64,000 nt of DNA. Source: a virus. Of this stretch, positions 1 through 64,000 are shown in pieces; the first letter of the stretch is position 1, and each line of letters begins with the position of its first letter. Location of the stretch: the IMG/VR virus record IMGVR_UViG_3300032304_001448, positions 1 through 64,000 of that record; one strand, 5' to 3'. The notes beneath the pieces were generated by a model, which was not told the origin of the DNA, ran no database searches, and was given only the letters and a program-made list of their open reading frames with translations. The translations under genes were made by a program, and so were the position numbers.

Positions 1-1
1 C

Positions 2-274
2 AAAGTCTACGACCGCCTGCACGTTTACGCGCTCAACGCCATCCAGCCGACAGCCAACCCGCAAAGCGGAAGTATCACGGTCGAACTCTTGCCCTCGACG
101 CAAGACGGCGAACTCGCCAACGGAAGCCTCGTCCAGCGCATGACCGCGCCGTTGACGCCAGAAATCATGCAGGCAGTCCCCGAACTCGCCGCCGCGTTCG
201 CCGCAGTCCTCGCCGCGATTCCTGCGACCCAAGCCTACTTGGCCAGCCAGCAGGAGGCTCCGATCAATGAATAA
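2..274 (+). CDS. 5'-truncated small virion-associated protein
   Basis: The frame is open from the window edge to the TAA at 272-274, so the start lies outside the window; 90 residues are visible. The visible C-terminal half aligns by eye with the gene at 4715-5023: both have an LLP or FLP motif, then LVQRM or FVQKM, then VPELAAAFAAVL or VPEVAAAYAAIL, and end in a LAS-x-Q/N segment. The two are therefore paralogues, one upstream of the lysis cassette and one just after the capsid gene. No enzymatic motif is visible. I infer a small structural or assembly protein. The next gene starts at 267, overlapping the stop, which points to translational coupling. Confidence 0.7.
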   Translation, partial: KVYDRLHVYALNAIQPTANPQSGSITVELLPSTQDGELANGSLVQRMTAPLTPEIMQAVPELAAAFAAVLAAIPATQAYLASQQEAPINE

Positions 275-437
275 GCAAGTCACCCTCACCGAAGATCAGG
301 CCAAGCTCGTCATGCAGTGCTTGGACATTGCGACCAAAGCGGGCGGCTTGAACGCTGCCGCAGGCATCTTGCCGGTGGCAATGAGTATCGAAAAACAACT
401 CACCGCAGCCGAGGAGCCCAAGTTGCAGGAGTCCTAG
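267..437 (+). CDS. Small hypothetical protein (56 aa)
   Basis: It starts at an ATG that overlaps the end of the preceding gene by eight bases, a coupled arrangement common in this window. The product is mostly helical in appearance, beginning MNKQVTLTEDQAKLV and ending in a charged tail. It has no membrane segment, cysteine cluster or recognisable motif. It lies between a virion-associated gene and the lysis cassette, so a late structural or lysis accessory role is possible, but nothing in the sequence establishes it. Confidence 0.55.
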   Translation: MNKQVTLTEDQAKLVMQCLDIATKAGGLNAAAGILPVAMSIEKQLTAAEEPKLQES

Positions 438-455
438 CCCCGAAGCATATTAGTG

Positions 456-740
456 ATGAATGTCAGCGACCCGCTTAATCTCTTGGATCCCGACGGCTAT
501 CCTCGTCGGAGGGATGTGTCGTCGATGAGCTACGACGGCGAAAGGTTGGCCCGGTTGGAGACTAAGGTCGATCTGATCTTGGAGCACCAGGAGTCCTTCC
601 GGAGATCATTCGAGAAGCATGATGAGCGGCTCAAGCACTTGGAGAATACCAAGTCGACGATTTACGGGATCGCCGCCGCGATCGGGGCGCTCTCGGCTTT
701 CATCATGGACGGGTTGCGGGCGGCAATTTTGCAGCGATAG
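456..740 (+). CDS. Holin-like protein, coiled coil plus one membrane segment
   Basis: The product has 94 residues. The middle is strongly heptad-like (RLARLETKVDLILEHQE followed by ERLKHLENTKS), and one hydrophobic segment follows (IYGIAAAIGALSAFIM, about residues 68-83) with a short basic tail. This coiled-coil-then-membrane architecture is that of XhlA/haemolysin-type phage lysis accessory proteins. Its position, first in a run of membrane protein, lipoprotein and endolysin, supports a lysis role. The ATG at 456 is preferred to the GTG at 453. Element A (TAATAAC at 741-747) begins right after the stop. Confidence 0.6.
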   Translation: MNVSDPLNLLDPDGYPRRRDVSSMSYDGERLARLETKVDLILEHQESFRRSFEKHDERLKHLENTKSTIYGIAAAIGALSAFIMDGLRAAILQR

Positions 741-760
741 TAATAACCACACAAAATATT

Positions 761-937
761 ATGGAAATCACCAACATCATCCAAATCGTCAGCCAGCTTA
801 ATTGGCTGGAAATCATGGGTGCCGTGAGCGGGCTGCTGGCCGCGCTCATCGTCATCTTCGAACTCATCCCCGGCGACCAGCCTGAAAAGACGCTGCGCTC
901 GGTGGTGAACTTCATCGCGAAGTTCTCCCGCAAATGA
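761..937 (+). CDS. Small membrane protein, holin candidate (58 aa)
   Basis: The ATG lies 13 bases after element A (TAATAAC, 741-747). One clear membrane segment (LEIMGAVSGLLAALIVIFEL, about residues 16-35) is followed by a soluble tail rich in K and R (PEKTLRSVVNFIAKFSRK). Size and topology suit a small holin or antiholin. The stop overlaps the start of the lipoprotein gene (ATGA at 934-937), tying the two together in translation. No family-specific motif is visible, so the assignment rests on topology and neighbours. Confidence 0.6.
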   Translation: MEITNIIQIVSQLNWLEIMGAVSGLLAALIVIFELIPGDQPEKTLRSVVNFIAKFSRK

Positions 938-1077
938 AATACGCGGTCGCGGCGGTGGCTTTGCTCCTCACCGGCTGCGTCACGCCGAAGATCGGCTTCG
1001 GCTACGACTTCCTGAACCAACGGGTGACGGTCTCGGTCGAGCCGGGCGACGGGAAAAAAGTGGTCAAGCCTGAGTAG
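934..1077 (+). CDS. Small lipoprotein, possible outer-membrane spanin
   Basis: This 47-residue protein starts at the ATGA overlap with the preceding gene. It has a short signal peptide (MKYAVAAVALLLTGC) with lipobox LTGC, so Cys15 would be lipidated after cleavage. The mature part is about 33 residues. Small phage lipoproteins encoded between holin and endolysin are typically o-spanins (Rz1-like) that disrupt the outer membrane of Gram-negative hosts; a matching inner-membrane spanin is not obvious unless one of the two membrane proteins upstream serves. It implies a host with an outer membrane. The endolysin starts two bases after the stop. Confidence 0.6.
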   Translation: MKYAVAAVALLLTGCVTPKIGFGYDFLNQRVTVSVEPGDGKKVVKPE

Positions 1078-1078
1078 T

Positions 1079-1594
1079 ATGATTCAAAAGCTGGCGGATG
1101 TCGCGATGTCCCAGGTGGGGGTGCGTGAATCGGGTGGCAATAACCGCGGGGCCAAGATCCGCGTCTACCAAGCCGCATCGAGTTTGCCGCCCGGACCCTG
1201 GCCTTGGTGCGCGGCCTTTGTCGATTGGTGCGTGCAGCAGTGGCTCGGGTATCCTGAAGCGCGGAAGTGGCTCGGCTTGAAGCATAGCTCGCCTGCGAAA
1301 TGGCGACCGACCACGGCACTGGCTTTCGGTCTGATCGAGTGGGCCAAGAAGCGTCCGAACACGGTGACCGTGCTACCGGAATCAGCCAAGGCTGCGGTGG
1401 GGGACATCGTCGTCTTTGACTTCTCCCATACAGGGATCGTGGTCGGGGTGGGGGCTCGGACGATCGATGTGGTCGAAGGCAATACCAATGGTCGCGGTGA
1501 CCGTGACTCCGAGACGGGCGACGGAGTTTGGCTCAAGAAGCGCAACGTCTCGTTGGCTCGTGCCTTCCTCCGGATTCATCCGAGCAAAGCGTAA
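1079..1594 (+). CDS. Endolysin, CHAP-type peptidoglycan amidase/peptidase
   Basis: The 171-residue protein carries a CHAP-like cysteine peptidase fold: catalytic Cys44 in WPWCAAFVDW, His117 in FDFSHTGIVVG and a downstream acidic/polar pair in VVEGNTN (residues 131-137). This is the usual C, H, E/N order. It would cut peptide or amide bonds of the cell wall at the end of infection. There is no signal peptide, so export should depend on the holin candidates upstream. The stop codon is the first TAA of an element A copy (1592-1598), which leads into the next gene. Confidence 0.8.
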   Translation: MIQKLADVAMSQVGVRESGGNNRGAKIRVYQAASSLPPGPWPWCAAFVDWCVQQWLGYPEARKWLGLKHSSPAKWRPTTALAFGLIEWAKKRPNTVTVLPESAKAAVGDIVVFDFSHTGIVVGVGARTIDVVEGNTNGRGDRDSETGDGVWLKKRNVSLARAFLRIHPSKA

Positions 1595-1612
1595 TAACGC
1601 CTCAATCTCTTT

Positions 1613-1900
1613 ATGAAACACAATCTAAACTCATTCCGCCGCAACGAGCATCTCCAAGGCGGACTCGCCGAAGTGCTGCGCCACCCCTCGATGCAAGCCG
1701 CCCTCGATGTGCTCCGCGATCTCGGGGAGCCGACCGAGATGCCGGTGCCGAGTGATGTCGACTTTCTAATTTTCAACGCCCTGCAAAACGCCCGCCGCGA
1801 AGGGTTCTTCCACGCGCTGCGTTCCCTCGAAGCCTTGGCGACCCCGATCAAGGTCGTCCCGTCCACCAAGGATCTGATGCCGAACTTGGTCGACGAATAA
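1613..1900 (+). CDS. Hypothetical protein upstream of the scaffold gene (95 aa)
   Basis: It starts about 14 bases after element A and three bases separate its stop from the scaffold start, so it is co-transcribed with the head genes. The sequence is soluble and mixed-charge (RRNEHLQGGLAEVL, DVDFLIFNALQNARREGF). No motif identifies it. The position suggests a small virion or head-assembly protein. Confidence 0.65.
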   Translation: MKHNLNSFRRNEHLQGGLAEVLRHPSMQAALDVLRDLGEPTEMPVPSDVDFLIFNALQNARREGFFHALRSLEALATPIKVVPSTKDLMPNLVDE

Positions 1901-1903
1901 TTT

Positions 1904-3172
1904 ATGGCAGAAACCAACACGCCGAGTAACCCGTCCGCCCCGGCGTCGGACAACCAACCAAGCACCACTCCGGAGCTATCCGAAGCCGGTGGCACTATGA
2001 CTTTCGACGCGGCTCGTTCGCTGTCGGAAGCCTTCAACTCGATCGGCAAAGAGCCTACCGCTCCCACGCCCGAGGCACCCAAGGCGGAAGCCCCCAAGGC
2101 TCCCGAGACCAAAACCGAAGCACCTAAGACGGAACCCGTTGCGGAACCGAGCAAAGCAGAAGCCCCGGCCACGGCCGATGCCGACGCTTTGGCTGAACTC
2201 CTGGGCGGACCGAAGAAAGCCGAGGCCAAGCCGGAGCCGGACGACGCACCCCCCGAAGGAGCGATGACCGAAGGTGCCACGAAGAAGTGGGCCGAGCAGC
2301 GCAAGGCACTCAAAGAGGAGCGCCGTCGCCGCGAGGAACTCGAAGCCAAGGTGGCTGAACTGGAGAAGAAGTCGACCGATGTCGCACCCGACGAGGTCAA
2401 AGCTCTCCGCGAGACGGTCGATGCCTACGAGCGCGAGCTTCAAATTGCGCGGGTCGAGGCGACCAAGGAATTCAAAGATGCGGTCGCGGTGCCCCGTGAA
2501 CGGATCAACGGGCAACTCGAATCCTTCGCCAAGAAGTATGAGTTCCGTGAGGCCGACGCTCGCGTAGCGTTTGCCGAAGCCGATCCGGAGAAGCAGACCG
2601 AGCTACTCGTCGACATGGCCAGCGGCATGAATGACCGCGACCGGATGCGCTTCTACGCGATGGCGGAAGAATGGCAGAAGGTCGAAGGCATCGCCAACAA
2701 GGTGCGCCACAATGCGAAGCTCGCCCTGGAGAAGATCCAAGAACATCACACCGAGCAGCAGAAAGCGTTCATCGAGCAGCGCAACAAGCAGTATCGGGGA
2801 GCCCTGGAGAAGATCTGGGGCGATGTCTCCGAGAAAGCTCCGCTCTTCCGCCGCCGTGAAGGCGACGATGCGTGGAATCAGAAGATCGGGGAGATTGAGC
2901 AATTCGCCACGGGACTGGATTGGAACGTGGTGGCCGATAGCGACCAAGCACGAGCCGAAGTCGCTCTCCGGGCCGCAGCCTCACCGTTCCTCTATGGTCT
3001 GGTGCAGCAGTTGTTCGCCAAGACGGCCGAGCTAAACAAGACCCTCTCGAAATACCAGAGCGCGAAGCCTGGTGCGGGTGGGGGAGCAGCCGACCCGATC
3101 GTGGGCAGCGGCCAAGAGGAGAAGGTCGAGCACGAGGACTTCTTCTCGGCGATCAAGTCGGGGTTATCTTAA
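1904..3172 (+). CDS. Capsid scaffolding protein
   Basis: The 422-residue protein has a proline/alanine/lysine-rich disordered N-terminal third (about residues 1-130, many A-P-K repeats), a long charged coiled coil (about 130-190, KEERRRREELEAKVAEL) and a helical C-terminal half with a short acidic tail (EEKVEHEDFF). It lies directly upstream of the capsid gene, and that composition is typical of phage scaffolds, which template procapsid assembly and leave before DNA packaging. No protease motif is visible. A strong terminator follows the stop. Confidence 0.75.
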   Translation: MAETNTPSNPSAPASDNQPSTTPELSEAGGTMTFDAARSLSEAFNSIGKEPTAPTPEAPKAEAPKAPETKTEAPKTEPVAEPSKAEAPATADADALAELLGGPKKAEAKPEPDDAPPEGAMTEGATKKWAEQRKALKEERRRREELEAKVAELEKKSTDVAPDEVKALRETVDAYERELQIARVEATKEFKDAVAVPRERINGQLESFAKKYEFREADARVAFAEADPEKQTELLVDMASGMNDRDRMRFYAMAEEWQKVEGIANKVRHNAKLALEKIQEHHTEQQKAFIEQRNKQYRGALEKIWGDVSEKAPLFRRREGDDAWNQKIGEIEQFATGLDWNVVADSDQARAEVALRAAASPFLYGLVQQLFAKTAELNKTLSKYQSAKPGAGGGAADPIVGSGQEEKVEHEDFFSAIKSGLS

Positions 3173-3203
3173 AATCCCTCCGGAAACTTCGGTGACCGGA
3201 CGC

Positions 3204-3234
3204 GAGGGAGGGGGACATTTTGCCCCCTCCCTTT
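3204..3234 (+). terminator. Rho-independent terminator after the scaffold gene
   Basis: A 9-bp perfect stem (GGGAGGGGG at 3206-3214 with CCCCCTCCC at 3223-3231) closes an 8-base loop (ACATTTTG), extends by one A-T pair and runs into a short T run. It lies 30 bases after the scaffold stop and should set scaffold and capsid expression apart. Confidence 0.8.
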
Positions 3235-3256
3235 GCATTTATAATAAGCCCGTAAT

Positions 3257-3285
3257 TTGACAGCCCCTTAACTGAGCGTAACTTA
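3257..3285 (+). promoter_or_regulatory. Possible promoter of the major capsid gene
   Basis: TTGACA at 3257-3262 matches the -35 consensus exactly. The hexamer 17 bases on (AACTTA, or TAACTT one base earlier) is a weak -10. The position, just past a terminator and 190 bases upstream of the most highly expressed virion gene, makes a promoter reasonable. The remaining leader up to 3471 holds element A (3437-3443) and an AGGAG ribosome binding site, nothing else I can name. Confidence 0.35.
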
Positions 3286-3471
3286 GTCTCACGTTTACGG
3301 GTAGCGGCAATCATCCGGTAGAAATCAGAAAAGATAGGTTCGCGAGGAAGCCCGATCCGCGACGGGAAGAGAAAAGCAAAATCGTGGTGTTGTTACTAGC
3401 CTCGGACCGCATGTGCGTCTCCCGATCAAGGCAAAGTAATAACCCCACAAATTAGGAGAAAAACAAGCATT

Positions 3472-4647
3472 ATGCCTTGCAATAATATTGAAGCTCTCTT
3501 CGTGGAACATGCCGGCCTTATCCGGAACAATGTCTCGAAGAACATCATCAACTCCGATTTCTACCTGAAGTATCTGCCGCGTGAGCAGTGGATGGACGGG
3601 CAAGGAACGGAATATAGTTACCCGATCTATGAGCGCACGCTCTCGTCCAGCCCCGTCACTTTCAATGCATGGGAGTCTTCGGACGGCGAAGCGGGTGGTC
3701 AGTGCCAGATTGCCGGTCAGTCGATCGACAATTTCGGCATCACCCTGCGTTCCACGAGCCTCAAAAAGGCCGCGCTGAACTCGCCCGACATCTGTCTGGA
3801 CGATCTTCAGTTCGCCTGGCAGGTCGAAGATCAGGTCAAAAACATCGTTCGCGTTCTTTCCGAGAACACGAAATGGGTTTGGACCAACGCTTATCAGGAC
3901 GAGTATATCGACGCTTGCGGCACCAAAATGGTCGCGGCCCCGAACCTCCCGTCCGGTAGTGCGACCTTCCCTGTCACACCCGCTACTTCTAAATTGACTT
4001 GGGGTATCCTTGAGGCGATTTACGAACAGTTGGGATACGCAGGCGGTGGCATCAATCCGTTCGCCCGTGTCGACGAGATGACTCCCATCTACGCGGCAGT
4101 CGGCGAGCGTTTCACGTTCCATGATCTCAAGCGTCAAGACGCCAACACCCGTGACGACTTCCGTTACGCTTTCGAAGGATCGGAGACCCAGTCCCCGATG
4201 CTCGGAGCGCCCGGTCTCTCCGGTGTGTATCGCGGCTATCGCTTCTTCACGATCGAGTTCCCGCCTCGCTACGACTTCGTCGGCGGTGCATGGGTTCGTC
4301 GTCAGCCGTTCTCCTCCACCCCGACTCGTAAGGGTGACAAGTGGGAAGTTTCGGATGCGTATAAGAACGCTCAATTCACGGACACCGCGATTTATCACGC
4401 TGACGTGTTGAAAGTTCTTGTGCCCAAGCCGAAAGCTGTCAGCCCGATGAAGTATAACCCCCAGTATAGCTGGACCGGTGAATTCGTCTGGCGGAACATC
4501 CCTGACCGCGACTGCAACGTCGATGGTAATACAGGGTTCTTCCGTGCGCTGTTCGCCTACGGCCCCAAGGTTGAGCGTCCTGACCTCGGCTTCGTGGTTC
4601 GCCACCGCCGCTGCCAGCGTGCCCTCGACCTGGTCGCTTGCTACTAA
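3472..4647 (+). CDS. Major capsid protein
   Basis: The 391-residue protein has the expected size and its own transcription signals: a terminator and possible promoter upstream, element A at 3437-3443, an AGGAG ribosome binding site about 13 bases before the ATG and a hairpin just after the stop. It directly follows the scaffold gene. It is rich in aromatic and polar residues with no enzymatic motif, as expected of an HK97-type shell protein. I see no convincing sequence signature by eye, so the assignment rests on context, length and signals. Several small modular virion genes follow. Confidence 0.75.
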   Translation: MPCNNIEALFVEHAGLIRNNVSKNIINSDFYLKYLPREQWMDGQGTEYSYPIYERTLSSSPVTFNAWESSDGEAGGQCQIAGQSIDNFGITLRSTSLKKAALNSPDICLDDLQFAWQVEDQVKNIVRVLSENTKWVWTNAYQDEYIDACGTKMVAAPNLPSGSATFPVTPATSKLTWGILEAIYEQLGYAGGGINPFARVDEMTPIYAAVGERFTFHDLKRQDANTRDDFRYAFEGSETQSPMLGAPGLSGVYRGYRFFTIEFPPRYDFVGGAWVRRQPFSSTPTRKGDKWEVSDAYKNAQFTDTAIYHADVLKVLVPKPKAVSPMKYNPQYSWTGEFVWRNIPDRDCNVDGNTGFFRALFAYGPKVERPDLGFVVRHRRCQRALDLVACY

Positions 4648-4666
4648 GAGGTAGCACCTCACATCA

Positions 4667-4690
4667 CTCTGGGAGCTTCGGCTCCCAGGG
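4667..4690 (+). terminator. Stable UUCG-loop hairpin after the capsid gene
   Basis: CTGGGAGC (4669-4676) pairs with GCTCCCAG (4681-4688) around a TTCG tetraloop, with one wobble and one further G-C pair beyond. No T run follows, so it may attenuate transcription or protect the 3' end of the capsid mRNA instead of ending transcription. Confidence 0.6.
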
Positions 4691-4714
4691 TGCCAGAGGC
4701 GCTGCATTTTGAGC

Positions 4715-5023
4715 ATGAACATCCCTTCACCGAACCCTCTCGTTTTCCCTGCCACCCCCGAGGTGGTGTTTTCGAGTCTTTGGATCAAGCGTCTGCTCTT
4801 GGAGAGTAACGCCGTCGACCAAGGGAAGATGGAGGCCGAGTTCCTCCCCTACAACGCCGACACCAAACAAATCGCGCCGGACAGCTTTGTGCAGAAAATG
4901 TCGACCGACGATTTGTGGACGGCGATCAATGAAGTTCCGGAGGTCGCGGCGGCTTATGCTGCTATATTAGACTCTGTCGCGCCAATGATGGCGTGGCTTG
5001 CCAGTAGAAACCAAACACTATGA
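4715..5023 (+). CDS. Small virion-associated protein, paralogue of the window's first gene
   Basis: The start is taken at ATG 4715, 25 bases after the capsid hairpin; an in-frame TTG at 4709 is possible. The 102-residue product matches the truncated gene at 2-274 along its C-terminal half (FLP, FVQKM, VPEVAAAYAAIL, LASRN). Duplication within one phage genome of a small gene next to head genes suggests a head-completion, connector or decoration role. No motif decides among these. It overlaps the next gene at ATGA (5020-5023). Confidence 0.65.
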   Translation: MNIPSPNPLVFPATPEVVFSSLWIKRLLLESNAVDQGKMEAEFLPYNADTKQIAPDSFVQKMSTDDLWTAINEVPEVAAAYAAILDSVAPMMAWLASRNQTL

Positions 5024-5247
5024 AATTCCCTATTCCCGAAGGTATGGTTCCGCCCGATGGCGTGACCGAAGGCTCCACTTTTGACGCGCTGGCTACCCTG
5101 CGCCTTGAAGCTGACGGACTCACCTTGGTCGCTGTTGACGGTCTTCCCGTCGCCGAGACCGAAGCTGACGACGCCGAGGACATGGCCGAAGCCGCTGGTG
5201 AAGAGATGGGCTTCGACGAAGCCATCCGCTCCGGAATGATGGAGTAA
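5020..5247 (+). CDS. Small acidic protein (75 aa)
   Basis: It starts at an ATGA overlap with the preceding gene and is followed four bases later by the nozzle-like gene. The second half is very acidic (EADDAEDMAEAAGEEMG). No domain is recognised. Co-translation with virion genes suggests an assembly or decoration function, but this is inference. Confidence 0.6.
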   Translation: MKFPIPEGMVPPDGVTEGSTFDALATLRLEADGLTLVAVDGLPVAETEADDAEDMAEAAGEEMGFDEAIRSGMME

Positions 5248-5251
5248 TCGC

Positions 5252-8098
5252 ATGATCGCCGACACGGAGCGTCTCATCGACGGCTTCCGCGGCCTTCCTG
5301 CGGGGATGGACGGCTCCAAGGAGCCGCCCCAGACACCAAGCGAAGCCGCTTGGTATGCCACTAACGTCACCTTCCGCGGCGGCAACGGACCGAAGACCCG
5401 TCCTGGGTTTCGTGAGATCCCGCCGACTTACTGGCGCAACCCGCAGCCGCCGAGGACGAGTTCCTCGATTTCCGGTAGCGGCTCACTCGCTACGGTCACG
5501 ACCACGGCGAACCACGGCTACGATGACAGCGATGTGGTGACGATCTCGGGAGCTTCGCCTTCCGGATTCAACGGCACTTACCGGATCACCAAAACCGGAG
5601 CGACGACTTTTACTTACGCCAATGCGACGAGCGGAACGGCAAGCACGCAGGGCTCGATCGTCCGCGACATTGACTCGACTTACGGCGAGGATTTCTACAA
5701 CTCAGCGACCAGCCGGACGCGCTACGCCAACGACATCCAGTCCGGCACCTTCCTGCAAGGGACGCTGGTCTACCAAGATCCCCGCGAGGGAAACCCGACC
5801 GAGTTGATCGTTGTTGTCGATGGCAAGATCATGGCGCTCGATTTCGAAGCACGTTCCGTGATGCGTGTAAATCTGAGCGATGAAATGGATACCACGCTTC
5901 CCGTCTTCATGGTTCAGGCGGAGAAGTATGTCATCATCCAGAACGGGCTCGATGAGCCTCGGGTTTATGATGGATATGTCTGCCGCCGAGCCAGCTACTA
6001 CGGGATCCAAGCGGTGCCGATCGGCAAGCAGATGGCTTATGGTCAGGGGCGGCTTTTTGTCGCGGTCAATGAAGGATCGGAGATTGTCGCGGGTGACTTG
6101 GTCTTCGGGGGATCGACGACCAATGTTGGAATTACCAGTTCGAGCGCGGCCAACCCCACGGTCATTACCACGGCGAGAGACCACGGATTCTCGGTCGGCG
6201 ATCAAGTGACTCTCAGCGGGCACAGCAGCACGCCCCCGATCAATTCGACTTACACGATCGGAACAACGCCTGCCGCCAATACATTTACCATCCCGGTCGC
6301 CGTGACGAGCGGCGGCAGCGGCGGGTTTGTCAGCCGCTTCAATGCGGGGGAAGACAGCGACCTTTTGCGCTTCACGGAGAACACCTACCTCAACGAAGGT
6401 GGGGCGTTGGCCCCGAGCGGGAAGGTGGGTCGGGTCAAAGCCTTGGCCTTCCTTCCGGTGCAAGACACGGCTACGGGGCAGGGGGATCTCATCGCGTTCT
6501 GTGAACGTGGCGCGGTGACCCTCGCGGTGTCTGGTCCGCGGGATAAGTGGAAAGACACCGAAGGCTTTCAGCGCGTGCTGTTCGACAACATCGGCACGAC
6601 GAGCGAGAGCATCCTGTCGGTCAACGGCGATTTGTTCTTCCGCTCCCTGGAAGGCAACGGCATCCGCAATTACCGCAATGCCCGCGCCGAGGCGGCGGGC
6701 TACGGGCAGACCCCGATCTCTGCCGAGATTGATCCCATTCTGAAACAGGATACTTCGTGGATGCTCGATAATGTGAGCTTCGCCCAATTCGACGGACGGC
6801 TTTTGATGACTTGCTTACCGCAGCGTTTGCCGCGTCGGGCAGCGAACCAGACCGAGGCTGACACCTACGCAGCAGAGCCCATCCCGACAATTTTCAACGG
6901 CGTTGCCGTGTTGGATTTCCAATCAACCTCGGCAGGGCGCGGAAAATCCGCGGCGGTTTTCGATGGTGTCTGGACGGGGATTCGTATTGTGAAACTTATC
7001 CAAGGCACCTTCGATGGTGATCCGCAGTGCTATGCTTGGTGCTTCCATGAAGACGATACGGGTCGGCGCATCGAGCTTTGGCAGGTGACTAAGGACGATG
7101 AATACGACACGCCGGTCGAAGGACCGCGGGTCATCCACTCGGGCATCGTGACGGGGGCAATGAACTTCGAGGACAACATGGGCCTGAAAAAGCTGATCCG
7201 CTGCGACTTGTGGTTCGATGATATCGGCGGTGGGCCGGACAACGAGTTCAACTGTTCGCTGGCTTATCGGCCCGACGACTACCCGAACTTTACGACGTGG
7301 CAGAGTTTCGAGCGCAATTTCAAGACGGAGTTCCTCTTGGAGAGTAAGAACCTTCTCTCTTGGTCTGAGAAGATCAACGATGCGACGTGGACTAAAACCA
7401 ACAGCACAGTCACGTCTGATACGGCCAATGACCCTCTCGGGTTGCTTACTCTAACGGCGGACAGCCTTTTAGAGACCACAGCTACAGGAGAGCACAACAT
7501 TCTCCGCGTGACCCCGACGCTTGGATCTCTGACCACTTATACTTTTTCCGTCTACGTAAAACCATCCGGCAGGACTCGTCTTCTGTTGAGGTTATCCAAC
7601 ACAGGAGGCGCTTATTCCGCAGCCCGCAGTGCCTATTTCACACTGACGGGGACAGGAGCTTTCGACAACGTGACCAGCGGATCTACCGCGCAGATTACGG
7701 CTTTGGAAGACGGCTGGTATCGTTGCTCGCTTACCTCGACCACGACAGGATCGGGAACGACCCAAGCAATTATCGGACTTGTTTCTACTGGAACGACGAT
7801 CAGCTATGCGGGCAACGTATCGGCAGGGGCTATCCTTTGGGGTGCCCAGTTGGAGGCCAATACCTCGGCCACATCTTACGATCCTGACCCGCCGCAGCTT
7901 CTCAACTACGAGCGAGGCTACGCTCCCCAGGTTCGCTTTCCGGCCCCACCCAGAACGGCGAATCTGGCCACGGACGTTCCGGCTTACTTGGGTTATGATT
8001 TCACCTTGCGGGTCAACTGGTCGGGCCGTGCCCGGCTCGGCCGGCTCATGCTGCACGGAAACCGGCTCACCGAAGCCGTCAACGGAGGAACCCTCTAA
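5252..8098 (+). CDS. Large tail (nozzle-like) protein with embedded carbohydrate-binding-type domain
   Basis: The N-terminus (DGFRGLPAGMDGS, then WYATNVTFRGGNGPKTRPGF) resembles the first strand of podophage nozzle or tail-stabilisation proteins, where A-x-N-x-T-x-R-G-G and R-P-G-F mark the beta propeller. Two related Thr/Gly-rich insertions share the plan HG(Y/F), then V-T-I-S-G or V-T-L-S-G, then T-Y-x-I (about residues 75-135 and 290-355). Residues about 690-885 form a jelly-roll-like module with a YTFSVYVKPSG motif, as in carbohydrate-binding domains of phage tails. At 948 residues it is longer than T7 gp12, which the insertions explain. It overlaps the next gene at TAATG. Confidence 0.65.
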   Translation: MIADTERLIDGFRGLPAGMDGSKEPPQTPSEAAWYATNVTFRGGNGPKTRPGFREIPPTYWRNPQPPRTSSSISGSGSLATVTTTANHGYDDSDVVTISGASPSGFNGTYRITKTGATTFTYANATSGTASTQGSIVRDIDSTYGEDFYNSATSRTRYANDIQSGTFLQGTLVYQDPREGNPTELIVVVDGKIMALDFEARSVMRVNLSDEMDTTLPVFMVQAEKYVIIQNGLDEPRVYDGYVCRRASYYGIQAVPIGKQMAYGQGRLFVAVNEGSEIVAGDLVFGGSTTNVGITSSSAANPTVITTARDHGFSVGDQVTLSGHSSTPPINSTYTIGTTPAANTFTIPVAVTSGGSGGFVSRFNAGEDSDLLRFTENTYLNEGGALAPSGKVGRVKALAFLPVQDTATGQGDLIAFCERGAVTLAVSGPRDKWKDTEGFQRVLFDNIGTTSESILSVNGDLFFRSLEGNGIRNYRNARAEAAGYGQTPISAEIDPILKQDTSWMLDNVSFAQFDGRLLMTCLPQRLPRRAANQTEADTYAAEPIPTIFNGVAVLDFQSTSAGRGKSAAVFDGVWTGIRIVKLIQGTFDGDPQCYAWCFHEDDTGRRIELWQVTKDDEYDTPVEGPRVIHSGIVTGAMNFEDNMGLKKLIRCDLWFDDIGGGPDNEFNCSLAYRPDDYPNFTTWQSFERNFKTEFLLESKNLLSWSEKINDATWTKTNSTVTSDTANDPLGLLTLTADSLLETTATGEHNILRVTPTLGSLTTYTFSVYVKPSGRTRLLLRLSNTGGAYSAARSAYFTLTGTGAFDNVTSGSTAQITALEDGWYRCSLTSTTTGSGTTQAIIGLVSTGTTISYAGNVSAGAILWGAQLEANTSATSYDPDPPQLLNYERGYAPQVRFPAPPRTANLATDVPAYLGYDFTLRVNWSGRARLGRLMLHGNRLTEAVNGGTL

Positions 8099-8256
8099 TG
8101 GCCGAAGTCAAAGAACTCTTCAGTTTGGATGATTCACTGACCACGGTTCAGGATTCATGGAGCAGTTTGCCCGCTGGGCTCACACTGCTCATTGAAGATT
8201 CTCCAACTGCGTATACCTTACTGATCGACGACACCTTTTCTCTTTTGATCGAATAA
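8098..8256 (+). CDS. Small hypothetical protein (52 aa)
   Basis: It begins at the TAATG overlap with the nozzle-like gene. The sequence repeats a short pattern, LLIEDSPTAYTLLIDDTFSLLIE, as three LLI-E/D steps, suggesting a small beta structure. The stop codon is the first TAA of an element A copy (8254-8260), which precedes the tail-fibre gene. Function unknown; a chaperone or attachment peptide for the neighbouring fibre is possible. Confidence 0.5.
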   Translation: MAEVKELFSLDDSLTTVQDSWSSLPAGLTLLIEDSPTAYTLLIDDTFSLLIE

Positions 8257-8269
8257 TAACTCCGCAACC

Positions 8270-9958
8270 ATGCCATACACCGCGAATAAAAAGATCGCAG
8301 GGCTAGACCCAGCAACGACGCCCTTGGCTGCGGCCAACGAGGTTCCGCTGAACCAAGCTGGGACGACAGTGCGGGCTTCCCTGACCGCGATCGAGGCCAA
8401 GGTGTTCGATGCCAAGACGGCCCTGACTCCGGTAGCGGGGGAGACGGCAGTGGCCATTGTCCGCCAGACGGACGGGTCACTCCGCCAAGTGGCGCTGAAC
8501 GACATCGTCCCGCCGCTGAACATTACCGACGCCAAAGTTGCGGCCGGAGCAGCCATTGTCGACACCAAGCTGGCGACCATTGCCACGGCCGGAAAGGTTT
8601 CCAACTCGGCGACTACGGCAACCAGTGCGAATACGGCCAATGCCATTGTGGCCCGAGATGCCAGCGGTAACTTCGCGGCTGGCACGATCACGGCAACTCT
8701 TTCTGGGGGCGTCGTCGGTAACGTCACCGGCAACGTGTCGGGAACTTCGGGATCCACCACCGGAAACGCAGCCACCGCGACCACCCTTCAAACGGCACGG
8801 ACGATTGCGATCAGCGGCGATGTCACCGGAACGGCGACTTCCTTCAATGGTTCGGCCAACATCGCCATTGCTGCGGCGATTACGCCTGACACCATCGTCA
8901 ATGCCGATGTGAACAGCGCGGCGGCGATTGCGGGAACGAAGATCACTCCGGCCTTCGGGTCGCAAAATATCAGCACGACGGGGACGTTGGCGGCTGGAGC
9001 GACGACCATTACTGGAACGTGTGCGGCCACCGCTTTCAGCGGACCGTTGACGGGCAATGCCTCAACAGCCACGACACTGGCTACCGCGAGAAATCTTTCG
9101 CTGACTGGCGATGTCACCGCAACACTCTCAAGTTTCAACGGGTCGGACAACGTCTCGGCGGCGGCAACCTTGGCTAATAGCGGTGTCGCTGCCGGAACCT
9201 ACAACGACAACGCGGCCCAAGTGCGTCCGTTCACCGTTGACGCCAAGGGTCGAGTTACGGCGGTCGGAGCCGCCGTTCCCATTGCCGTCGACTATTCCGC
9301 CGTCACTGGGATGCCTTACAAAGGCGCAGCGCGGCTGGCGACCACGGCCAACCTGACCGCGACATACGCCAACGGCACAGCGGGTGTCGGAGCGACTTTG
9401 ACCAACAACGGAACCCTTGGCGCTCTGTCTATCGACGGCGTGGCCGTTGCGACGAATAACCGCATTCTGGTCAAAGATCAGACCAGTGCCGCGCACAACG
9501 GCATTTACACCGTGACCAACACGGGCAGTGCCGTGGCTGCATGGGTGCTGACCCGGGTCACCGATGCCGATACCAATGCCGAACTCGGCTCGGCGGTGGT
9601 CACCGTGACCTCCGGAACGGCCAATGGCGGTCGCGTCTACATGACTTTCTTCAAGGCGACGGACACAGTCGGAACCACCGTGATGCCCTGGTATCTCGTC
9701 CTGACTGGAGGCCCGAGCGTCATCACCACCTTGATGTTGGATGATGGTGTGGTGACCGAGGACAAGATCGACCCCAACGCCAAAATCCGTGGCGCTACCG
9801 GAGGCGGCACAGATCGTGTATTTTATGAGAACGATAAAACGGTGAACACGAACTACACCATTTCAACCAGCAAGAATGCCATGTCCGCAGGCCCGATTAC
9901 GGTCGCCAGCGGAGTGACAGTCACCGTTCCCAACGGATCAACTTGGACAATCGTCTAA
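8270..9958 (+). CDS. Tail fibre / receptor-binding protein
   Basis: The ATG lies nine bases after element A. The 562-residue protein is rich in Thr, Ala, Gly and Asn and has many imperfect fibre-type repeats (TGNVTGNVSGT, NASTATTLATARNLSLTGDV, two GDVT-plus-FNGS units), typical of trimeric beta-helical shafts. The C-terminal part (about residues 350-500) contains a compact domain (NNRILVKDQTSAAHNGIY) common in phage fibre tips. It should recognise the host surface. Three smaller genes downstream share its N-terminal style and probably make further fibre parts. Confidence 0.75.
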   Translation: MPYTANKKIAGLDPATTPLAAANEVPLNQAGTTVRASLTAIEAKVFDAKTALTPVAGETAVAIVRQTDGSLRQVALNDIVPPLNITDAKVAAGAAIVDTKLATIATAGKVSNSATTATSANTANAIVARDASGNFAAGTITATLSGGVVGNVTGNVSGTSGSTTGNAATATTLQTARTIAISGDVTGTATSFNGSANIAIAAAITPDTIVNADVNSAAAIAGTKITPAFGSQNISTTGTLAAGATTITGTCAATAFSGPLTGNASTATTLATARNLSLTGDVTATLSSFNGSDNVSAAATLANSGVAAGTYNDNAAQVRPFTVDAKGRVTAVGAAVPIAVDYSAVTGMPYKGAARLATTANLTATYANGTAGVGATLTNNGTLGALSIDGVAVATNNRILVKDQTSAAHNGIYTVTNTGSAVAAWVLTRVTDADTNAELGSAVVTVTSGTANGGRVYMTFFKATDTVGTTVMPWYLVLTGGPSVITTLMLDDGVVTEDKIDPNAKIRGATGGGTDRVFYENDKTVNTNYTISTSKNAMSAGPITVASGVTVTVPNGSTWTIV

Positions 9959-9962
9959 CACC

Positions 9963-10526
9963 ATGCCAGCAACCATCAACGGAACTTCGGGATTCGGCGG
10001 CAACCTCACGGGCAACGTGACGGGGAATGCGGATACTGCAACATTTGCAACGTCTTCTCTTACGCTCGACACGCCTCAAGCAACAACGAGCGGAACCAAT
10101 GTTGACTTCACTGGCCTTCCGTCTTGGACGCGGAGGATTACGGTCATCCTCAATGGAGTTTCTCTTAACGGATCGGCACATTTGCTAATCCAAATTGGCG
10201 CAGGAAGTATTACAAACAGCGGCTACATTTCTGGATCAAATTATTTAACTGGAGGCAGTGCCTCTGGATTTGCAAACAGCGGAGCAGGCATTGTCTTGCT
10301 TTTAGGAGCCACTGCTAATGCTCTTACTGGTTCAGTTGTGTTTACGTTGCAAACAGTAAATACATGGGTTGCAGCAGGAACGTATGTTTTCGACAACCTT
10401 ACCACAACAAATGGATTTACCGCTGGAAAGGTTACCTTGTCCGGCACGTTGGACAGACTGCGTATAACCACCACCGCCAGCGACACCCTCGACGCAGGCA
10501 GCGTCAATATCTCCTACGAAGGATAA
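9963..10526 (+). CDS. Tail fibre-like protein (187 aa)
   Basis: The N-terminus (GFGGNLTGNVTGNADTATF) copies the shaft repeat of the gene upstream, and the rest is a beta-rich domain with LDRLRITTTASDTLDAG near the end. It is probably an additional or alternative fibre tip added by duplication of the shaft motif. The region is slightly more A+T-rich than its neighbours, which would fit recent acquisition, judged by eye only. Confidence 0.6.
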   Translation: MPATINGTSGFGGNLTGNVTGNADTATFATSSLTLDTPQATTSGTNVDFTGLPSWTRRITVILNGVSLNGSAHLLIQIGAGSITNSGYISGSNYLTGGSASGFANSGAGIVLLLGATANALTGSVVFTLQTVNTWVAAGTYVFDNLTTTNGFTAGKVTLSGTLDRLRITTTASDTLDAGSVNISYEG

Positions 10527-10531
10527 CCACC

Positions 10532-11089
10532 ATGCCCATTTCAATCGAAGCAGATCCAACACTCGCCCAAGGCTACATCAAGGTCAACGGGACGACCGCG
10601 GCTACGGTGACGACCGGAGGTATTAGCGGGATTGCTAACGGGGCGGTGACTCAAGCCAAGCTGGCAAGCAATGTGGCAACAACTGGCCCAGCGTTTCGGG
10701 CGTATGCCACAGCCTCCACAACGGCGCTTGTTACTAGCGTTGCTAAAAAAATTGAACTGGCAGGAGAAACATTCGACACTGCAAACTGTTTTGCATCGTC
10801 GCGTTTTACGCCAAACGTGGCTGGGTATTATTTCATTAGCGCAGGAGTTCGCTTTGAAGCTCTGACAAATGCTTCGGCGATTCTTGGAAAAAACGGGGCC
10901 ATTCATTCTGTTGGTTCTACGCCGAACGCCGGAAACTATCATTCGGTTGTCTCTGATCTTATTTATCTCAACGGGACAACCGACTATATTGAGTTGTTTG
11001 GTGTCCAATATTCTGGAACAACCCAAAATACAGGAACAGCAGATTCGCTCGGAACCTTTATGTCCGGCTTCCTCGCCCGCGCAGCATAG
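10532..11089 (+). CDS. Tail fibre-like protein with C1q-like tip
   Basis: The start is the ATG five bases after the preceding stop. The first 45 residues hold an adhesin module (GISGIANGAVTQAKLASNV) also found in the next gene. The remainder has the pattern FTPNVAGYYFISAGVRFE (about residues 92-109), characteristic of the C1q/TNF-like jelly roll in phage and bacterial adhesins. It probably forms a trimeric receptor-binding tip. The run of four small fibre genes suggests modular host-range change. Confidence 0.6.
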   Translation: MPISIEADPTLAQGYIKVNGTTAATVTTGGISGIANGAVTQAKLASNVATTGPAFRAYATASTTALVTSVAKKIELAGETFDTANCFASSRFTPNVAGYYFISAGVRFEALTNASAILGKNGAIHSVGSTPNAGNYHSVVSDLIYLNGTTDYIELFGVQYSGTTQNTGTADSLGTFMSGFLARAA

Positions 11090-11100
11090 AAACTTAACCC

Positions 11101-11547
11101 ATGCCAACCTCCATCACATCCTCCGGCATCACGTTCAACGACGCCACGACGCAGACGACTTCGGCGACCAAGGCACTCGGCATTGGAACCGCGCAGCTTG
11201 CTAATGGTGCTGTTACGGCGGCAAAGTTGGCGGCGAAGGTTACTTTTCCAAACTATGCGGCCGGAGTTGGAAAGGCTTATAACACCGTTCATCAAGCAGC
11301 CGAAGACGGTTTCTTGTGTGTTACTCTTAGTGGGGCATTTAGAAATGGTATAAGGGTATTGGTCGGCACAACCAATACTCCCGCTATAGAAATATGGCTG
11401 AATGGTGACGATATAAACAACAACACCAAAGTCGCGGGGTCGGGAATGCTGCCAATACCGAAAGACATTTACTATAAGGTAGAGCCGCATCCGAGCTTTG
11501 ATGGATTTGAGACCGTAGTAATCAACTGGTATCCGGTCGTCACATAA
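11101..11547 (+). CDS. Tail fibre-like protein (148 aa)
   Basis: The N-terminus (GITFNDATTQTTSATK, then AQLANGAVTAAKLAAKV) is the same adhesin module as in the preceding gene. The C-terminal 100 residues form a different, beta-rich domain. Shared N-termini with different C-termini are the mark of modular fibre evolution. No enzymatic motif is seen. Confidence 0.55.
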   Translation: MPTSITSSGITFNDATTQTTSATKALGIGTAQLANGAVTAAKLAAKVTFPNYAAGVGKAYNTVHQAAEDGFLCVTLSGAFRNGIRVLVGTTNTPAIEIWLNGDDINNNTKVAGSGMLPIPKDIYYKVEPHPSFDGFETVVINWYPVVT

Positions 11548-11552
11548 CAATT

Positions 11553-11975
11553 ATGGCACTAATCCCAGGAACACTCCCCAACGGAACCAAGTATCCCAAC
11601 GACCCGCAGTCGTTGCTTGATACGTTTGCGTCCTACCTCACGGCACCTGAAGCGAAGAAGAATCGTGCCATCGTCACGTTGCCATCCCCTCCGGCAGCGG
11701 GTGGCACGCTAAGTGCAGGGTCGAGCGGGATTGATGAGACAGTGGTGCTCAACAACACGACGACCTACGCGACTTTCACATTCACCTTCCCGAGCACGAA
11801 CAATAGTGTGGTCGGACAAATCCTCCGGTTTTTTACGCGCAGCATTGTCACGACCCTGACCGTCACGCTGAACGGCAATACCGTGCTGGGTGCGGCTTTG
11901 CCGGCTGGAACGACGGCCGGTCAATCCTTCGCGTGGCAGAAAATCGACGGGACGAATTGGATCCGACTGCAATAA
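11553..11975 (+). CDS. Tail-associated beta-rich protein (140 aa)
   Basis: The N-terminal PGTLPNGTKYPNDPQSLLDTFASYL segment followed by a Thr-rich beta domain resembles small phage fibre or baseplate proteins. Its TAA is directly followed by the ATG of the adaptor-like gene without a spacer. No known domain is certain. Confidence 0.55.
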   Translation: MALIPGTLPNGTKYPNDPQSLLDTFASYLTAPEAKKNRAIVTLPSPPAAGGTLSAGSSGIDETVVLNNTTTYATFTFTFPSTNNSVVGQILRFFTRSIVTTLTVTLNGNTVLGAALPAGTTAGQSFAWQKIDGTNWIRLQ

Positions 11976-14900
11976 ATGGCGACTTACCTCGAAGCGCGTA
12001 ATCTGCTCGCACCCTACGTCGATAATGGCGTGGCGGTGACCGATACGACGCGCATCGACCAGCGGATCAACGAGGCCCAGCGCCGTTTGATCGACCACTA
12101 CAATTTCCTCTCCCGTCGCGAGGAGTTGGAAAAGTCGCCGCTCGTCTGGCAATCAGGTGGCACGACCGGCGTGCCGACCACGGGCGACCTCATCCTCGAC
12201 AACCTCGATGCGACCAAGACGATGATCTTGTCGCTCTGGCGCGAGGAGAACAACCAGTTGGAACTGGCCACCGCGCTGGAGACCAAAGCCAATTCCTATA
12301 TCGAGCGCAACTTGATGAATGAAGTCGAGCGGGCGCGTCGGACGACCTTTCAATCGCTGGCCACCTCGAACGGGCAGAACACCTTCGGCGGTATGACCGG
12401 ACGGATCGGGCTGGAGACGCTCGTCCAATATCGGCTCCCAGAAAGTCGGCTCAAGAGTTACATCAACCAGGCTTACCAGCAGGCGGTCGATCACTACAAT
12501 TTTGTCAGCCGCCGCGAAGACAAGGCCAAGACCAGCCTGACCTTTGCCGCGCTGACTTCGGATGCCGCGCAATTCGACTCCCTGCTTCCAGTCGAAGTGG
12601 TCCGGCTTCTTGCGCTTTCCATTATTGCCGCAGACAACGGGGCGGATGGTGCGGGGCTCAAGACACAAGCCTTGGAATTGATCGAACGCAATGTGACGGC
12701 CGACGTGGAGCGGACTCGGCGAGGACAGTCCGGTGAGGAAGGTCGTCTGCACAACGAGCTTCCGGACGGGGTAAAAATCCCGACAGCGCGGATGACGCAG
12801 TATCTTTCTCAAGCGGCTTCCGATGCTTCGCTGCACTACGACTTCTTGGCCCGGCGCGAGGACTACTCAACAGGGATCAAACCAAATCCATTCACCTTCG
12901 AAGTTCGCAAGAAGTTGGTCGAATCCTACACTGCCACGGCCAATGCCGCCGCCGAGGTCGCGGCTTCGCTCAAGCAGGAAGCCTTTGCCCTGATCGAGCG
13001 TGACTTGATGGATGATGTCGAAACGGTGCGTCGTGCCGCAGGCGGCACGGAAGGCCAGCTTCACAATGAATTGCCGGAAGGGGTGAAGATCCCGACGGCG
13101 CGTCTGACCACGTATCTCGCCCAGGCCCAGACCGAAGCCTCGGCCCATTATTCTTTCCTTTCCCGCCGTGAGGACTATGCGGGCGGCACGACACCGAGTC
13201 CTTTCCCCTATGAAGTCCGCAAGAAGTTGGTTGAGTCTTACTTGGCCACGACTAGCGGGGCGGTCGACGCGGCATCGGCTTTGAAACAAGAAGCCCTGGC
13301 CTTGGTCGAGCGCAACCTGATGCAGGAAATCGAAGCGGCCCGTCGGGTGGCCGGCGGCGAGGCGGGACGGCTGCACAACGAATTGCCGGAGGGTGTGAAG
13401 ATTCCGACCTCGCGGATGAACGAGTATCTGACCCAGTCGGCCGCGGACGCCGGAGCGCATTGGGATTTCTTGGCCCGACGTGAGGACTATTCCAGCGGCA
13501 CCAAGCCGAATCCTTTCCCTTTTGAGATCCGTGAAAAATTAGTCGAGTCATATATCGCGACGGCGGCGGCGGCTCCGGATGTGGCGGCATCCCTCAAGCA
13601 GGAGGCGTTTGCCATTATCGAACGAAACCTCATGGCCCAAGTCGAAGCGGCCCGCCGTGCGGCAGCAGGGGAAGAGGGTAAGCTGCACAATGAATTGCCG
13701 GAAGGTGTGAAAATCTCCACGGCACGGATGACAACTTACTTGGCCCAAGCGGCGACTGAAGCCGGAGCGCACTGGGATTTCTTGGCCCGCCGGGAAGATT
13801 ACTCCAGTGGGACCAAGCCGAATCCTTTCTCCTATGAAGTCCGCAAGTCCTTGGTCGAAAGTTATGTCGCCGGGGCGACCGGCGCGGTTGATGTGGCCAC
13901 AGCGAAAAAGCAGGAATCCTTGGCCGTCATCGAGCGCGATCTCATGGCGCAAGTCGAAGCCGCTCGCCGAGCCGCCGCAGGGGAAGAGGGTCGCCTGCAC
14001 AACGAACTGACCAATGGCGTGGCCATCTCGACCACCCGCCTGACGCAGCACTTGGCCCAAGCCGCGCTCGACGCCTCGGCCCATTACGACTTTCTTGCCC
14101 GCCGCGAAGATTACTTCGGCGGCACCAAGCCGAATCCTTTCCCGTTCGAGGTCCGCAAGAGGCTGGTCGAATCCTATGTCGCGGCGACCAATGCCGCTTC
14201 CGACGTGGCATCGGCACTCAAAGCCGAGGCTCAAGCGGTGATCGAGCGCGACCTCATGTTTGAGATTGAAGCAACCCGTCGCGGCGAAGCAGGGGAAGAA
14301 GGCCGTCTGCACAACGAACTTCCGGAAGGGGTGAAAGTTTCCACCTCCCGCTTGACCACCTATCTCAGCCAAGCCGCCACGGAGGCTGGCACTCACTGGG
14401 ACTTCTTGGCCCGCCGTGAGGATTATTCCAGTGGAACCAAACCCAATCCCTTTACCTATGAAGTGCGGAAAAAATACGTGGAGTCCTATGTCGCGTCCTC
14501 AACTGGTGCGATCGAAGCAGCGTCGGCCCTCAAAGCCGAAGCGCAAGCGTTGATCGAACGTGACCTGATGACTCAGGTCGAGGCGGCACGGCGGGCAGCA
14601 GCGGGTGATGAAGGCAAGTTGCACAACGAACTGCCCGACGGCGTCACCATCCCGACGGGTCGTCTGACGACTTACCTCGGCCAAGCCTCGACGGAAGTCG
14701 GAGCGCACCAAGCCTTTGTCCAGCGCCGTGAGGAATACAACGGCACCGTCCCCGCGCCGACTTACGAGCAGAAGAAATTGCTCGTCGAGGCATACCTTGC
14801 CACTTCGAAGGGGCAGTCGGACGTGGCCGCAGCCTTGAAGCAGCAAGCGGTCGCCTTGGTTGAGCGTGACGTGATGACTGAGATCGAAGGCACGCGCCGG

Positions 14901-15566
14901 GCGACCCGTGAGGCGTTACTTGCTTCAGCCAATGACACCTTCGGCTACCATTGGGGCCGGATCGGTCTTGAGCTTCCGGAGGCTTACAAGCTCTCGGACT
15001 CGGCGATCAAACGCATGGTCAACGCGGCCGAGGAGCAGTTGATGCTGGCCGGAAAGTGGGTCGGGACGGTGGCCGAGTATACGCTTTCGGTGAACGCCAC
15101 GGGCGAGTTCTTCCTGCCGGCCGAGGTGGAGACGATTCTTTTCATGTCCTTCGACGGAGATCCCAAGCCGGTCCATGACCGACTCAACGAGTGGATCAAA
15201 GGCGGCACGGGTTACCGGGAGACTGATGACAGTTGGCGTGAAGGCGCGGTCGACCGCGGCGAAGCGATCGATCCGGCCGATGGTTTCCTCAAGCGCAAAT
15301 ACTGGATTACCCTACCGAACGTGGTTCCGGTGGTCCGTATCCTGGCCAAACGCCGGTTTGTTCCCCATACGAGCAACTCGGAGAAGATGTATCTCCGCAA
15401 CTACCAAGCGGTCTACGAGGCGACCAAGGGGATCCTCCTCGGGGGCGAGCAAATCACCCCGCATATCGAGAAGGCCAAGGAGATGCTTTCCGGCCAGATC
15501 GCCCAACAGAACTTCACAGGGAACCGCGGAGCCGCGCACACCCGTCGCGTTCTTATGTTTCGGTGA
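11976..15566 (+). CDS. Adaptor-like tail protein with seven 104-residue tandem repeats
   Basis: The N-terminal unit (about residues 1-120, RINEAQRRLIDHYNFLSRREE) and the C-terminal 220 residues (AIKRMVNAAEEQLMLAGKW, FFLPAEVETILF, LNEWI) resemble T7 gp11-type tail adaptors. In between are two diverged units, then seven units of exactly 104 residues, each with LHNEL, (R/H)YDFLARREDY, KPNPF, VRKKLVESY and IERDLM. Adaptors are normally 200-250 residues; this protein has 1196. The expansion may build a helical ruler or extended collar around the neck. Strict period and high similarity point to unequal crossing-over or selection for a fixed length. Confidence 0.6.
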   Translation: MATYLEARNLLAPYVDNGVAVTDTTRIDQRINEAQRRLIDHYNFLSRREELEKSPLVWQSGGTTGVPTTGDLILDNLDATKTMILSLWREENNQLELATALETKANSYIERNLMNEVERARRTTFQSLATSNGQNTFGGMTGRIGLETLVQYRLPESRLKSYINQAYQQAVDHYNFVSRREDKAKTSLTFAALTSDAAQFDSLLPVEVVRLLALSIIAADNGADGAGLKTQALELIERNVTADVERTRRGQSGEEGRLHNELPDGVKIPTARMTQYLSQAASDASLHYDFLARREDYSTGIKPNPFTFEVRKKLVESYTATANAAAEVAASLKQEAFALIERDLMDDVETVRRAAGGTEGQLHNELPEGVKIPTARLTTYLAQAQTEASAHYSFLSRREDYAGGTTPSPFPYEVRKKLVESYLATTSGAVDAASALKQEALALVERNLMQEIEAARRVAGGEAGRLHNELPEGVKIPTSRMNEYLTQSAADAGAHWDFLARREDYSSGTKPNPFPFEIREKLVESYIATAAAAPDVAASLKQEAFAIIERNLMAQVEAARRAAAGEEGKLHNELPEGVKISTARMTTYLAQAATEAGAHWDFLARREDYSSGTKPNPFSYEVRKSLVESYVAGATGAVDVATAKKQESLAVIERDLMAQVEAARRAAAGEEGRLHNELTNGVAISTTRLTQHLAQAALDASAHYDFLARREDYFGGTKPNPFPFEVRKRLVESYVAATNAASDVASALKAEAQAVIERDLMFEIEATRRGEAGEEGRLHNELPEGVKVSTSRLTTYLSQAATEAGTHWDFLARREDYSSGTKPNPFTYEVRKKYVESYVASSTGAIEAASALKAEAQALIERDLMTQVEAARRAAAGDEGKLHNELPDGVTIPTGRLTTYLGQASTEVGAHQAFVQRREEYNGTVPAPTYEQKKLLVEAYLATSKGQSDVAAALKQQAVALVERDVMTEIEGTRRATREALLASANDTFGYHWGRIGLELPEAYKLSDSAIKRMVNAAEEQLMLAGKWVGTVAEYTLSVNATGEFFLPAEVETILFMSFDGDPKPVHDRLNEWIKGGTGYRETDDSWREGAVDRGEAIDPADGFLKRKYWITLPNVVPVVRILAKRRFVPHTSNSEKMYLRNYQAVYEATKGILLGGEQITPHIEKAKEMLSGQIAQQNFTGNRGAAHTRRVLMFR
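12747..14930 (+). repeat. Seven in-frame 312-bp tandem repeats
   Basis: The LHNEL codons begin at 12747, 13059, 13371, 13683, 13995, 14307 and 14619, a constant spacing of 312 bases. Units keep amino-acid similarity while using different synonymous codons, so the array is not freshly duplicated and its length seems conserved. Two more diverged units lie upstream. Confidence 0.9.
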
Positions 15567-15594
15567 TATAGTAATAACGCCCTAAAGATGACCA

Positions 15595-15936
15595 ATGACC
15601 GCCCTACAGATTGCCCGCGATTGGCACCGGAAATACGTCTCGGAGCGGACGTTCGAAATCGCGCTGGAGTATTATCTGCTTCACGGGCTCGTGCATGTGA
15701 CGCCGAACGTCTTTCTGTGCGCGGAGGAATTACATTGGAACGGGGAGAAAGCTGAAATGGATAAAGAACCGAACGCTTGGTTTGTCTATATGGCTGCGGC
15801 CACCGGCACGGAAAATCCGGTGCGCGAGATGGTCCGTGTCGCCCCGAATCCACAACCTTTTGTCATTTGGTCGCGCAACAATAACGGGTTGCGTGTCTAT
15901 CGCCACGAACACCTAGCTAGAAAGGTGGGTCTCTAA
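15595..15936 (+). CDS. Hypothetical protein (113 aa)
   Basis: It follows element A (15572-15578); an out-of-frame ATG at 15588 is rejected because only the ATG at 15595 opens this frame. The product has an N-terminal helix, a YYLLHG turn and a central AEMDKEPNAWFVYMAAATG segment. It resembles small soluble phage proteins without known fold. It overlaps the next gene at TAATG, so it is translated with the internal-virion proteins. Confidence 0.6.
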   Translation: MTALQIARDWHRKYVSERTFEIALEYYLLHGLVHVTPNVFLCAEELHWNGEKAEMDKEPNAWFVYMAAATGTENPVREMVRVAPNPQPFVIWSRNNNGLRVYRHEHLARKVGL

Positions 15937-18338
15937 TGGGCGGTGGAGGTGGAGGAGGTGGAGGCGGAAACCGTGAAGGTGAAGTCACGGCGAGAATGAA
16001 CCGCTATGTCGCGCAGACACAAGACGACGCCAATAGGCTGATTTCCGCCGTTACGAATCTCGGCAACGAGCTAAAGAGTGACGCACAAAATCTAAGCCAA
16101 GATTACCTCAAAGGAATTTCTGGAGAGGAAAAAACGGCATTAAACCGCCTTGAGCGGGCGAACAACTGGCTCTCCGATGAGACCAATCGCATGAGCGACA
16201 CGTTCGCCAGCGAGATGCGTCAAGCTCTTGAAGATCTTGATGTCGCGGCGAAAACGCTCAACCTCGGACAGCGTGATGATATCGTCGCACAGATCGGCGA
16301 ATACAAAAAGCAAGCCGACCAGATCGACGCCGGATACCAATCTTCGATCAACACGGCGCTCGGCCGCATGGAGACCGACGCAGGAAAAGCCGTCGGCGAT
16401 TTCCGTGCCGAGTCTTTGTCTGAAACAGACCGCTTCGAGCGCGAGGCTCGTGGAGAGGTTTCCCGCTTCGATGCCGACACCCGTTCGCTCGGAGATATCT
16501 TCCGCTCTGAGACAACCGGAGCGACCGATCGCTTCCGCGCCGATGGCTTGGCCGAAGCGAACCAGACGCAGCGCGACAGCCTAGCGTCGACGGGTCGTTT
16601 CGCCGATGCTTCCCGTGGAGTGGCCGGTGACTTCGACCGGCGCACGACGGACGCGACCGACAGCTTCCGCTCCGATTCGACCAGCCTTGGTGACCGCTAC
16701 TTGGAATCCATCACCAATTCGATGGATGAATACCGCGGGCTGCTCGACCGTGCGGAGAACCTCACACCGGAGCGACTGAACATCTTCACCCAAGCGGCTG
16801 ACTTTATTTCCAATGCCGCAGTCGATACCCGTGCGCGGATGCTGGCCTCGGCCGACCCCCGTGCCTTGGAGCTTTCGGCCGTCGCCGACGAGAACGCCGC
16901 TGCCATGATGAGCGGTCGGATCTCGGCCGACACCCAAGCCAATCTGGCCCGCTCCTCCGCGATGCGTGCCTTGCAGGGTGGGTTCGGTGCCTCCAGTGAA
17001 ATGGGACGCGGCTTGTCGGCACGCGACTTGGGCCTGACTTCCCTGGACCTCCAACAACGTGGAACGCAGGACTTCGAGCGTCAGCGGATGCTCAACTACA
17101 ATACCCGTGTAGCCGGACTTCAGACCGACGCGACCGGTCTCCTCCGAGACAACCAGCAGCTTCTTTCCCAACGTGCAAATACCACGCTTCAGGCTGGACT
17201 CGGCACGGCAGAGAGTGATCGCAACCAGCGACAGGCTGCACTCGGCACGGAACTGGCTTCACGGACCGGAGCCGCCCAGCAACTTCTTTCCACGCAACAG
17301 GGCTCACTCGACCGCCAACTGGCCAGCGAACTCGACACGCTGAATCGTGGTTCGGTCGCTCGTCAAGGTGTATTCGGCACCGAACTCACGGCCCGCACCG
17401 GAGCCTCGCAACAGCTTTACAACAATCAGCAGACCGCCGCGACCAACCGCCTTAATGCGAGCTTGGATACGCTCGGCACTGGACTGAACCAACGGCAGAA
17501 CATCTTCGACACCGCGCTCGGGGCGCGTCTGGCCACGATCGACACCCGCACCAATGCCGAACTGGGAACGGCAGGCGATCTCTACAACTCGGGCCGTGAA
17601 CGTGCCCGCGATGTCCTCGGTTTGAACATGGCCAACACCAGCACGTTTGCCGATCTGGAACGTAGTCGGGCGCAACAGCGGTTCAACACTGGCGCGGGAT
17701 TGTCGGCACGCTTGTTCGATGTGGGCATGAGCACGGCCGGATCCTTGTATGGAACCAACGTCAATGCGGCTTCGAATTTCTATACCAATAACGTGAACTC
17801 GCTAGGCAGCGTGTTTAACACGCGGATGGGGGCTTCCGAAAAGGCAGTCAGTATGCGGGACGTAGCCGAGCGCCAGAAACTCGCCAATCTGACGCAGGTT
17901 CGATCCAACGCGGCAACCGCCATCGAAAGTGCAGCCGAAGCCGACTACCAATACCGGATGCAGCAGCAAGCGGCAAACAACTCAATGTGGGGTAACATCA
18001 TCGGGACGGGTGCTACGGTTCTTGGAGGAGTTGCCGGGGGTATACTTGGTTCTGCCGGTGGGCCGATGGGGACTATGGCGGGCGCTTCTTTAGGTTCCTC
18101 GCTAGGAGGAATGGCCGGACAAGCTGCGGCTGGAAGTCTCGGATATGGCGGTCAATACGGAGCCATGATGGGGACCAACCAAGGGATGTCCTCAGTCGGT
18201 ATGTTTTCGTCGATGCTCGGAAGTAGAAGCACCAGCGGAATGAGCCGTTCGCAGATGTCGTCGGCAACTATGCCTGGAACAACCGGAACGTATCAGTCGT
18301 GGGCGGGCGGCTACATTCCAAAAGCAACAGCAGCCTAA
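15936..18338 (+). CDS. Internal virion protein with poly-glycine start and long coiled coils
   Basis: The 800-residue protein begins with M followed by ten glycines, a start common in podophage internal or DNA-ejection proteins. Residues about 15-600 are helical with many regularly spaced D-R-F and T-D-R steps (ATDRFRADG, ATDSFRSDS). The C-terminal 120 residues contain a glycine/alanine hydrophobic stretch (IGTGATVLGGVAGGILG). A long coiled region plus a membrane-active tail fits a T7 gp14/gp15-like ejection component that lines a channel through the envelope. It comes just before two smaller proteins and the giant polyvalent protein. Confidence 0.6.
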   Translation: MGGGGGGGGGGNREGEVTARMNRYVAQTQDDANRLISAVTNLGNELKSDAQNLSQDYLKGISGEEKTALNRLERANNWLSDETNRMSDTFASEMRQALEDLDVAAKTLNLGQRDDIVAQIGEYKKQADQIDAGYQSSINTALGRMETDAGKAVGDFRAESLSETDRFEREARGEVSRFDADTRSLGDIFRSETTGATDRFRADGLAEANQTQRDSLASTGRFADASRGVAGDFDRRTTDATDSFRSDSTSLGDRYLESITNSMDEYRGLLDRAENLTPERLNIFTQAADFISNAAVDTRARMLASADPRALELSAVADENAAAMMSGRISADTQANLARSSAMRALQGGFGASSEMGRGLSARDLGLTSLDLQQRGTQDFERQRMLNYNTRVAGLQTDATGLLRDNQQLLSQRANTTLQAGLGTAESDRNQRQAALGTELASRTGAAQQLLSTQQGSLDRQLASELDTLNRGSVARQGVFGTELTARTGASQQLYNNQQTAATNRLNASLDTLGTGLNQRQNIFDTALGARLATIDTRTNAELGTAGDLYNSGRERARDVLGLNMANTSTFADLERSRAQQRFNTGAGLSARLFDVGMSTAGSLYGTNVNAASNFYTNNVNSLGSVFNTRMGASEKAVSMRDVAERQKLANLTQVRSNAATAIESAAEADYQYRMQQQAANNSMWGNIIGTGATVLGGVAGGILGSAGGPMGTMAGASLGSSLGGMAGQAAAGSLGYGGQYGAMMGTNQGMSSVGMFSSMLGSRSTSGMSRSQMSSATMPGTTGTYQSWAGGYIPKATAA

Positions 18339-18341
18339 TTT

Positions 18342-18785
18342 ATGGTCAACTACCAAGCACCTCCCGCCATTGATATCGCACCCTGGGGCTGGAACCCGGC
18401 AGCGACGTTCCAGAAAGCATATAACGACGCCCAAGAAGAGAAGCGGGCGCAGCAGGAGTTTGAGGTTGGTATGGAGCTAGAACGCTTTTTGCTGCCGATG
18501 AAAAAGCAGCAAGCGCAGTTGGCGCTGGAGAAGATGAACTTGGAGATGGAACGGACTCGCGGGGAGATTGACCGCCAGCGCATCCTCACCCGTCAGATGA
18601 CTGAGGTAACCCGCAACACAAACCGTGGGTTCAATAGCGGGCTTTCGGGGGGTGCGGCTACTGGGGCACAAGGATATCAAAGCCAATTCGGGTTTGGACG
18701 TGGATTGCGTCAGCCGACCCAAACATCTTCAGCAAAGACGACTTGGAAGGTCGTAACACCAGCGCCAACTCCAAAAGGACCTTAG
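18342..18785 (+). CDS. Small internal-virion-associated protein (147 aa)
   Basis: The central part is a highly charged helix (QEEKRAQQEFEVGMELERFL, KMNLEMERTRGEIDRQRIL) between a proline/aromatic N-terminus and a glycine/glutamine-rich tail. It lies between two internal-virion genes with spacers of one to three bases. An accessory or scaffolding role for ejection proteins is likely, but no family is recognised. Confidence 0.55.
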   Translation: MVNYQAPPAIDIAPWGWNPAATFQKAYNDAQEEKRAQQEFEVGMELERFLLPMKKQQAQLALEKMNLEMERTRGEIDRQRILTRQMTEVTRNTNRGFNSGLSGGAATGAQGYQSQFGFGRGLRQPTQTSSAKTTWKVVTPAPTPKGP

Positions 18786-18786
18786 T

Positions 18787-20232
18787 ATGAGCTTACGTAT
18801 TCAGGTCGATGGTGTCGGTCTCGTTGAGGTCGATCCAAGTTTTCAGGAGCTTTCCCCGCAAGAGCAGGAAAGTCTCATTGGTGAGATCAAGCAAAGTGTC
18901 TCCGGTGGTCGGATGGCCAGCGATGCCGTAGCTCCCGCTCCGGCGTCCACGCCGATCAATGCTTCGCGGTCTAACTTTGATCTGGACGCGGCTATCCCTG
19001 ATCCGCAGCCCCAAGCGGTGCAGAGTGCAGCACCGCAGCAGGCTGGGCAGAATGCTTTGGCCGGAACTCCTTTTGATTACCAGCGTGGATCACAAGTCCT
19101 TGAACAATTCGCCGCGGATTTCATGGACAAGGAGAACATCGTCACCGGAGCGAAGTATGGTGACAAGGCGATGATCGAAGAAGACTGGATCAACGCCCGG
19201 AATCAGATCTACGCGCCTGAATTTGAAAGACTTGGCATCAATCCCGCCAAGGCACAAATCGCGGCCGATCAAGTGGTCAGAGGTAAAGCGAGAAACATGC
19301 TCGAAGCTCTCGGGATTCCTGAACCGCAGAACAACCCAACGGTCAACCTTTCACCGGAGCAAGTCGAAGAGGCGAACAAGATCCAAACCAACATACTAAA
19401 CAACATCAATCTGGCCAACGAGACTGAAGACCCAGCCCAAAAGCGGGCGTATCAGCGCCTCGCTTCGGAGGGGACTCAAAAGTTGCGAAGTATGAGTGGA
19501 GCACCAGAGCCCACACCTTTCGAGCGAATCGAAAACATAAACAGCGTCTTGGGTGAGCTTGGTCGTAAGAGAGAGCGCGGAGGTCTTGGCACGGTAGAAT
19601 ACGACGGAGTGCGTTACCCTGTATCAGGAGCAGCGGAACTCGAAGCTGATTTGGCCTCAGAGCGAGCCGACCTTCTCGATCTTTTGGCAACTAATGCCGA
19701 AGCGCGGGCCTCAATTCGTGTGCGTCCGCAAAACGCGATTGTCTATGAGACCGACAGCAAAGGTAATCCCCGTAAGGGCACGGATGGTAAATTCGTCATC
19801 AACCCGAAAGCGACCGCAGCGAAGTGGGATGAACTGCAAAGCAGTGCACGGGAGGGTGAGCTTATCGAGCGGGAAGACGGGACGATCGGGCCTTTCATGG
19901 GGGCAAAAGAAAAGAGAAAAGGTGGTGAAGGCTATTGGACGCCGGATGTAATGGAGCCGGCTTTGGCTGGTGCTGGCGTGGTCGCCGGGGGAGTTGCTAC
20001 CGGAGTCGCCCGTTTAATCCCTAAAGTCGCGAGCGTGGCAGGGGATGCCGTATCTGCTTTTGACTCAATCACCGGAGGTCGGCAGACGCGCAACGCGATC
20101 TCTAAAATACCGACTGCACTTGGCGGAGGTAGCCCTTCCGTAATGCTGGCTGAACGAGGTTTACGTTACCTTTCCGAGATCGGTCTGAAATCCCAGGAAG
20201 CAGAGAAAAAGAAGAAGCTGGCCGGCCAGTAG
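18787..20232 (+). CDS. Internal-virion-associated protein with hydrophobic C-terminal segment
   Basis: The 481-residue product starts one base after the preceding stop. The first 40 residues (VDGVGLVEVDPSFQELSPQEQ) look like the short N-terminal module seen in front of phage virion proteases and peptidoglycan enzymes. A proline/alanine linker, a helical body and a hydrophobic segment (ALAGAGVVAGGVATGVARL, about residues 395-413) follow. No catalytic residues are visible. Membrane-interacting DNA ejection is the most likely role given its neighbours. Confidence 0.55.
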   Translation: MSLRIQVDGVGLVEVDPSFQELSPQEQESLIGEIKQSVSGGRMASDAVAPAPASTPINASRSNFDLDAAIPDPQPQAVQSAAPQQAGQNALAGTPFDYQRGSQVLEQFAADFMDKENIVTGAKYGDKAMIEEDWINARNQIYAPEFERLGINPAKAQIAADQVVRGKARNMLEALGIPEPQNNPTVNLSPEQVEEANKIQTNILNNINLANETEDPAQKRAYQRLASEGTQKLRSMSGAPEPTPFERIENINSVLGELGRKRERGGLGTVEYDGVRYPVSGAAELEADLASERADLLDLLATNAEARASIRVRPQNAIVYETDSKGNPRKGTDGKFVINPKATAAKWDELQSSAREGELIEREDGTIGPFMGAKEKRKGGEGYWTPDVMEPALAGAGVVAGGVATGVARLIPKVASVAGDAVSAFDSITGGRQTRNAISKIPTALGGGSPSVMLAERGLRYLSEIGLKSQEAEKKKKLAGQ

Positions 20233-20263
20233 CACAGCCATCCGCCAACGGCTATATTAACGG

Positions 20264-23200
20264 ATGACTTCGGAGCAGCGTCGGCAAGAGAGTGAGGCTT
20301 ACTGGTTTCGGTCGCCAGCCGCCCGCAACGTGCTGGAAGATTTCGGGGCAGCCCGTGATGACGAAGAGGAGACGATCATAACTGAGGAAGGTCAGGAGCC
20401 GGAGCCCGTGACCCTGACGCCGGAGACTAGTGTCGAAGACGTGGTCCGCAACGAACCCGAGCCGCCGCCCCGAGAATTTACCGATGTCTATGAGTTCTTC
20501 GCTTCGCAACAGGGCAAGGATTTAACCCAAGAGCGGTATGAAGAGCGGGGGATTGAGGGGTATGAAGTCGGGGAGTTGTTCCCGCGGGAGCAACGTGGGC
20601 TAGGTGGTGAAGCTGGGGCGGGATTTGCCCGTGGTGTCGACCAGACACAGGCGATGGGATTCGGGTTGCTCGGGCTCATGGGTGAGGCGTTGGGGGTCGA
20701 GGGGCTCTCGGACTTGGGGGTCGATGGCTACATCCGCAACATGGAAGAGGCGGCAAAGAACCAAGCCTCGGTGCAGGATCCTTTCGAGGAAATCGGCGGG
20801 GCAGGAGACGCGGCTCGCTACGCGACCGGAATCATTTTCGAACAGCTTCCTCAGTTGGCTCTCTCCCTGGTCGGCGGCGGCATAGGCGGATACACCGCGA
20901 GATCCCTTGCCAGCAAAGTCGTCGCCAATGAGATTGGCCGACGCATCAAGGCAGGCGCAGCCAAAGAGGTCGCCGAAAGTGAAGTGGCGCAAATGGTGGC
21001 TGAACGTATGCTGCGTGGGGCGGGAACCAAAATTGTCGAATCGGCGACGAAGTCCGGAGCTTTTGGCGGGGCCTATGTCGCCAACGTCGGGCAGATTGCG
21101 GGTGGTAGTTTTGGCGAGATCGAGCAGGAGACGGGTCTTCGTGATCCGGTCAACGCGCTCGGCTTTGCTCTTCTCGGCGGTGCGCTGGAGACGGGAGCCG
21201 AGGCCCTCCTCGCCGCGCCGATCGCTGGCAAACTGATGCGGGGCACAACAGCCCCGATGACTGGAGCCACGGAACGGGCATTAGGATTCAACGTCGGTCC
21301 GGTTGTTGGAGCAGCCGGTCGCTTGGCGGGAACCTCCGCCGCAGAAGGCGGAACGGAATACGGTCAGACTTTCACGGAACAAGCAGCGGTCGCATCGGCT
21401 GACCCCAATCGCACGCTGGCCGAAGTAGCGTTTACCCCGGAAGCCGAACGCGAGCGTCAGATTTCGGCAGCAGCAGGCGTCGTCGCTGGCGGCGGTATCG
21501 GTGCCGTGAGCCAAGCAGCAAGCTACTTGATTCCTGAAACAAGTCGCAGGGTTCAAGAGAAGTTGCAGCAAAGGCGAGGGGAGCAGGCTCCCGCTGATAT
21601 CCCAGGAGATCCTAAAACCGGCCGGCCGTTGAAGGTCCTCGAAGGGAATTGGTCGGAGCCGAAGGTTGTTGGGGGTTTTGATTTTCGCCGTAATGACGAA
21701 GGCAAGGTCGCGATCTTTAACCCTGATCCGCAAAAGTTTGCTGGGTTGCCAAGATTCTCAACGCCGCAAGGCGATGTCTTCTCACTGCTTGATGGTGTCG
21801 AGTATCTCAATCTCCCGACCCGATCGGAAAAAGCTCTGGCACAGAAAGCCCTTGGGTTCTTCGATGACGATGAGGTCGGATCGACGCAGGTAAAACGCAC
21901 CCCGGTCCAGAAACCCAAACCGCGCACCCCGGCCACGGAATCGGTGCTCGATGATGGTCCGGACATGACGCCGGCTGGTCAGGCGGTTGGTTCCAATGTG
22001 CGGTTCAATGGCTACGAGGGGTCACTGGCCCAGGATGGTGCGAGATTTTTGCTGCGGGCCAATGATGGCACGGAGGTCGAAGTTCCTGCGGAGAGTGAAG
22101 TCGAGATCGTTGCGGCCCCTGCGCTGACTCGTCTAACTGCTACCTCGATCCCGGCAGTGCAGACTCCGCCGGTCGAACAACCGACACCGATGCCCGATCT
22201 CGCAACGATGGGCGCGGAGGAAATTTCCAAAGCGGCACTGGCCCGTCCTGAAGTCTCGATCGTGGACCAAGCAGCGGAGACCGCTGAGACACTGGACCGC
22301 AATGCGGTGACCTTGCTGCGAGATGCGCGGACCACGCTGGAGAGTTCGATCGGGGAGATCGAGCGCCGGGACCTGGCACCGGAAGCCAAGAGCACGCTGA
22401 CCGAGCCGCTGTATCAAAAGCTCGTTCAGGTCGAAGACACTTTAAGCAAAGCGCCGGCCGAGGCGACGGCACTCGATGCGGAGATTCAGAAGAGCAAGCA
22501 GACGATCGCCGATACCAAAGTCGAGCAGGTCAAAGTCGCACAGCAAACGGTCAACCGTCCTCCGGATCAGTCGCGCCAATTTGTCGAGAGCCTGCAACCC
22601 AAGGACAAGGTGACGGTCTACCTCTCGGACGAGAAAGCCGATGACTCGCTTTCGTTCGGTGCGACTTTCGAAGCCCGCCGTCCGAATGGCAACGTGGTCG
22701 TGGTGACCGAGCCGGATGCCGAGGGCAACCAAGAGAAGCTCGTCTTTACCCCGCAGCAATACAACCGGCTCGGGATGTTCAAGCAGCCCACACCGAAGCA
22801 GTCACCAGTCGATGTTGCCGTTAATTCGGTGCTCGGACCGAAGCCGACCAAGGCGAAAGCCGAGCGCGTCTTTGGGACACCTTACCAAGAAGGTCAGCCG
22901 CAAGAGGCGTTCTTCGACGATGGTCTCTACGCCAACCCCGGCAAGACGAACAAGGTGCCGGGCGAGGTGCGCTACTTCGACAAGGAAGGTGAGCCTGGGG
23001 TCAAAGAGGTCGTAAACTTCGGCAAGTGGCAGGGCAACTCCCGGGGCACTCTCTTCACCACAGTGCGTCAGATGAACCTCGGACTCGATGTCCCGGTGCC
23101 GGATGACCAGCTTCAGAATCTTCCCGAAGGTGTGCAAGTGGAGCAGCGCACGATGAAGAACGGTCAGACCGCCAACGTCGTGACTAAGGTCGTCTACAAC

Positions 23201-26200
23201 GGCAACACCTATCGCCGCGGGGATGCTGCCTATGACTTTTCGGTGAACGGGGAGAACACCGGCCCGGGGGGTTTCGACAATATCTATTTCAACTCACCCG
23301 AGCGTTTGCTTCGCAGTGAGCGGGCTCGCAAGGGCAAGCAGACGCAGAAAGAGAAGGCGGGCAAAACTGTCGGCTCGGTGCAGGCAAAATTGGAAAGCCT
23401 CGACGAGGCCGACCAATTCTTTGTCGGCGATGCACGGGCACGGGCTGCACGGTTCATTGATCGCCGAAGCGACCTCGATCCCGAGGCCAAGGCGATGGCT
23501 TCCGACGAAGCCGATGCCTCGATCATCGAACAGGTGGCCGGCCGCGATAAGAAGGGTGTGCCTCCGGTGCGCGATCTCGCGCTCTTCAAAAACTTCAACA
23601 GCCGGATGCTCGATATCTTCGAGAGCAATCAGGAGAACGAGACGGGAGCCGATACCGGCCGCGATGTGCAGGAGGCAGCGCGTCAGATCACCGAGGAACT
23701 CGTGGCCTCGGGACAGACCGCAGCACAGGCATCGGCCGCGGTCGAGCCGATCGTGAAGCGTTGGCAGAGCTACGGAGATTTCAGTCCGATCAAGACGGCG
23801 ATGACCAAGGCGCAGAGCGCCAAGAAATCGGCGGTCCGGACCGGACGTAACCAGCGGGCGGCAGAAGCCGATCTCGCCGCGGGGACGACCGGAGATGCGC
23901 GGGCCCAACAGACTCCGGCTGAGAGGTTTGCCGAGCGGACCAGCGATGCCGCGATGGACGGCCGGGAGCGTCTTGGCCGTGTTGTCGGTGAGGATCGCGA
24001 CCTGCTTGATGCCTATTGGGCTGAAGAAGAATTGAGCGAAAGTGACCAGCAGCGTGTCGAAGATCTGCTAGAGTATATCCAAGGCAACAAGACTTATGAG
24101 CAAATCAACCAAGCAACCGAACAAGGTTCAGCAATACTTTCTAGAGAACCCAGAGATGGCGACAATCTTCGCCGGGATGCGGTTGCAGAAGGACGTGCCG
24201 GAGGACTTGCGGAAAGCCGTGGGCGAGGACGCAATCAAGCGGGCGCTGGACGGGGACGTAACCGTGTGGGCCGAACTGATGGTGGCCAAGCCGGAACTGT
24301 TCCGGGAGCGGCCCCTGTCGCTGGTGGAAGACCTGGCTTGGGAGGAACTCCTGACCAACGGAACGCCAGCACCGCGAGGCGAGCCTTCGTCGGCTCCTTC
24401 ATCGGCGACCGCGGTCTAGTTGCCGGCCTCTCCGAGGCAGTCGTCGAGAAGATCTACCAAGCAGTCTCGACCACCCTCGACGCTCTCGCCGCGACCAAGG
24501 GTCGCCGCGTTGTTGCCGCGACCGAGGCGAACATGGCCGACCTGATGGGTCGATCAGTTGAAGAACTCGTCGCCGGATACCAAGAGGAATTTTCCAGTTA
24601 CATGGCCAACCGTGAGCGGATCGATGCGATCCGCCGCAATGCCCAAGAGGCCGTGCGTAGCCGGATCTTCGAAGGTCCGAAGGCCGCGCTTGAGTTCATG
24701 GCTCAAGATGGCGATCGACCGGCGTTCATGCGGATGGTTGCCAAGGTCGTCTTGAGCCAGGGTCAGCGGTTCGGTCTCAACATTGATGACATCGCGATGC
24801 AGGTCGGTATCTTCCGCCGCAACTTCGCGACCCAGCCTTTGCGCGGTGAAGAAGTGCGGGCTCGGGTGCAGGAAGTTCAAGGCGAGGAAGGTGAGGGTGT
24901 CTTCGAGGTGACCACTCCGGGTGGCGTGGAGACGTATGCTTTCGGCGGTGAGTCGGGGCGCACCCGCAAACAAGCCGGCAAAGAAGCCCGGGCACGGGCG
25001 TTCGATCTTGTGACCGGACAGACGCGGACCTCTTGGGCCGGTGTGCTCGGAGTCGACGAGAACGCGACTTCGCCAGTCGGCCGCTACTCGGTCGTGCTCA
25101 ACCTCGATAACTGGCATGAGGCCGATGACATCGGGCTGACCATGTTGCACGAGATCGCCCATGTGTTCTCCAAAACAAAGTTCGCCGGACTGGAAAAACT
25201 CAACACCGTCGAGAAGGCCGCGATCAAAGGAATCGAAGCCTTCCGTGTGCGAATGCTCAAGGCTGTCGCTCGGACCAATGGACTCGAAGTCCCCGCGGGT
25301 AATAACCCCACAAACCTTGCCAAGTTGAGCCGTCAGGTCGATGACCTCTCCAACCCGAACGTGGTCGGAGCCGATGCCGATCGGCGCTTTGCCTATCTGG
25401 TTAATGCCGAGGAGACCGCCCGCGGGCTCATGGAGAGCCCGGAATTTCTCAAGCTCGCCCTGCAACTCGGGCTCGGTAAAGCCAAGACCAGGGGCAAGAA
25501 GACCTCGCTGTCCGGACCCGTGGCCGAGGCTTGGGGCGACATCGTCGATCTCAACTCTGGCAAAAAGACCGCGGCAACAAGCCCGCTGGCCAACGCTTTC
25601 CAAGATGCGTGGGACGCAACCTTCGGTGCTCTCGAAGGCACGACCGAGGGCTATGCCAAACCTCCGATCGGAGCGAACCCCTTGGCCCAGGATCTCGCCG
25701 CCCTCGACCAAGCAACCAATTTTATTGAAGACCAGATCATCGCCCGGGGATTGACTGGCACGACCGCAGAACGTGAAGCATTGCTGCAAGAGTTCATGGC
25801 TGCACGGAACATGGAACGGGGTGCAGAGGCAGTGGTCGAGGAAGCGGACGCCGATGTCGATACGCTGGCTGATCCGGTGACGATGAGTCGGGCAATTTCT
25901 AACGAAAGCCGCGAGGCTTTGTCTAACCAAGGAGCAACCAATGACAGAAGAAACCAACCTGCCTTACAAGCGACCACCCCAGGGATGGGATCCGCAAGTG
26001 GAGGCAACCAAGTTCAAAGGCAAGCAGTTCGGCCCAACGCCGAGCCAAACCCCTTCGTCCAAGAAGGAGTCAGTGCCTACAATGCCCGTTACGGGCTCGG
26101 CGAAGTAGTCCGCGGGCACTACGCCCCAGTCGACGAACAACGTGCTCGCAGCATAGCTGCGGCTTATGACGCACTCCCGGTCCTCGATGAAGGTCGGGAG

Positions 26201-29200
26201 ACCCAGGACGCCTACCGGCAACTGGGCTTCGAGATCCAGCAGCAGTGGGACTATGCCATCAATACGATGGGAGTCACCTTCGAGCCGTGGACAACCGAGG
26301 GGCAACCTTACGCCAATTCCCGGGAGATGGTGCGCGATGTCCGGGACAACAAACACTTGTGGTTTTTCACGGGCGGTGAACCGCACCCGCTTCTCAACCA
26401 GCCCGATGCCGACGGGCTGACGATGAATGACAAGCTGCGTGCGATCCACGATCTCTTCGGTCACGCAGCCGAGGACTACCAGTTCGGAGCCCGCGGCGAG
26501 GAGAACGCCTGGATCAAGCACAGCCAGATGTTCACCCCGCTGGCCCAGAGGGCACTGACCACCGAGACCCGAGGGCAGAATTCATGGGTCAACTATGGGG
26601 CTCACAACTACGCGGCTGACGGAACACGGATCAAGGTTCCTGCTTCCGAGCGTCCTTTTGCCACGCAGAAGGTGGCCCTTCTCCCCGAGGAGTTCATGGA
26701 TTGGCGGGGTGCCTTGGCTGCGGACACTGTGACGGAGAGTCGGGCGGTGGCGATGGAGTTTGTCTCCCCTAATGAACGGGAGAATCTGACATTTGCACAG
26801 GCCCGGGCGGCGTTGACTGGAACGCAGCAAGAGCAACTCAGGGCGTTTGCCAGTAGGATTCATACGGTTTTCGGGCTAGATCAAAGCCGAGTCAGTGACG
26901 CTATCGGAGATTGGGCAGACGGCGCGGAGCCCACGACGGTAACCGAGCACTACGCTCCGGGACTGACGTATGAGGACGTAGAGGTAATGGCCGCGCTCAA
27001 GGGGGCACTGAGAAACCAGAAGCAAGTAATTCCATTCCTGAGAGACTCAGAAGGCACTTCTAGACTTTATGATGTCTTTATCCCAAATCAGACGGCAGAC
27101 CAATCCCGTGGTATTTTAGAGACAGCCGGGATCCAATTCCGGACTTTGATTGAACAAAACGGAGGGACTCGTGTCTTAATTTTTGATAAGAACGGCTCGC
27201 TCTTTTTGCCCGTCAGAGAGTTAGTCTCAAGTAATAACTATGAAACAAAATATTACAAAGGAACCGGCAACTTCCTCGGCAACGAAGATTCCCGTGAAGC
27301 CGGGCGAGCCGCTTACGCTCGAACAGTGGGATCGGCTATTGCAAGAAGCCGGTTGGCGGGACGCGACACTGGACGGCCCGACAGCGTTCGAGCTACCCGG
27401 CTATCCGAACTCGCAGCCGAAGCAGGACTGATTCTACCAAATGAAGACCTCAACGAAAGCCGCGCCGTCGGTGAAAGCCCGAATCTCATCTACCAAGATG
27501 CCGAAGGAAACCTTCGAGGACGACCGCGAACGGGAAGCCCTGAAGGGAACATCGGAAGGGCTTTACTACGCCTCCAAGAATCCTCCAACGAGGGCCGAGA
27601 TTTTGGAGCAGGCGAGACGTTCCGGTTTCGTGCCGACACTGGCGGGCAAGCCGATCAGGCGCTAGAGCAACAGAGAAGGCAGCAAGCGGGCGCAGGGTTT
27701 CGCCGCTTCGTCGAGAACTTGGAGGCTGACGGCCTCGTCCTCGATCCGGAATCTTTCGAGAACACGGTCATCGAAGGGCGAGACCGTATTGGTGACGGGT
27801 CCGAGCATCAGGTCCACATGGACCGCCCGACCAACCGCGTCATTAAATACACGAACCCGGATGTAACCGGCAGCGGCATCGTCGGGCAGTCGATCAATGT
27901 TTTTGACTACCTCACGAATCTCAATGCCCACAAAAAACTTTTCAACATCGACATTCGCCTTGAGGGACTTGTCGATCTTGGGGAGCCCTTCCCACGAATC
28001 GTCACCTCGCAACCCTACATTAAGGGAAGAGATTCAACGATCCCCGAAATCAACAGTTACTTCCGCGATGAGTTAAAGTTCACGAAGCAGGACGATGGAT
28101 CCTGGGTGCGCGTTCGTAATGGTGAGGTTCAACGTGTTTGGGATGTCGTTCCAGGAAACGTAAAGACCGTCAAGATCGGGAAAAAGAAAGTCGTGGTCCC
28201 ATTCGACGTTCAAATTTCCATACAGTCGAACGCAGCTAGTGGCGCGGTGGACCAACCGAACGAATCCCGAGCCCGCGGGCGAGTCTGGCGTCCGGTAACC
28301 AGTCGCACTCCGACGGGCGGCACAATCAGCCGCGGCGGCATGTTCGCCGTCGATGAGCTTCTCGATAAGAGAGCCGGTGATCTCTACCGCTCAAGCCGGA
28401 TGGCGATCAAAGTCGATGTGTCGAAGATCCAAGACCTCTCCCGGGTGTTGGAGCGTCAGATTAAAAATTTCTACAAAGGTGAGACACCGCCCCTGGAGAC
28501 GATCAACACGGCGCTCGGTAACTTGGACAACCCGCTCACCGAGCAGCAGATCGGCGAGATTGAAGATTTGCGGGCTCGCGGGCTAACCAATCAAGCCGCC
28601 AAGAAGCGTGACCAATACATCCGCGACAACCGCCGCAACTTTAAGCAGAACAAACAGACGCAAGCCTTGGCCCAGTTGCCGGAAGAACTGGCCGAGACGA
28701 TCCGCGAGATGTCTTCGCATATCGAGTCGCTTTCGCGTGAGTTGCCTAACGAAGGTTTGGTTAGTGGCGACTTGGCGATCACAGTTGATGAGGCGCTCGG
28801 CACCTACCTTAACCGTAGCTATGCGATCTTCGATGATCCGCAGTGGACTGACCGTGTGCGAAAAGATGCCAAGGTCATGGACGCGGCCCGTAAGTATATC
28901 CGCAACAGCTTGGCTAAAGCGAAAGCCCAAGACCTGATCGCTGATGCTGCCGACGAAGGCCGCACACTTTCCCGTATCGACGCCGAAGCACTCGCCAACG
29001 ATTCAGTGATCGACGACGAGGTCGAGAACCTCCTCGAAGGCTATCTCGCGATCGGCGCAGAGGCCCCGACGATCGAAGTGCTCTCCGGCCGCATCCCCGG
29101 GCAGAAGAATCTCAGCATGTTCAACCAGCGCGGCAACATCGCGCCGGAGATCCAAGCCCTCTGGGGACGTTACGAAGACCCGAGCGTCAACTATGCCAAG

Positions 29201-31186
29201 ACGGTGATGAAGCTCTCCAGCGTCATCGCCAACGATAACTTCCTCAAGGAACTGCGGGACCTCGGTATCCAAGAGGGCTGGCTTTGGAGTCGTGAGAACA
29301 ACCCCGACGATACCCGTCACCCGCCCGGCTACGTCCGTATTTCAACCGAGAGAAATCCTTCACTGAGACCGCTCGGTGGGATGTATGTGCATCCGGATCT
29401 GGCCGAGGGGCTCTTCAAGATGTTCCCGGTCGGCTCGACCGAGGAGCACTACGCTTGGCTGCGTGCTTTGATGAAGCTGACCGGCATCTCGATGGCGACC
29501 AAAACGGTCGGATCGGTGGCGTCCCAGGTCCGGAACTTCTTCGGTAACTACATGCCGCTAATCGCAGGCGGGAACTTGGGGTTGGACGACATTACCAGCG
29601 GCGACTTTAAGCGCCGGTTCGCCAACTCTACCGACACTGTGCTGGCCAGCACCTTCGGGAAATATCGCAACATGAGCCGCGCCGAGTGGCGGGTGAAAAT
29701 CGACGACTATATCCGCCGCGGTATTGTCGGCGAGTCGATCACGACGGGACTCCTCGAAGATCTCCTCACCGCGAGCCGCCGCGCCGGGAGCCCTGACTTC
29801 GGGGACTTCGTTTGGAATAAGGTCGGGGATCCTTTCAAGCGGGTGGCCGACTTCGCGGTCAAGACCTACTCGGCCGGTGACGACTGGTTCAAGGTGATGA
29901 TCTACGAGGCCGAGCAGGACAAATACCGGAGAGCCTTTCCTGACTGGGACGACAACAAGATCAAAGAAAAGGCCGCAGTCATCGCCCGGGACATCCACTG
30001 GACCTACTCACTGGCCCCGGCCATCGTGCAGGACCTCAAGAAGTTCCCCTTCGTTGCCCCGTTCGTGACTTTCACGAGCGAAGTCATCCGCACCACTTAC
30101 AATCTGCAAAAGCTGGCCCGCCAGGAGATCACAGAAGGCCGAGCCACGGGCAACAAAGAACTCGAAGCGATCGGCTGGAAGCGCGTGCGCGGTATGACCA
30201 TTGCCGCCTTCCTCCCGTTTGCCGTCGGCTCCGCCGCTATGGCGATGGCGGGCATTTCCGGAGAAGACGAAGAAGACCTCCGTCGCTTCCTGCCCGACTG
30301 GCAGAAGAACAGTCAGCTTGTCCTCTTCCGCAAAGCAAACGGCGAGATCGACTTTCTCGATGTCAGCTTCTTGGACCCCTACGAGTATTTCAAAAAGCCT
30401 TTGACCGCATTCATGCGTTCAATGCGCAGCCCCGGTAGTGCTGACGAGATCCTCCTCAAGGGCACGATGGACATGGTGCGCCAAGCCATCGATCCCTTTA
30501 CCAGCGAGCAGATCTTCGCCGGAGCAATCATGGACGTGATGCGTAACCGCGATGCAGCCGGACGCCAGGTCTACAACCCGCAGGACAGTGGAGCGAACAT
30601 CGGTCTCAATGTAGCCCGCAAGATCTTCTACGATCCTTTCGTCCCCGGCACCGTGAACAGCGCCGAGCGTATCGGTAAAGCCGCCTTCGGTATCGAGAGC
30701 GAGACCGGACGTTCCTACAACCTCATCAACGAGCTTTCCAGTGTCGCACTCGGCCAGCGTGTCTCCTCGGTCGACGCGCAGCAGGCACTCCAGTTCAAAT
30801 CTTCCCGCTTCATGCGCGAGATGCGCGATGCCTCGGCCCTCTTCAACCGCGAGTTCACCGCCCAAGGCACCCGCTCGGCCGGCGATGTGATCGACGGCTA
30901 TGCTCGGTCCAACGCCGCCCGGCGCAGCCTGATCGACTCAATCCGCAGGGACTACCTCGCCGCGATCCGTCTCGGGGTGCCCGTGCAGCGGGCCAAGGCG
31001 ATCCTCCGTGACGGAGGTCTCGGCGGCGACACCATCAAGATGGTGACCACCGGAATCTACAAACCCTACGACGCGAGCAAGCAGAGCATAGACTTGGTTC
31101 GGTCCCGCGGTAAAAACGACCGCGTCTCCGCCTACAACCAAGCCCGCCGCTCGGCCGTGCCCCGCGAAATCCTTGCCGATCGATGA
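20264..31186 (+). CDS. Giant polyvalent internal-virion/DNA-ejection protein (3640 aa)
   Basis: One frame runs for 10.9 kb. In order: hydrophobic, glycine-rich N-terminal region (about residues 115-430); long linkers; zinc-peptidase-like region with HEIAH at 1629-1633; a domain with AIHDLFGHA near 2058; a large-polyvalent-associated type module (about 2224-2315); a kinase-like domain of the polyvalent type (about 2503-2665: VIK, D-V-V-P-G-N-V, PFDV); and a C-terminal part (about 2950-3640) like T7 gp16-type ejection proteins. Polyvalent proteins enter the host with phage DNA and combine effector domains. Linkers at 24.1, 25.9 and 27.2-27.7 kb overlap small genes in the +1 frame. Joined ancestral genes or later overprinting could explain this. 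Confidence 0.75.
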   Translation: MTSEQRRQESEAYWFRSPAARNVLEDFGAARDDEEETIITEEGQEPEPVTLTPETSVEDVVRNEPEPPPREFTDVYEFFASQQGKDLTQERYEERGIEGYEVGELFPREQRGLGGEAGAGFARGVDQTQAMGFGLLGLMGEALGVEGLSDLGVDGYIRNMEEAAKNQASVQDPFEEIGGAGDAARYATGIIFEQLPQLALSLVGGGIGGYTARSLASKVVANEIGRRIKAGAAKEVAESEVAQMVAERMLRGAGTKIVESATKSGAFGGAYVANVGQIAGGSFGEIEQETGLRDPVNALGFALLGGALETGAEALLAAPIAGKLMRGTTAPMTGATERALGFNVGPVVGAAGRLAGTSAAEGGTEYGQTFTEQAAVASADPNRTLAEVAFTPEAERERQISAAAGVVAGGGIGAVSQAASYLIPETSRRVQEKLQQRRGEQAPADIPGDPKTGRPLKVLEGNWSEPKVVGGFDFRRNDEGKVAIFNPDPQKFAGLPRFSTPQGDVFSLLDGVEYLNLPTRSEKALAQKALGFFDDDEVGSTQVKRTPVQKPKPRTPATESVLDDGPDMTPAGQAVGSNVRFNGYEGSLAQDGARFLLRANDGTEVEVPAESEVEIVAAPALTRLTATSIPAVQTPPVEQPTPMPDLATMGAEEISKAALARPEVSIVDQAAETAETLDRNAVTLLRDARTTLESSIGEIERRDLAPEAKSTLTEPLYQKLVQVEDTLSKAPAEATALDAEIQKSKQTIADTKVEQVKVAQQTVNRPPDQSRQFVESLQPKDKVTVYLSDEKADDSLSFGATFEARRPNGNVVVVTEPDAEGNQEKLVFTPQQYNRLGMFKQPTPKQSPVDVAVNSVLGPKPTKAKAERVFGTPYQEGQPQEAFFDDGLYANPGKTNKVPGEVRYFDKEGEPGVKEVVNFGKWQGNSRGTLFTTVRQMNLGLDVPVPDDQLQNLPEGVQVEQRTMKNGQTANVVTKVVYNGNTYRRGDAAYDFSVNGENTGPGGFDNIYFNSPERLLRSERARKGKQTQKEKAGKTVGSVQAKLESLDEADQFFVGDARARAARFIDRRSDLDPEAKAMASDEADASIIEQVAGRDKKGVPPVRDLALFKNFNSRMLDIFESNQENETGADTGRDVQEAARQITEELVASGQTAAQASAAVEPIVKRWQSYGDFSPIKTAMTKAQSAKKSAVRTGRNQRAAEADLAAGTTGDARAQQTPAERFAERTSDAAMDGRERLGRVVGEDRDLLDAYWAEEELSESDQQRVEDLLEYIQGNKTYEQINQATEQGSAILSREPRDGDNLRRDAVAEGRAGGLAESRGRGRNQAGAGRGRNRVGRTDGGQAGTVPGAAPVAGGRPGLGGTPDQRNASTARRAFVGSFIGDRGLVAGLSEAVVEKIYQAVSTTLDALAATKGRRVVAATEANMADLMGRSVEELVAGYQEEFSSYMANRERIDAIRRNAQEAVRSRIFEGPKAALEFMAQDGDRPAFMRMVAKVVLSQGQRFGLNIDDIAMQVGIFRRNFATQPLRGEEVRARVQEVQGEEGEGVFEVTTPGGVETYAFGGESGRTRKQAGKEARARAFDLVTGQTRTSWAGVLGVDENATSPVGRYSVVLNLDNWHEADDIGLTMLHEIAHVFSKTKFAGLEKLNTVEKAAIKGIEAFRVRMLKAVARTNGLEVPAGNNPTNLAKLSRQVDDLSNPNVVGADADRRFAYLVNAEETARGLMESPEFLKLALQLGLGKAKTRGKKTSLSGPVAEAWGDIVDLNSGKKTAATSPLANAFQDAWDATFGALEGTTEGYAKPPIGANPLAQDLAALDQATNFIEDQIIARGLTGTTAEREALLQEFMAARNMERGAEAVVEEADADVDTLADPVTMSRAISNESREALSNQGATNDRRNQPALQATTPGMGSASGGNQVQRQAVRPNAEPNPFVQEGVSAYNARYGLGEVVRGHYAPVDEQRARSIAAAYDALPVLDEGRETQDAYRQLGFEIQQQWDYAINTMGVTFEPWTTEGQPYANSREMVRDVRDNKHLWFFTGGEPHPLLNQPDADGLTMNDKLRAIHDLFGHAAEDYQFGARGEENAWIKHSQMFTPLAQRALTTETRGQNSWVNYGAHNYAADGTRIKVPASERPFATQKVALLPEEFMDWRGALAADTVTESRAVAMEFVSPNERENLTFAQARAALTGTQQEQLRAFASRIHTVFGLDQSRVSDAIGDWADGAEPTTVTEHYAPGLTYEDVEVMAALKGALRNQKQVIPFLRDSEGTSRLYDVFIPNQTADQSRGILETAGIQFRTLIEQNGGTRVLIFDKNGSLFLPVRELVSSNNYETKYYKGTGNFLGNEDSREAGRAAYARTVGSAIARSRLAGRDTGRPDSVRATRLSELAAEAGLILPNEDLNESRAVGESPNLIYQDAEGNLRGRPRTGSPEGNIGRALLRLQESSNEGRDFGAGETFRFRADTGGQADQALEQQRRQQAGAGFRRFVENLEADGLVLDPESFENTVIEGRDRIGDGSEHQVHMDRPTNRVIKYTNPDVTGSGIVGQSINVFDYLTNLNAHKKLFNIDIRLEGLVDLGEPFPRIVTSQPYIKGRDSTIPEINSYFRDELKFTKQDDGSWVRVRNGEVQRVWDVVPGNVKTVKIGKKKVVVPFDVQISIQSNAASGAVDQPNESRARGRVWRPVTSRTPTGGTISRGGMFAVDELLDKRAGDLYRSSRMAIKVDVSKIQDLSRVLERQIKNFYKGETPPLETINTALGNLDNPLTEQQIGEIEDLRARGLTNQAAKKRDQYIRDNRRNFKQNKQTQALAQLPEELAETIREMSSHIESLSRELPNEGLVSGDLAITVDEALGTYLNRSYAIFDDPQWTDRVRKDAKVMDAARKYIRNSLAKAKAQDLIADAADEGRTLSRIDAEALANDSVIDDEVENLLEGYLAIGAEAPTIEVLSGRIPGQKNLSMFNQRGNIAPEIQALWGRYEDPSVNYAKTVMKLSSVIANDNFLKELRDLGIQEGWLWSRENNPDDTRHPPGYVRISTERNPSLRPLGGMYVHPDLAEGLFKMFPVGSTEEHYAWLRALMKLTGISMATKTVGSVASQVRNFFGNYMPLIAGGNLGLDDITSGDFKRRFANSTDTVLASTFGKYRNMSRAEWRVKIDDYIRRGIVGESITTGLLEDLLTASRRAGSPDFGDFVWNKVGDPFKRVADFAVKTYSAGDDWFKVMIYEAEQDKYRRAFPDWDDNKIKEKAAVIARDIHWTYSLAPAIVQDLKKFPFVAPFVTFTSEVIRTTYNLQKLARQEITEGRATGNKELEAIGWKRVRGMTIAAFLPFAVGSAAMAMAGISGEDEEDLRRFLPDWQKNSQLVLFRKANGEIDFLDVSFLDPYEYFKKPLTAFMRSMRSPGSADEILLKGTMDMVRQAIDPFTSEQIFAGAIMDVMRNRDAAGRQVYNPQDSGANIGLNVARKIFYDPFVPGTVNSAERIGKAAFGIESETGRSYNLINELSSVALGQRVSSVDAQQALQFKSSRFMREMRDASALFNREFTAQGTRSAGDVIDGYARSNAARRSLIDSIRRDYLAAIRLGVPVQRAKAILRDGGLGGDTIKMVTTGIYKPYDASKQSIDLVRSRGKNDRVSAYNQARRSAVPREILADR
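24096..24419 (+). CDS. Nested small gene in the +1 frame of the giant gene (107 aa)
   Basis: It starts at an ATG after CAAGG and encodes a protein-like sequence (VQQYFLENPEMATIFAGM, RKAVGEDAIKRALDGDVTVW) with balanced charge and amphipathic helices. The giant protein reads Arg/Gly/Ala-rich low-complexity sequence over the same bases. This contrast suggests that the nested frame carries the older or stronger selection here, and that the giant frame is just kept open as a linker. The last 20 residues become proline/serine-rich where the next giant domain begins. Function unknown. Confidence 0.5.
   Translation: MSKSTKQPNKVQQYFLENPEMATIFAGMRLQKDVPEDLRKAVGEDAIKRALDGDVTVWAELMVAKPELFRERPLSLVEDLAWEELLTNGTPAPRGEPSSAPSSATAV
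25941..26108 (+). CDS. Nested small gene in the +1 frame of the giant gene (55 aa)
   Basis: A good ribosome binding site (AAGGAG, six bases before ATG) precedes it. The product begins MTEETNLPYKRPPQGWDP and is short, charged and proline-rich. The overlapping giant segment is an Ala/Gln/Gly-rich linker right before the AIHDLFGHA domain. The strong ribosome site in the middle of a coding frame is the best single sign that these nested genes are expressed. Confidence 0.45.
   Translation: MTEETNLPYKRPPQGWDPQVEATKFKGKQFGPTPSQTPSSKKESVPTMPVTGSAK
27240..27431 (+). CDS. Nested small gene in the +1 frame, preceded by element A (63 aa)
   Basis: TAATAAC at 27232-27238 stands one base before the ATG, the same start-associated element found in front of ordinary genes of this phage. 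The product has a clear order: a Lys/Thr N-terminus, then LTLEQWDRLLQEAGWRD, then GYPNSQPKQD. The overlapping giant sequence is an Arg/Ala-rich linker. The presence of the start element here strongly suggests a former or present independent gene. Confidence 0.5.
   Translation: MKQNITKEPATSSATKIPVKPGEPLTLEQWDRLLQEAGWRDATLDGPTAFELPGYPNSQPKQD
27441..27665 (+). CDS. Second nested gene, in line after 27240-27431 (74 aa)
   Basis: It is nine bases downstream of the preceding nested gene and in the same +1 frame, as in a two-gene operon. The product is basic at the N-terminus, has a charged middle (ETFEDDREREALKG) and ends with ILEQARRSGFVPTLAGKP. The overlapping giant protein linker leads into the kinase-like domain, which begins near 27.77 kb. 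No function is recognised. Confidence 0.45.
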   Translation: MKTSTKAAPSVKARISSTKMPKETFEDDREREALKGTSEGLYYASKNPPTRAEILEQARRSGFVPTLAGKPIRR

Positions 31187-31803
31187 TAGTAACCGATACC
31201 AGAGTGACCCCGCCCGGCGGTTGGCGTTATGTTCAACCGGAGACGGGCTTCGAGTTTGCCGCTTCGACCTTGCGCGAACTGGTCAAGAAGGTAGCGACCC
31301 ATCGTAAGTCCAATAGTCTTGCGGCGGGTGATCCTTCGGCCGACATCCAAGACTTTGTCTGTGCCCAGCTTCCGGTCGGCAGCGAGAGTTGCAGTCACGT
31401 CATCGAGGGTGACTACGCACTCAAGACCCACTTCACGATGGAGGACGTTAAGCGTTTCATCCAAGCCGCGGTCTCCGCACTTAGGGGCAGGGGACTCGTT
31501 GATCAACCCGAAGCCGAACGCCGGGCCGCGCTCTGTGCCTCATGTCCCCTGAACACAACGGTCAAGGGGTGCTGGCGGTGCAAGGGGTTGGCCGAATGGC
31601 TCTTCAACCTGATCGGTGCACGGACCACGGCTTATGCTTCACGGCTCAACCAATGCGGGGTCTGCGGGTGCGCGATCAAAGCAAAGATCTGGTTGCCGCA
31701 GGATGTCGCTCAAGAGGTCAGCCAAGGCTACACCTTCCCATCCTGGTGCTGGCTCAATGAGAAACCACTCCCGACGGGAATCGAACCCGTATCGCAGCCT
31801 TGA
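31183..31803 (+). CDS. Cysteine-rich zinc-binding protein overlapping a tRNA on the other strand
   Basis: The start overlaps the stop of the giant gene (ATGA). The 206-residue protein has CASC, then GCWRC, then CGVCGC with IKAKIWLPQ and a final WCWL, the layout of a widespread phage family of small zinc-binding virion-associated proteins. These normally end near the WCWL motif. Here the frame continues about 15 residues (PLPTGIEPVSQP) through the 3' half of tRNA-Glu, which is encoded on the minus strand. That tail is a by-product of the tRNA. The gene ends the plus-strand virion operon and the strand changes immediately afterwards. Confidence 0.6.
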   Translation: MIVTDTRVTPPGGWRYVQPETGFEFAASTLRELVKKVATHRKSNSLAAGDPSADIQDFVCAQLPVGSESCSHVIEGDYALKTHFTMEDVKRFIQAAVSALRGRGLVDQPEAERRAALCASCPLNTTVKGCWRCKGLAEWLFNLIGARTTAYASRLNQCGVCGCAIKAKIWLPQDVAQEVSQGYTFPSWCWLNEKPLPTGIEPVSQP

Positions 31804-31837
31804 GAGGGCTGTGTCCTAACCGTTAGACGACGAGAGC
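31766..31837 (-). tRNA. tRNA-Glu (anticodon CTC)
   Basis: Read on the minus strand, a complete 72-base cloverleaf forms: 7-bp acceptor stem (two G-T wobbles), 4-bp D stem with loop AACGGTTA, anticodon stem CAGCC/GGCTG with loop CTCTCAA, 4-base variable loop, T stem ACGGG/CCCGT with loop TTCGATT, and discriminator G. CCA is not encoded. It lies in the convergent boundary between the late plus-strand operon and the minus-strand block. It may support translation of GAG codons; tRNA genes can also serve as attachment-type sites, but the integrase is far away. Confidence 0.92.
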
Positions 31838-31854
31838 AGACTACCCCGATGAAA

Positions 31855-32163
31855 TCACCGGAATCGGTCTGGCACAATAAGTTTCGACTCCTCTTGCAGG
31901 GGCTCCTCCGGAAGCTCTTCCCCCTTCATCTTCGCGACCTCCCGCTGGAGAGCGCGATTAACCTGGTTGGACAGGCTGATCGAGGAATTGATCGCATTAA
32001 GAAGAAGCGTCTGCTGGAAAAAGACCTGCTGTAGGAGGGCATCGCCCTCGGACATGCCTTCGTTTTTAGTCTCTTCGATCTTCTTACCGAGGTAAGTCGC
32101 CACGGCTTTCAGGCTGTGGCTGTGGATGGGGGCGTCGATTGGTTGTGTGTTTTCTTCAGTCAT
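31855..32163 (-). CDS. Small helical protein at the end of the minus-strand operon (102 aa)
   Basis: The start is the ATG that overlaps the stop of the upstream glycosyltransferase/methyltransferase gene. The sequence is helical and charged (KAVATYLGKKIEETKNEG, LSNQVNRALQREVAKMKGEEL) with a coiled-coil pattern. There is no membrane segment or motif. It is the last gene before the tRNA and the strand change. Confidence 0.55.
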   Translation of the reverse strand: MTEENTQPIDAPIHSHSLKAVATYLGKKIEETKNEGMSEGDALLQQVFFQQTLLLNAINSSISLSNQVNRALQREVAKMKGEELPEEPLQEESKLIVPDRFR

Positions 32164-33350
32164 AGTTTTTCCAAGACAACGCCCCACGAGTAGTCGGCGA
32201 AGTCTTCTTCAGCCACGACACGGGCGCGGATGTTGCCGGTCTTGAGCACTTTCTTTTTGAAAGTCTTGAGTGAGTAGTCGGCCTCTTTGTGGTTGTCGTT
32301 GATCGACTGACCCGTGGCCGCGCAGTGGGCCAAGAACCGCTGTTGGTCGGGGGCGAGAATGAGGAGCTTGCCGCCCGGCTTGAGCACGCGCATCCACTCC
32401 TGCACCATCGGGATCTGATCGCCGTAGGTGAAGTCCTCAATCAAGTGTGAGTTGTAGAGCCAGTCGAGAGTGTCGGCTTTAAGCGGAATCTTGCGGGCAT
32501 CGCCGCCAAGATGTTGCACCGAAGTCCCGACCGAGGTGTAGGGCTGGGGCATGTCGAGGGTAATACAAGTTGTCGTCAGGGCATCGCCGCCGAAGCCGAC
32601 ATCCATCCCGTAGCCCTGGGTGTAATGCAGAAACCAGTCGCGGTGTTTGCTCGTTTCACTCATGTCCGGCGGGGTCGCGCCCTCGCAGGGCAGGGGAGCA
32701 GGCTGTGAATCCGGCCCGACCCACTTCGACACCGTGCCATAGGCATCCTTGTGGAAGATAGCCGCGCCACGGCACATCTTCTCGAAGTGCGCCCGTGATC
32801 CAAAGGCGTGGTAGCCGATCAGGTCGGCCCCTTGGTAGATGCCGTAACTGTGCCGGATGAGTGGAGTCTTCGAGACATACTCCGGTCCGAGGGTTCCGAT
32901 CCATTCGTCGAAGGCAGCGCCTTCACGGACCCAAGTGCGGAACTCGTTGTAGGTCTTGGGCAGCGGCAGCTTCTTTGCATCGTAGATCCCGATGCCGCCG
33001 ACCGTATCGTGTGGCGGGTGACAGGATGCAGTGACCAATGCCGCAGGGTTCCCCCGCTGTGCGTAGTCCGCGGCCAAGACCTCATACCAGTTCGGGGCAC
33101 AGGGCCAGGCGTCGGTCTCCAAGTAGAGCACGGGTTCACGCAACACGGTGCACGCTTCATGCCACATGTGGGTGCAGACCTCGGGATATCCGTAGGGCGA
33201 TACAAAGACGCGGTCGATCTTGTGGTCGACCTTCACGCCGGGCTCGGCCCAGACGACCATCTCGGGGAACTGACCAAGGCCGCGAGCATGACGCAGCCAC
33301 TTCGCGAAAAATCCTTCATCGCGTTTACAGACATGGACAAATGGAATCAT
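32160..33350 (-). CDS. Two-domain glycosyltransferase-like / SAM-dependent methyltransferase protein
   Basis: The ATG at 33350 follows a strong ribosome site (GGAGG, seven bases). The N-terminal 240 residues look like a small glycosyltransferase (IPFVHVCKRDEGFFAKWL at the start, YLETDAWP as the acidic nucleotide-sugar region). The C-terminal 150 residues are a class I methyltransferase: a glycine-containing GGDARKIPLKADTLD acidic loop, then LKPGGKLLILAPD. It may glycosylate and methylate a surface glycan or phage DNA or protein. Two more glycosyltransferase-like genes lie near the large terminase. Confidence 0.6.
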   Translation of the reverse strand: MIPFVHVCKRDEGFFAKWLRHARGLGQFPEMVVWAEPGVKVDHKIDRVFVSPYGYPEVCTHMWHEACTVLREPVLYLETDAWPCAPNWYEVLAADYAQRGNPAALVTASCHPPHDTVGGIGIYDAKKLPLPKTYNEFRTWVREGAAFDEWIGTLGPEYVSKTPLIRHSYGIYQGADLIGYHAFGSRAHFEKMCRGAAIFHKDAYGTVSKWVGPDSQPAPLPCEGATPPDMSETSKHRDWFLHYTQGYGMDVGFGGDALTTTCITLDMPQPYTSVGTSVQHLGGDARKIPLKADTLDWLYNSHLIEDFTYGDQIPMVQEWMRVLKPGGKLLILAPDQQRFLAHCAATGQSINDNHKEADYSLKTFKKKVLKTGNIRARVVAEEDFADYSWGVVLEKL

Positions 33351-33607
33351 TCGTTTACCTCCAAAAAGATCGGGGTCTTCTCGCCGACCCAAGCGCCTTC
33401 GACGTTGAATTGGAAATACTCTTCGGCGACTTCGTGATCCATCTCGTCGCGCATCAAAATCTGAATGCACTTCGCCCGGTCATAGACCGCCATCGGCCGG
33501 CCGAACTGACGGCCAATCCCGACGAAGGCATCCTCAAACCCATCGGCGAGGAGCACGGTTTCGTCGTCGCCGATCAAGTCTTCGATCTTTTTCTTCAGGT
33601 CAATCAT
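33347..33607 (-). CDS. Hypothetical protein (86 aa)
   Basis: It starts at ATG 33607 and overlaps both neighbours at ATGA, showing coupled translation. The sequence begins MIDLKKKIEDLIGDDETV and later has AKCIQILMRDEMDHEVAEEYFQF. No known family is visible. A longer upstream GTG would run into the neighbouring gene and is not preferred. Confidence 0.55.
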   Translation of the reverse strand: MIDLKKKIEDLIGDDETVLLADGFEDAFVGIGRQFGRPMAVYDRAKCIQILMRDEMDHEVAEEYFQFNVEGAWVGEKTPIFLEVNE

Positions 33608-33843
33608 TGCACCCAATCCTCCGGTATCTCGACATCCCACTCTCGCCCGTCCATCGGATTTCCGTAGATACGAATATCCTCGGAGAAGAAGTGCTTAACT
33701 ATGCCAGTATGGTGAAGGCGCACTACCCAGACGGAGTTTACCCCAGTGCCGGCCGAAACAATTCCATAGTCCACAAACAGAAAAGCATCACCCTGGCCGA
33801 GCGGAGTGTGGACTGAAATCGGTGCTTTGAACTCGTGGATCAT
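33604..33843 (-). CDS. Small beta-rich protein (79 aa)
   Basis: The sequence (HTPLGQGDAFLFVDYG, then VVRLHHTGIVKHFFSEDIRI) reads like a compact beta domain with one helix, as in small phage-encoded regulatory or virion proteins. It overlaps its downstream neighbour at ATGA. Function unknown. Confidence 0.55.
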   Translation of the reverse strand: MIHEFKAPISVHTPLGQGDAFLFVDYGIVSAGTGVNSVWVVRLHHTGIVKHFFSEDIRIYGNPMDGREWDVEIPEDWVQ

Positions 33844-34101
33844 CTAATCCCAATACTTCTGCGATCCGGTCAGCTTCCCGCCCATCATGCGTTCGAGCAC
33901 CGCCTCGGCATCCCACGCATAGACCCCACCCGCGTAGCACGTCTGGACCCCGAAGAGATCGCTAAACCGCTCACGGTCCAATCCTGCCCCGTTGATCGCT
34001 TCATCCAACTCGGTCCACGGAACATGGTCCATCGGTTCACGCTTCACGTTGCAGCCGATCTGGTGCAGCCGGGGATATTCGGTTGCGGTGTTATTACTCA
34101 C
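33844..34101 (-). CDS. Hypothetical protein, GTG start inside an element A copy (85 aa)
   Basis: The GTG at 34101 is chosen because it lies just after the HNH gene and the following codons spell element A (AGTAATAACACC). The body (GAGLDRERFSDLFGV, TCYAGGVYAWDAEAVLERM) is soluble with no motif. A longer frame reaching 34188 overlaps the HNH gene heavily and is not supported. Confidence 0.45.
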   Translation of the reverse strand: MSNNTATEYPRLHQIGCNVKREPMDHVPWTELDEAINGAGLDRERFSDLFGVQTCYAGGVYAWDAEAVLERMMGGKLTGSQKYWD

Positions 34102-34103
34102 AG

Positions 34104-34613
34104 TCACGCGGCTTTCTTCTTGAGACTCGCGGCGAAACCGCGAGGGCGCTTGTTGTTGCAGTTGACCGCGTGGGTTACCCATCGGCAATTCTTCGGTGAG
34201 TATGGGCCGTATGGATCAATGCGATCTAATTCCAACTCGGGTTTGAATCCGTGCTTCAAAGCCCATTTACGAAAAGGCTCATATTCGGCCCACACCGAAT
34301 CTACGTAAATGCCAGTGTTGTAATACCACGTAGCATGATAAGAATCTGGGGCGCACCTCCGGTGAATCTTTTGCCACCGAGAGTAAAGGGGATTCCACGG
34401 GTTACGCTTGTTGTTGGACCAGTCGAGCTTGTCGAAATCAAATACTTTGCGGGCCGTGTCTTGGTATACCTTGTGGTTTTGGCTGCACGGTAAGCAATAA
34501 AAAGGGCGATCCGCTTTTACTGTCCTTGCATACTGGTCAGACCGCATCGGCCGGCGGTGTCCGCAGTCGGGACAAGAAACCGAAACGTATTGGCGGCTCT
34601 TCTTAGGTTTCAT
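34104..34613 (-). CDS. HNH endonuclease with N-terminal zinc ribbon
   Basis: The N-terminus carries a zinc ribbon (CPDCGH ... CLPC, about residues 14-42). The C-terminus has the phage HNH pattern, LELDRIDPYGPYSPKNCRWVT and a following N-x-N-N-K-R, with the conserved D, Y-S-P, N-C-R-W and N. Such genes are often free-standing homing endonucleases inserted between phage genes. It is placed between two small conserved genes, as expected of a mobile intergenic nuclease. The start at ATG 34613 overlaps the stop of the upstream gene. Confidence 0.75.
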   Translation of the reverse strand: MKPKKSRQYVSVSCPDCGHRRPMRSDQYARTVKADRPFYCLPCSQNHKVYQDTARKVFDFDKLDWSNNKRNPWNPLYSRWQKIHRRCAPDSYHATWYYNTGIYVDSVWAEYEPFRKWALKHGFKPELELDRIDPYGPYSPKNCRWVTHAVNCNNKRPRGFAASLKKKAA

Positions 34614-34879
34614 CACCAAAGGTATTTACACGAATAGTATCGAGCGGTTGTCTTATCCGTGGCGGTGTCACACTTGTGACGCGCACGAAAACTAGCGCGG
34701 CGTTTCGGGTTCTTGTGCTTGGTGAAGTCCGACATCGAGGAGTCCCCGAAGTGGACGACTTTCGCGGTGCCAGCCTTCTTGCCCGGCACGAAGACCGACT
34801 TCTTCTTCGCAGCCGGAGTGATGCCCGCCATCTTGCGGGGCTTATACAGCGTGACCTTCTTGCCTTTGTAGGTAGCCAT
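34613..34879 (-). CDS. Conserved small basic viral protein (88 aa)
   Basis: The protein is lysine-rich with the signature VVHFGDSSMSDFT, HKNPKRRASFRARH and a final KTTARYYSCKYLW. I recognise this pattern (HFGD, then H-K-x-x-x-R-R, then F/Y-x-x-R-H) from small proteins of unknown function in many large dsDNA viruses and phages. A nucleic-acid binding role is a guess from the basic charge. It is coupled to both neighbours by overlaps. Confidence 0.65.
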   Translation of the reverse strand: MATYKGKKVTLYKPRKMAGITPAAKKKSVFVPGKKAGTAKVVHFGDSSMSDFTKHKNPKRRASFRARHKCDTATDKTTARYYSCKYLW

Positions 34880-35016
34880 TAGCGGCGTTTCTTGGCTGCA
34901 AAACCCCCGCGCTTATTTTTCATCTTCGCGTAGGTCTTGGGGTCGACGGTGGACTTGGACTTCGGACGGGACGTGCCCGCCTTCCGACGTTTATTGATGT
35001 TTTCGTATAGGCTCAT
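34879..35016 (-). CDS. Conserved very small basic protein (45 aa)
   Basis: The product begins MSLYENINKRRKAGTSR and ends GGFAAKKRR. The LYENIN-x-R-R-K-A-G-T-S-R pattern recurs beside the preceding gene type in many phage genomes. Function unknown. The start overlaps the stop of the membrane peptide gene (ATGA at 35013-35016). Confidence 0.65.
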   Translation of the reverse strand: MSLYENINKRRKAGTSRPKSKSTVDPKTYAKMKNKRGGFAAKKRR

Positions 35017-35099
35017 AAGAAATACCGAAAGAAAATGACCGTGGCAAAAGCGGCCCATGCGACGAGCAGAACCAGCGTGATGTCGCGGGGCTCCATCAT
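35013..35099 (-). CDS. Single-pass membrane peptide (28 aa)
   Basis: The peptide begins MMEPRDI and is then almost entirely hydrophobic (TLVLLVAWAAFATVIFF). It overlaps both neighbours by four bases, which is the main evidence that it is a real gene. Small membrane peptides of this type are frequent in phage early regions. Confidence 0.5.
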   Translation of the reverse strand: MMEPRDITLVLLVAWAAFATVIFFRYFL

Positions 35100-35320
35100 G
35101 CCAATAGCTCCTTGGTCTCTTGGTCGTGGCGGTCGATGACTGACTGCACCATCGACTTGGCATCGCCGTAGTTGAAGAGGTCGATCAGACCGACGGCGAC
35201 CCGGAGGTTGTCGACGATCGAGAGTTCGCGGTCGTAGCTTTCCACGAAGCGATTCTTCCACGCTTGTGCGCCGTCGCTCTCCTCTTTAGTCAGCTTTCTT
35301 CTTGTTCGCTTTTTTAACAT
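35096..35320 (-). CDS. Hypothetical protein (74 aa)
   Basis: The start is placed at ATG 35320, overlapping the end of the upstream gene by 35 bases. The N-terminus is basic (MLKKRTRRKLTKEESDG) and the rest is helical and acidic (RELSIVDNLRVAVGLIDLF, MVQSVIDRHDQETKELL). No motif is recognised. Confidence 0.5.
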   Translation of the reverse strand: MLKKRTRRKLTKEESDGAQAWKNRFVESYDRELSIVDNLRVAVGLIDLFNYGDAKSMVQSVIDRHDQETKELLA

Positions 35321-35594
35321 AGATCTTCTTGGTCTCGACGGCCGGCCCGAGGAATGCGGCCAACGCTTCGGCGATCGCGTCGGCAACCGTTTCATCGGCT
35401 TTCGCTTGCGCTTGTTCCGGAGCCCCGCCATCGATCTCGCACTCCCGCTCGGCCATGTCCTCGGCCCCGGCTTCGTAGGCGGCATTCCATGTCAGGTCGA
35501 AAAAACGGCGCAGCGCCTCCGGGTTCATTTCCGGTTCGGTAGCGAGCCGGGGATTATTGTGCAGGAAAATAGCCCAGAGCTTTTCTTTATTCAT
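35286..35594 (-). CDS. Helical acidic protein (102 aa)
   Basis: It starts at ATG 35594 after GGAGGA-type purines. The pattern ALRRFFDLTWNAAYEAG near residues 28-44 resembles a short helix found in many phage proteins of unknown role; the tail is lysine-rich (YVKKANKKKAD). It overlaps the metallopeptidase-like gene by four bases. Confidence 0.55.
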   Translation of the reverse strand: MNKEKLWAIFLHNNPRLATEPEMNPEALRRFFDLTWNAAYEAGAEDMAERECEIDGGAPEQAQAKADETVADAIAEALAAFLGPAVETKKIYVKKANKKKAD

Positions 35595-35968
35595 CGGGAT
35601 TTCCTCCGGTTGTTGAGTTTGTGTTCGATCTCGTCGACCAAGTGCTGCACCAGGTAGCAGCATGTCTCCTCGGCTTTGCGGATGTCCTCGCGGACATGGT
35701 CACGCAGGAAGCTCATGGCGACATGGACGCACTCGTGGGTCAGGGTCTTGCTGTTCCCTTTTCTCCGCGACTCGGGCCAGGACTTGAGCCAGACGAAAGC
35801 CCGGTTTGCGTTGGATAGCGCCCAACCCGCATCGGATTCGTCGTCATCCCCGTCAGTAGATAAGGTGTCGGTGAACTTGGTCGCCGAGCGCCAAGCTGAG
35901 AGCGCATCGCCCCCGACTTTGACCCTGACCTTCAGACCGAAGGTCCGCTCGGTTACCGTCACTTGCAT
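35591..35968 (-). CDS. HExxH metallopeptidase-like phage protein
   Basis: The 125-residue protein has HECVHVAMSFL with the zinc-binding HExxH motif and a downstream acidic helix (AEETCCYLVQHLVDEI) that could supply the third ligand. This is the layout of a family of small phage proteins annotated as putative metallopeptidases. Element A (TAATAAC, 35985-35991 on the minus strand) precedes the ATG by about 16 bases, so this gene heads its transcription or translation unit. Substrate unknown. Confidence 0.65.
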   Translation of the reverse strand: MQVTVTERTFGLKVRVKVGGDALSAWRSATKFTDTLSTDGDDDESDAGWALSNANRAFVWLKSWPESRRKGNSKTLTHECVHVAMSFLRDHVREDIRKAEETCCYLVQHLVDEIEHKLNNRRKSR

Positions 35969-36010
35969 AGGAGCAATGTATGGCGTTATTAAACCAAGGC
36001 AAGTGGAGTA

Positions 36011-36253
36011 TCATCGAAGGGTCTTACCAAAGGAGGGGTTGCGGCTGATGATTGTCCGCATGTGCTTACGCAGGACGGCATTAAGCTCATCAAAGATCTC
36101 CGAGTCGACCCGGCTGAATTTGTGGTGCCGGGTCTGGTCGGCATAATCCATGAGATACTGTTTGCAGGCGGCTTTGTTGATGAACTGGGAGACCCGGGTC
36201 CGGATCTGGTCGCGGACAAAGGTGTCGGTAGTGGGTTTTTCAGGAAGCGTCAT
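36011..36253 (-). CDS. Hypothetical protein (80 aa)
   Basis: A soluble helical protein (DTFVRDQIRTRVSQFIN, FDELNAVLRKHMRTII) with three bases between its start and the stop of the upstream gene. It resembles small helical proteins found near replication or head genes but has no specific motif. Confidence 0.55.
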   Translation of the reverse strand: MTLPEKPTTDTFVRDQIRTRVSQFINKAACKQYLMDYADQTRHHKFSRVDSEIFDELNAVLRKHMRTIISRNPSFGKTLR

Positions 36254-36255
36254 GG

Positions 36256-36696
36256 TTAGAAGCTATACGGGTTTTCGTTAATGGACGGCAGGGTCGGAGG
36301 TGCCGGCAGTTTCTTGCCGGGGAGCGGCTGCACCCAGACAAGGCTATGGATCTTGCTATCGGTGCTGACCCGATGGGCCAGAGGGATAAGATGATCCGCT
36401 GGCGGGTCAGCCAGGGGCAGGAAAGCCGCCGCGATGATGAGCGGGGTAGCCCCGATAAGCCAGTGCCAAAAGCGGCGGGGCCAGCGGGTTGCGGGTTTGT
36501 CCTGCTCGGCCAAGGCCAAGGCCAGATAGGGGTAAGCCTCGGTAGGGAGGCAAGCATTATTGGGATCGAATTCTCTATAGTTCATGGTGTTTGGTTCCTT
36601 CTTTCTTTGGTTATGGGTGACGAGACGCGGACGGAAGCGCATACCGTCCTTTGTGACTTCGACTCGCGTTTGGGTCCGCGTCTCGGGTTTGCTCAT
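36256..36696 (-). CDS. Single-pass membrane protein
   Basis: The 146-residue form starts at ATG 36696, which has element A (36717-36723) about 20 bases upstream. A second in-frame ATG at 36585, after an AAGGA-like site, would give 109 residues and start MNYREFDPNN. One membrane segment (LIGATPLIIAAAFLPLA) is present, followed by a proline-rich tail of about 50 residues. Either the N-terminal 37 residues or the internal start may be used, and the sequence alone does not decide. Confidence 0.5.
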   Translation of the reverse strand: MSKPETRTQTRVEVTKDGMRFRPRLVTHNQRKKEPNTMNYREFDPNNACLPTEAYPYLALALAEQDKPATRWPRRFWHWLIGATPLIIAAAFLPLADPPADHLIPLAHRVSTDSKIHSLVWVQPLPGKKLPAPPTLPSINENPYSF

Positions 36697-36745
36697 GGTT
36701 AATACGACAGTGTGTGGTTATTACTCGTTCAAACGAATGTTTGGA

Positions 36746-36976
36746 TCATCCGTTGTCGGGGTGGCTGGCGTGGACTAGCAAGGCATTGAGGATGCCGCGC
36801 TTGGTGGGCTCGACTTCGATTTCGAAGATATCTGCGTCTGCGAAACTGTCGCCTTCGCTCATATCGAAAAAGGTTTGCTTCGCTCGCTCCGCTTCGGCCT
36901 TGCTTGTCGTGTAAGTGTATCCTTGGTGACCGTTGCCGTCAGTCGTGGACACTTTGTAGTATTTGAATTTTTTCAT
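36746..36976 (-). CDS. Small phage protein (76 aa)
   Basis: The start is taken at ATG 36976 (MKKFKYYKVSTTDGNG) after an AGAAAGAACC leader; an upstream in-frame ATG at 37012, directly after element B, is possible. The opening beta-hairpin pattern YKVSTTDGNG followed by SKAEAERAKQTFFD is shared by many small phage proteins of unknown function. It ends the chain of element-B-linked genes. Confidence 0.55.
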   Translation of the reverse strand: MKKFKYYKVSTTDGNGHQGYTYTTSKAEAERAKQTFFDMSEGDSFADADIFEIEVEPTKRGILNALLVHASHPDNG

Positions 36977-37030
36977 TGGTTTTGGGTTCTTTCTACTTGG
37001 TTCATGGTTCAACGCTTCAATGCGTCATAC

Positions 37031-37708
37031 CTAAGAGGCCAGCACATCCTCTTCGGCCTCTTCGCGGGTCTCGAAGGGGCCGTTGGCCTCGCCGTCCGGG
37101 AGGCATCCCGGTTGGCAGGACCACCAGTAGAAACCGGCGAGTTCCTTCGCGGCCTCTTCGGTAGCCGGGTCGACTTCGGCTTGGTCGTAGTCCCCGGTGA
37201 GCGTGTCTTTGACTGACTCGGCGAGTCGGGCAGAAAGCCAAGTCTCCTCGCCGGCTTCAAGAAACTCGTCAGCCGTTACCTCGAAGATCTCGATTCCGGC
37301 GAGTTTTTTCGCCCGGTGCTTCTCTTGCCACTCCTCGAAGACATCCTCGGCATGGTCGTTATACCATTCGTGGACTTGCTCTTGGATGTAGCTGTAAATC
37401 GCAGCGGGTTTCCACCCGAGTGGCCAGTCCTTATCGTCTTTGCTGTCGAAGCCGGCGTTGTCGAACGCCTCTTCTACTTCTGATCCGTGGAGGTAGAAGA
37501 TGTCCCGGATCTCGTTGTTGTAGATCGGCACCGAGCCGTCGACGATCTCGTGAATAGTCCCCGAGTAGTCGAGGTCGTTGCCGAGATCGGGCAGCTTGTC
37601 CGGTTCGTTGTCGTCGCAGTAGCGAAGGAGTTCGTCTTTCACGTCCTCGATCGTGCTGTCGACGCGGTCTTGCAGGGTGTCTTCGATTTCGATGGTTCTT
37701 TTGCTCAT
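37031..37708 (-). CDS. Acidic phage protein ending in the element B tail (225 aa)
   Basis: It is preceded by element A (37734-37740). The protein is strongly acidic (DDNEPDKLPDLGNDLD, VEEAFDNAGFDSKDDKD) and its end, FYWWSCQPGCLPDGE and GPFETREEAEED, is typical of a small family shared by many phages. The last residues VLAS are encoded by element B itself (37033-37044). High acidity would fit a DNA-mimic or antirestriction role, but this is only a guess from composition. Confidence 0.6.
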   Translation of the reverse strand: MSKRTIEIEDTLQDRVDSTIEDVKDELLRYCDDNEPDKLPDLGNDLDYSGTIHEIVDGSVPIYNNEIRDIFYLHGSEVEEAFDNAGFDSKDDKDWPLGWKPAAIYSYIQEQVHEWYNDHAEDVFEEWQEKHRAKKLAGIEIFEVTADEFLEAGEETWLSARLAESVKDTLTGDYDQAEVDPATEEAAKELAGFYWWSCQPGCLPDGEANGPFETREEAEEDVLAS

Positions 37709-37737
37709 GGTATTTATGGTTTCTTTTTGTGGTGTTA

Positions 37738-37917
37738 TTACTCACCATCAATTTCGATGGGGAGGGTGAGTTGCGGGTCGGCTTGCTCTTTCCGGGCAAG
37801 CTGAACGAGGTGAGCGTGACGCATGACGACCGATGTCAGGTGCAGTGCTGCGTCGATGTCGTAGTCATGGGTCGCATTGAATTGCGCGGCGGTGTCGAGG
37901 ATTAGGTTGGTTTTCAT
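37738..37917 (-). CDS. Small helical protein (59 aa)
   Basis: It follows element B (37929-37940) and ends in the first TAA of element A, so it sits exactly between the two element families. The sequence reads MKTNLILDTAAQFNATHDYD and then TSVVMRHAHLVQLARKEQAD. No motif is recognised. Confidence 0.55.
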   Translation of the reverse strand: MKTNLILDTAAQFNATHDYDIDAALHLTSVVMRHAHLVQLARKEQADPQLTLPIEIDGE

Positions 37918-37945
37918 AGTTCACTTCTAAGAGGCCAGCACTTAG

Positions 37946-38374
37946 TCAGAGATACCGGCAGAGGGCATACTCGGCCTCGGTTTTATCGGTAGTGGTAAAA
38001 AGGATCTCGTCGCTCGGTGCCGGTGTTGTGGTTAGCCAGATCCCCTCTTCGTCACTGATGATGTAATGGTTGGTTGTGCCGGTGTTACGTATTGGTTTAG
38101 TTATACGTGGTGAAGCCACCGCCCGATCGATGTCGGCTAATTGTATTTCGGGAAACAATGTCTCTTCTTCCAGGGTAATCCGGACAATCTCGTCCGCCGG
38201 GACATTGAAGCCCCATCCAGTGTTCCAGCGAATCCGAGGCGACTTCGGGTTATGCTCGCCCCGGTAAGGGACGACGACACCATATTCGTGACGCTCCCCA
38301 AGGATGTTTTTACTCGGCCGGGTAATGCAACGCACCCGGTCGCCGATATTGAATTTGATGAGGTTCTTTTTCAT
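37946..38374 (-). CDS. Beta-rich protein (142 aa)
   Basis: The ATG at 38374 follows element B (38388-38399). The N-terminal 60 residues (FNIGDRVRCITRP, HEYGVVVPYRGE) look like a small SH3-like barrel; the remainder has an acidic helix and a DEGIWLTTTPAPSDE segment. No known family can be named. Confidence 0.55.
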   Translation of the reverse strand: MKKNLIKFNIGDRVRCITRPSKNILGERHEYGVVVPYRGEHNPKSPRIRWNTGWGFNVPADEIVRITLEEETLFPEIQLADIDRAVASPRITKPIRNTGTTNHYIISDEEGIWLTTTPAPSDEILFTTTDKTEAEYALCRYL

Positions 38375-38385
38375 AGTCTTCACTA

Positions 38386-38571
38386 TTAAGAGGCCAGCAC
38401 TTGATGATAGTCCCCTTCCGGAATCCCGGCCCACTCAGCGAGCAGGGGATCACCGAAAAACAGTTCGGGGTTTGATTGCGCGAGGTCTTGAAGCTCGACG
38501 ATCTCAGCATAGGAAATGTATTCCTCTTCAATCGCCTCACGTAGTTCCTGAAGTCGGGTTGCGGGGTTCAC
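38386..38571 (-). CDS. Small helical protein with the element B tail (61 aa)
   Basis: The GTG at 38571 overlaps the stop of the upstream gene (GTGA), so it is translated by coupling. The protein (RLQELREAIEEEYISYAEI) is acidic and ends VLAS, where LAS and the stop codon come from element B. No function is recognised. Confidence 0.5.
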   Translation of the reverse strand: MNPATRLQELREAIEEEYISYAEIVELQDLAQSNPELFFGDPLLAEWAGIPEGDYHQVLAS

Positions 38572-38879
38572 GGTTTCAGTTTGGCGAGGAGCGCCCGGGC
38601 GCGGGTGATCTCCCCGAGTTCGGAGTCTTTGACACTGCCGGTTGATTTGAGGAGCCGGTCGTCGAGACGTTCGAGGGCGGCAACGCACTCGCGCAGGGAC
38701 GCGACGAGTTCTTTATGCTCTTCGAGGATTGCCGGCAAAAGTTCCTCCGCTTCACGGACCAGTTCGATCGCATCATCGATCGGGTCGGGATGATCTTCGT
38801 TGGCCTCCGAATCGAAGAGCGCGACAGCGCCTTCTACCGTGATCCGGAGTTCGTCTAATATGGGTGTTGGTTTGTTCAT
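38568..38879 (-). CDS. Acidic coiled-coil protein (103 aa)
   Basis: Helical throughout with heptad-like spacing (ILEEHKELVASLRECVAALERL). An AAAGGAACC leader precedes the ATG. It overlaps the downstream GTG start. Function unknown. Confidence 0.55.
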   Translation of the reverse strand: MNKPTPILDELRITVEGAVALFDSEANEDHPDPIDDAIELVREAEELLPAILEEHKELVASLRECVAALERLDDRLLKSTGSVKDSELGEITRARALLAKLKP

Positions 38880-38896
38880 GGTTCCTTTCGTTTGGG

Positions 38897-39436
38897 TTAA
38901 AGAAGTTCTCCCTTCTCGTTGAATTCGTAGTCATTGATCTCGCAGTGCTCGGCGAAGTTCTCGTCTTCGTATTGCCCCTCGGCTTCGTTTTGCGCGTCTT
39001 CGAGCCATGACCGGAAACCGGCTTCGAGGAGTGTTTTGAGGTCAGTCTCCCCGGCGAAGAAGGCTATGCGGAAGCCATCGAGCGCGGACTCATCGGCGCA
39101 GTAGCCGGTCAGCTTGCACTCGCCGGTCCCGCGCAACGTCTCAGGATCATAGGCCCCGAGTTTCTCCAGCCGGGCGGCGATCTCTTCGCGGGTTAACTCG
39201 GGAAGTTCTTCAACTTGTTTACCGATAAAGTTGGCCCAGCTATGCGAGCCCCCGAAGAAGTCGATCGAGTAGTCATGCAGCTTGGCCTCGAAGGCATTGG
39301 CGAAGACTTGCAGGACGGCCAAGTATTCATCGTCAGACGAAAATCCGACATCGGCTTTGTAATCATACTTCGCCTTCTCTTTGGCGGAGGGACTGAGTTC
39401 GTTGAATTGGTAGGCTGTCGCTAAGTATTGTCTCAT
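38897..39436 (-). CDS. Conserved phage protein of the F-N-E-L-S-x-x-A-K type (179 aa)
   Basis: The opening YQFNELSPSAKEKAKYDY and the ending EINDYEFNEKGELL match a family I know from many tailed phages, whose members begin with (F/Y)-x-x-LS-x-x-AK-x-x-A and end with a Y-x-F-x-x-x-G sequence. Their role is unknown. The protein is acidic. Its start follows element B (39471-39482). Confidence 0.65.
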   Translation of the reverse strand: MRQYLATAYQFNELSPSAKEKAKYDYKADVGFSSDDEYLAVLQVFANAFEAKLHDYSIDFFGGSHSWANFIGKQVEELPELTREEIAARLEKLGAYDPETLRGTGECKLTGYCADESALDGFRIAFFAGETDLKTLLEAGFRSWLEDAQNEAEGQYEDENFAEHCEINDYEFNEKGELL

Positions 39437-39483
39437 GGGTGTGTTTCGTTTGGGTTAGGTGTTCGTAATTAAGAGGCCAGCAC

Positions 39484-39573
39484 TCAGGTCGGGATGATCC
39501 AGTCGACGAGTTGCATGAAGACAAGGAGCAGGGAGAGGCCGGCGATGAGGTGATCGAGGGTTGGGTTTTTCAT
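39484..39573 (-). CDS. Small membrane peptide (29 aa)
   Basis: The sequence is largely one hydrophobic helix (LIAGLSLLLVFMQLVDWII). The ATGA overlap with the upstream gene (39570-39573) supports it as a real gene. Function unknown. Confidence 0.45.
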   Translation of the reverse strand: MKNPTLDHLIAGLSLLLVFMQLVDWIIPT

Positions 39574-39863
39574 TCGGCACCTCCTTCGGCCTTGGCGATT
39601 GCTGCGCGGATTTGCGCGGCCAACTCTTCGGGAGCATCCCCGCCAGCCCAATATCCATCGACCGCTTCTAATGCCGCGAGTAGGTCGGGCGCGGCGGCGA
39701 TGAGATGCGTGTTCGCTGTCCACTCTTTCAGAGGTATGCGGTCAGACGTGCAGCGTTCGGTGGATCGTTCCGAGTCGACGGTTGCAACGTCCAAGCCGTC
39801 ACCGTTGCGGATGTTTTGCCCTTCGTAAAACCAAGGGCCGGGAGTGTGTTGGTTGTTGCTCAT
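39570..39863 (-). CDS. Conserved phage protein, paralogue of the next gene upstream (97 aa)
   Basis: It begins QHTPGPWFYEG and contains ANTHLIAAAPDLLAALEAVD and a final AAIAKAEGGAE. The neighbouring gene at 39860-40180 has the same blocks, so the two are tandem duplicates. The HTPGPW ... IAAAPDLL-x-ALE pattern is common in phages; its function is unknown. Confidence 0.7.
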   Translation of the reverse strand: MSNNQHTPGPWFYEGQNIRNGDGLDVATVDSERSTERCTSDRIPLKEWTANTHLIAAAPDLLAALEAVDGYWAGGDAPEELAAQIRAAIAKAEGGAE

Positions 39864-40180
39864 TCGGCACCTCCCACTTTGGCGATCGCGGATTTAGCCC
39901 GTTCGAGCCATGATGGGTCGCCGTCATCTCCCCAACTTCCAACCACTTCGATCGCCTCTTCGAGCGCATCGAGGAGGTCGGGGGCGGCGGCGATGAGTCG
40001 GGCGTTGGCAACGCCACCGTCATCCTCGGCAACGTATTGCCCAGATCCCCGGGGGAATGCGTTGCTTGGGACATTGTGCGCGTGCACGTTCGGGACGATC
40101 GTCCGGCCTTGCAGGTCAGTGATTTGCCCCTCGGAGTTCACGGTCCAAGGGCCGGGAGTGTGTTGGGTGTATTTGTTCAT
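39860..40180 (-). CDS. Conserved phage protein, tandem paralogue (106 aa)
   Basis: The start lies 6 bases after element B (40187-40198). It shares QHTPGPW, ANARLIAAAPDLLDALE and AKSAIAKVGGAE with the next gene downstream and overlaps it by four bases. Tandem duplication followed by divergence in the middle is evident. Function unknown. Confidence 0.7.
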   Translation of the reverse strand: MNKYTQHTPGPWTVNSEGQITDLQGRTIVPNVHAHNVPSNAFPRGSGQYVAEDDGGVANARLIAAAPDLLDALEEAIEVVGSWGDDGDPSWLERAKSAIAKVGGAE

Positions 40181-40215
40181 CGAATTAAGAGGCCAGCAGT
40201 GTGGTGTTATTACGT

Positions 40216-40725
40216 TTAGTGAAGAAGTTCCCCGGCATACCCGGAGAAGTATTTGCCCCGGGCGCATCCGAGGAGGTCGGCATAGTTGTGGAAATCGAAT
40301 TGGTTTCCGTGATCCCGGATATACTCCACCCGGTCGCGGTCGCTGTAGCAGTCGCACCACACTCGTTGGGCGGTCTCGTCTTCGAGTTCCGAGAAGTCGT
40401 CTTCGTCGACGACCGGGTAGTCTTCGAGCTTATCGGCGATCTCTTTCGCCTTCTCATGCTCCGGGGACCCGGCGCGGACCGACAACGATTCCCACCATCC
40501 GCAGGCCCAATGGCCAAACCGGTCGATGGATACGTTGTCACTCTCGCCGCCGAGTTCCCGGAGCGCCGAACGAAAGTTGCTCTCGGTCAGGCAATCCGAG
40601 TCCCGGGACTGGGTGAGTAGGCAAAGCCACTCAGGTTCCGGAATCGCGCCGGCATAGTTGTCGAGCGAGTCCCAACCACTCGGGTTGGAGACGATTTCTT
40701 TCAGAGGAGTAAGGTAGTTGGTCAT
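40216..40725 (-). CDS. Conserved phage protein of the H-W-A-C-G-W type (169 aa)
   Basis: The segments WLCLLTQSRDSDCLTESNF and FGHWACGWWE are the signature of a family found in many tailed phages without known function. The protein is acidic with several conserved cysteines. Just after its stop, element A (40206-40212) and element B (40187-40198) lie side by side before the next gene, the only place where both occur together. Confidence 0.65.
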   Translation of the reverse strand: MTNYLTPLKEIVSNPSGWDSLDNYAGAIPEPEWLCLLTQSRDSDCLTESNFRSALRELGGESDNVSIDRFGHWACGWWESLSVRAGSPEHEKAKEIADKLEDYPVVDEDDFSELEDETAQRVWCDCYSDRDRVEYIRDHGNQFDFHNYADLLGCARGKYFSGYAGELLH

Positions 40726-40797
40726 GAGTTTTGTGGTGTTATGCGGTTACGGAGTTAATACTGTCAAGATTAAGAGGCCAGCATTGCGAGAGGGAGG

Positions 40798-40995
40798 TCA
40801 GATGGCATCGCGGAGAAACTTGCCACTCCAGTGCATACGATCTTCAACGTCCCACATTCCGGGACCAACACGGACAGGTGTGTAGATATACCAGCCAGTG
40901 TGCGAGTCGCAGATTCTTGCGTTGCGCCCGTATTTGGCTTCGATCTTTTTTGCATAGCGGCGGGACTCGTTGATGCGCTGTAGTTTGATATTCAT
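40798..40995 (-). CDS. Small basic protein (65 aa)
   Basis: The ATG at 40995 follows element B (41006-41017). The product is basic (LQRINESRRYAKKIEAKYG) with a TGWYIYTPV beta segment, resembling a small nucleic-acid binding protein. No family is certain. Confidence 0.5.
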   Translation of the reverse strand: MNIKLQRINESRRYAKKIEAKYGRNARICDSHTGWYIYTPVRVGPGMWDVEDRMHWSGKFLRDAI

Positions 40996-41003
40996 GTTCA
41001 ATA

Positions 41004-41396
41004 TTAAGAGGCCAGCACTTCGTCGGAGGTCTCAGCGTGATAGTGCTCTAAGGCCCAGTCCAGATGGAACCGGACCTGCTCCTCGCCGAACAAATGCAAG
41101 GCATCCGTGAGCAAATCGATGAACGCTTCCCGGGCATCTTCGCCGGGCGTGTAGTCCAAGATCACTCGGGCCACTTTCCTCGTGCGTTTGATTCTCTGGT
41201 CCTTGGTTAGGATGTCCGGGTCGACCAGTTCGTATTCGATCCATCTGTCTTTAACCGCTTCAAACCAGTCGTTTTTGTCATAGGCTTGCCAGTCGTCGGA
41301 CCGGTCACGGTTTATCTCTTCAAGGATCTGGTCCAGTGTCCACTCCTCGATCTGCCCGGTCGGGATATATCTGAGCTTGTATGTTTCAAGGTTCAT
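41004..41396 (-). CDS. Acidic helical protein with the element B tail (130 aa)
   Basis: The start at ATG 41396 gives MNLETYKLRYIPTG. The rest is helical and acidic (WTLDQILEEINRDRSDDW, HLFGEEQVRFHLDWALEHY). It ends VLAS, encoded by element B. An early regulatory or antihost role is possible from context only. Confidence 0.55.
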   Translation of the reverse strand: MNLETYKLRYIPTGQIEEWTLDQILEEINRDRSDDWQAYDKNDWFEAVKDRWIEYELVDPDILTKDQRIKRTRKVARVILDYTPGEDAREAFIDLLTDALHLFGEEQVRFHLDWALEHYHAETSDEVLAS

Positions 41397-41406
41397 GGTG
41401 CGTGAT

Positions 41407-41625
41407 TCAGGCTGCGGTTCTCGGATCAAATCCAAGTTCGTCAATGATCCGGATGCGGTCTTCGTCGTGTAAATTGTCGAGATCGAGGTATTCGACGAGC
41501 CAATCAGTTTGATTCGGCGTTTGTTCGATGATCCAATCAGCCCAAAATTCGGGTTCATTGGTGATGTCGTAAATGAGTTGCCGTCTCACGAGGCTGGATA
41601 TTTTGTCTTGCTGTTCAGGTGTCAT
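41407..41625 (-). CDS. Acidic small protein (72 aa)
   Basis: ATG 41625 follows element B (41660-41671) at a distance of about 34 bases. The protein is acidic (ITNEPEFWADWIIEQTPNQ, YLDLDNLHDEDRIRIIDE). The D/E-rich helices recall small phage antirestriction or antihost proteins, but no motif is diagnostic. Confidence 0.5.
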   Translation of the reverse strand: MTPEQQDKISSLVRRQLIYDITNEPEFWADWIIEQTPNQTDWLVEYLDLDNLHDEDRIRIIDELGFDPRTAA

Positions 41626-41672
41626 GGTAGTTTTAGGTTGGAGGTTTAAGTTCACTATTAAGAGGCCAGCAC

Positions 41673-41900
41673 TCAGCGCGGCCAGCGGTCCACCGCCGCC
41701 TGAAAGCGTTCGTTGCTCACTCGGGCACCGTTCGGGTGCACCGCTTGAATGGTGCGTCCCCGGGCAGTGATCCGGACGAATCGACTCGGCTTGTCGCCGG
41801 GATAGCACCGGACCCATTGCCCGGTCTGCAACCGGAGTTGTCCATTGTAGAGCGCCACAAGGACACTGTTCGAAAGTAGGAGTGTAGGTAGGTATTTCAT
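41673..41900 (-). CDS. Small basic protein (75 aa)
   Basis: It begins MKYLPTLLLSNSVLVALYNG and continues with a beta-rich basic part (VRCYPGDKPSRFVRITARG). The mild hydrophobic N-terminus could be a weak membrane anchor. It starts five bases after the upstream stop and ends just before element B. Confidence 0.5.
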   Translation of the reverse strand: MKYLPTLLLSNSVLVALYNGQLRLQTGQWVRCYPGDKPSRFVRITARGRTIQAVHPNGARVSNERFQAAVDRWPR

Positions 41901-41904
41901 GGGA

Positions 41905-42213
41905 TTACTTGTGGTCGCTTTCGAGGAGATCCCATCCGCCCGAGTTACGGAACCGGCGCGAGATCCAGTGAATGTGCGATGCGAGATCATAGGTGAGAAA
42001 CTCGTAAGGCCGGTCGTCGAGATCCTGCACGGCACTCAAAGGGATCCCGGCGAGGATGAGATCCTTGGCGATCTCGTCGATGATGTTGTCGGGTAGCTTG
42101 ATCGGTCCGTCTTCAGGGTAGTTGTCGCCGTGGTTGCGGAAAACCTCCGCCGCCGCCCGGGCCAACTTGGATTTGCTTCCAGTTTCTTTGATCGCTTTAC
42201 CGTATTTGTTCAT
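41905..42213 (-). CDS. Hypothetical protein (102 aa)
   Basis: A soluble helical protein (SKSKLARAAAEVFRNHGDN, IIDEIAKDLILAGI, LASHIHWISRRFRNSGGW). It has a short spacer to the upstream zinc-ribbon gene. No recognised family. Confidence 0.55.
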   Translation of the reverse strand: MNKYGKAIKETGSKSKLARAAAEVFRNHGDNYPEDGPIKLPDNIIDEIAKDLILAGIPLSAVQDLDDRPYEFLTYDLASHIHWISRRFRNSGGWDLLESDHK

Positions 42214-42221
42214 GGTTTCGA

Positions 42222-42407
42222 TTAATGTTGGTTGAAGGTGAAGGTTTCGGATTGCTCACGGACGAAGCTGAAATCCCATCCGCATCCCCGGCACCGGAGG
42301 TGAATCCGGTTGCCAAGTTGCCCGAGGATCTGAGCGTCCGCGCTGTCGCACACCGGGCAATAAGCCGGGTCAGTGTCTTGTTCGTATTGGAGTGTTTCGA
42401 TGTTCAT
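42222..42407 (-). CDS. Small zinc-ribbon protein (61 aa)
   Basis: Two CxxC pairs (CPVCDS and CRGCGW, about residues 17 and 39) form a zinc ribbon with a conserved G-W-D/E after the second pair. This is typical of small phage and restriction-alleviation proteins. It begins 11 bases after element B (42419-42430). Confidence 0.65.
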   Translation of the reverse strand: MNIETLQYEQDTDPAYCPVCDSADAQILGQLGNRIHLRCRGCGWDFSFVREQSETFTFNQH

Positions 42408-42416
42408 GGTTCGTAA

Positions 42417-42602
42417 TTAAGAGGCCAGCAGTATCGCGTTCATGCGTTCCTTCAGAAGATCGGCGGCGAGCCGGGCATCGTAGTAAGCGTCGACGCAATC
42501 GACCGTGATACCTTTGCGGAGTGTATCTTTGACCAAGCTGCGAGCGCCATTGGAGGCGAGCACCTCTTGGATCTCCCGATCGATTTCAGTGAGTGATTTC
42601 AT
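42417..42602 (-). CDS. Small helical protein with the element B tail (61 aa)
   Basis: The sequence is MKSLTEIDREIQEVLAS, then LVKDTLRKGITVDCVDAYY, ending in LLAS. The final LAS and stop codon come from the element B copy at 42419-42430; a second copy (42614-42625) stands in front of the start. No motif is recognised. Confidence 0.55.
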   Translation of the reverse strand: MKSLTEIDREIQEVLASNGARSLVKDTLRKGITVDCVDAYYDARLAADLLKERMNAILLAS

Positions 42603-42629
42603 GGTTCGTAATTAAGAGGCCAGCAGGGT

Positions 42630-43031
42630 TTATTCTTCCAAGGCACCTTGGGCGCTGGCCACTAAGCCGTCCCAAAAGGCTTCGCTCGCCGCATTTTCGT
42701 AGGCCTGGCAGATTTCGTCCTCCTCTTCAGGCTCTAAGTCTGAAATGTCGTGACGACTCTCGAAGCAATCGGCCAGCAGTTCGCGGGGCGTATATCCGTC
42801 CGCATACTCTCCGGACAGATTCGGCGCGGCATAGGCATCGGCGACTTCCGGATCCCCTTCGTCGTAGCCTCGCAGGAATTCCCGGGCGGCATCTTTCCCG
42901 CCCCGACTCGAAGCGCGACCGCCCCAAGTGTCTTGCGAGACCCATTCCGCGCCATTCTTTCCGTCACGCTTTCCGATTTTCTCGGCACGTTGCAAAGCTA
43001 GTGTGAATTTTTGGTCAGTGATTGTGTTCAT
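42630..43031 (-). CDS. Acidic protein (133 aa)
   Basis: The start is placed at ATG 43031, which has the same GAACACC spacing from element B (43045-43056) as its neighbours; ATG 43040 is also in frame. Contains KRDGKNGAEWVSQDTWGG and then very acidic helices (ISDLEPEEEDEICQAYENA). A similar K-x-x-G-x-A...W-x-x-D start occurs in several phage early proteins. Confidence 0.55.
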   Translation of the reverse strand: MNTITDQKFTLALQRAEKIGKRDGKNGAEWVSQDTWGGRASSRGGKDAAREFLRGYDEGDPEVADAYAAPNLSGEYADGYTPRELLADCFESRHDISDLEPEEEDEICQAYENAASEAFWDGLVASAQGALEE

Positions 43032-43056
43032 GGTGTTCATCTTTAAGAGGCCAGCA

Positions 43057-43133
43057 GGTTCTTGTTTCAGGGTTCTTGTTTCAGGGTTCTTGTTTCAGGG
43101 TTCTTGTTTCAGGGTTCAGGGTTCAGGGTTCAG
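43057..43133 (-). repeat. Tandem array of 14-bp and 7-bp repeats
   Basis: Four perfect copies of GGTTCTTGTTTCAG (43057-43112, plus strand) are followed by three perfect copies of GGTTCAG (43113-43133). The short unit is the long unit without TTGTTTC, and the array lies between a stop codon and element B. It could be a binding-site array, a replication iteron or a slippage product. Confidence 0.9.
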
Positions 43134-43357
43134 GCAATTTTAGCCGCAATCTCGGGAAGAATTTCGCGCCAATGGTTCGCGATCCAAGCCGCCGCAATAT
43201 CAGCCGCCGCAATCTCTTGTTCGTGAGTTTCGGCTTTATTCAAATGGTCCCAACAACCGAAAACTGCCGCCGAATTGAATAGCCGATCGGCTTCAAAGTC
43301 ATCGCAAGAGAGGTCAAAAGGGAGAGCCGAATTGAGGATGTATTGATTGAGTTTCAT
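43130..43357 (-). CDS. Small helical protein (75 aa)
   Basis: ATG 43357 follows element B (43372-43383) with the usual GAACACT spacing. The product (MKLNQYILNSALPFDLSCDD ... IAAAWIANHWREILPEIA) is soluble and acidic. Its stop lies in the first repeat of the array downstream. Confidence 0.55.
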   Translation of the reverse strand: MKLNQYILNSALPFDLSCDDFEADRLFNSAAVFGCWDHLNKAETHEQEIAAADIAAAWIANHWREILPEIAAKIA

Positions 43358-43399
43358 AGTGTTCAAATATAAAGAGGCCAGCGGTCCGGGCTTAGTGGT

Positions 43400-43651
43400 T
43401 CAGGCTACAAAAACTGCCGGGTAGTCTTTGGGGTATTGGCCTTTCACATATCTCCCGCCTGACGGTCCGTTTTCCCCGGCGATATATCCAAGCCAGCGTT
43501 CCCGGTTGAAGTTGGGATTCTCTTTCGCGAAGTATTCGGCGAAATCGTTGATGATTTCCCGGACGTGACGTTCAGGTGATGCCGGGACATTCGTCGCTTC
43601 CAAGGATGCTTTGAGAATCTCGGCGATTTTGATGAAGTGTTTCTTGGTCAT
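43400..43651 (-). CDS. First gene of the minus-strand small-gene block (83 aa)
   Basis: It is the promoter-proximal gene of the block; the divergent terminase gene starts 60 bases away. The protein begins MTKKHFIKIAEILKASLE and contains ASPERHVREIINDFAEYF and FNRERWLGYI, a pattern I know from small phage proteins of unknown role. An element B copy (43661-43672) precedes it although no gene lies upstream. Confidence 0.6.
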   Translation of the reverse strand: MTKKHFIKIAEILKASLEATNVPASPERHVREIINDFAEYFAKENPNFNRERWLGYIAGENGPSGGRYVKGQYPKDYPAVFVA

Positions 43652-43711
43652 TACATAAACAAGAGGCCAGCAGTCGGTTGAAATAACACCATAACAGAGT
43701 AAACTGGAGCG

Positions 43712-44218
43712 ATGGGTAAACCCTCTCTCCCGGTCGATTGGGATGTCGTCAAAGGTCTTTATTTGCAAGGCGTCCCGGTTGCGACTCTTTCGGAACGCTT
43801 CGGGATCAACGCAAATACCTTACGTGCAAAAGCTTCCAAGAAAGGATGGAACGCGATCGTCGGAACAGAGAAGGAACGCAAAGAGCAGATTACAGAGAAA
43901 AGCACGGCGATCGCTCGGGACATTTGGGCAGAGCGCCGGGAAGCTATCCGGGAAAACATCCACACCATTGGAAGCCGAATGACTACCTACGCTTCGCAAC
44001 TACCTGAAGACCAACTGCTTGCCAAGGCTGATAAGGTAAAGATAGCGACAGAGATAGCGGGGAAGATTGTTGGCCTCGATCGACAAGAGGACAAGAACGT
44101 CGTAAACATCGCACTGTTAGGGAGTTACACCGATTCAGGGAACATGGTGCAAGGTATACAAAGTGACACAATAGAGGGGGATTACTCTGTCGGACACAAA
44201 GATTCCGAACCCTTGTGA
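43712..44218 (+). CDS. Terminase small subunit candidate
   Basis: The 168-residue protein begins with a helix-turn-helix of the terminase-small-subunit type (DWDVVKGLYLQGVPVATL then SERFGINANTLRAKASKKGW) and continues with charged helices (EKERKEQITEKS). Such proteins bind the packaging site and load the large subunit. Unlike most phages, the large terminase is 14.7 kb away at 58885, which leaves the assignment open; a DNA-binding regulator is an alternative. A GGAG site precedes the ATG and a diverged element A (GAAATAACACC) stands upstream, in the 60-bp divergent gap with the minus-strand block. Confidence 0.6.
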   Translation: MGKPSLPVDWDVVKGLYLQGVPVATLSERFGINANTLRAKASKKGWNAIVGTEKERKEQITEKSTAIARDIWAERREAIRENIHTIGSRMTTYASQLPEDQLLAKADKVKIATEIAGKIVGLDRQEDKNVVNIALLGSYTDSGNMVQGIQSDTIEGDYSVGHKDSEPL

Positions 44219-44372
44219 CACCACCACCCACCCCACCAGAGTAGGGGGCCAGGCCGCGGTTCGCCCCTAGATCTATCATTATCATGGCTTGTAAATTTTT
44301 TGGCCCAAAATGGAATTATTAACTTTTCTCGGGGCCGGCAGGAAACTCCCCAGCGTGATGCTATATTAACAA

Positions 44373-44440
44373 CGCAGGAAAGGCTGGTGCCCCGACGGGT
44401 CTCATAAGCCTGTTGTCCGAGTTCGATCCTCGGTCCTGCA
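44373..44440 (+). tRNA. tRNA-Met-like gene (anticodon CAT), reduced D arm
   Basis: A strong T arm (CCGAG, TTCGATC, CTCGG), a six-pair acceptor with an unpaired C1:A72, and an anticodon loop CTCATAA with CAT are present. C1:A72 mismatch plus CAT loop is the hallmark of bacterial initiator tRNA. The anticodon stem has two G-T pairs, and the D arm is only about 3 bp around TGGT, so the whole is 68 bases. It may be an initiator-like tRNA, a modified Ile tRNA or a decaying gene. CCA is not encoded. TATATTAA lies nine bases upstream. Confidence 0.55.
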
Positions 44441-44445
44441 AAATG

Positions 44446-44510
44446 ATGGGGGTCTGAGTTCCGGAGAGATAAACCGGGTGGCCAGTTTACTGGGGAAACC
44501 CAGACCCCAT
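44446..44510 (+). ncRNA. Structured 5' leader of the gene at 44519
   Basis: ATGGGGGTCTG (44446-44456) pairs with CAGACCCCAT (44501-44510) over 10 bp with one bulged G. Inside are CCGG pairing with CCGG and a CCAG-TTTA-CTGG hairpin, giving a possible three-way junction. It starts a few bases after the tRNA-like gene and ends nine bases before the ATG. It may be a regulatory leader or a tRNA-derived structure; I do not recognise a riboswitch class. Confidence 0.45.
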
Positions 44511-44518
44511 CCCACTTT

Positions 44519-44737
44519 ATGAAAGCTACCCTGGAGTTCAATCTACCCCAAGACGACGAGGCCCTGACCGACGCCCGAAAGGGCTCCGACTGGCGATGGG
44601 CGGTCGACGACCTCTTCAACTACCTCAAGTCGGAGACCAAGCACGCCGACCACTCGGCCGAGGAATACGCGATCTTCGACAAGGTCCGCGAGAAACTGGC
44701 AGAGATCCTCGAAGAGCGGGATCTGAGGCGTTGGTAA
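44519..44737 (+). CDS. Conserved small phage protein (72 aa)
   Basis: The sequence MKATLEFNLPQDDEALTDAR, with RWAVDDLFNYLKSETKH and FDKVREKLAEILEERDL, is a common small phage protein of unknown function (start K-A-x-L-E-F-N-L-P, then a W-x-x-D-x-x-x-x-L-R/K helix). It overlaps the membrane-protein gene by TAATG. Confidence 0.7.
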   Translation: MKATLEFNLPQDDEALTDARKGSDWRWAVDDLFNYLKSETKHADHSAEEYAIFDKVREKLAEILEERDLRRW

Positions 44738-44886
44738 TGTCCGGCTGGCTGATCGCGGCGACCGGCGTGGCCTACGCTTGGGTTGCGATTGAGATGGCAT
44801 TATCCGGTAAGTGGCCGTTGGCGATCGTGTGGGCCGGCTATGCTTTCGCCCAGATCGGGCTCTATATCGTCAGCCGGCAGGGCTGA
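44737..44886 (+). CDS. Small membrane protein with two helices (49 aa)
   Basis: Two hydrophobic helices (WLIAATGVAYAWVAIEM and LAIVWAGYAFAQIGLYIV) are separated by a GKWP turn, a form frequent in small phage membrane proteins next to the preceding gene type. Start TAATG overlaps the upstream stop. Role unknown. Confidence 0.6.
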   Translation: MSGWLIAATGVAYAWVAIEMALSGKWPLAIVWAGYAFAQIGLYIVSRQG

Positions 44887-45470
44887 AAGCTCGATTTCAA
44901 GGGAACTTCCTACCAAGTTCCCTAGGAGTTCCCAGGGAAGTTCCCACAGTTAAGTCGTTGATTTTCTTCATACTTACACCGAAAGGGAACTTGGGAACTT
45001 CCCCTATACTTTTTCTTTTAAGAAAAGTATATAGGAGGGGACGCCCGTCCCCCCCGCGAGCGCGGACGTATACTCCCCGCGGGGAGGGCTCTTCCCCCCT
45101 TTTTGAGTTCCCAAGTTCCCATCGGGTCACAAACTGTTGTCCGACAGGGGTTTAACTGTGGGAACTCCCCCCTGGAACTTCGAGGGACGGGGAACTTCCC
45201 ATACCCAGTTCCCCTGCACCTTGTAGCCCTGTATCATGTTCCTCTGTATCCTGCCCCGAGGAGTAGAAAATGCTGAGAAGTTTTTGCGACTAAAGGGCAA
45301 ATGAGAATAACAACTCAGCAAAAACTATGCGTCGGACGTTTTCCACTTAAATAAGATCTCCTCTGTCGGGAGCCTATCTGAGTCCTTCCGGATGGGTTTG
45401 GCTTAAATAAACCTGACACAAAACACCCTTAGTTTCTTACAAGACCGTCTCTGACGCTACACTGTGGCAG
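44887..45470. other. Gene-free convergent region rich in dyad-symmetric repeats
   Basis: This 584-base stretch lies between plus-strand genes ending at 44886 and minus-strand genes ending at 45496. It carries about 12 copies of GGGAACTT or its variants in both directions, including dyads GGGAANTTCC(C) at 44901, 44935, 44993 and 45190. It also has a T/A-rich hairpin (TATACTTTT at 45005 with AAAAGTATA at 45023) and a CTCCCCGCGGGGAG palindrome (45073-45086). No convincing reading frame is present. It may hold a replication origin, partition or operator sites or a bidirectional terminator. Confidence 0.65.
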
Positions 45471-45496
45471 GGTTCCCGAAGCCCGTTTCGGGAACC
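45471..45496 (-). terminator. Hairpin at the end of the deaminase operon
   Basis: GGTTCCCGAA (45471-45480) pairs perfectly with TTCGGGAACC (45487-45496) around a six-base loop. The hairpin directly follows the minus-strand deaminase stop codon (45496-45498) and ends the replication operon. No T run is present, so it may work with the neighbouring repeats. Confidence 0.6.
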
Positions 45497-45921
45497 TAGA
45501 CCCACCGGACCATGATCCCCGCTTCATGGAACATGGTGCGTGCTGCGGAGAAGCTCTCCTCCCATCGGGGAACCGTCTCGGCCGGGCAGTAGACTTCTTT
45601 GATGCCTGCTTGGACGATAGCAGCCGCACAGTGGGCGCACGGCTGGAAGGGGTAGACGAAGATCGAGTGGCCCTGGAGGGGCTCCTTGGCCCCGAGGATG
45701 GCATTCATCTCGGCGTGCAAAGTGAACAACAGTTTTGAAGATCTATCGCTAATTCTATCCACCCGATCCTCGACCCCGCGGGGGAACCCGTTGAAGCCGA
45801 CTGAGGCGATCGATCGATCTGGCCGGACGATGACGGCCCCGACTTGGCTACTCGGGTCCTTGGACCACGTTGCTACATGGCTGGCTAAGTTAATAAACCT
45901 CGCGGTCCATTTGGCGTTCAT
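45496..45921 (-). CDS. dCMP deaminase
   Basis: The 141-residue form starts at ATG 45921 (MNAKWTARFINLA). Zinc and catalytic residues are H69-A-E71 (LHAEMNAI) and P94-C95-x-x-C98 (PCAHC), and SKDPSSQVGAVIV near residue 20 is the usual substrate-site segment of dCMP deaminases. It would turn dCMP into dUMP and feed thymidylate synthesis for phage DNA. A longer N-terminal extension in frame is low-complexity and unlikely. It closes the minus-strand replication operon. Confidence 0.85.
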   Translation of the reverse strand: MNAKWTARFINLASHVATWSKDPSSQVGAVIVRPDRSIASVGFNGFPRGVEDRVDRISDRSSKLLFTLHAEMNAILGAKEPLQGHSIFVYPFQPCAHCAAAIVQAGIKEVYCPAETVPRWEESFSAARTMFHEAGIMVRWV

Positions 45922-46034
45922 AGTTTTGAGGCGGCGGTGGCAGGACTCGACACCTGCTTTTGTCACATATTCTCGTGTTATTTTGTGACGCTCCGTTGTC
46001 CGGCCGCGTGTCCATCCACGCCGCACCGCCATAT

Positions 46035-48356
46035 TTAATAAGGGTCGTTGTCCACCTCGACCGTCTCCGGCGTCGGCCGGGTCAGCCGGTATTTGTTCAG
46101 CTTGGCCGCTCCGCACCTTTTCTTGATGATCTCGATGTTCGGGTCTTGGCGGGAGACAAGCTGACTGAGTCGTGTTGAGAGAGTCCGCACCGGCCAATCG
46201 CGGATAATCAGGGTGTTGTCGAAGGTGTCGTTAAGCGCCTGGAGGAATTCGACGGCGGTGCCCTCCCAGACATCGGTGGCGCTATCGACGCGCCGCCACC
46301 ATGCGTTGATAAGGTCGCGCAGTTCCGCGTGCTTCCCGCCGGCATCAATCTTGTCCCGCACTTCTTGGGCGATGATCCCGCGGACGATGTAGCGGTTGGC
46401 CGCGTCGATATATTTGACCGGCACCTCCCACGCCTTGAGCCAAGCGAGGAAGGCGGGCAGTTCGATCTCCACGTCCTTGAGTTCTTCGACCGTCGGGCCT
46501 TCGTCGTAGGTTCTGAGGGCCAGAGCGATGATCTTATCCTCGTTCGAGATATCGAGAGCGGGGACGGCCTTGATCGAAACCGGATCGTCGTTGGCTGCGA
46601 TGACGACTCGGCCGCGCCACTCGACCATGATCGGGGTCAGATACTTCTCATGGTATTTGTGCTTCCCGTGGGCCACGAGCTTCTTCACGTAGCTCGCGTA
46701 GCGTTGAAGGGCTAACTCAGACTCGGCGGCACGGGAGTCATCGATGATGGCGAGCGGGGACTGGAAGAGATCGGCGTTGAATCCATTGCCTTCGCCCGAC
46801 ACAACCGAGGAGAGATCGGCGTAGCCGCCCATTGCCGGGGCGAGGAGGCGTTCGAGCAGGAAGGTCTTAAAGCAGTGCACCGGACCCACCAGGATCATGG
46901 CTTGTCCCATGCAGAGTTTCCCTTGTTCCGCGCTTTCGTAGAAGCGTTTCAGCCAGAAGAGGAAGATGTCCTTGTAGTCGAGGTGGGCGAAGACGTTGTC
47001 CAAGATGGCGGCGTAGCGGGGAAAACCGACGCCCCAATCGTCTGCGGTCTCAGCGGCCTTGGTGATCTTCACGTTCTTCGCGGTGTTGAGGTATTTCTTA
47101 CCGCCCTCGAACCAGAGTTCGTTCGGGTTGTAGAGGCTCGGGCCGGCACCGTCCACGCGGCGGTGGGTGCGAATGAAGGCTTTGGCTTTGTCCATCGGCG
47201 ACATGGCCGCACCTTTCGGGGCGCGGTCGGAGATGTTGCGGCATTTGAGTTCGCTGGACAGCATCGCGACCATCTCGTAGCGCCAGATCCCGTCGCCCGC
47301 TTTCATAAAGAAGGTCTTCCCGTCGTAGTAGATGTCTTCAAACTGTCCGCTCTTGCTGGCCGAAGTGAATGGTTTGCTAGAATCTGTCGAATCCTGACAG
47401 TTGGTATCGTCGTCCGATACCTCCGCGTCGGATTCTAATCCCGTGGATTTCGACGGGTTCACGCGCCCAGCCTCCGGATTGAAGTAGATCAAGGTCTGAG
47501 CTTTGCCCGTATCCTTGCGAACGCACCCAGGAACCCGGGTCAGTCGCACCGCGGACATGGCGGCGGGGTCGGCTCCGAGTGGGACGACGAGGTCGGCGAT
47601 CTCCGCGGCACGGGCCAAGTAGCCTTCGCGGTCTTTCTGGCCAACGCGCACGAGAGCGTGAGCGGACTTCGAACCCGAGGTAGTGACGGCGACGATTGGG
47701 AGATCGAGCTTGGTAAGGACACGGAGCCAGAGTTCCATTTCGACCGAATCGGATTCGATCAAGAGATACTCATAGGCGACCAAGTTCTCCTCGGCGCGTT
47801 GAGACTTCTTACCGAGCCGCGGAATCGGGAGAAACTTCCCGTTCACCGGGTTGACCATGATCCACGCACCTTCGGTATTGTTCGCAATCGCGCTGGTCAC
47901 GAGTTGTTCGGGCATCGTATCGTTCCAGACGAGCTTCCCCTGGGACTGTTGGTCGGTGAAGATGATGTTCGCCTGCTTTGGGTAGAGGCAGCGAAGGAAC
48001 TCGGCAGCGGTGATATCGGCGACCGCGACAGGCGAGGACTGGAGGAAATCTTCCACCGGAAGCGGGCCTTCCGCGGTCAGGGCCTTGAGCTTCTCGGGAT
48101 CAAACGCCCGTTTGAGAGAGACACGGGCCTTGGGCTCGATCAGCCCCTCGACCTCGGCACGCACCTTGGAGACAGTGTCAACGATCTCGCGGGGTTGGGG
48201 TGGGCGCTCAAGGTAGTGGGTGATCCACTGGTCGATGAATTGGTCATCGTAAGAGTTAGCAACCAGCGCGTGCGCTGCGCCATACATCCATGAGTGGCAT
48301 CCTTGGCCGGAGGCTGGGCATGGGTTTATTCCGAGTTCTTCAGGTGTGGGGTTCAT
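46035..48356 (-). CDS. Primase-helicase (AEP primase and SF3-like ATPase)
   Basis: The N-terminal half has archaeo-eukaryotic primase features: ESD (201-203), SGSKSAH (227-233) and RVPGCVRKDTG (274-284). The C-terminal half has a D5/SF3-like ATPase: a P-loop at 491-498 (GPVHCFKT) and Walker B with IIDD at 537-540, followed by a helix-rich extension. The P-loop lacks the usual second glycine (F instead of G), yet K-T is kept. Size (773) fits phage primase-helicases. Element A (48363) lies before the start, sharing the polymerase stop codon. It probably opens and primes the phage origin together with the polymerase next to it. Confidence 0.75.
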   Translation of the reverse strand: MNPTPEELGINPCPASGQGCHSWMYGAAHALVANSYDDQFIDQWITHYLERPPQPREIVDTVSKVRAEVEGLIEPKARVSLKRAFDPEKLKALTAEGPLPVEDFLQSSPVAVADITAAEFLRCLYPKQANIIFTDQQSQGKLVWNDTMPEQLVTSAIANNTEGAWIMVNPVNGKFLPIPRLGKKSQRAEENLVAYEYLLIESDSVEMELWLRVLTKLDLPIVAVTTSGSKSAHALVRVGQKDREGYLARAAEIADLVVPLGADPAAMSAVRLTRVPGCVRKDTGKAQTLIYFNPEAGRVNPSKSTGLESDAEVSDDDTNCQDSTDSSKPFTSASKSGQFEDIYYDGKTFFMKAGDGIWRYEMVAMLSSELKCRNISDRAPKGAAMSPMDKAKAFIRTHRRVDGAGPSLYNPNELWFEGGKKYLNTAKNVKITKAAETADDWGVGFPRYAAILDNVFAHLDYKDIFLFWLKRFYESAEQGKLCMGQAMILVGPVHCFKTFLLERLLAPAMGGYADLSSVVSGEGNGFNADLFQSPLAIIDDSRAAESELALQRYASYVKKLVAHGKHKYHEKYLTPIMVEWRGRVVIAANDDPVSIKAVPALDISNEDKIIALALRTYDEGPTVEELKDVEIELPAFLAWLKAWEVPVKYIDAANRYIVRGIIAQEVRDKIDAGGKHAELRDLINAWWRRVDSATDVWEGTAVEFLQALNDTFDNTLIIRDWPVRTLSTRLSQLVSRQDPNIEIIKKRCGAAKLNKYRLTRPTPETVEVDNDPY

Positions 48357-48366
48357 TACGGCGTTA

Positions 48367-49743
48367 TTACTTGGTATATTGTTTAGAGATGATCGCTTCG
48401 GCTCCGAGGGGGAGGTCGCTACACCACGAGGGCGGTGTGCACATGATTTTCTCGACGGCTTGGCGATGGGCTTCGGCGTCGGATTCGTCCACCAGCAAAA
48501 CTACTTCGTCGTGGACTCTTAGCAAAATTTCATAACCCGCGTCTTCCAGCGCCATGACGCGATCCATGAAGACATCACGGGCGAATGCCTGAGTGGCATT
48601 TTCTGCGAGGAGACCGCCATACAGTTTGACCTCCATCATTTTGCCGAGACGGGGCAGGAGTCCGGTGATCTCGCCGTTGTGGCGCTTGATCTGTCGGTAG
48701 ACGAGTTCGCGGCCGGAGGGTAGGGGGATGGTCAGTTCGCGGTCATTCGGATCGGTGGAGACACGCAGCGCCCGGTCGAGCTTCTTCCACAGCGCGATGA
48801 TCTTCGGACTGGCCTCGCGATACGACTGCACAATCGATGTCGCTTCCTGCAAAGTTATGTCGAGTCCGGCCAGCATCTTGGCGACGACGACGAACTTCGC
48901 GGGTCCGCAGCCATAGCCGAGACCCAAGACACGGGCCTTGGCGAGAAAGCGCATCTTCGGATCCACTTCCTTGAGCGGTCGCGGATCGTTGTAGCCCATT
49001 GTGGCACGAGCGTGCGCTTCGTAGATGTCAACGCCGCTGGCGATCAGATCAAGGAGTTCACGATCCTTGGCGAGGTAGGGCAGGCAGCGTGCTTCGATCT
49101 GGGCAAGGTCACAGATGACGAGCGTCTTGCCGGCCGGAGCTTCGATCAGCTTGCGGATGTCGACGCCGGCCACTTCACCCTTCGGGATGTTCTGACAGTT
49201 CCAGCCGCCACCGCCCGAGTCGCGTCCGGTCGTCGCGCCGAAGAACTTCAACTCATAAGGCATACGCCCATCGGGGCGGGTGCGAGCGATCATTGTGGTC
49301 ACCGTGTTGAGGTGTTTATTCGCTTTGCGGTAATCCCTGACCGCCCGCACCCACTTAAATTTATCAGAAAATTCAGCCTCCCATGCCGCGCCTTCGGGAT
49401 CCTTCTCGGCAAAAGACTTGGGGGCCCGGATACCTTCCTTCTCGCACTGGTCGCGGATCGCTTGCAGCGAGAGCGGAGGATACTCGCCACCGATCCACGG
49501 AAGCAGGGCTTCGGCACGGCGCTTCTCCAAGATGAGTTTATCCCGCGCCTCGATCAGCCGGTCCATGTTGACCGGCACCCCGCGCATTCCCATCTGGCGC
49601 GTCATGGCCGAGATCCGCCATTCACGGTCGGGCATCTTCTCGGCGAACTGCTGCCAAAGCATGAAGGTCGCTTTAATGTCCAGCAGCGCGTAGCGGGCGA
49701 CTTCTTTTTTGAAGTCGTTGGTCATGTAAGGGGATTTAGGCAT
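48367..49743 (-). CDS. DNA polymerase, family A, polymerase domain of a split enzyme
   Basis: The 458-residue product carries motif A (DLAQIEAR, 212-219), motif B (K269 in RFLAKARVLGLGYG) and motif C (HDE, 411-413). The N-terminal 30 residues (VARYALLDIKATFMLW) keep the last exonuclease motif of the 3'-5' domain. The rest of the exonuclease domain is encoded about 0.8 kb upstream (50567-51052), with three small genes in between. A normal phage polymerase of this kind is one gene of 600-700 residues. The two pieces presumably assemble. Confidence 0.8.
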   Translation of the reverse strand: MPKSPYMTNDFKKEVARYALLDIKATFMLWQQFAEKMPDREWRISAMTRQMGMRGVPVNMDRLIEARDKLILEKRRAEALLPWIGGEYPPLSLQAIRDQCEKEGIRAPKSFAEKDPEGAAWEAEFSDKFKWVRAVRDYRKANKHLNTVTTMIARTRPDGRMPYELKFFGATTGRDSGGGGWNCQNIPKGEVAGVDIRKLIEAPAGKTLVICDLAQIEARCLPYLAKDRELLDLIASGVDIYEAHARATMGYNDPRPLKEVDPKMRFLAKARVLGLGYGCGPAKFVVVAKMLAGLDITLQEATSIVQSYREASPKIIALWKKLDRALRVSTDPNDRELTIPLPSGRELVYRQIKRHNGEITGLLPRLGKMMEVKLYGGLLAENATQAFARDVFMDRVMALEDAGYEILLRVHDEVVLLVDESDAEAHRQAVEKIMCTPPSWCSDLPLGAEAIISKQYTK

Positions 49744-49978
49744 CGGGCTTCTTCAATACAAAGGGTCTTGGTAGCAGGATCGGCCGCTGTCCCGCCTTCC
49801 GGCTGGTTGTCTTGCGGCGGTAGCCGATCAAGGCCAGGTCGTCGCCCGACTTCGCGATGATCGGGATGAGCCGGCCCTGCTTCACGAGGCGCTCGATCTT
49901 CGGCATACCGTGGCGTTGTTTTGCTTGGTTGGTGGCTGTTCGTTGCACGACAGACCCGTCTTTCAGTCCGTAGCTCAT
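49736..49978 (-). CDS. Small basic protein inside the split polymerase (80 aa)
   Basis: Begins MSYGLKDGSVVQRTATNQ and is rich in Lys and Arg (KRHGMPKIERLVKQGR-like spacing, then RRKTTSRKAGQRP). It overlaps the polymerase start by eight bases. No family is recognised; a DNA-binding or processing role would fit the charge. Confidence 0.55.
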   Translation of the reverse strand: MSYGLKDGSVVQRTATNQAKQRHGMPKIERLVKQGRLIPIIAKSGDDLALIGYRRKTTSRKAGQRPILLPRPFVLKKPDA

Positions 49979-50385
49979 TGTTCAGATAACTCCTTTAAGG
50001 TCTTGAGGCATTGGTTCATCTGCATCCCGTCCATGACGCGGCAGGACGAAATCTTGTTCGGACGAAATACGGTTCCGCTGTCTGATTCCTCCTCGATCTC
50101 CAATAGCCGGATCAGTTCACGGACGGTGTCCCGGTATTCCTGATTGAGTTCGGCGGCGGGCTCACAGGCATAACAAGTGCCTTGGTATCCTTTACGAATA
50201 CTTTCCAGCTTCGATCGCAGGTCTGCTTCCCGCTCCGCGCTCATCCCAAGCAACCGGGCCTGTTCTAAGCACTCGGCTTGAGCGGCATCTCGCTGATCCT
50301 CAAACTCGGCCAGCGCGTCGAAGACGTTAGTCTTGCCCTGCCGCCACCGTTCGATGGCTTCTCGTGTGTGGGGATGATCCTTCAT
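49975..50385 (-). CDS. Coiled-coil protein inside the split polymerase (136 aa)
   Basis: ATG 50385 gives MKDHPHTREAIERWRQG followed by a coiled region (AECLEQARLLGMSAEREADL) with a CYAC pair and acidic helices. It overlaps neighbours by four bases at each end, so translation is coupled through the whole insertion. Confidence 0.55.
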   Translation of the reverse strand: MKDHPHTREAIERWRQGKTNVFDALAEFEDQRDAAQAECLEQARLLGMSAEREADLRSKLESIRKGYQGTCYACEPAAELNQEYRDTVRELIRLLEIEEESDSGTVFRPNKISSCRVMDGMQMNQCLKTLKELSEQ

Positions 50386-50585
50386 CGTCTGACAAATGTT
50401 TGCCCGCCCAGCCACATCGCGTTGAGATGCTCGTGGGAGTAGTCCGGTTTCCAGAAGAAAGCCGAACGGCAGTGGGTTTTGCGGTCTTCCTCGAACGTGA
50501 CATAGCCATCGTTCTCGTGGCCGAATTCTTCGGGTGTGCGCCATCCGGAGATGGCTTGGAATACTTTTAAGAGTCCTTGGTCCAT
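50382..50585 (-). CDS. Small protein overlapping the exonuclease gene end (67 aa)
   Basis: It begins MDQGLLKVFQAISGWRTPEE, with DGYVTFEEDRKTHC and AFFWKPDYSHEHLNAMW later. Its start overlaps the end of the exonuclease gene by 19 bases, so it was fitted in tightly. No known family. Confidence 0.5.
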   Translation of the reverse strand: MDQGLLKVFQAISGWRTPEEFGHENDGYVTFEEDRKTHCRSAFFWKPDYSHEHLNAMWLGGQTFVRR

Positions 50586-51052
50586 TTCATTCCTTTCATG
50601 TTGTCTCGGGTGGATTTGCTCATCTCGATCCCGAGGAGATGTTTGGCTGCTTCTTTGAGCGACCTGGGGTAGCCCATGTAGGCGGCAAGGTCGGCTGTAT
50701 CGAAGACGTAGCGAGGCGCAACCCCAGGCACCTTGCCGGTCTCGACGAGGGCCTCGAAGAGCGTCAGGTCGAAGGCTGCGTTGTGCATTATCCAATCTCG
50801 AAAGTGACATTCAGACCAAGGGGCATCTGCTGGCTGGCCGACGTAACACGTCCCGTCGTCGAAATACATCGCGACCATATAGATGTCGGTTTCGCGAGCA
50901 TACTTCCAAGCGCCCATAGTGGTGACGCTAATGTCCTTGTCATAGTAGGACTCGAAGTCGATCGCGACAGAAGGGTGCCGGGGGAGGACTAGTTGACGCC
51001 CCGCCTCCCCAGACGGGTTGTTTGATGAAGTGGTCTCCCCCGGCGAAGTCAT
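50567..51052 (-). CDS. 3'-5' exonuclease domain of the split DNA polymerase
   Basis: DEDD-type exonuclease motifs I (SVAIDFESYY), II (MHNAAFDL) and a helix (AAKHLLGIEMSKSTRDNMKG) typical of family A polymerases are visible. The protein stops after MKWTKDS, exactly where polymerases continue to the third exonuclease motif. That motif, YALLDIKAT, begins the gene at 48367-49743. Active sites therefore need both chains. An alternative is a stand-alone exonuclease missing motif III. Confidence 0.75.
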   Translation of the reverse strand: MTSPGETTSSNNPSGEAGRQLVLPRHPSVAIDFESYYDKDISVTTMGAWKYARETDIYMVAMYFDDGTCYVGQPADAPWSECHFRDWIMHNAAFDLTLFEALVETGKVPGVAPRYVFDTADLAAYMGYPRSLKEAAKHLLGIEMSKSTRDNMKGMKWTKDS

Positions 51053-51240
51053 AGCTCGTAAACCTCCACGGGCATGTGGTCTTGCGCCCAAAGGATTTCA
51101 GTTAGTTGATTCCCTGCGAAGACGCAGAGGTCTTCGACTAGTTCCTCTTGGGCGGCGATCTCGTCGATCAGTTGTCCGAGCGTTGTAAAAGAGTCACGCG
51201 GTCCGAAATTGATGCGACCGATGGTGTAGTCAGTGTTCAT
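51049..51240 (-). CDS. Small acidic protein (63 aa)
   Basis: Begins MNTDYTIGRINFGPRDSF and continues with an acidic helix (LGQLIDEIAAQEELVEDL). Overlaps the exonuclease start at ATGA, so both are made together. Function unknown. Confidence 0.5.
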   Translation of the reverse strand: MNTDYTIGRINFGPRDSFTTLGQLIDEIAAQEELVEDLCVFAGNQLTEILWAQDHMPVEVYEL

Positions 51241-51487
51241 AGAATTGTTTGAGGATCGCCCGTTTTCGCAGGGCTTTGACCCGCACCTCCGTTCGCCTGC
51301 GATGTTTCTGCGCGAGTAGTCGTTGTTTGAGGTGGGGTCGTGAGGATCGGTGCCACTTGTTGCAGTATTGGCATCGATAAACTCGGAAGTCCTCCGACCG
51401 TTCGGCTGATGCCGCTTCCTTGGAGTCGAACGGCCGCTTCCGTAAACAAGCTCGGCCGTAAGCGAGATTCTCCGAAACGTGCGGCAT
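51230..51487 (-). CDS. Small zinc-finger-like phage protein (85 aa)
   Basis: A pattern RVYRCQYCNKWHRSSRPH (CxxC and two nearby His) resembles the Y-R-C-x-x-C-x-x-W-H-x-(T/S) fingers of many small phage proteins. The C-terminus is very basic (RRRTEVRVKALRKRA), consistent with nucleic-acid binding. Confidence 0.6.
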   Translation of the reverse strand: MPHVSENLAYGRACLRKRPFDSKEAASAERSEDFRVYRCQYCNKWHRSSRPHLKQRLLAQKHRRRTEVRVKALRKRAILKQFYEH

Positions 51488-51490
51488 AAC

Positions 51491-51664
51491 TCATTCTTCC
51501 TCCTTGGCCGCTTCACGCTTTTCTTCGCAGTCACACTCTCCGTAAAAGCCTTCGCAGTATTCGCAATACTCTTCCATTGGGTCGCTGCGTCTGGCCCAGT
51601 AGTGAGCCTCTTCAGCGTCCATGCCTTGCGCTTCGTCGCGGTCTTGATCGGGATCACTCGGCAT
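51491..51664 (-). CDS. Small acidic cysteine-containing protein (57 aa)
   Basis: ATG 51664 gives MPSDPDQDRDEAQGMD and a CEYCEGFYGECDC cluster. It overlaps the membrane-protein gene upstream by 11 bases. A zinc- or metal-binding role is possible from the cysteine spacing. Confidence 0.5.
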   Translation of the reverse strand: MPSDPDQDRDEAQGMDAEEAHYWARRSDPMEEYCEYCEGFYGECDCEEKREAAKEEE

Positions 51665-51779
51665 CGTCGTCTTCCCTCCCGCGTTTGATAGCCCAGGCGA
51701 ACATCGCTCCGTAGGTTGAGAGCCCGCCGAGCAGCAGCCCGAAGCCCATCCCGACAAGAAAGAATCCTTCGGGGTTCAT
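51654..51779 (-). CDS. Small membrane protein (41 aa)
   Basis: The sequence MNPEGFFLVGMGFGLLLGG continues to a second hydrophobic part (YGAMFAWAI) and ends with a charged tail. Overlap with both neighbours supports it. Function unknown. Confidence 0.45.
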   Translation of the reverse strand: MNPEGFFLVGMGFGLLLGGLSTYGAMFAWAIKRGREDDDAE

Positions 51780-52048
51780 TGTAACCTCCAGAAGCGAAGC
51801 CGATCCACGCCTTCACTGTCGGTGACGGCTCGGGTCGCGAACTTCTTCTTTCCACGCCGGCCGATGCTGTGAGCGATCGAGCGCAGTCCGTTGAAGTGTT
51901 CGTGTGTCGAAGCCGGATAGATGAACGAGTCGCCGACGTTCAGATTGCCCAGCAGGTAGGAGAGCGGGTGTTGATACCGCGACTGTTCGCCCGGTTTCTT
52001 GTCTGCGAGAGGAACGTCCTCGTCGATAACGACAGTGTAAGTCCTCAC
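51776..52048 (-). CDS. Small beta-rich protein, GTG start (90 aa)
   Basis: The GTG at 52048 overlaps the upstream stop (GTGA). The protein (RTYTVVIDEDVPLADKKPGE ... SIAHSIGRRGKKKFATRAV) contains a putative winged or beta fold with a basic patch. No known family is certain. Confidence 0.5.
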   Translation of the reverse strand: MRTYTVVIDEDVPLADKKPGEQSRYQHPLSYLLGNLNVGDSFIYPASTHEHFNGLRSIAHSIGRRGKKKFATRAVTDSEGVDRLRFWRLQ

Positions 52049-52134
52049 TTCGCGTCTCCTCCCTTGGCGGCGAGCCATGCTCCGAATCCGAATAGACCGA
52101 CCCAAGAGACGAAGAGTCCGACGATCGGGATCAT
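52045..52134 (-). CDS. Membrane peptide (29 aa)
   Basis: MIPIVGLFVSWVGLFGFGAW forms one membrane helix and ends GGDAK. It is coupled to both neighbours by four-base overlaps, a recurrent design for tiny membrane peptides in this phage. Confidence 0.45.
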   Translation of the reverse strand: MIPIVGLFVSWVGLFGFGAWLAAKGGDAK

Positions 52135-52457
52135 TTCCACTCCTGACGGTGGCAGAGCAGGCCGATGACTCCGTAGTTGGTGATGTCCAACCACGTATCG
52201 CTGACCTTTTCATGCTCCGGCGAACGGTCATTCCAGACCAGCGTTTTCAATCGTTCGACCTTGTCGTTCATGCGAACGACGATGCCGCGCTCACCGAATG
52301 CCGAGATGTTGGCGCTACCGTAGTCGCGCTGCTTGGTGTCGAGGAGAACAGCAGCCTCACAGAAGGACCGGAATGCTTTGCGCCCCATCTCGGTCTGGAT
52401 GCCGAGAGCTTCGGCCGTCTTCTCGACGTAAGTTAGAACTTCAGTATTTGTATCCAT
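52131..52457 (-). CDS. DUF1599-type protein (nucleotide-modification-associated)
   Basis: Key segments TKQRDYGSANISAFGERG, VRMNDKVERL and DTWLDITNYGVIGLL match the domain called nucleotide modification associated domain 1 (DUF1599), with its Y-G-x-x-N and DK-x-x-RL motifs and D-x-x-x-Y near the end. The family is linked by gene context to phage nucleotide metabolism and DNA modification, though its activity is uncertain. A long hairpin (52467-52522) lies just upstream of the ATG. Confidence 0.75.
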   Translation of the reverse strand: MDTNTEVLTYVEKTAEALGIQTEMGRKAFRSFCEAAVLLDTKQRDYGSANISAFGERGIVVRMNDKVERLKTLVWNDRSPEHEKVSDTWLDITNYGVIGLLCHRQEWK

Positions 52458-52466
52458 AAAAGTGGT

Positions 52467-52522
52467 CCCCGGCGGGAGGAAGAACCCGTGGCCCACGAGC
52501 GGCCGAAAACCTCCCACCGGGG
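52467..52522 (-). ncRNA. Long hairpin in the leader of the DUF1599-type gene
   Basis: CCCCGGCGGGAGG (52467-52479) pairs with CCTCCCACCGGGG (52510-52522) over 13 positions with one mismatch, around a 30-base loop. It fills the gap between the upstream stop (52530) and the ATG (52457). It may be a terminator with read-through, or a control element of this gene. No T tract follows directly. Confidence 0.5.
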
Positions 52523-52529
52523 AAATGCA

Positions 52530-53288
52530 TTAGAGGAGTCCTTTGATCTCGGCTTGCAGTTCCGCGGGAACTTCGCCGGCCGTCTTCATGGACGGGATCC
52601 ACCAGGTGCCCTTGTCTCCGGTCTTCAACTTCGACCCGAGCGAGTAGAAGCCGCCGAAGAGGCCCGTCTTGTTCAGGTGACCCACTTTGAAGTCCGAGTA
52701 GAGGATCGCCGCCGTCTCCGCGTAAGCGGTCGAAGAAGCGGTGTAGATCACGCGAGCGTAGCGTTTCTCGCCGAGGACGTAGAAGAACGTCGTGGCTGCT
52801 TCCTCGCTCAGTGTCTCGGGTTCCTGAATGAGAAACTCGATGTGACCGACCTTGGCAAATTTGCCTTCACCACGGCCGTAGGCGACTTGGCCACCAGCCA
52901 GTCGAACTTCTTCCGCAGTCTGAAAGGTGCGGGGACGAACGTCCGGATCGAAGGCGAGCGACTCCTGGTATTCGACCTTGAGTCGAACCGCGATGACCTT
53001 GAGCGGGTTACCCAGCCCCTTGTTCTTCGGGTCGATGTCATTGATCTGATGCTCCTTGTTGATGACATAGGTGCCCGGAGTAAACAGATTCGAGAGATCG
53101 CCAACTTTGTTCACGAGGTTCAGGCGCGGCAGCTTGATGTCGTCGGCTCCGAACTCTCCGTAGATTCCTTTTGCTTGGTCTTCGCCGATGATGGCGACCT
53201 GTGCTTCGGGGCGGACGGCAACGGCTTTGCTGCTGACTTCCTCGATGACTTGGGCCTCAACGGCCTCTTCAAACGATACTTTTCCCAT
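52530..53288 (-). CDS. Probable replication/recombination-associated protein (252 aa)
   Basis: A soluble protein with an acidic N-terminus, IKLPRLNLVNKVGDLSNLF at about residue 52 and a glycine-rich beta region, then KTGDKGTWWIPSM near the C-terminus. Its place immediately downstream of the helicase-nuclease gene matches phage proteins thought to bind single-stranded DNA or to act as recombination partners. No OB-fold signature is clear. Element A (53303) lies before its start. Confidence 0.5.
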   Translation of the reverse strand: MGKVSFEEAVEAQVIEEVSSKAVAVRPEAQVAIIGEDQAKGIYGEFGADDIKLPRLNLVNKVGDLSNLFTPGTYVINKEHQINDIDPKNKGLGNPLKVIAVRLKVEYQESLAFDPDVRPRTFQTAEEVRLAGGQVAYGRGEGKFAKVGHIEFLIQEPETLSEEAATTFFYVLGEKRYARVIYTASSTAYAETAAILYSDFKVGHLNKTGLFGGFYSLGSKLKTGDKGTWWIPSMKTAGEVPAELQAEIKGLL

Positions 53289-53306
53289 AATTGGTATGTG
53301 GCGTTA

Positions 53307-55718
53307 TTACTTGGTTTTCTTCAGGTAGTGATAAGTCCCCTCGGACTTGGCCGCATCGGCATCCACCAATGCGTCACGAAGATGTTCTTTGGCGCGGGCC
53401 ATCTCGCCGCGCTTGGCGGTCCGGGCGATGGCTTTCTCCAGTGCCCCGATTGAGACCTCGGCGCAGGCGGCAAAGGCTTCAGGGGTAATTTGATCTTTGA
53501 CCGTCTCCCACGCGGCTTGGGCGTTGGTGATCTTGAAAGGGGACTTCCGCTCGGCCAGTTCGAACCCAGGAATTTCGATCCCTTCCTGCATCCGCATTTC
53601 GAGAGCGCGAGCGTCGACCTTGTCCGCCCACGAGCGCATGATCGGTGCCGCCTTCTTGGCGAACGCTATGACGTTCGGGTCGCTAATATTGGCCGGATCG
53701 TATTGCGCCGGCAGCGTGAGTTCGTCGGCTTTGTATTCGGAAGCGATCGTCAGTGCGAGTGACGACAGTTTCGGGCAACTGGCTTGGCGAGCGCACCAAG
53801 CGCAGTGTGCCCCGGTTAAATAGGTCGAGGGGTCATCCCGCCTCGCCGAAGCGATGATGGCGGCAGTTTGCGCTGACAGACGATCGTAGTCACTTTCCCG
53901 GTGCCACGTCTCTCGGTCGATGACCCCCCGGAAGGGGAGAAGAACATGAACAGTCAGTTGTTCGACTTCAGGATGGGCATCCCACAAGCCGACGGCATAG
54001 GCCCAGAACTGCGGCGAATCCGCTACATATTCCCCGAAGGCAAACTTGTAATCAACCAACTCGGCTTTGTCGCCGTGCAGGATGATGTGGTCGATGTGCC
54101 CGAACTGATCGAGGACGTTGTAACGCTGCTCCCGAAGCTCCTGCGCGTTTACGAGGGGCTTGCGGAGAGCCGACAGATACCGCAGGCACATTTCGGCGGC
54201 TTCGCGCAGCTTCGGGTCGTCCGGAGGGATAACGTCGAGGTTCTCTTTCTCCACCGCAAGGTGGCCGAGAGTTCCGCGGTTGGCCGCGGTGTTGTCGCGA
54301 GTCTGGTCGTTGCGGAATCCGGGGCATTTGGCTTTCTCCTTCAAAGAGCTTGGCGAATGTTCGCTGTGCTCGGTGTTATGCTCTTGCGGCGTTATTACCT
54401 GCATGGAAGATGAGACCGGGGTAACCACCCCATTGTTCAAATTATTTTTTCCTGCATTCAAAATTCCTACATTCTCCCGTTTTTCCTCAGTCAGACGCAG
54501 GGCTCCCTGCTCCACGGTGCCTGGTGCGTAGAGCCTTAAAGCGAGTGCGCGAGACTTGGCCCCGACCCGTCGTATCCGTCCAAGAGCCTGCTCCTCCACG
54601 AGGCCGGAGAATTGCGGACAAATAAGTGCAACACGTGGGAACTCTCCGACCACGTCGTGTAGGTCGATGGATTGCCCACCCGCCGCGATCTGGACGATGA
54701 CACAACGGAGTTCGTTTTCTTGGAACCGGCGCTGGGTTTCCGCTCTGGCTTTCGAGGTTTCTCGCCCGTCGATGACACCCGCGTCTTCGAGGAGCTTCCG
54801 TGCTTGGTCGATGGATTCATGGAAATTTAGGAAGAGAACCACCGACCCGCCCGATTCGACGATCTCTTGGGCACGCTCCACCAGATACGCGACTTTGACC
54901 GTTTCAAGGGCTTGGCGCTGCCGGAGGTTTTTGACACCGCCCGGATCATCCGGATCAGCCATTTCGTCATAAAGCGCCTTTACAGTAGCGCGGTCTTTAT
55001 CTGAGAGCCAAAGGGGCTCATCTGAGAGCATGAGATCCGGCAACTGCTCGCGTAGCTCCTCCTCAGATACCCGATATCCGCGGTTCGCGAATACCGAATG
55101 GTGGAGCCGCTCCATCTTCTTTTTGTTCTCCGGCCGGCGGGGATTCCACTCAAGGCCACCCCAGCGCCCTTCCTCGGCCCCCATCTCGCGCACCCATTTC
55201 CAGAAGTAGCCCGAAGTGAAGAGCCGGAGGTTTACCCCGATCGCTTTCATTTTCAGAGGGGACTCCGCGGCCGTGGCACTCAACATCAGGACGGCATGGT
55301 TCCCCGCAGCGGATTCGAGCATCTTCCCGTTCTGGCTGTTATAGGCCCCGAACATGTGCGTTTCGTCGAAAATCAAAAGGCACCGCTCGGGAAGCTGCCA
55401 CTCGAAGGCGACCTTCTTCCCTCCTTTGGAAGTCTTTTTAAGCCAAGGCGTGTTCCCGACCCGTAACTTTTCGGGATTAAGGACAAATAGGGGGTTCACC
55501 CCGAAGCTGGACAGGGTTTCTGTCCATTTGAAAATCACCGATTTAGGACATACAACGCACACTTTTAACGCATATCGTGCAGCAAGGGCACTCGCGATGA
55601 CCGTTTTCCCGCCTCCGCACCCGGTCCCGTCCAGGCTGGCCCCGACCGAGTCGAGGATCTTCAGGTGCCGTTCGACGGCTTTCTCTTGATATGGGAAGAG
55701 TTTGAACGCTGTGGGCAT
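53307..55718 (-). CDS. SF2 helicase fused to a Cas4-like nuclease
   Basis: The N-terminal ~430 residues are a DEAH-type SF2 helicase: Walker A GTGCGGGKT (31-39), DETH (118-121), SATA, and motif VI QALGRIRRVG. The C-terminal ~365 residues are a PD-(D/E)XK nuclease of the Cas4/RecB type (AELVDYKFAF plus CAWCARQASC). An ATG at 54404, residue 439, starts the nuclease part with element A directly behind it (54391-54397). So the nuclease could also be made alone. The linker (residues 420-455) is Asn/Ser-rich. Probably one protein for end processing in recombination or replication. Confidence 0.75.
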   Translation of the reverse strand: MPTAFKLFPYQEKAVERHLKILDSVGASLDGTGCGGGKTVIASALAARYALKVCVVCPKSVIFKWTETLSSFGVNPLFVLNPEKLRVGNTPWLKKTSKGGKKVAFEWQLPERCLLIFDETHMFGAYNSQNGKMLESAAGNHAVLMLSATAAESPLKMKAIGVNLRLFTSGYFWKWVREMGAEEGRWGGLEWNPRRPENKKKMERLHHSVFANRGYRVSEEELREQLPDLMLSDEPLWLSDKDRATVKALYDEMADPDDPGGVKNLRQRQALETVKVAYLVERAQEIVESGGSVVLFLNFHESIDQARKLLEDAGVIDGRETSKARAETQRRFQENELRCVIVQIAAGGQSIDLHDVVGEFPRVALICPQFSGLVEEQALGRIRRVGAKSRALALRLYAPGTVEQGALRLTEEKRENVGILNAGKNNLNNGVVTPVSSSMQVITPQEHNTEHSEHSPSSLKEKAKCPGFRNDQTRDNTAANRGTLGHLAVEKENLDVIPPDDPKLREAAEMCLRYLSALRKPLVNAQELREQRYNVLDQFGHIDHIILHGDKAELVDYKFAFGEYVADSPQFWAYAVGLWDAHPEVEQLTVHVLLPFRGVIDRETWHRESDYDRLSAQTAAIIASARRDDPSTYLTGAHCAWCARQASCPKLSSLALTIASEYKADELTLPAQYDPANISDPNVIAFAKKAAPIMRSWADKVDARALEMRMQEGIEIPGFELAERKSPFKITNAQAAWETVKDQITPEAFAACAEVSIGALEKAIARTAKRGEMARAKEHLRDALVDADAAKSEGTYHYLKKTK

Positions 55719-55735
55719 GTGCTGAGTCTTACCTT

Positions 55736-55978
55736 ATGATGAAAATTATTAACTCAATACTTGTAGCGGGTCTCCTTTCGGGAACCGCATTAGCTGACGA
55801 CGGGAACTTCTACGTGATCGACCTGAATACCCCGAACGGCATTACCTATGTCCAGAGACAGGGCAATCGGTATTACTATTCGTCTGATCAGTCAGACGCG
55901 GTGATGGAACGAATCCGGTCGAATAGAGAACGGCGGGCTGAACGGAATCGGGAGTTGCTGGGGAGTCTACTGGACTGA
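55736..55978 (+). CDS. Secreted or periplasmic small protein, single plus-strand gene
   Basis: A signal peptide is evident (MMKIINSILVAGLLSGTALA), likely cleaved after ALA; the mature part (about 60 residues) is polar and arginine-rich (MERIRSNRERRAERNREL). It is the only plus-strand gene in a minus-strand block, starts 18 bases from the helicase start and overlaps the resolvase tail-to-tail by 137 bases. These are traits of a moron (added lysogenic gene). It may alter the host envelope or block superinfection. Confidence 0.6.
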   Translation: MMKIINSILVAGLLSGTALADDGNFYVIDLNTPNGITYVQRQGNRYYYSSDQSDAVMERIRSNRERRAERNRELLGSLLD

Positions 55979-56297
55979 CCCAATCGGAGTCGTTCACGAG
56001 ACGAAGCCAATCAGCGGCGAGCATGGTGACGAGCCAGGGCTCGCCGTTTTTCTTGTGCGCCACGACGGGTGTCTTATCCCCGGCGTCATTGATCGCCTGC
56101 TTCATCGCGGCGAGCACGTTCAAGTTCTGCACTCCCTTCACTTCGAAGTGCAGCGACGGCAATTCAGGACAAACAACATCGGCATTGCCGGCCGCACCGC
56201 AATACTGCTGACCGCGGAACGACTTGAGGAATCCTGCCTCGCGAAGTTGGTCGCGCCAAAGGCGCTCGACCCGTTTTCCTTTTTGCCTGGAGTTCAT
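55842..56297 (-). CDS. Holliday-junction-resolvase-like PD-(D/E)XK nuclease
   Basis: Start at ATG 56297. The catalytic pattern (GNADVVCPELPSLHFEVKGV with D, E-x-K) and GKRVERLWRDQLREAGF match phage resolvases of the VRR-type or RusA-like context that cut branched DNA before packaging. Typical proteins end near residue 108 (LAADWLRLVNDSD). The last 40 residues overlap the plus-strand secreted gene and look spurious in composition. It overlaps the upstream gene at ATGA. Confidence 0.7.
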   Translation of the reverse strand: MNSRQKGKRVERLWRDQLREAGFLKSFRGQQYCGAAGNADVVCPELPSLHFEVKGVQNLNVLAAMKQAINDAGDKTPVVAHKKNGEPWLVTMLAADWLRLVNDSDWVSPVDSPATPDSVQPAVLYSTGFVPSPRLTDQTNSNTDCPVSGHR

Positions 56298-56581
56298 AGA
56301 ATCGAAGCTCCCAGTCCTTGCGCCCATCGAGTGATGGCGACCTCGTGGTAGATAAATTTCCGGTCGCCAACTTGGGTGTAGGGCAGACCGCGTGCTCGCC
56401 AATATCCGAGCGAGTGCTTCTGCACCGGCTTGCCGAAGAGTGTGCTTAACCTCTCAGCCGCTTCGCGAGGGCCGAGTGTTTCCTTGGGCCGCTCGACCGG
56501 AGCCTTGATCTCCAGGCGCAGCTTCCCACTTTCGAGCGGAGTCGCAGTGAAGGACTCACACTCCAAGATCATCGAAGTCAT
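56294..56581 (-). CDS. Helix-turn-helix (excisionase-like) DNA-binding protein
   Basis: The C-terminal half (LGPREAAERLSTLFGKPVQ, HSLGYWRARGLPYTQVGDR, EVAITRWAQ) has the MerR/Xis-type winged HTH plan, in which a Y-W-R/Y-x-x-x-L-P helix contacts DNA. The N-terminal 35 residues are beta-rich. It may be the recombination directionality factor or a regulator; it lies two genes from the integrase module. Element A (56588) lies just upstream of the ATG. Confidence 0.6.
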   Translation of the reverse strand: MTSMILECESFTATPLESGKLRLEIKAPVERPKETLGPREAAERLSTLFGKPVQKHSLGYWRARGLPYTQVGDRKFIYHEVAITRWAQGLGASIL

Positions 56582-56594
56582 TATGGTGTTATTA

Positions 56595-56783
56595 CTACAG
56601 CCCGAAGAATTTCCGCAGAGCCAGCCGGATGACCGCGCTCATCGAGCGCCCCGAACTTTCGGACTCAGCTTTTAGCCGGTCTTCAAGTTCGGGGTCGCTG
56701 GCGAATGAGCGGATCAACTTCGGGTTGCGAAGGTTAGCTATCTTCGTGGTCAAGGGAGTCTCGGAGTTCGTCACGAGAGTCAC
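56595..56783 (-). CDS. Ribbon-helix-helix regulator (62 aa)
   Basis: DPELEDRLKAESESSGRSMSAVIRLALRKFF is a CopG/Arc-like ribbon-helix-helix arrangement: short beta strand, helix, S-x-S turn and second helix (S-x-x-A-V-I-R-L-A-L). It could repress the early or lysogenic genes. It overlaps the next gene by 50 bases. Confidence 0.6.
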   Translation of the reverse strand: MTLVTNSETPLTTKIANLRNPKLIRSFASDPELEDRLKAESESSGRSMSAVIRLALRKFFGL

Positions 56784-56901
56784 GATAACTCCTTAACCCG
56801 TCTTCGACAAATAAGCAGGCAAGTTTCTCCGGGGGGATCGAACAATGATGGGCGGTCTGTTCGAGTTCGGACATGGCGGTTTCGGTGAGGTGGATTGTCA
56901 T
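56734..56901 (-). CDS. Ribbon-helix-helix-like regulator (55 aa)
   Basis: Starts MTIHLTETAMSELEQTA, where TIHLTE is a possible DNA-contact strand and a helix-turn-helix follows (IPPEKLACLFVEDGLRSY). It forms a pair with the overlapping regulator gene. Tail is acidic. Confidence 0.5.
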   Translation of the reverse strand: MTIHLTETAMSELEQTAHHCSIPPEKLACLFVEDGLRSYRDSRDELRDSLDHEDS

Positions 56902-56965
56902 TACTTCGGTTTTTGTTTTATGTTTATGTGGGTGTTTCCTTTGTTGGTATGTGAGCAAATATTTA

Positions 56966-56979
56966 GGGGGGGGGGGGGG
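56966..56979. repeat. G14 homopolymer tract
   Basis: Fourteen consecutive G residues lie upstream of the small regulator at 56901 (poly-C on its coding strand). Tracts of this length slip in replication and can switch expression by changing promoter or leader spacing. The length could also be an assembly or sequencing artefact. Confidence 0.9.
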
Positions 56980-57002
56980 TATGTGCCTATTACTTGTGGT
57001 CA

Positions 57003-57033
57003 TAAAGAAGCCGCGGGGAATGAACCCCGCGGC
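57003..57033 (-). terminator. Rho-independent terminator of the regulator gene
   Basis: GCCGCGGGG (57010-57018) pairs perfectly with CCCCGCGGC (57025-57033); on the minus strand the hairpin is followed by TTCTTTATG. It ends the unit containing the gene at 57040 and the integrase, separating it from the replication block. Confidence 0.75.
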
Positions 57034-57039
57034 ACCGCG

Positions 57040-57345
57040 TCACCCTTTCCGGTGTTTCCGGAGCAGGGCAGCTATGGTTTTCTGCATTTGTGGATCGAGG
57101 CTGTCGGCAGCGCGTTCTTCCTTGGTGTCGGCCTTGTAGACAGCCAATTCTTCGGCTACGCGGGACAGCGTCCCGTCTTTGTCTTCTGCGGCTAGGTAGG
57201 CGGAGGTCGCTTCGCGGATCAGTGAACTGACATTTGTCTGCTTGGCTGCGGCCAAAAGGCGCAGGGCAGAAGAGGTCATTTTACTCTCTACGTAGCTCAC
57301 TCGTTCAGTGCTGGCCTTTAATCGACCGTGTTTTGTTGTGCTCAT
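57040..57345 (-). CDS. Ribbon-helix-helix-like protein (101 aa)
   Basis: ATG 57345 gives MSTTKHGRLKASTERVSY, then MTSSALRLLAAAKQTNVSSL, which resembles an RHH domain (strand, helix, N/S-turn, helix) followed by an acidic helical tail. It is next to the integrase, so it may regulate integrase or the lysogenic state. A strong terminator follows. Confidence 0.55.
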   Translation of the reverse strand: MSTTKHGRLKASTERVSYVESKMTSSALRLLAAAKQTNVSSLIREATSAYLAAEDKDGTLSRVAEELAVYKADTKEERAADSLDPQMQKTIAALLRKHRKG

Positions 57346-57398
57346 GGTTATTTGGGTTCTTTCTTTCTCTATGTTCGACAACGAACATGCGTGGTTGT

Positions 57399-58625
57399 TC
57401 ACCACTTTATTAAAGAGGACAAGCCATTTTCTTCGGCATAAGCTCGCACTGATATTGGGTTGATATTAAACCACTCGTCGGCTTCCGCCGTGGTTACGAG
57501 GCCGCGGTAGTGCTTTTGCAGGGTCTTCGGGCTGTTACCTGCGAGGTAGGAGGTCTCGTTGGCGTTGCGGTATTTGGCATAGTGGTAGGTGCAGAACGAG
57601 TGCCGGAGCACATTGTTCTTCCACTCAACCCCGACGGCTGAGAGACGGGCCTTGTTCCGGCTCAGTGCCGCCACCCGGCGGTGGCTGGTCAGGCGACCCT
57701 CTTCGGGGATCTCGGCGACTGCGAGCCAGGCTTTCATCTGGTCGGTGATGTCCAGAGTCCGGCGAGCCGCAGTCTTGGCGATCGTCTCGTCGATGACCGC
57801 ATGGTGCTCATCGAACTTGAGTTGAGCCGCCGTCATCCGCTGGAACTCTGCCCGACGCGAACCGGCGAATGCCATCGTCGCGATGTAGGGGATCTCGTCC
57901 GGCTTGGCGATCAAGAGGAGGTGCATAAGCTCCCAAGGCTTGAAGGTCGGCACCACTCTGCGGTCGAGGGAGGGGAGAGCCAGGTCCGCGGTGATGGAGT
58001 CGGCGTCCTTACCGAGGTAGCCTTTTTTCTTGGCGAACTTTTCCATCATCTGCCAATGGCGCACCAGATTGCGGTAAGTGAATGGCGACCACTCGCCCTT
58101 GCTGATGTAGCCCTGGAACTCCTCATGGGTCACACTGTTAAGTTGTCGGTGTCCGATCCAGCGCCGGATGTGGTTTGAATCGGTCGAGAGCCCGTTGAGG
58201 TAGGACTTCGAGAGCCCCTTCAATTTCTGTCGCTCCCGCATCGCTTCGACGAATTCGACCGACACTTCTTTTACTGTCCTCCGACCAGCCCCGATCGGGT
58301 TCTTGGCTACGTATTGTTCCACGGCTTCAAGCAGGCGACTTTTGCCGCCCGCTTTGCGTAAGCACTCGCGAAGGAATAGAGTATCCTCCGGATGAATTGT
58401 AGTCTTCTCGCCGAGGGCGCTGGCCAAGTCAGTGACGATCCTTTGAGCCTCCTCTATCGCTTTGTCGCGTTTGGCAAAGACGCGCCTCATCGTCTTCCGC
58501 CCTACCTTCCAGCGGATGAGGAACTGGCGGTAAGCTCCATTGCGGACCTTGGCGATGTGCGCCTTGGCCCCATTGAGCCGGACGACAACGCCCTCGTTTC
58601 GGGTGTCAGTAATTTCGATTTTCAT
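57399..58625 (-). CDS. Tyrosine recombinase (phage integrase)
   Basis: The 408-residue protein has an N-terminal core-binding domain (about 95-190) and a catalytic domain. Arg257/258 (GSRRAEF) is the first catalytic Arg; box II reads N338-V-L-R341-H342 instead of H-x-x-R-H; the second position is N364 (AGNSPK) in place of H/W; the nucleophile is Tyr373 (KHYRGLV). I know this N-type pattern from recombinases of Verrucomicrobiota and related groups. It should integrate the phage at a host site. Attachment sites cannot be fixed from the window alone. Confidence 0.85.
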   Translation of the reverse strand: MKIEITDTRNEGVVVRLNGAKAHIAKVRNGAYRQFLIRWKVGRKTMRRVFAKRDKAIEEAQRIVTDLASALGEKTTIHPEDTLFLRECLRKAGGKSRLLEAVEQYVAKNPIGAGRRTVKEVSVEFVEAMRERQKLKGLSKSYLNGLSTDSNHIRRWIGHRQLNSVTHEEFQGYISKGEWSPFTYRNLVRHWQMMEKFAKKKGYLGKDADSITADLALPSLDRRVVPTFKPWELMHLLLIAKPDEIPYIATMAFAGSRRAEFQRMTAAQLKFDEHHAVIDETIAKTAARRTLDITDQMKAWLAVAEIPEEGRLTSHRRVAALSRNKARLSAVGVEWKNNVLRHSFCTYHYAKYRNANETSYLAGNSPKTLQKHYRGLVTTAEADEWFNINPISVRAYAEENGLSSLIKW

Positions 58626-58884
58626 GGCTGTTAATTGTGACCAGATTTTGTGTCAAAATGTTCAAAAATATTCATAAGCGCATAATAATAACGAAAATGA
58701 TAATAGGCGTAACTTCGCTTCGAACAGAGTAAGTCGAGTGACTTACAGAAGTTAAATAATGCCCTAAACCCGTAAATTCGAACCCATGATACGGTTGTCA
58801 TAAAGTGTTGGTAATGAGGTGATTGCGAAGTATCAAAAACGATTGTGTCCGCTTGTATAACTCTGTAGCAGAAAAATTTCCAAA
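58626..58884. promoter_or_regulatory. Divergent intergenic region with nested inverted repeats
   Basis: The region is clearly more A+T-rich than its surroundings and separates the minus-strand integrase from the plus-strand terminase. GTAAGTC (58729-58735) and GACTTAC (58740-58746) form a perfect 7-bp dyad with a four-base loop, framed by AACTTC and GAAGTT. TATAAC with a 27-base distance to the terminase ATG could be a -10. Likely holds both promoters and perhaps operators or an attachment core. Confidence 0.5.
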
Positions 58885-60657
58885 ATGACCCCGATTTTTG
58901 CCTCTGATGCGACGACTCCTCCTGTTGGTTACCGACTGAAATACGGGGTCTATTTTGTGCCCGGAACGGCCGATTGGGCGATCGAGCTTTACTGCTTCGT
59001 GAACCGAGATCGGCGGTCGCCGGAGATGTTGCCGATCGAAGAGCACTTCAAAAACGCGGCCCAGATTTTCTTCAATAAGAAAACCGAGAACTTTATCTGG
59101 CACCCTTGGGCCGATGACATGTTGTATGAGTGCTGTCACAATAAGTTCGTCGGTTTCGCAGGCTGCGGCTCAAGCGGCAAGTCGGAATTCATGGCCATCT
59201 GGGCTCTCCTGAATTGGATGGCTGCGCCGTTCCACACGCTCTCATTGGTCACGTCCACAAGCATTCGTGACGCCAAGAAGCGGGTCTGGGGAGCCATCCA
59301 GCGTTACTGGCCGTGCATCAAGCCCGTGGCTCCAGGGAAGCTCGCCGATACTCCGACTCCGGCGATCTACACGATCCGGAACGGCGAGCGGATGGAGCAG
59401 GCGGGGGTGTATTTGATTCCGGCCGAGGCGAAAAAGACCTCGGAAGTTACCGGCAAAATGAGAGGCATGAAGGCTCCGCGGGTCATCGTCGCGGCGGACG
59501 AGTTGAGTGAGTTGGGTCATGCCTTCCTCGACACGGCGATGTCGAACCTTTCGAACAACCCGTTTCTCCACATTTGTGCCGCGGCAAACCCTGTCTCTTA
59601 CTACGACCCCTTCGGCCGCTTCGTCGAGCCGACGAACGGGTGGGGGAGCATCACGGTCAATGATGAGAAGTGGGAGACGAAGCTGGGTGGGGTCTGTCTG
59701 CACCTCGATGCCCTCAAGAATCCGAACTACTTGGCCGGCGAAAACAAATGGCCGATCCAAAAATGGGAGAAGATCGATGAGGCGCGTGAACGACTCGGTG
59801 AGGACAACCCGATCTTCTGGCGTGACTATCGGGGGTTCTGGCCACCCCAAGCGGTCAGCAAAGCGATCTACAGCGAGGCCGAAATCATCCGCTTCCAAGC
59901 CGACCAGAAGCCCGTGTGGAGGGGCCGCGTCGAACGAATTGTCGGCATCGACCCCTCCTTTGTGAGCGGCGGGGATAGGTGTGTCATTTATTTGGGCTCG
60001 TTTGGCCAGAATAAAGATGGGGTCGATCAGGTTTCGTTCGATGAGTTCCACTACCTCGACGAGGAGGCGAGCAACCCCGAGCCGCGCACCTTCCAGATCG
60101 CCAAGAAGATCAAAGACATCGTGGTCAAAGCTGGGGTGCCGTGGCGCAACATCGGGGTCGACGTGACGGGCGGCGGTGTGCCCTTCTGCGATGCGATGGC
60201 CACGGTCTGCGGGTCCAACGAGTTTCTGCGGGTCCACTTCGGCGGGGCTCCCTCGGGGCGCTCACTCTCGGCTTACGATGCGACTGCGGCCCAGGATAAG
60301 TATGTGAACCGCGTCACCGAGCTTTGGTTCGGGGCGAAGGAGTTTTTGCAGAATAATCAACTAAGAGGGATCGGTCCGGATCTTGCTCGGGAGATGACCA
60401 GCCGGAACTACGACACGCGCAAATCCGGATCGATGAAGGTCGTCGTCGAGAGTAAGACCGACATGAAAGCCAGGATCGGCCGATCGCCCGACGTAGCCGA
60501 CGCGGCCTTCGTCATGCTCGATGTTGTCCGCGAGCGGTTCGGGCTTCGTCCTCCCCAAGAGACTGGTGGGAGTCGCCGCGGCATGAGCAGTTGGAAGTCG
60601 ACGATGACTTCGAAGTATGCCCCGCGCCGGTCAGGTCAGTTGCTCCAGTCTTTTTGA
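58885..60657 (+). CDS. Terminase large subunit
   Basis: The 590-residue protein has Walker A at 93-100 (GCGSSGKS), Walker B with catalytic acid at 201-206 (IVAADE), and the C-terminal RNase H-like nuclease acids in GIDPSF (D356), GVDVTGG (D426) and DVADAAF (near 555). It pumps DNA into the prohead and cuts the concatemer. The domain order and length fit phage terminases. The start ATG was chosen as the first in the open frame after the A+T-rich gap. The small subunit candidate is distant. Confidence 0.85.
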   Translation: MTPIFASDATTPPVGYRLKYGVYFVPGTADWAIELYCFVNRDRRSPEMLPIEEHFKNAAQIFFNKKTENFIWHPWADDMLYECCHNKFVGFAGCGSSGKSEFMAIWALLNWMAAPFHTLSLVTSTSIRDAKKRVWGAIQRYWPCIKPVAPGKLADTPTPAIYTIRNGERMEQAGVYLIPAEAKKTSEVTGKMRGMKAPRVIVAADELSELGHAFLDTAMSNLSNNPFLHICAAANPVSYYDPFGRFVEPTNGWGSITVNDEKWETKLGGVCLHLDALKNPNYLAGENKWPIQKWEKIDEARERLGEDNPIFWRDYRGFWPPQAVSKAIYSEAEIIRFQADQKPVWRGRVERIVGIDPSFVSGGDRCVIYLGSFGQNKDGVDQVSFDEFHYLDEEASNPEPRTFQIAKKIKDIVVKAGVPWRNIGVDVTGGGVPFCDAMATVCGSNEFLRVHFGGAPSGRSLSAYDATAAQDKYVNRVTELWFGAKEFLQNNQLRGIGPDLAREMTSRNYDTRKSGSMKVVVESKTDMKARIGRSPDVADAAFVMLDVVRERFGLRPPQETGGSRRGMSSWKSTMTSKYAPRRSGQLLQSF

Positions 60658-60680
60658 AGCGGTATCATAACAGCATAACA

Positions 60681-60866
60681 ATGTCGTATCGCGTCACAGT
60701 TGAGGAGTTGCGAAAGAATGCACCGCCGCTGCGGATGATTTCGCTGACCGCGCCGGATTGGCTTCAGGCCGTCGATGCGGTGACTGAGGTGCTCTCGAAG
60801 GAGGACACCATGTTCCAACAGGACGAGACCGAAACACGCGAAGAATCTAACGACGATTGGTCGTGA
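60681..60866 (+). CDS. Small hypothetical protein (61 aa)
   Basis: The ATG at 60681 gives MSYRVTVEELRKNAPPLR. It is acidic in its second half (EDTMFQQDETETREESNDD). The stop overlaps the GTG start of the glycosyltransferase gene. Function unknown. Confidence 0.5.
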   Translation: MSYRVTVEELRKNAPPLRMISLTAPDWLQAVDAVTEVLSKEDTMFQQDETETREESNDDWS

Positions 60867-61837
60867 ATTATTTCCACTCCGGAGACTTGGGGGATGTCCT
60901 CTATGCGCTGCCCTCGGTTAGGGAACTGGGGCGCGGGGATCTCTATCTGAACTCACGCCCTTGGACCGCCAAGATGACCGAGCAACGTGCGGCGGTGTTG
61001 CGTCCTTTACTCGAAGTTCAAGAGTATGTCGGCAAGGTCATCCACGGGGATGCGCCAGCCAACGAGCACTGCGTTAATTTCTCCACCTTTCGTAATGGTG
61101 GGTTGATCTACGGGGTCAGCTTGATGGAACTGCAAAGCGATTGGGTCAGCGCCAACGCTTCGCCGGAGCCTTGGCTCAAAGTTTCCCCCTCGGTGCGGGC
61201 TCGGGGGCGGGTTGTCTGTCACCGCAGTCCGCGCTACCACAACCCTTACTTCCGGTGGGATCTCATAGGCGAAAAGCTCGGCACGAAGATGCTCTTTGTC
61301 GGGTTGCCGCAGGAGGTCGAAGAACTCCGCAAAGTGACCTCGGTCCACGCGGAATATGCCGTGACCAACGACTACCTCGAACTAGCCAAGCTGATTGCGG
61401 GGGCCGATCTTTTCATCGGCAACCAGTCAAGCCCGATGGGCTTGGCGATCGGTCTGGGAGTGCCGTTTATCCAAGAGACATGTCTCTGGACGCCCGACTG
61501 TCTCTACTCGCGAAAAGACGGCACTTATTGTTATGACGGTGGGATATCCCACTTCGAGATCCCGCCGTTCATTCCTCCGCCGGATGTCGACCGCAATGTG
61601 CTCCCGCCCGGAGATTGGCAAGTGGTCTCACGCAGCACGGGCGAGCGTGTCACGCTCAAGAGCCACCGTGCCGCGACCCGCCACCTCCAAAAGACCGACC
61701 GCTATTCCACCGAGGAACAAGCGGCTCAAGAGGTCGATCGGCAGAACGCCCTCCGCATTCCGCATCTTGTCCGGCGCAACTCGACTTTTGAAATCTTCGG
61801 CAAAGTGGCCCCTCTGGTCCACGCCGTTACTGCATGA
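60863..61837 (+). CDS. Glycosyltransferase of the heptosyltransferase (GT9-like) type
   Basis: Starts at GTG 60863 overlapping the previous stop. It begins NYFHSGDLGDVLYALPSV, the nucleotide-binding start of ADP-heptose-like transferases, and later has MLFVGLPQEVEEL, LAKLIAGADLFIGNQSSP (acceptor/donor pocket) and GLAIGLGVPFI. Probably adds a sugar to a host or phage glycan. It follows the large terminase, so it is made late or with packaging genes. Confidence 0.65.
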   Translation: MNYFHSGDLGDVLYALPSVRELGRGDLYLNSRPWTAKMTEQRAAVLRPLLEVQEYVGKVIHGDAPANEHCVNFSTFRNGGLIYGVSLMELQSDWVSANASPEPWLKVSPSVRARGRVVCHRSPRYHNPYFRWDLIGEKLGTKMLFVGLPQEVEELRKVTSVHAEYAVTNDYLELAKLIAGADLFIGNQSSPMGLAIGLGVPFIQETCLWTPDCLYSRKDGTYCYDGGISHFEIPPFIPPPDVDRNVLPPGDWQVVSRSTGERVTLKSHRAATRHLQKTDRYSTEEQAAQEVDRQNALRIPHLVRRNSTFEIFGKVAPLVHAVTA

Positions 61838-62226
61838 CTGACTGTGAAAAAGGCACCTCGGCCGAGGTGAGGTTTATTTATGAAGCCGATGGGCGTGGCT
61901 GGAAAGTCTACGTGCCGCTCGGTCATGCCCATGCCGCCGACCTTGTTATTCTCCGTCCCCCGAAACGACCCATCAGTGTTCAGGTAAAAACCGCGACCTT
62001 TAACCCGCACCGCAATAACTACGGAGTGATGACGAGCCGCGGCAAGAAAACCAAGAAGGCTTATGCTCGTGGCGATTTTCAGATTCTCGCCGCTTGGCTC
62101 CCCGACTTGAAGCAGTTCGTCCTCTGGCGATTTGACGAGATTAAGAAGAGGAAGAAGATTTACTATTCGCCGCGGCTGCACCGTCAGCCGGATAATTGGG
62201 ATTTGCTCGACACTGTGTTAAAGTAA
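61834..62226 (+). CDS. PD-(D/E)XK endonuclease
   Basis: The 130-residue protein has the motif order of small nucleases related to group I intron homing enzymes: E near residue 11 (GTSAEVRFIYEADGRGW), then AADLVILRP (D) and ISVQVKTATF (Q-x-K). It starts at an ATGA overlap and ends in element A. It may be a homing or restriction-like nuclease; mobile insertion between glycan genes is plausible. Confidence 0.65.
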   Translation: MTDCEKGTSAEVRFIYEADGRGWKVYVPLGHAHAADLVILRPPKRPISVQVKTATFNPHRNNYGVMTSRGKKTKKAYARGDFQILAAWLPDLKQFVLWRFDEIKKRKKIYYSPRLHRQPDNWDLLDTVLK

Positions 62227-62240
62227 TAACTCCGTAAACC
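62224..62240 (+). promoter_or_regulatory. Element A: start-associated TAATAACNCCNYAA family (type copy)
   Basis: This copy supplies the stop of the nuclease gene and ends just before the next ATG. Other plus copies begin at 741, 1592, 3437, 8254, 15572, 27232 and, diverged, 43682. Minus copies are at 34090, 35985, 36717, 37734, 40206, 48363, 53303 and 56588 (left ends). Two copies lie inside long frames: 25300 (plus) and 54391 (minus). Usually 6-35 bases separate it from the ATG, and at 1592, 8254, 62224, 37734, 48363 and 53303 it contains the upstream stop codon. Confidence 0.75.
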
Positions 62241-62996
62241 ATGCTCCTCGTCCTGCCTGTTTCCCAAGTCGACCTCAAGCTCGCCACCAAGCTGGCCGGG
62301 CACATGGCCCTTTTGGGGAACCTTTCTCGGCACAAGCTGCTGGTGGTCGGAGCCTACAATACGAAAGACGAAGCCGCCTCTTTGAAAGAGAGCCTGGCCC
62401 CGAGCTTTGCTTCGGCCGATCTCTTTATTCCTGATAGCGAGTGCGAACTCGGCTGGCCCCAGAGTGCCAACCACCTCTGGGCTCGCACCGTGCGCCACCT
62501 CCAGCACAGCGGGAACAAGGACACTTGGTATTGGTTTGAGGCCGACAACACCCCGATCCGCGAGGATTGGCTCGACGCGATCGAGACCGAATATAACCAA
62601 GCCCAAAAACCCTTCCTCGGAGCCACCCAAGTGACCCGGATGCTGGATCGTAAGACCGGCGAATTCGTCAAAGTCGACGGCGAGCATGTCATTGGCACCT
62701 GTGTCTATCCGGCTGATTTTCCGACCCGCTCGCTCTTGTGGAGCTATGTCCGCACCGACGACGGCCCGAATGTCGAACCCTTCGACGTGTATCTCCGCCA
62801 TGAGATGCGCCCGAACACCGCGGTATCACAGTTGATACACAACAACTGGCGCACGAAAAATTACGAGATCGATGAAGATGGGCGTATCTACTGCGATCCG
62901 ATCGACGACAAATCGGTCTACGGCCCTGTGCCGACCAATGCCGCCGTCGTCCACGGTTGTAAAGACGGCTCACTTATCGAAGCCCTGCAAAAATGA
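62241..62996 (+). CDS. Glycosyltransferase-like protein (251 aa)
   Basis: The ATG is 10 bases after element A. A central acidic motif (YWFEADNTPIREDW) resembles the D-x-D metal-sugar site of type-A glycosyltransferases, and the start (MLLVLPVSQVDLKLATKL) is the usual first strand. It overlaps the portal gene at ATGA. It could modify receptors or capsids. Confidence 0.55.
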   Translation: MLLVLPVSQVDLKLATKLAGHMALLGNLSRHKLLVVGAYNTKDEAASLKESLAPSFASADLFIPDSECELGWPQSANHLWARTVRHLQHSGNKDTWYWFEADNTPIREDWLDAIETEYNQAQKPFLGATQVTRMLDRKTGEFVKVDGEHVIGTCVYPADFPTRSLLWSYVRTDDGPNVEPFDVYLRHEMRPNTAVSQLIHNNWRTKNYEIDEDGRIYCDPIDDKSVYGPVPTNAAVVHGCKDGSLIEALQK

Positions 62997-64000
62997 CAAA
63001 TTCCGAACTAGCCCCTCTTGAAATCCTCGGCCTGGACGAAAACGGAAAGGCTCCGAAGATGCGCGTCGACAACGTCGATTCGGCCCGCTCGATCTACAAA
63101 GCGATCAAGGATTCCGACCAAGGCTCTAGCAAAAACCGCGCCCTGGTTGACGCCATGTTCAATGGTGCCGCCCCTTTCAACCAACAGGATCTCATCGAGA
63201 TGGGCCAAGGCGAGCGCACGAATCTCGACTTTGGTGAAGCCTCCGCCCTGAAAGAGCAAGCCCTCGCCGGATACTACGACCTCACCTCGTCCGTCGATGT
63301 CTTGGCTCGTATCTCGATCGATTATGGTTCCCCCGAGCAGAAGGTCGAGTGGGAGCGCATCCTGGCGGAAGAATTCACGCGGACACTTAAAGAGTGGCAG
63401 GAATTCGAGTTCAACCACCAGATGCTCGCCGACCAGTTTGTCTCGCACGGAGTCGGGGTTTGTTATTTTGAGGACGAGGTCGATTGGCGTTGGCGCGTGG
63501 CCGGGCTCTCCGAGTTCCGGTTGCCGCGTGGAACACGCGCTTCCGAGTGGGAGATCGAGGTCGCCACGGTTGATCGCGAATACCAAGCCCACCAGCTTTA
63601 CAAATTCATCGAAGACCCCGCCGTGGCCAAAGACCTCGGGTGGAACGTCAAGATGGTGAAACAGGCGTTGATCCGCGCTTGCCGCGACAGTTCGTTCCAA
63701 GAGGCCGGCGAGTGGGAGAAGCTCGAAGTAGAACTCAAGAACAACGACCTCCTCTACGGCAACAGCCGTGGCAAGAAAGTCCATGTCGTCCACATGTGGG
63801 TGCGCGAGTTCGACGGCAAGGTCAGTCACCTCATGTTCCTCAAGGATCCGATCGGCTCGGACGAGAACGCCAAGGAGGAGGACTTCCTCTTCAAGCGCCC
63901 GAACCGTTTCGCCGCCCCGACGAATTGTTTCGTTACTTTTTGCTATGGCGTCGGCAACGGCACCTACCACGGCATCCGCGGGCTGGGATACAAGGTGTAT
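62993..64000 (+). CDS. Portal protein, 3'-truncated by the window end
   Basis: The frame is open from ATG 62993 (overlap ATGA with the preceding stop) to the window edge without a stop (336 codons). The opening SARSIYKAIKDSDQGSSKNR and LVDAMFNGAAPFNQQDL is typical of phage portal proteins, which contain a long helix followed by a wing; SIDYGSPEQKVEWERIL and MLADQFVSHGVGVCYFE follow. It comes shortly after the terminase, as expected. It forms the dodecameric DNA channel at a head vertex. Confidence 0.7.
   Translation, partial: MTNSELAPLEILGLDENGKAPKMRVDNVDSARSIYKAIKDSDQGSSKNRALVDAMFNGAAPFNQQDLIEMGQGERTNLDFGEASALKEQALAGYYDLTSSVDVLARISIDYGSPEQKVEWERILAEEFTRTLKEWQEFEFNHQMLADQFVSHGVGVCYFEDEVDWRWRVAGLSEFRLPRGTRASEWEIEVATVDREYQAHQLYKFIEDPAVAKDLGWNVKMVKQALIRACRDSSFQEAGEWEKLEVELKNNDLLYGNSRGKKVHVVHMWVREFDGKVSHLMFLKDPIGSDENAKEEDFLFKRPNRFAAPTNCFVTFCYGVGNGTYHGIRGLGYKVY

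Follow-up and report, generated by a model that had tools for sequence, protein, structure and literature searches.

The window, a stretch of 64,000 nucleotides of viral DNA (positions 1 to 64,000 of IMG/VR virus record IMGVR_UViG_3300032304_001448), encodes a protein whose C-terminal 215 residues are, by modelling, well supported as a podovirus head-to-tail adaptor fold at ∼10% sequence identity, and whose upstream repeats are very probably the adaptor's helix bundle minus its fibre-dock insertion. On balance we favour the view that the adaptor grew as its own helix-bundle domain was duplicated in tandem and that its units are stacked rings, in a covalent version of the crAss-like stack; ring formation, axial stacking, polarity and the effect on tail length are what we infer in this picture. 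Adaptors and the multi-ring barrels of crAss phages are already known; a chain in which such bundles are fused in countable number, with relatives forming a natural copy series, was not met with in the papers searched. The protein is organised as follows.

11976..15566, + strand: multi-domain adaptor, whole gene, 1196 aa (open reading frame; relatives)
11976..12365, + strand: first diverged helical unit, A1 (residues 1-130; hit of the unit profile to residues 17-126, 43 bits)
12366..12746, + strand: diverged helical unit A2, residues 131-257 (unit profile; hhalign to the C-terminal domain)
12747..13058, + strand: strict unit B1, 104 aa (unit spacing, unit profile)
13059..13370, + strand: strict unit B2, 104 aa (unit spacing, unit profile, three-unit model)
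13371..13682, + strand: strict unit B3, 104 aa (unit spacing, unit profile, three-unit model)
13683..13994, + strand: strict unit B4, 104 aa (unit spacing, unit profile, three-unit model)
13995..14306, + strand: strict unit B5, 104 aa (unit spacing, unit profile)
14307..14618, + strand: strict unit B6 (104 aa) in position c2, with positional orthologs in relatives
14619..14918, + strand: unit B7, position c1, ∼2 residues shorter, positional ortholog across relatives
14919..15563, + strand: C-terminal adaptor domain, residues 982-1196 (L028 AlphaFold model, VIA-align matches to adaptors)
15051..15398, + strand: fibre-dock-like beta insertion between adaptor helices 2 and 3 (register with L028 residues 505-620; domain name after PMC6702177)
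15516..15563, + strand: conserved C-terminal tail TGNRGAAHTRRVLMFR, candidate portal-embracing segment (alignment A1)

The adaptor fold was recognised in an AlphaFold model of a 675-aa ortholog (L028), made on an alignment of 24 sequences and with a mean pLDDT of 85, of which residues 455-675 served as the query for a VIA-align fold search. The best match was the SU10 adaptor (7z47_A, Z 10.9, 190 aligned residues, 10% identity), followed by the adaptors of cyanophage A4 (Z 10.4), Moo19 (9.8), GP4 (9.8), Pa223 (9.7) and KHP30 (9.5) and, at lower rank, by those of N4 (8.1), DEV (7.4), crAss001 (7qoj_F, 7.3) and T7 (gp11, 8e4g_0, 6.9); crAss001 7qog_B (Z 6.7) and 5mu4_A (Z 5.6) were matched as well. 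The domain, for which a four-helix up-down bundle is predicted, consistently matched more than 15 adaptor structures, and we accept the fold because the match list is uniform and stands above the unrelated rows. In the L028 model, strands at residues 511-605 lie between helices 487-504 and 622-634, and the repeat units lack them. The predicted domain order, i.e., a helix bundle, a beta insertion between helices 2 and 3 and a conserved C-terminal tail, is that of the T7 and SU10 adaptors (PMC6702177; PMC9509320). The tail itself is nearly invariant in alignment A1 and of low confidence in the L028 model. When the whole protein and a profile of its C-terminus were compared by sequence with PHROGs, Pfam, the PDB and the phage collection, no adaptor was matched; Pfam DUF3615 and DUF3199 came barely over the cut-offs as sums over the repeats and were dropped, since no single stretch passes. 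A preliminary description had likened both ends of the protein to T7 gp11, and the fold match bears this out for the C-terminal 215 residues but not for the N-terminal end, which consists of two diverged helical units.

Each repeat unit is predicted to contain a short, a long, a 15-residue and again a long helix (residues 4-18, 24-48, 77-91 and 95-128 for A1, in the numbering of the L028 model), and these four helices recur in the adaptor domain, where the beta domain separates the second from the third. A1, A2 and the B units match one another with hhalign probabilities of 98-99%. A2 furthermore aligns with the adaptor domain (E 1.9e-6, 34% identity, 77 columns) at a score of 43.5, compared with 19.9 for the best of 100 column shuffles, and its motif NTFGG..GRIGLE, also present in the adaptor domain, falls on DTFGYHWGRIGLE of the latter. 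The B units alone gave no match to the adaptor-domain profile, so that their link to the adaptor goes via A2 and the helix order. Among structures, the best matches of a single unit of the L028 model (residues 355-450) were neck proteins, namely T4 gp13 (Z 6.8, rmsd 3.3, 81 aligned residues) and the neck protein of phage 812 (Z 6.7), which is no more than suggestive, being weak for a helical bundle, and could reflect a common helical arrangement. The earlier picture, in which an adaptor had received an inserted repeat array, thus gives way to one in which the repeats themselves are probably helix bundles of the adaptor type that lack the fibre-dock beta insertion, the nine domains ahead of the C-terminal adaptor probably keeping the helix bundle only.

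Structure prediction of consecutive units, proposed in the preliminary description, yielded a helical three-unit model of high confidence (pLDDT 92.7, pTM 0.74), from which it follows that the array is rather rigid. In a fold search of the PDB with these three units no adaptor was matched, nor was there a convincing match to a known repeat family of the unrelated kind that had been considered; the best hit was a designed helical repeat (Z 5.1), and the match list does not exclude adaptors.

The spacing of the array is as regular as originally described. Seven unit starts, marked by LHNEL at residues 258, 362, 466, 570, 674, 778 and 882, lie exactly 104 aa (312 bp) apart in all six intervals. 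The last copy is shorter by about two residues (∼102). TRF detected the 312-bp array independently (score 774). The two diverged units reported beside it were both recovered upstream by the unit profile (residues 17-126 and 153-257, 43-50 bits). Independent contigs contain the array as well, several of them with 97% identity and likewise seven copies, so that it is no assembly artefact. The six full units share 63-79% identity in protein and 65-73% in DNA, and the copies are old, as synonymous sites of different units have diverged almost to saturation (pS 0.64-0.87), with a dN of 0.17-0.26. Orthologous arrays have a dN/dS of 0.08-0.11, and the repeats are under strong purifying selection. Charged residues are enriched at invariant positions of the unit: they occupy 14 of these 27 positions but 14 of the 74 others (Fisher p 0.002). 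The proposal of old repeats under length selection holds within the window's clade, where, besides the saturation, all 67 intervals in 20 arrays measure 104 residues, but not beyond it, as spacings of 102-114 in sister clades, whose loops accept insertions, indicate that unit length is not absolutely fixed.

Scans of IMG/VR yielded more than 40 contigs with related loci, many loci coming from the same contigs, so that loci do not equal independent viruses. Copy number, which the preliminary description had singled out for comparison among related phages, varies in discrete steps: complete proteins of the main clade measure ∼675, 780, 884, 988, 1092 or 1196 aa, within a few residues, corresponding to a ladder of two to seven strict units behind the two diverged ones in steps of 104 aa. 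Domain totals in close relatives are accordingly 5, 6, 7, 8, 9 and 10, with the window and L034 both at ten (2+7+1). A tree built from the last unit and the adaptor domain (25 rows) requires at least 13 changes in copy number, a figure to be read as a rough guide because many forks are weakly supported. Two relatives with almost identical C-termini have six and five copies (L009 and L014), and in L027 one pair of units must be recent, being 99.4% identical. The last two B units are positional orthologs across relatives and the middle units are not.

Other relatives depart from the single long chain. In L058:7746-10633, L059:8058-10633, L088:14569-17266 and L107 (the contig of L035) the array is divided over three consecutive genes, and each gene break separates helix 3 of a unit from its helix 4, in the same loop that carries insertions in L034 and L054. 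This loop is probably exposed, and the three gene products may complete one another's helix bundles. The L093-type relatives (four contigs, one virus lineage) bear on the question of whether the same tail occurs without repeats, in that they have no strict unit at all and yet keep the two diverged ones. Their adaptor domain lies in two ORFs of the same frame (L093:15075-16322; L154 from 7605 onward), the first of which (416 aa) comprises both diverged units and the beginning of the adaptor domain, while the second starts with a beta-rich insertion and continues with the end of that domain. Together with the spacing in sister clades, these relatives indicate that the strict unit length is a feature of the clade and that the wider lineage can do without the strict repeats. 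In more distant relatives found by their capsid protein (48-56%) no recognisable adaptor was detected in the records concerned; in L106, L109, L113 and L116, which belong to this range, downstream genes carry collagen-like GPTG repeats and there is no adaptor of the window's type. In BFVD a few large proteins were matched (A0A516L4P3, A0A516LTA4, A0A516M5L4, A0A516LKR8), which may carry similar arrays.

The closest precedent for multiplied adaptors is crAss001, whose barrel is a stack of five rings, each a dodecamer, built from paralogous adaptor-fold proteins encoded by four genes (R1-R4) and whose tail is longer than that of podoviruses with one ring (PMC10172136). As with R1-R4, adaptor-fold paralogs are probably multiplied here within one virus, there giving a longer tail barrel, but up to ten domains are joined in one chain in place of four separate genes, the repeats lack the beta domain whereas each crAss001 ring protein has a beta-sandwich, and a copy-number ladder runs between relatives. 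Because of the one fused chain and the repeats without beta domain, we do not file the protein as a crAss ring-protein system, even if the array possibly works like one. With T7 gp11 and the KP32 tail tubular protein A (PMC6702177) the C-terminal domain shares the four-helix bundle, the beta insertion between helices 2 and 3 and the C-terminal tail, but the T7 protein, of ∼196 aa, has just this one domain and builds one ring, without any array. The adaptor gp11 of SU10, the best structural match, is likewise a single-domain protein, and the tail of that phage is lengthened by rearrangement of nozzle and fibres and not by adaptor repeats (PMC9509320). The adaptors of P22 (gp4), Sf6 (gp7), HK97 and SPP1 are helix bundles without a fibre-dock domain (PMC6702177), and the repeat units are like these in lacking the dock, while their structural match, weak for a helical bundle, is to T4 gp13 and the neck protein of phage 812; all of these proteins, however, have one bundle per chain. 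In agreement with the earlier statement that no adaptor with such an array is known, a limited literature search revealed no published case of tandem adaptor arrays.

How such a chain might build a neck can be outlined by analogy with T7, where the adaptor ring docks on the portal via its C-terminal segment and neighbouring parts, a helix bundle lines the channel, the beta domain forms the fibre dock and the contacts within the ring are mainly electrostatic (PMC6702177). The canonical C-terminal domain would sit on the portal as a dodecameric ring, as in T7 gp11, and every unit position would form one extra ring of the same symmetry. These extra rings would be lined up on the axis of the tail from the portal-bound ring towards the nozzle, a single polypeptide passing through every ring of the stack. 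The ends would be fixed, formed by A1-A2 on the N-terminal side and by the last two B units, and the middle units would be interchangeable spacers gained and lost through recombination, so that unit number would set the length of the neck in discrete steps. Extrapolated from crAss001, in which five rings span about 23 nm, the gain per ring would be roughly 3-4.6 nm. It is an attractive, if still rather tentative, extension that the array acts as a neck-length ladder with up to ten stacked adaptor-type rings per chain, one 312-bp unit equalling one ring, and that in the three-gene stacks the products complement one another's bundles.

In favour of stacking we would cite the ring-forming ancestry, the rigid array, the fixed ends with a variable middle and the charged invariant positions, much of which would fit outward-pointing arms too. 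In the latter arrangement, which we hold to be less likely but worth serious attention, the C-terminal domain alone forms the ring and twelve rigid arrays project from it as spokes, a collar or whiskers, their outer ends, A1-A2, attaching to a fibre, the capsid or the host surface. The confident single-chain model (pTM 0.74) would suit this arrangement, a projecting arm easily tolerates a change of length, and copy number indeed varies without a matching change in the neighbouring tail genes. Against stacked rings also speak the absence from the units of the beta domain that the crAss001 rings possess, the lack of a direct match of the B units to the adaptor profile and of the three-unit model to any adaptor, and a next large protein whose length does not go with copy number. 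On the other hand, the units derive from a ring-forming domain, their invariant charged positions are kept with no obvious need for them in a monomeric arm, and stacked adaptor rings have a precedent in crAss001. Alternatively, recombination might simply add and remove folding units that are tolerated, under neutral or weak selection and with no definite structural role. Labile copy number (at least 13 changes on 25 rows), relatives without strict copies and the lack of a detectable coupling to the next large protein are all compatible with such an expansion, which is nevertheless improbable given the dN/dS of 0.08-0.11, the near-saturated synonymous sites between units and a 104-residue spacing kept in 67 of 67 intervals within the clade.

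We attach very little probability to a ruler, in which an ejection or tape-measure-like protein would have a length tuned to the number of repeats. A first look does suggest that longer arrays are often accompanied by a longer next large protein, but a coupling of copy number to its length is contradicted by pairs of equal length with different copy numbers: this protein measures 735, 735 and 734 aa beside seven, six and five copies (L004, L009 and L014), and ∼800 aa beside both seven (window, 800 aa) and four (L016, 801 aa). The giant virion protein, too, is 86% identical to that of the window (best segment) in both L005, with seven copies, and L021, with three. Least credible of all is a single-chain ring, suggested by the ten domains of the window and L034, in which ten adaptor-like domains would close one pseudo-symmetric ring in place of twelve subunits; totals of five to ten domains in close relatives contradict it, since they cannot all close the same ring.

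A tape-measure protein determines how long the tail of a long-tailed phage becomes. Short-tailed phages have been seen with one adaptor ring, the five-ring barrel of crAss001 being the exception (PMC10172136). If the stacked-ring architecture is correct, a fused, countable adaptor array represents another way to change tail length, through the number of repeats, and the naturally occurring range of two to seven strict copies makes the neck-length idea directly testable by electron microscopy. The coexistence of fused, split and short forms in one lineage furthermore offers a concrete path from a single adaptor ring to a multi-ring barrel.

The virus apparently belongs to a short-tailed, uncultured lineage. 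The adaptor gene may belong to a head-tail gene cluster: there is a terminase-like match, its syntenic neighbours are conserved, and candidates for the portal, the capsid protein and the nozzle were assigned by position, size and conservation; profile searches for these three returned no specific match, and none was clearly recognised. As the terminase, capsid and portal candidates (58885-60657, 3472-4647 and L060:2494-4815) had no tblastn match in 50,697 phage records, the lineage is far from cultured phages, and no cultured member was found in the collections searched. A search for the host in genome_contigs gave only a spurious match of 75 bp. At 15936-18338 a protein of 800 aa is encoded which has a glycine-rich start, is coiled-coil-like and has the look of an ejection protein; its syntenic counterparts range from ∼440 to 800 aa, independently of adaptor copy number. 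Further downstream (20264-31186) a giant protein of 3640 aa matches phrog_22602 (virion structural protein) and phrog_3170. An integrase-like gene on the minus strand (57399-58625) hints at a temperate or formerly temperate phage, and a 14-bp unit, GGTTCTTGTTTCAG, is repeated in tandem in about five copies at 43057-43134.
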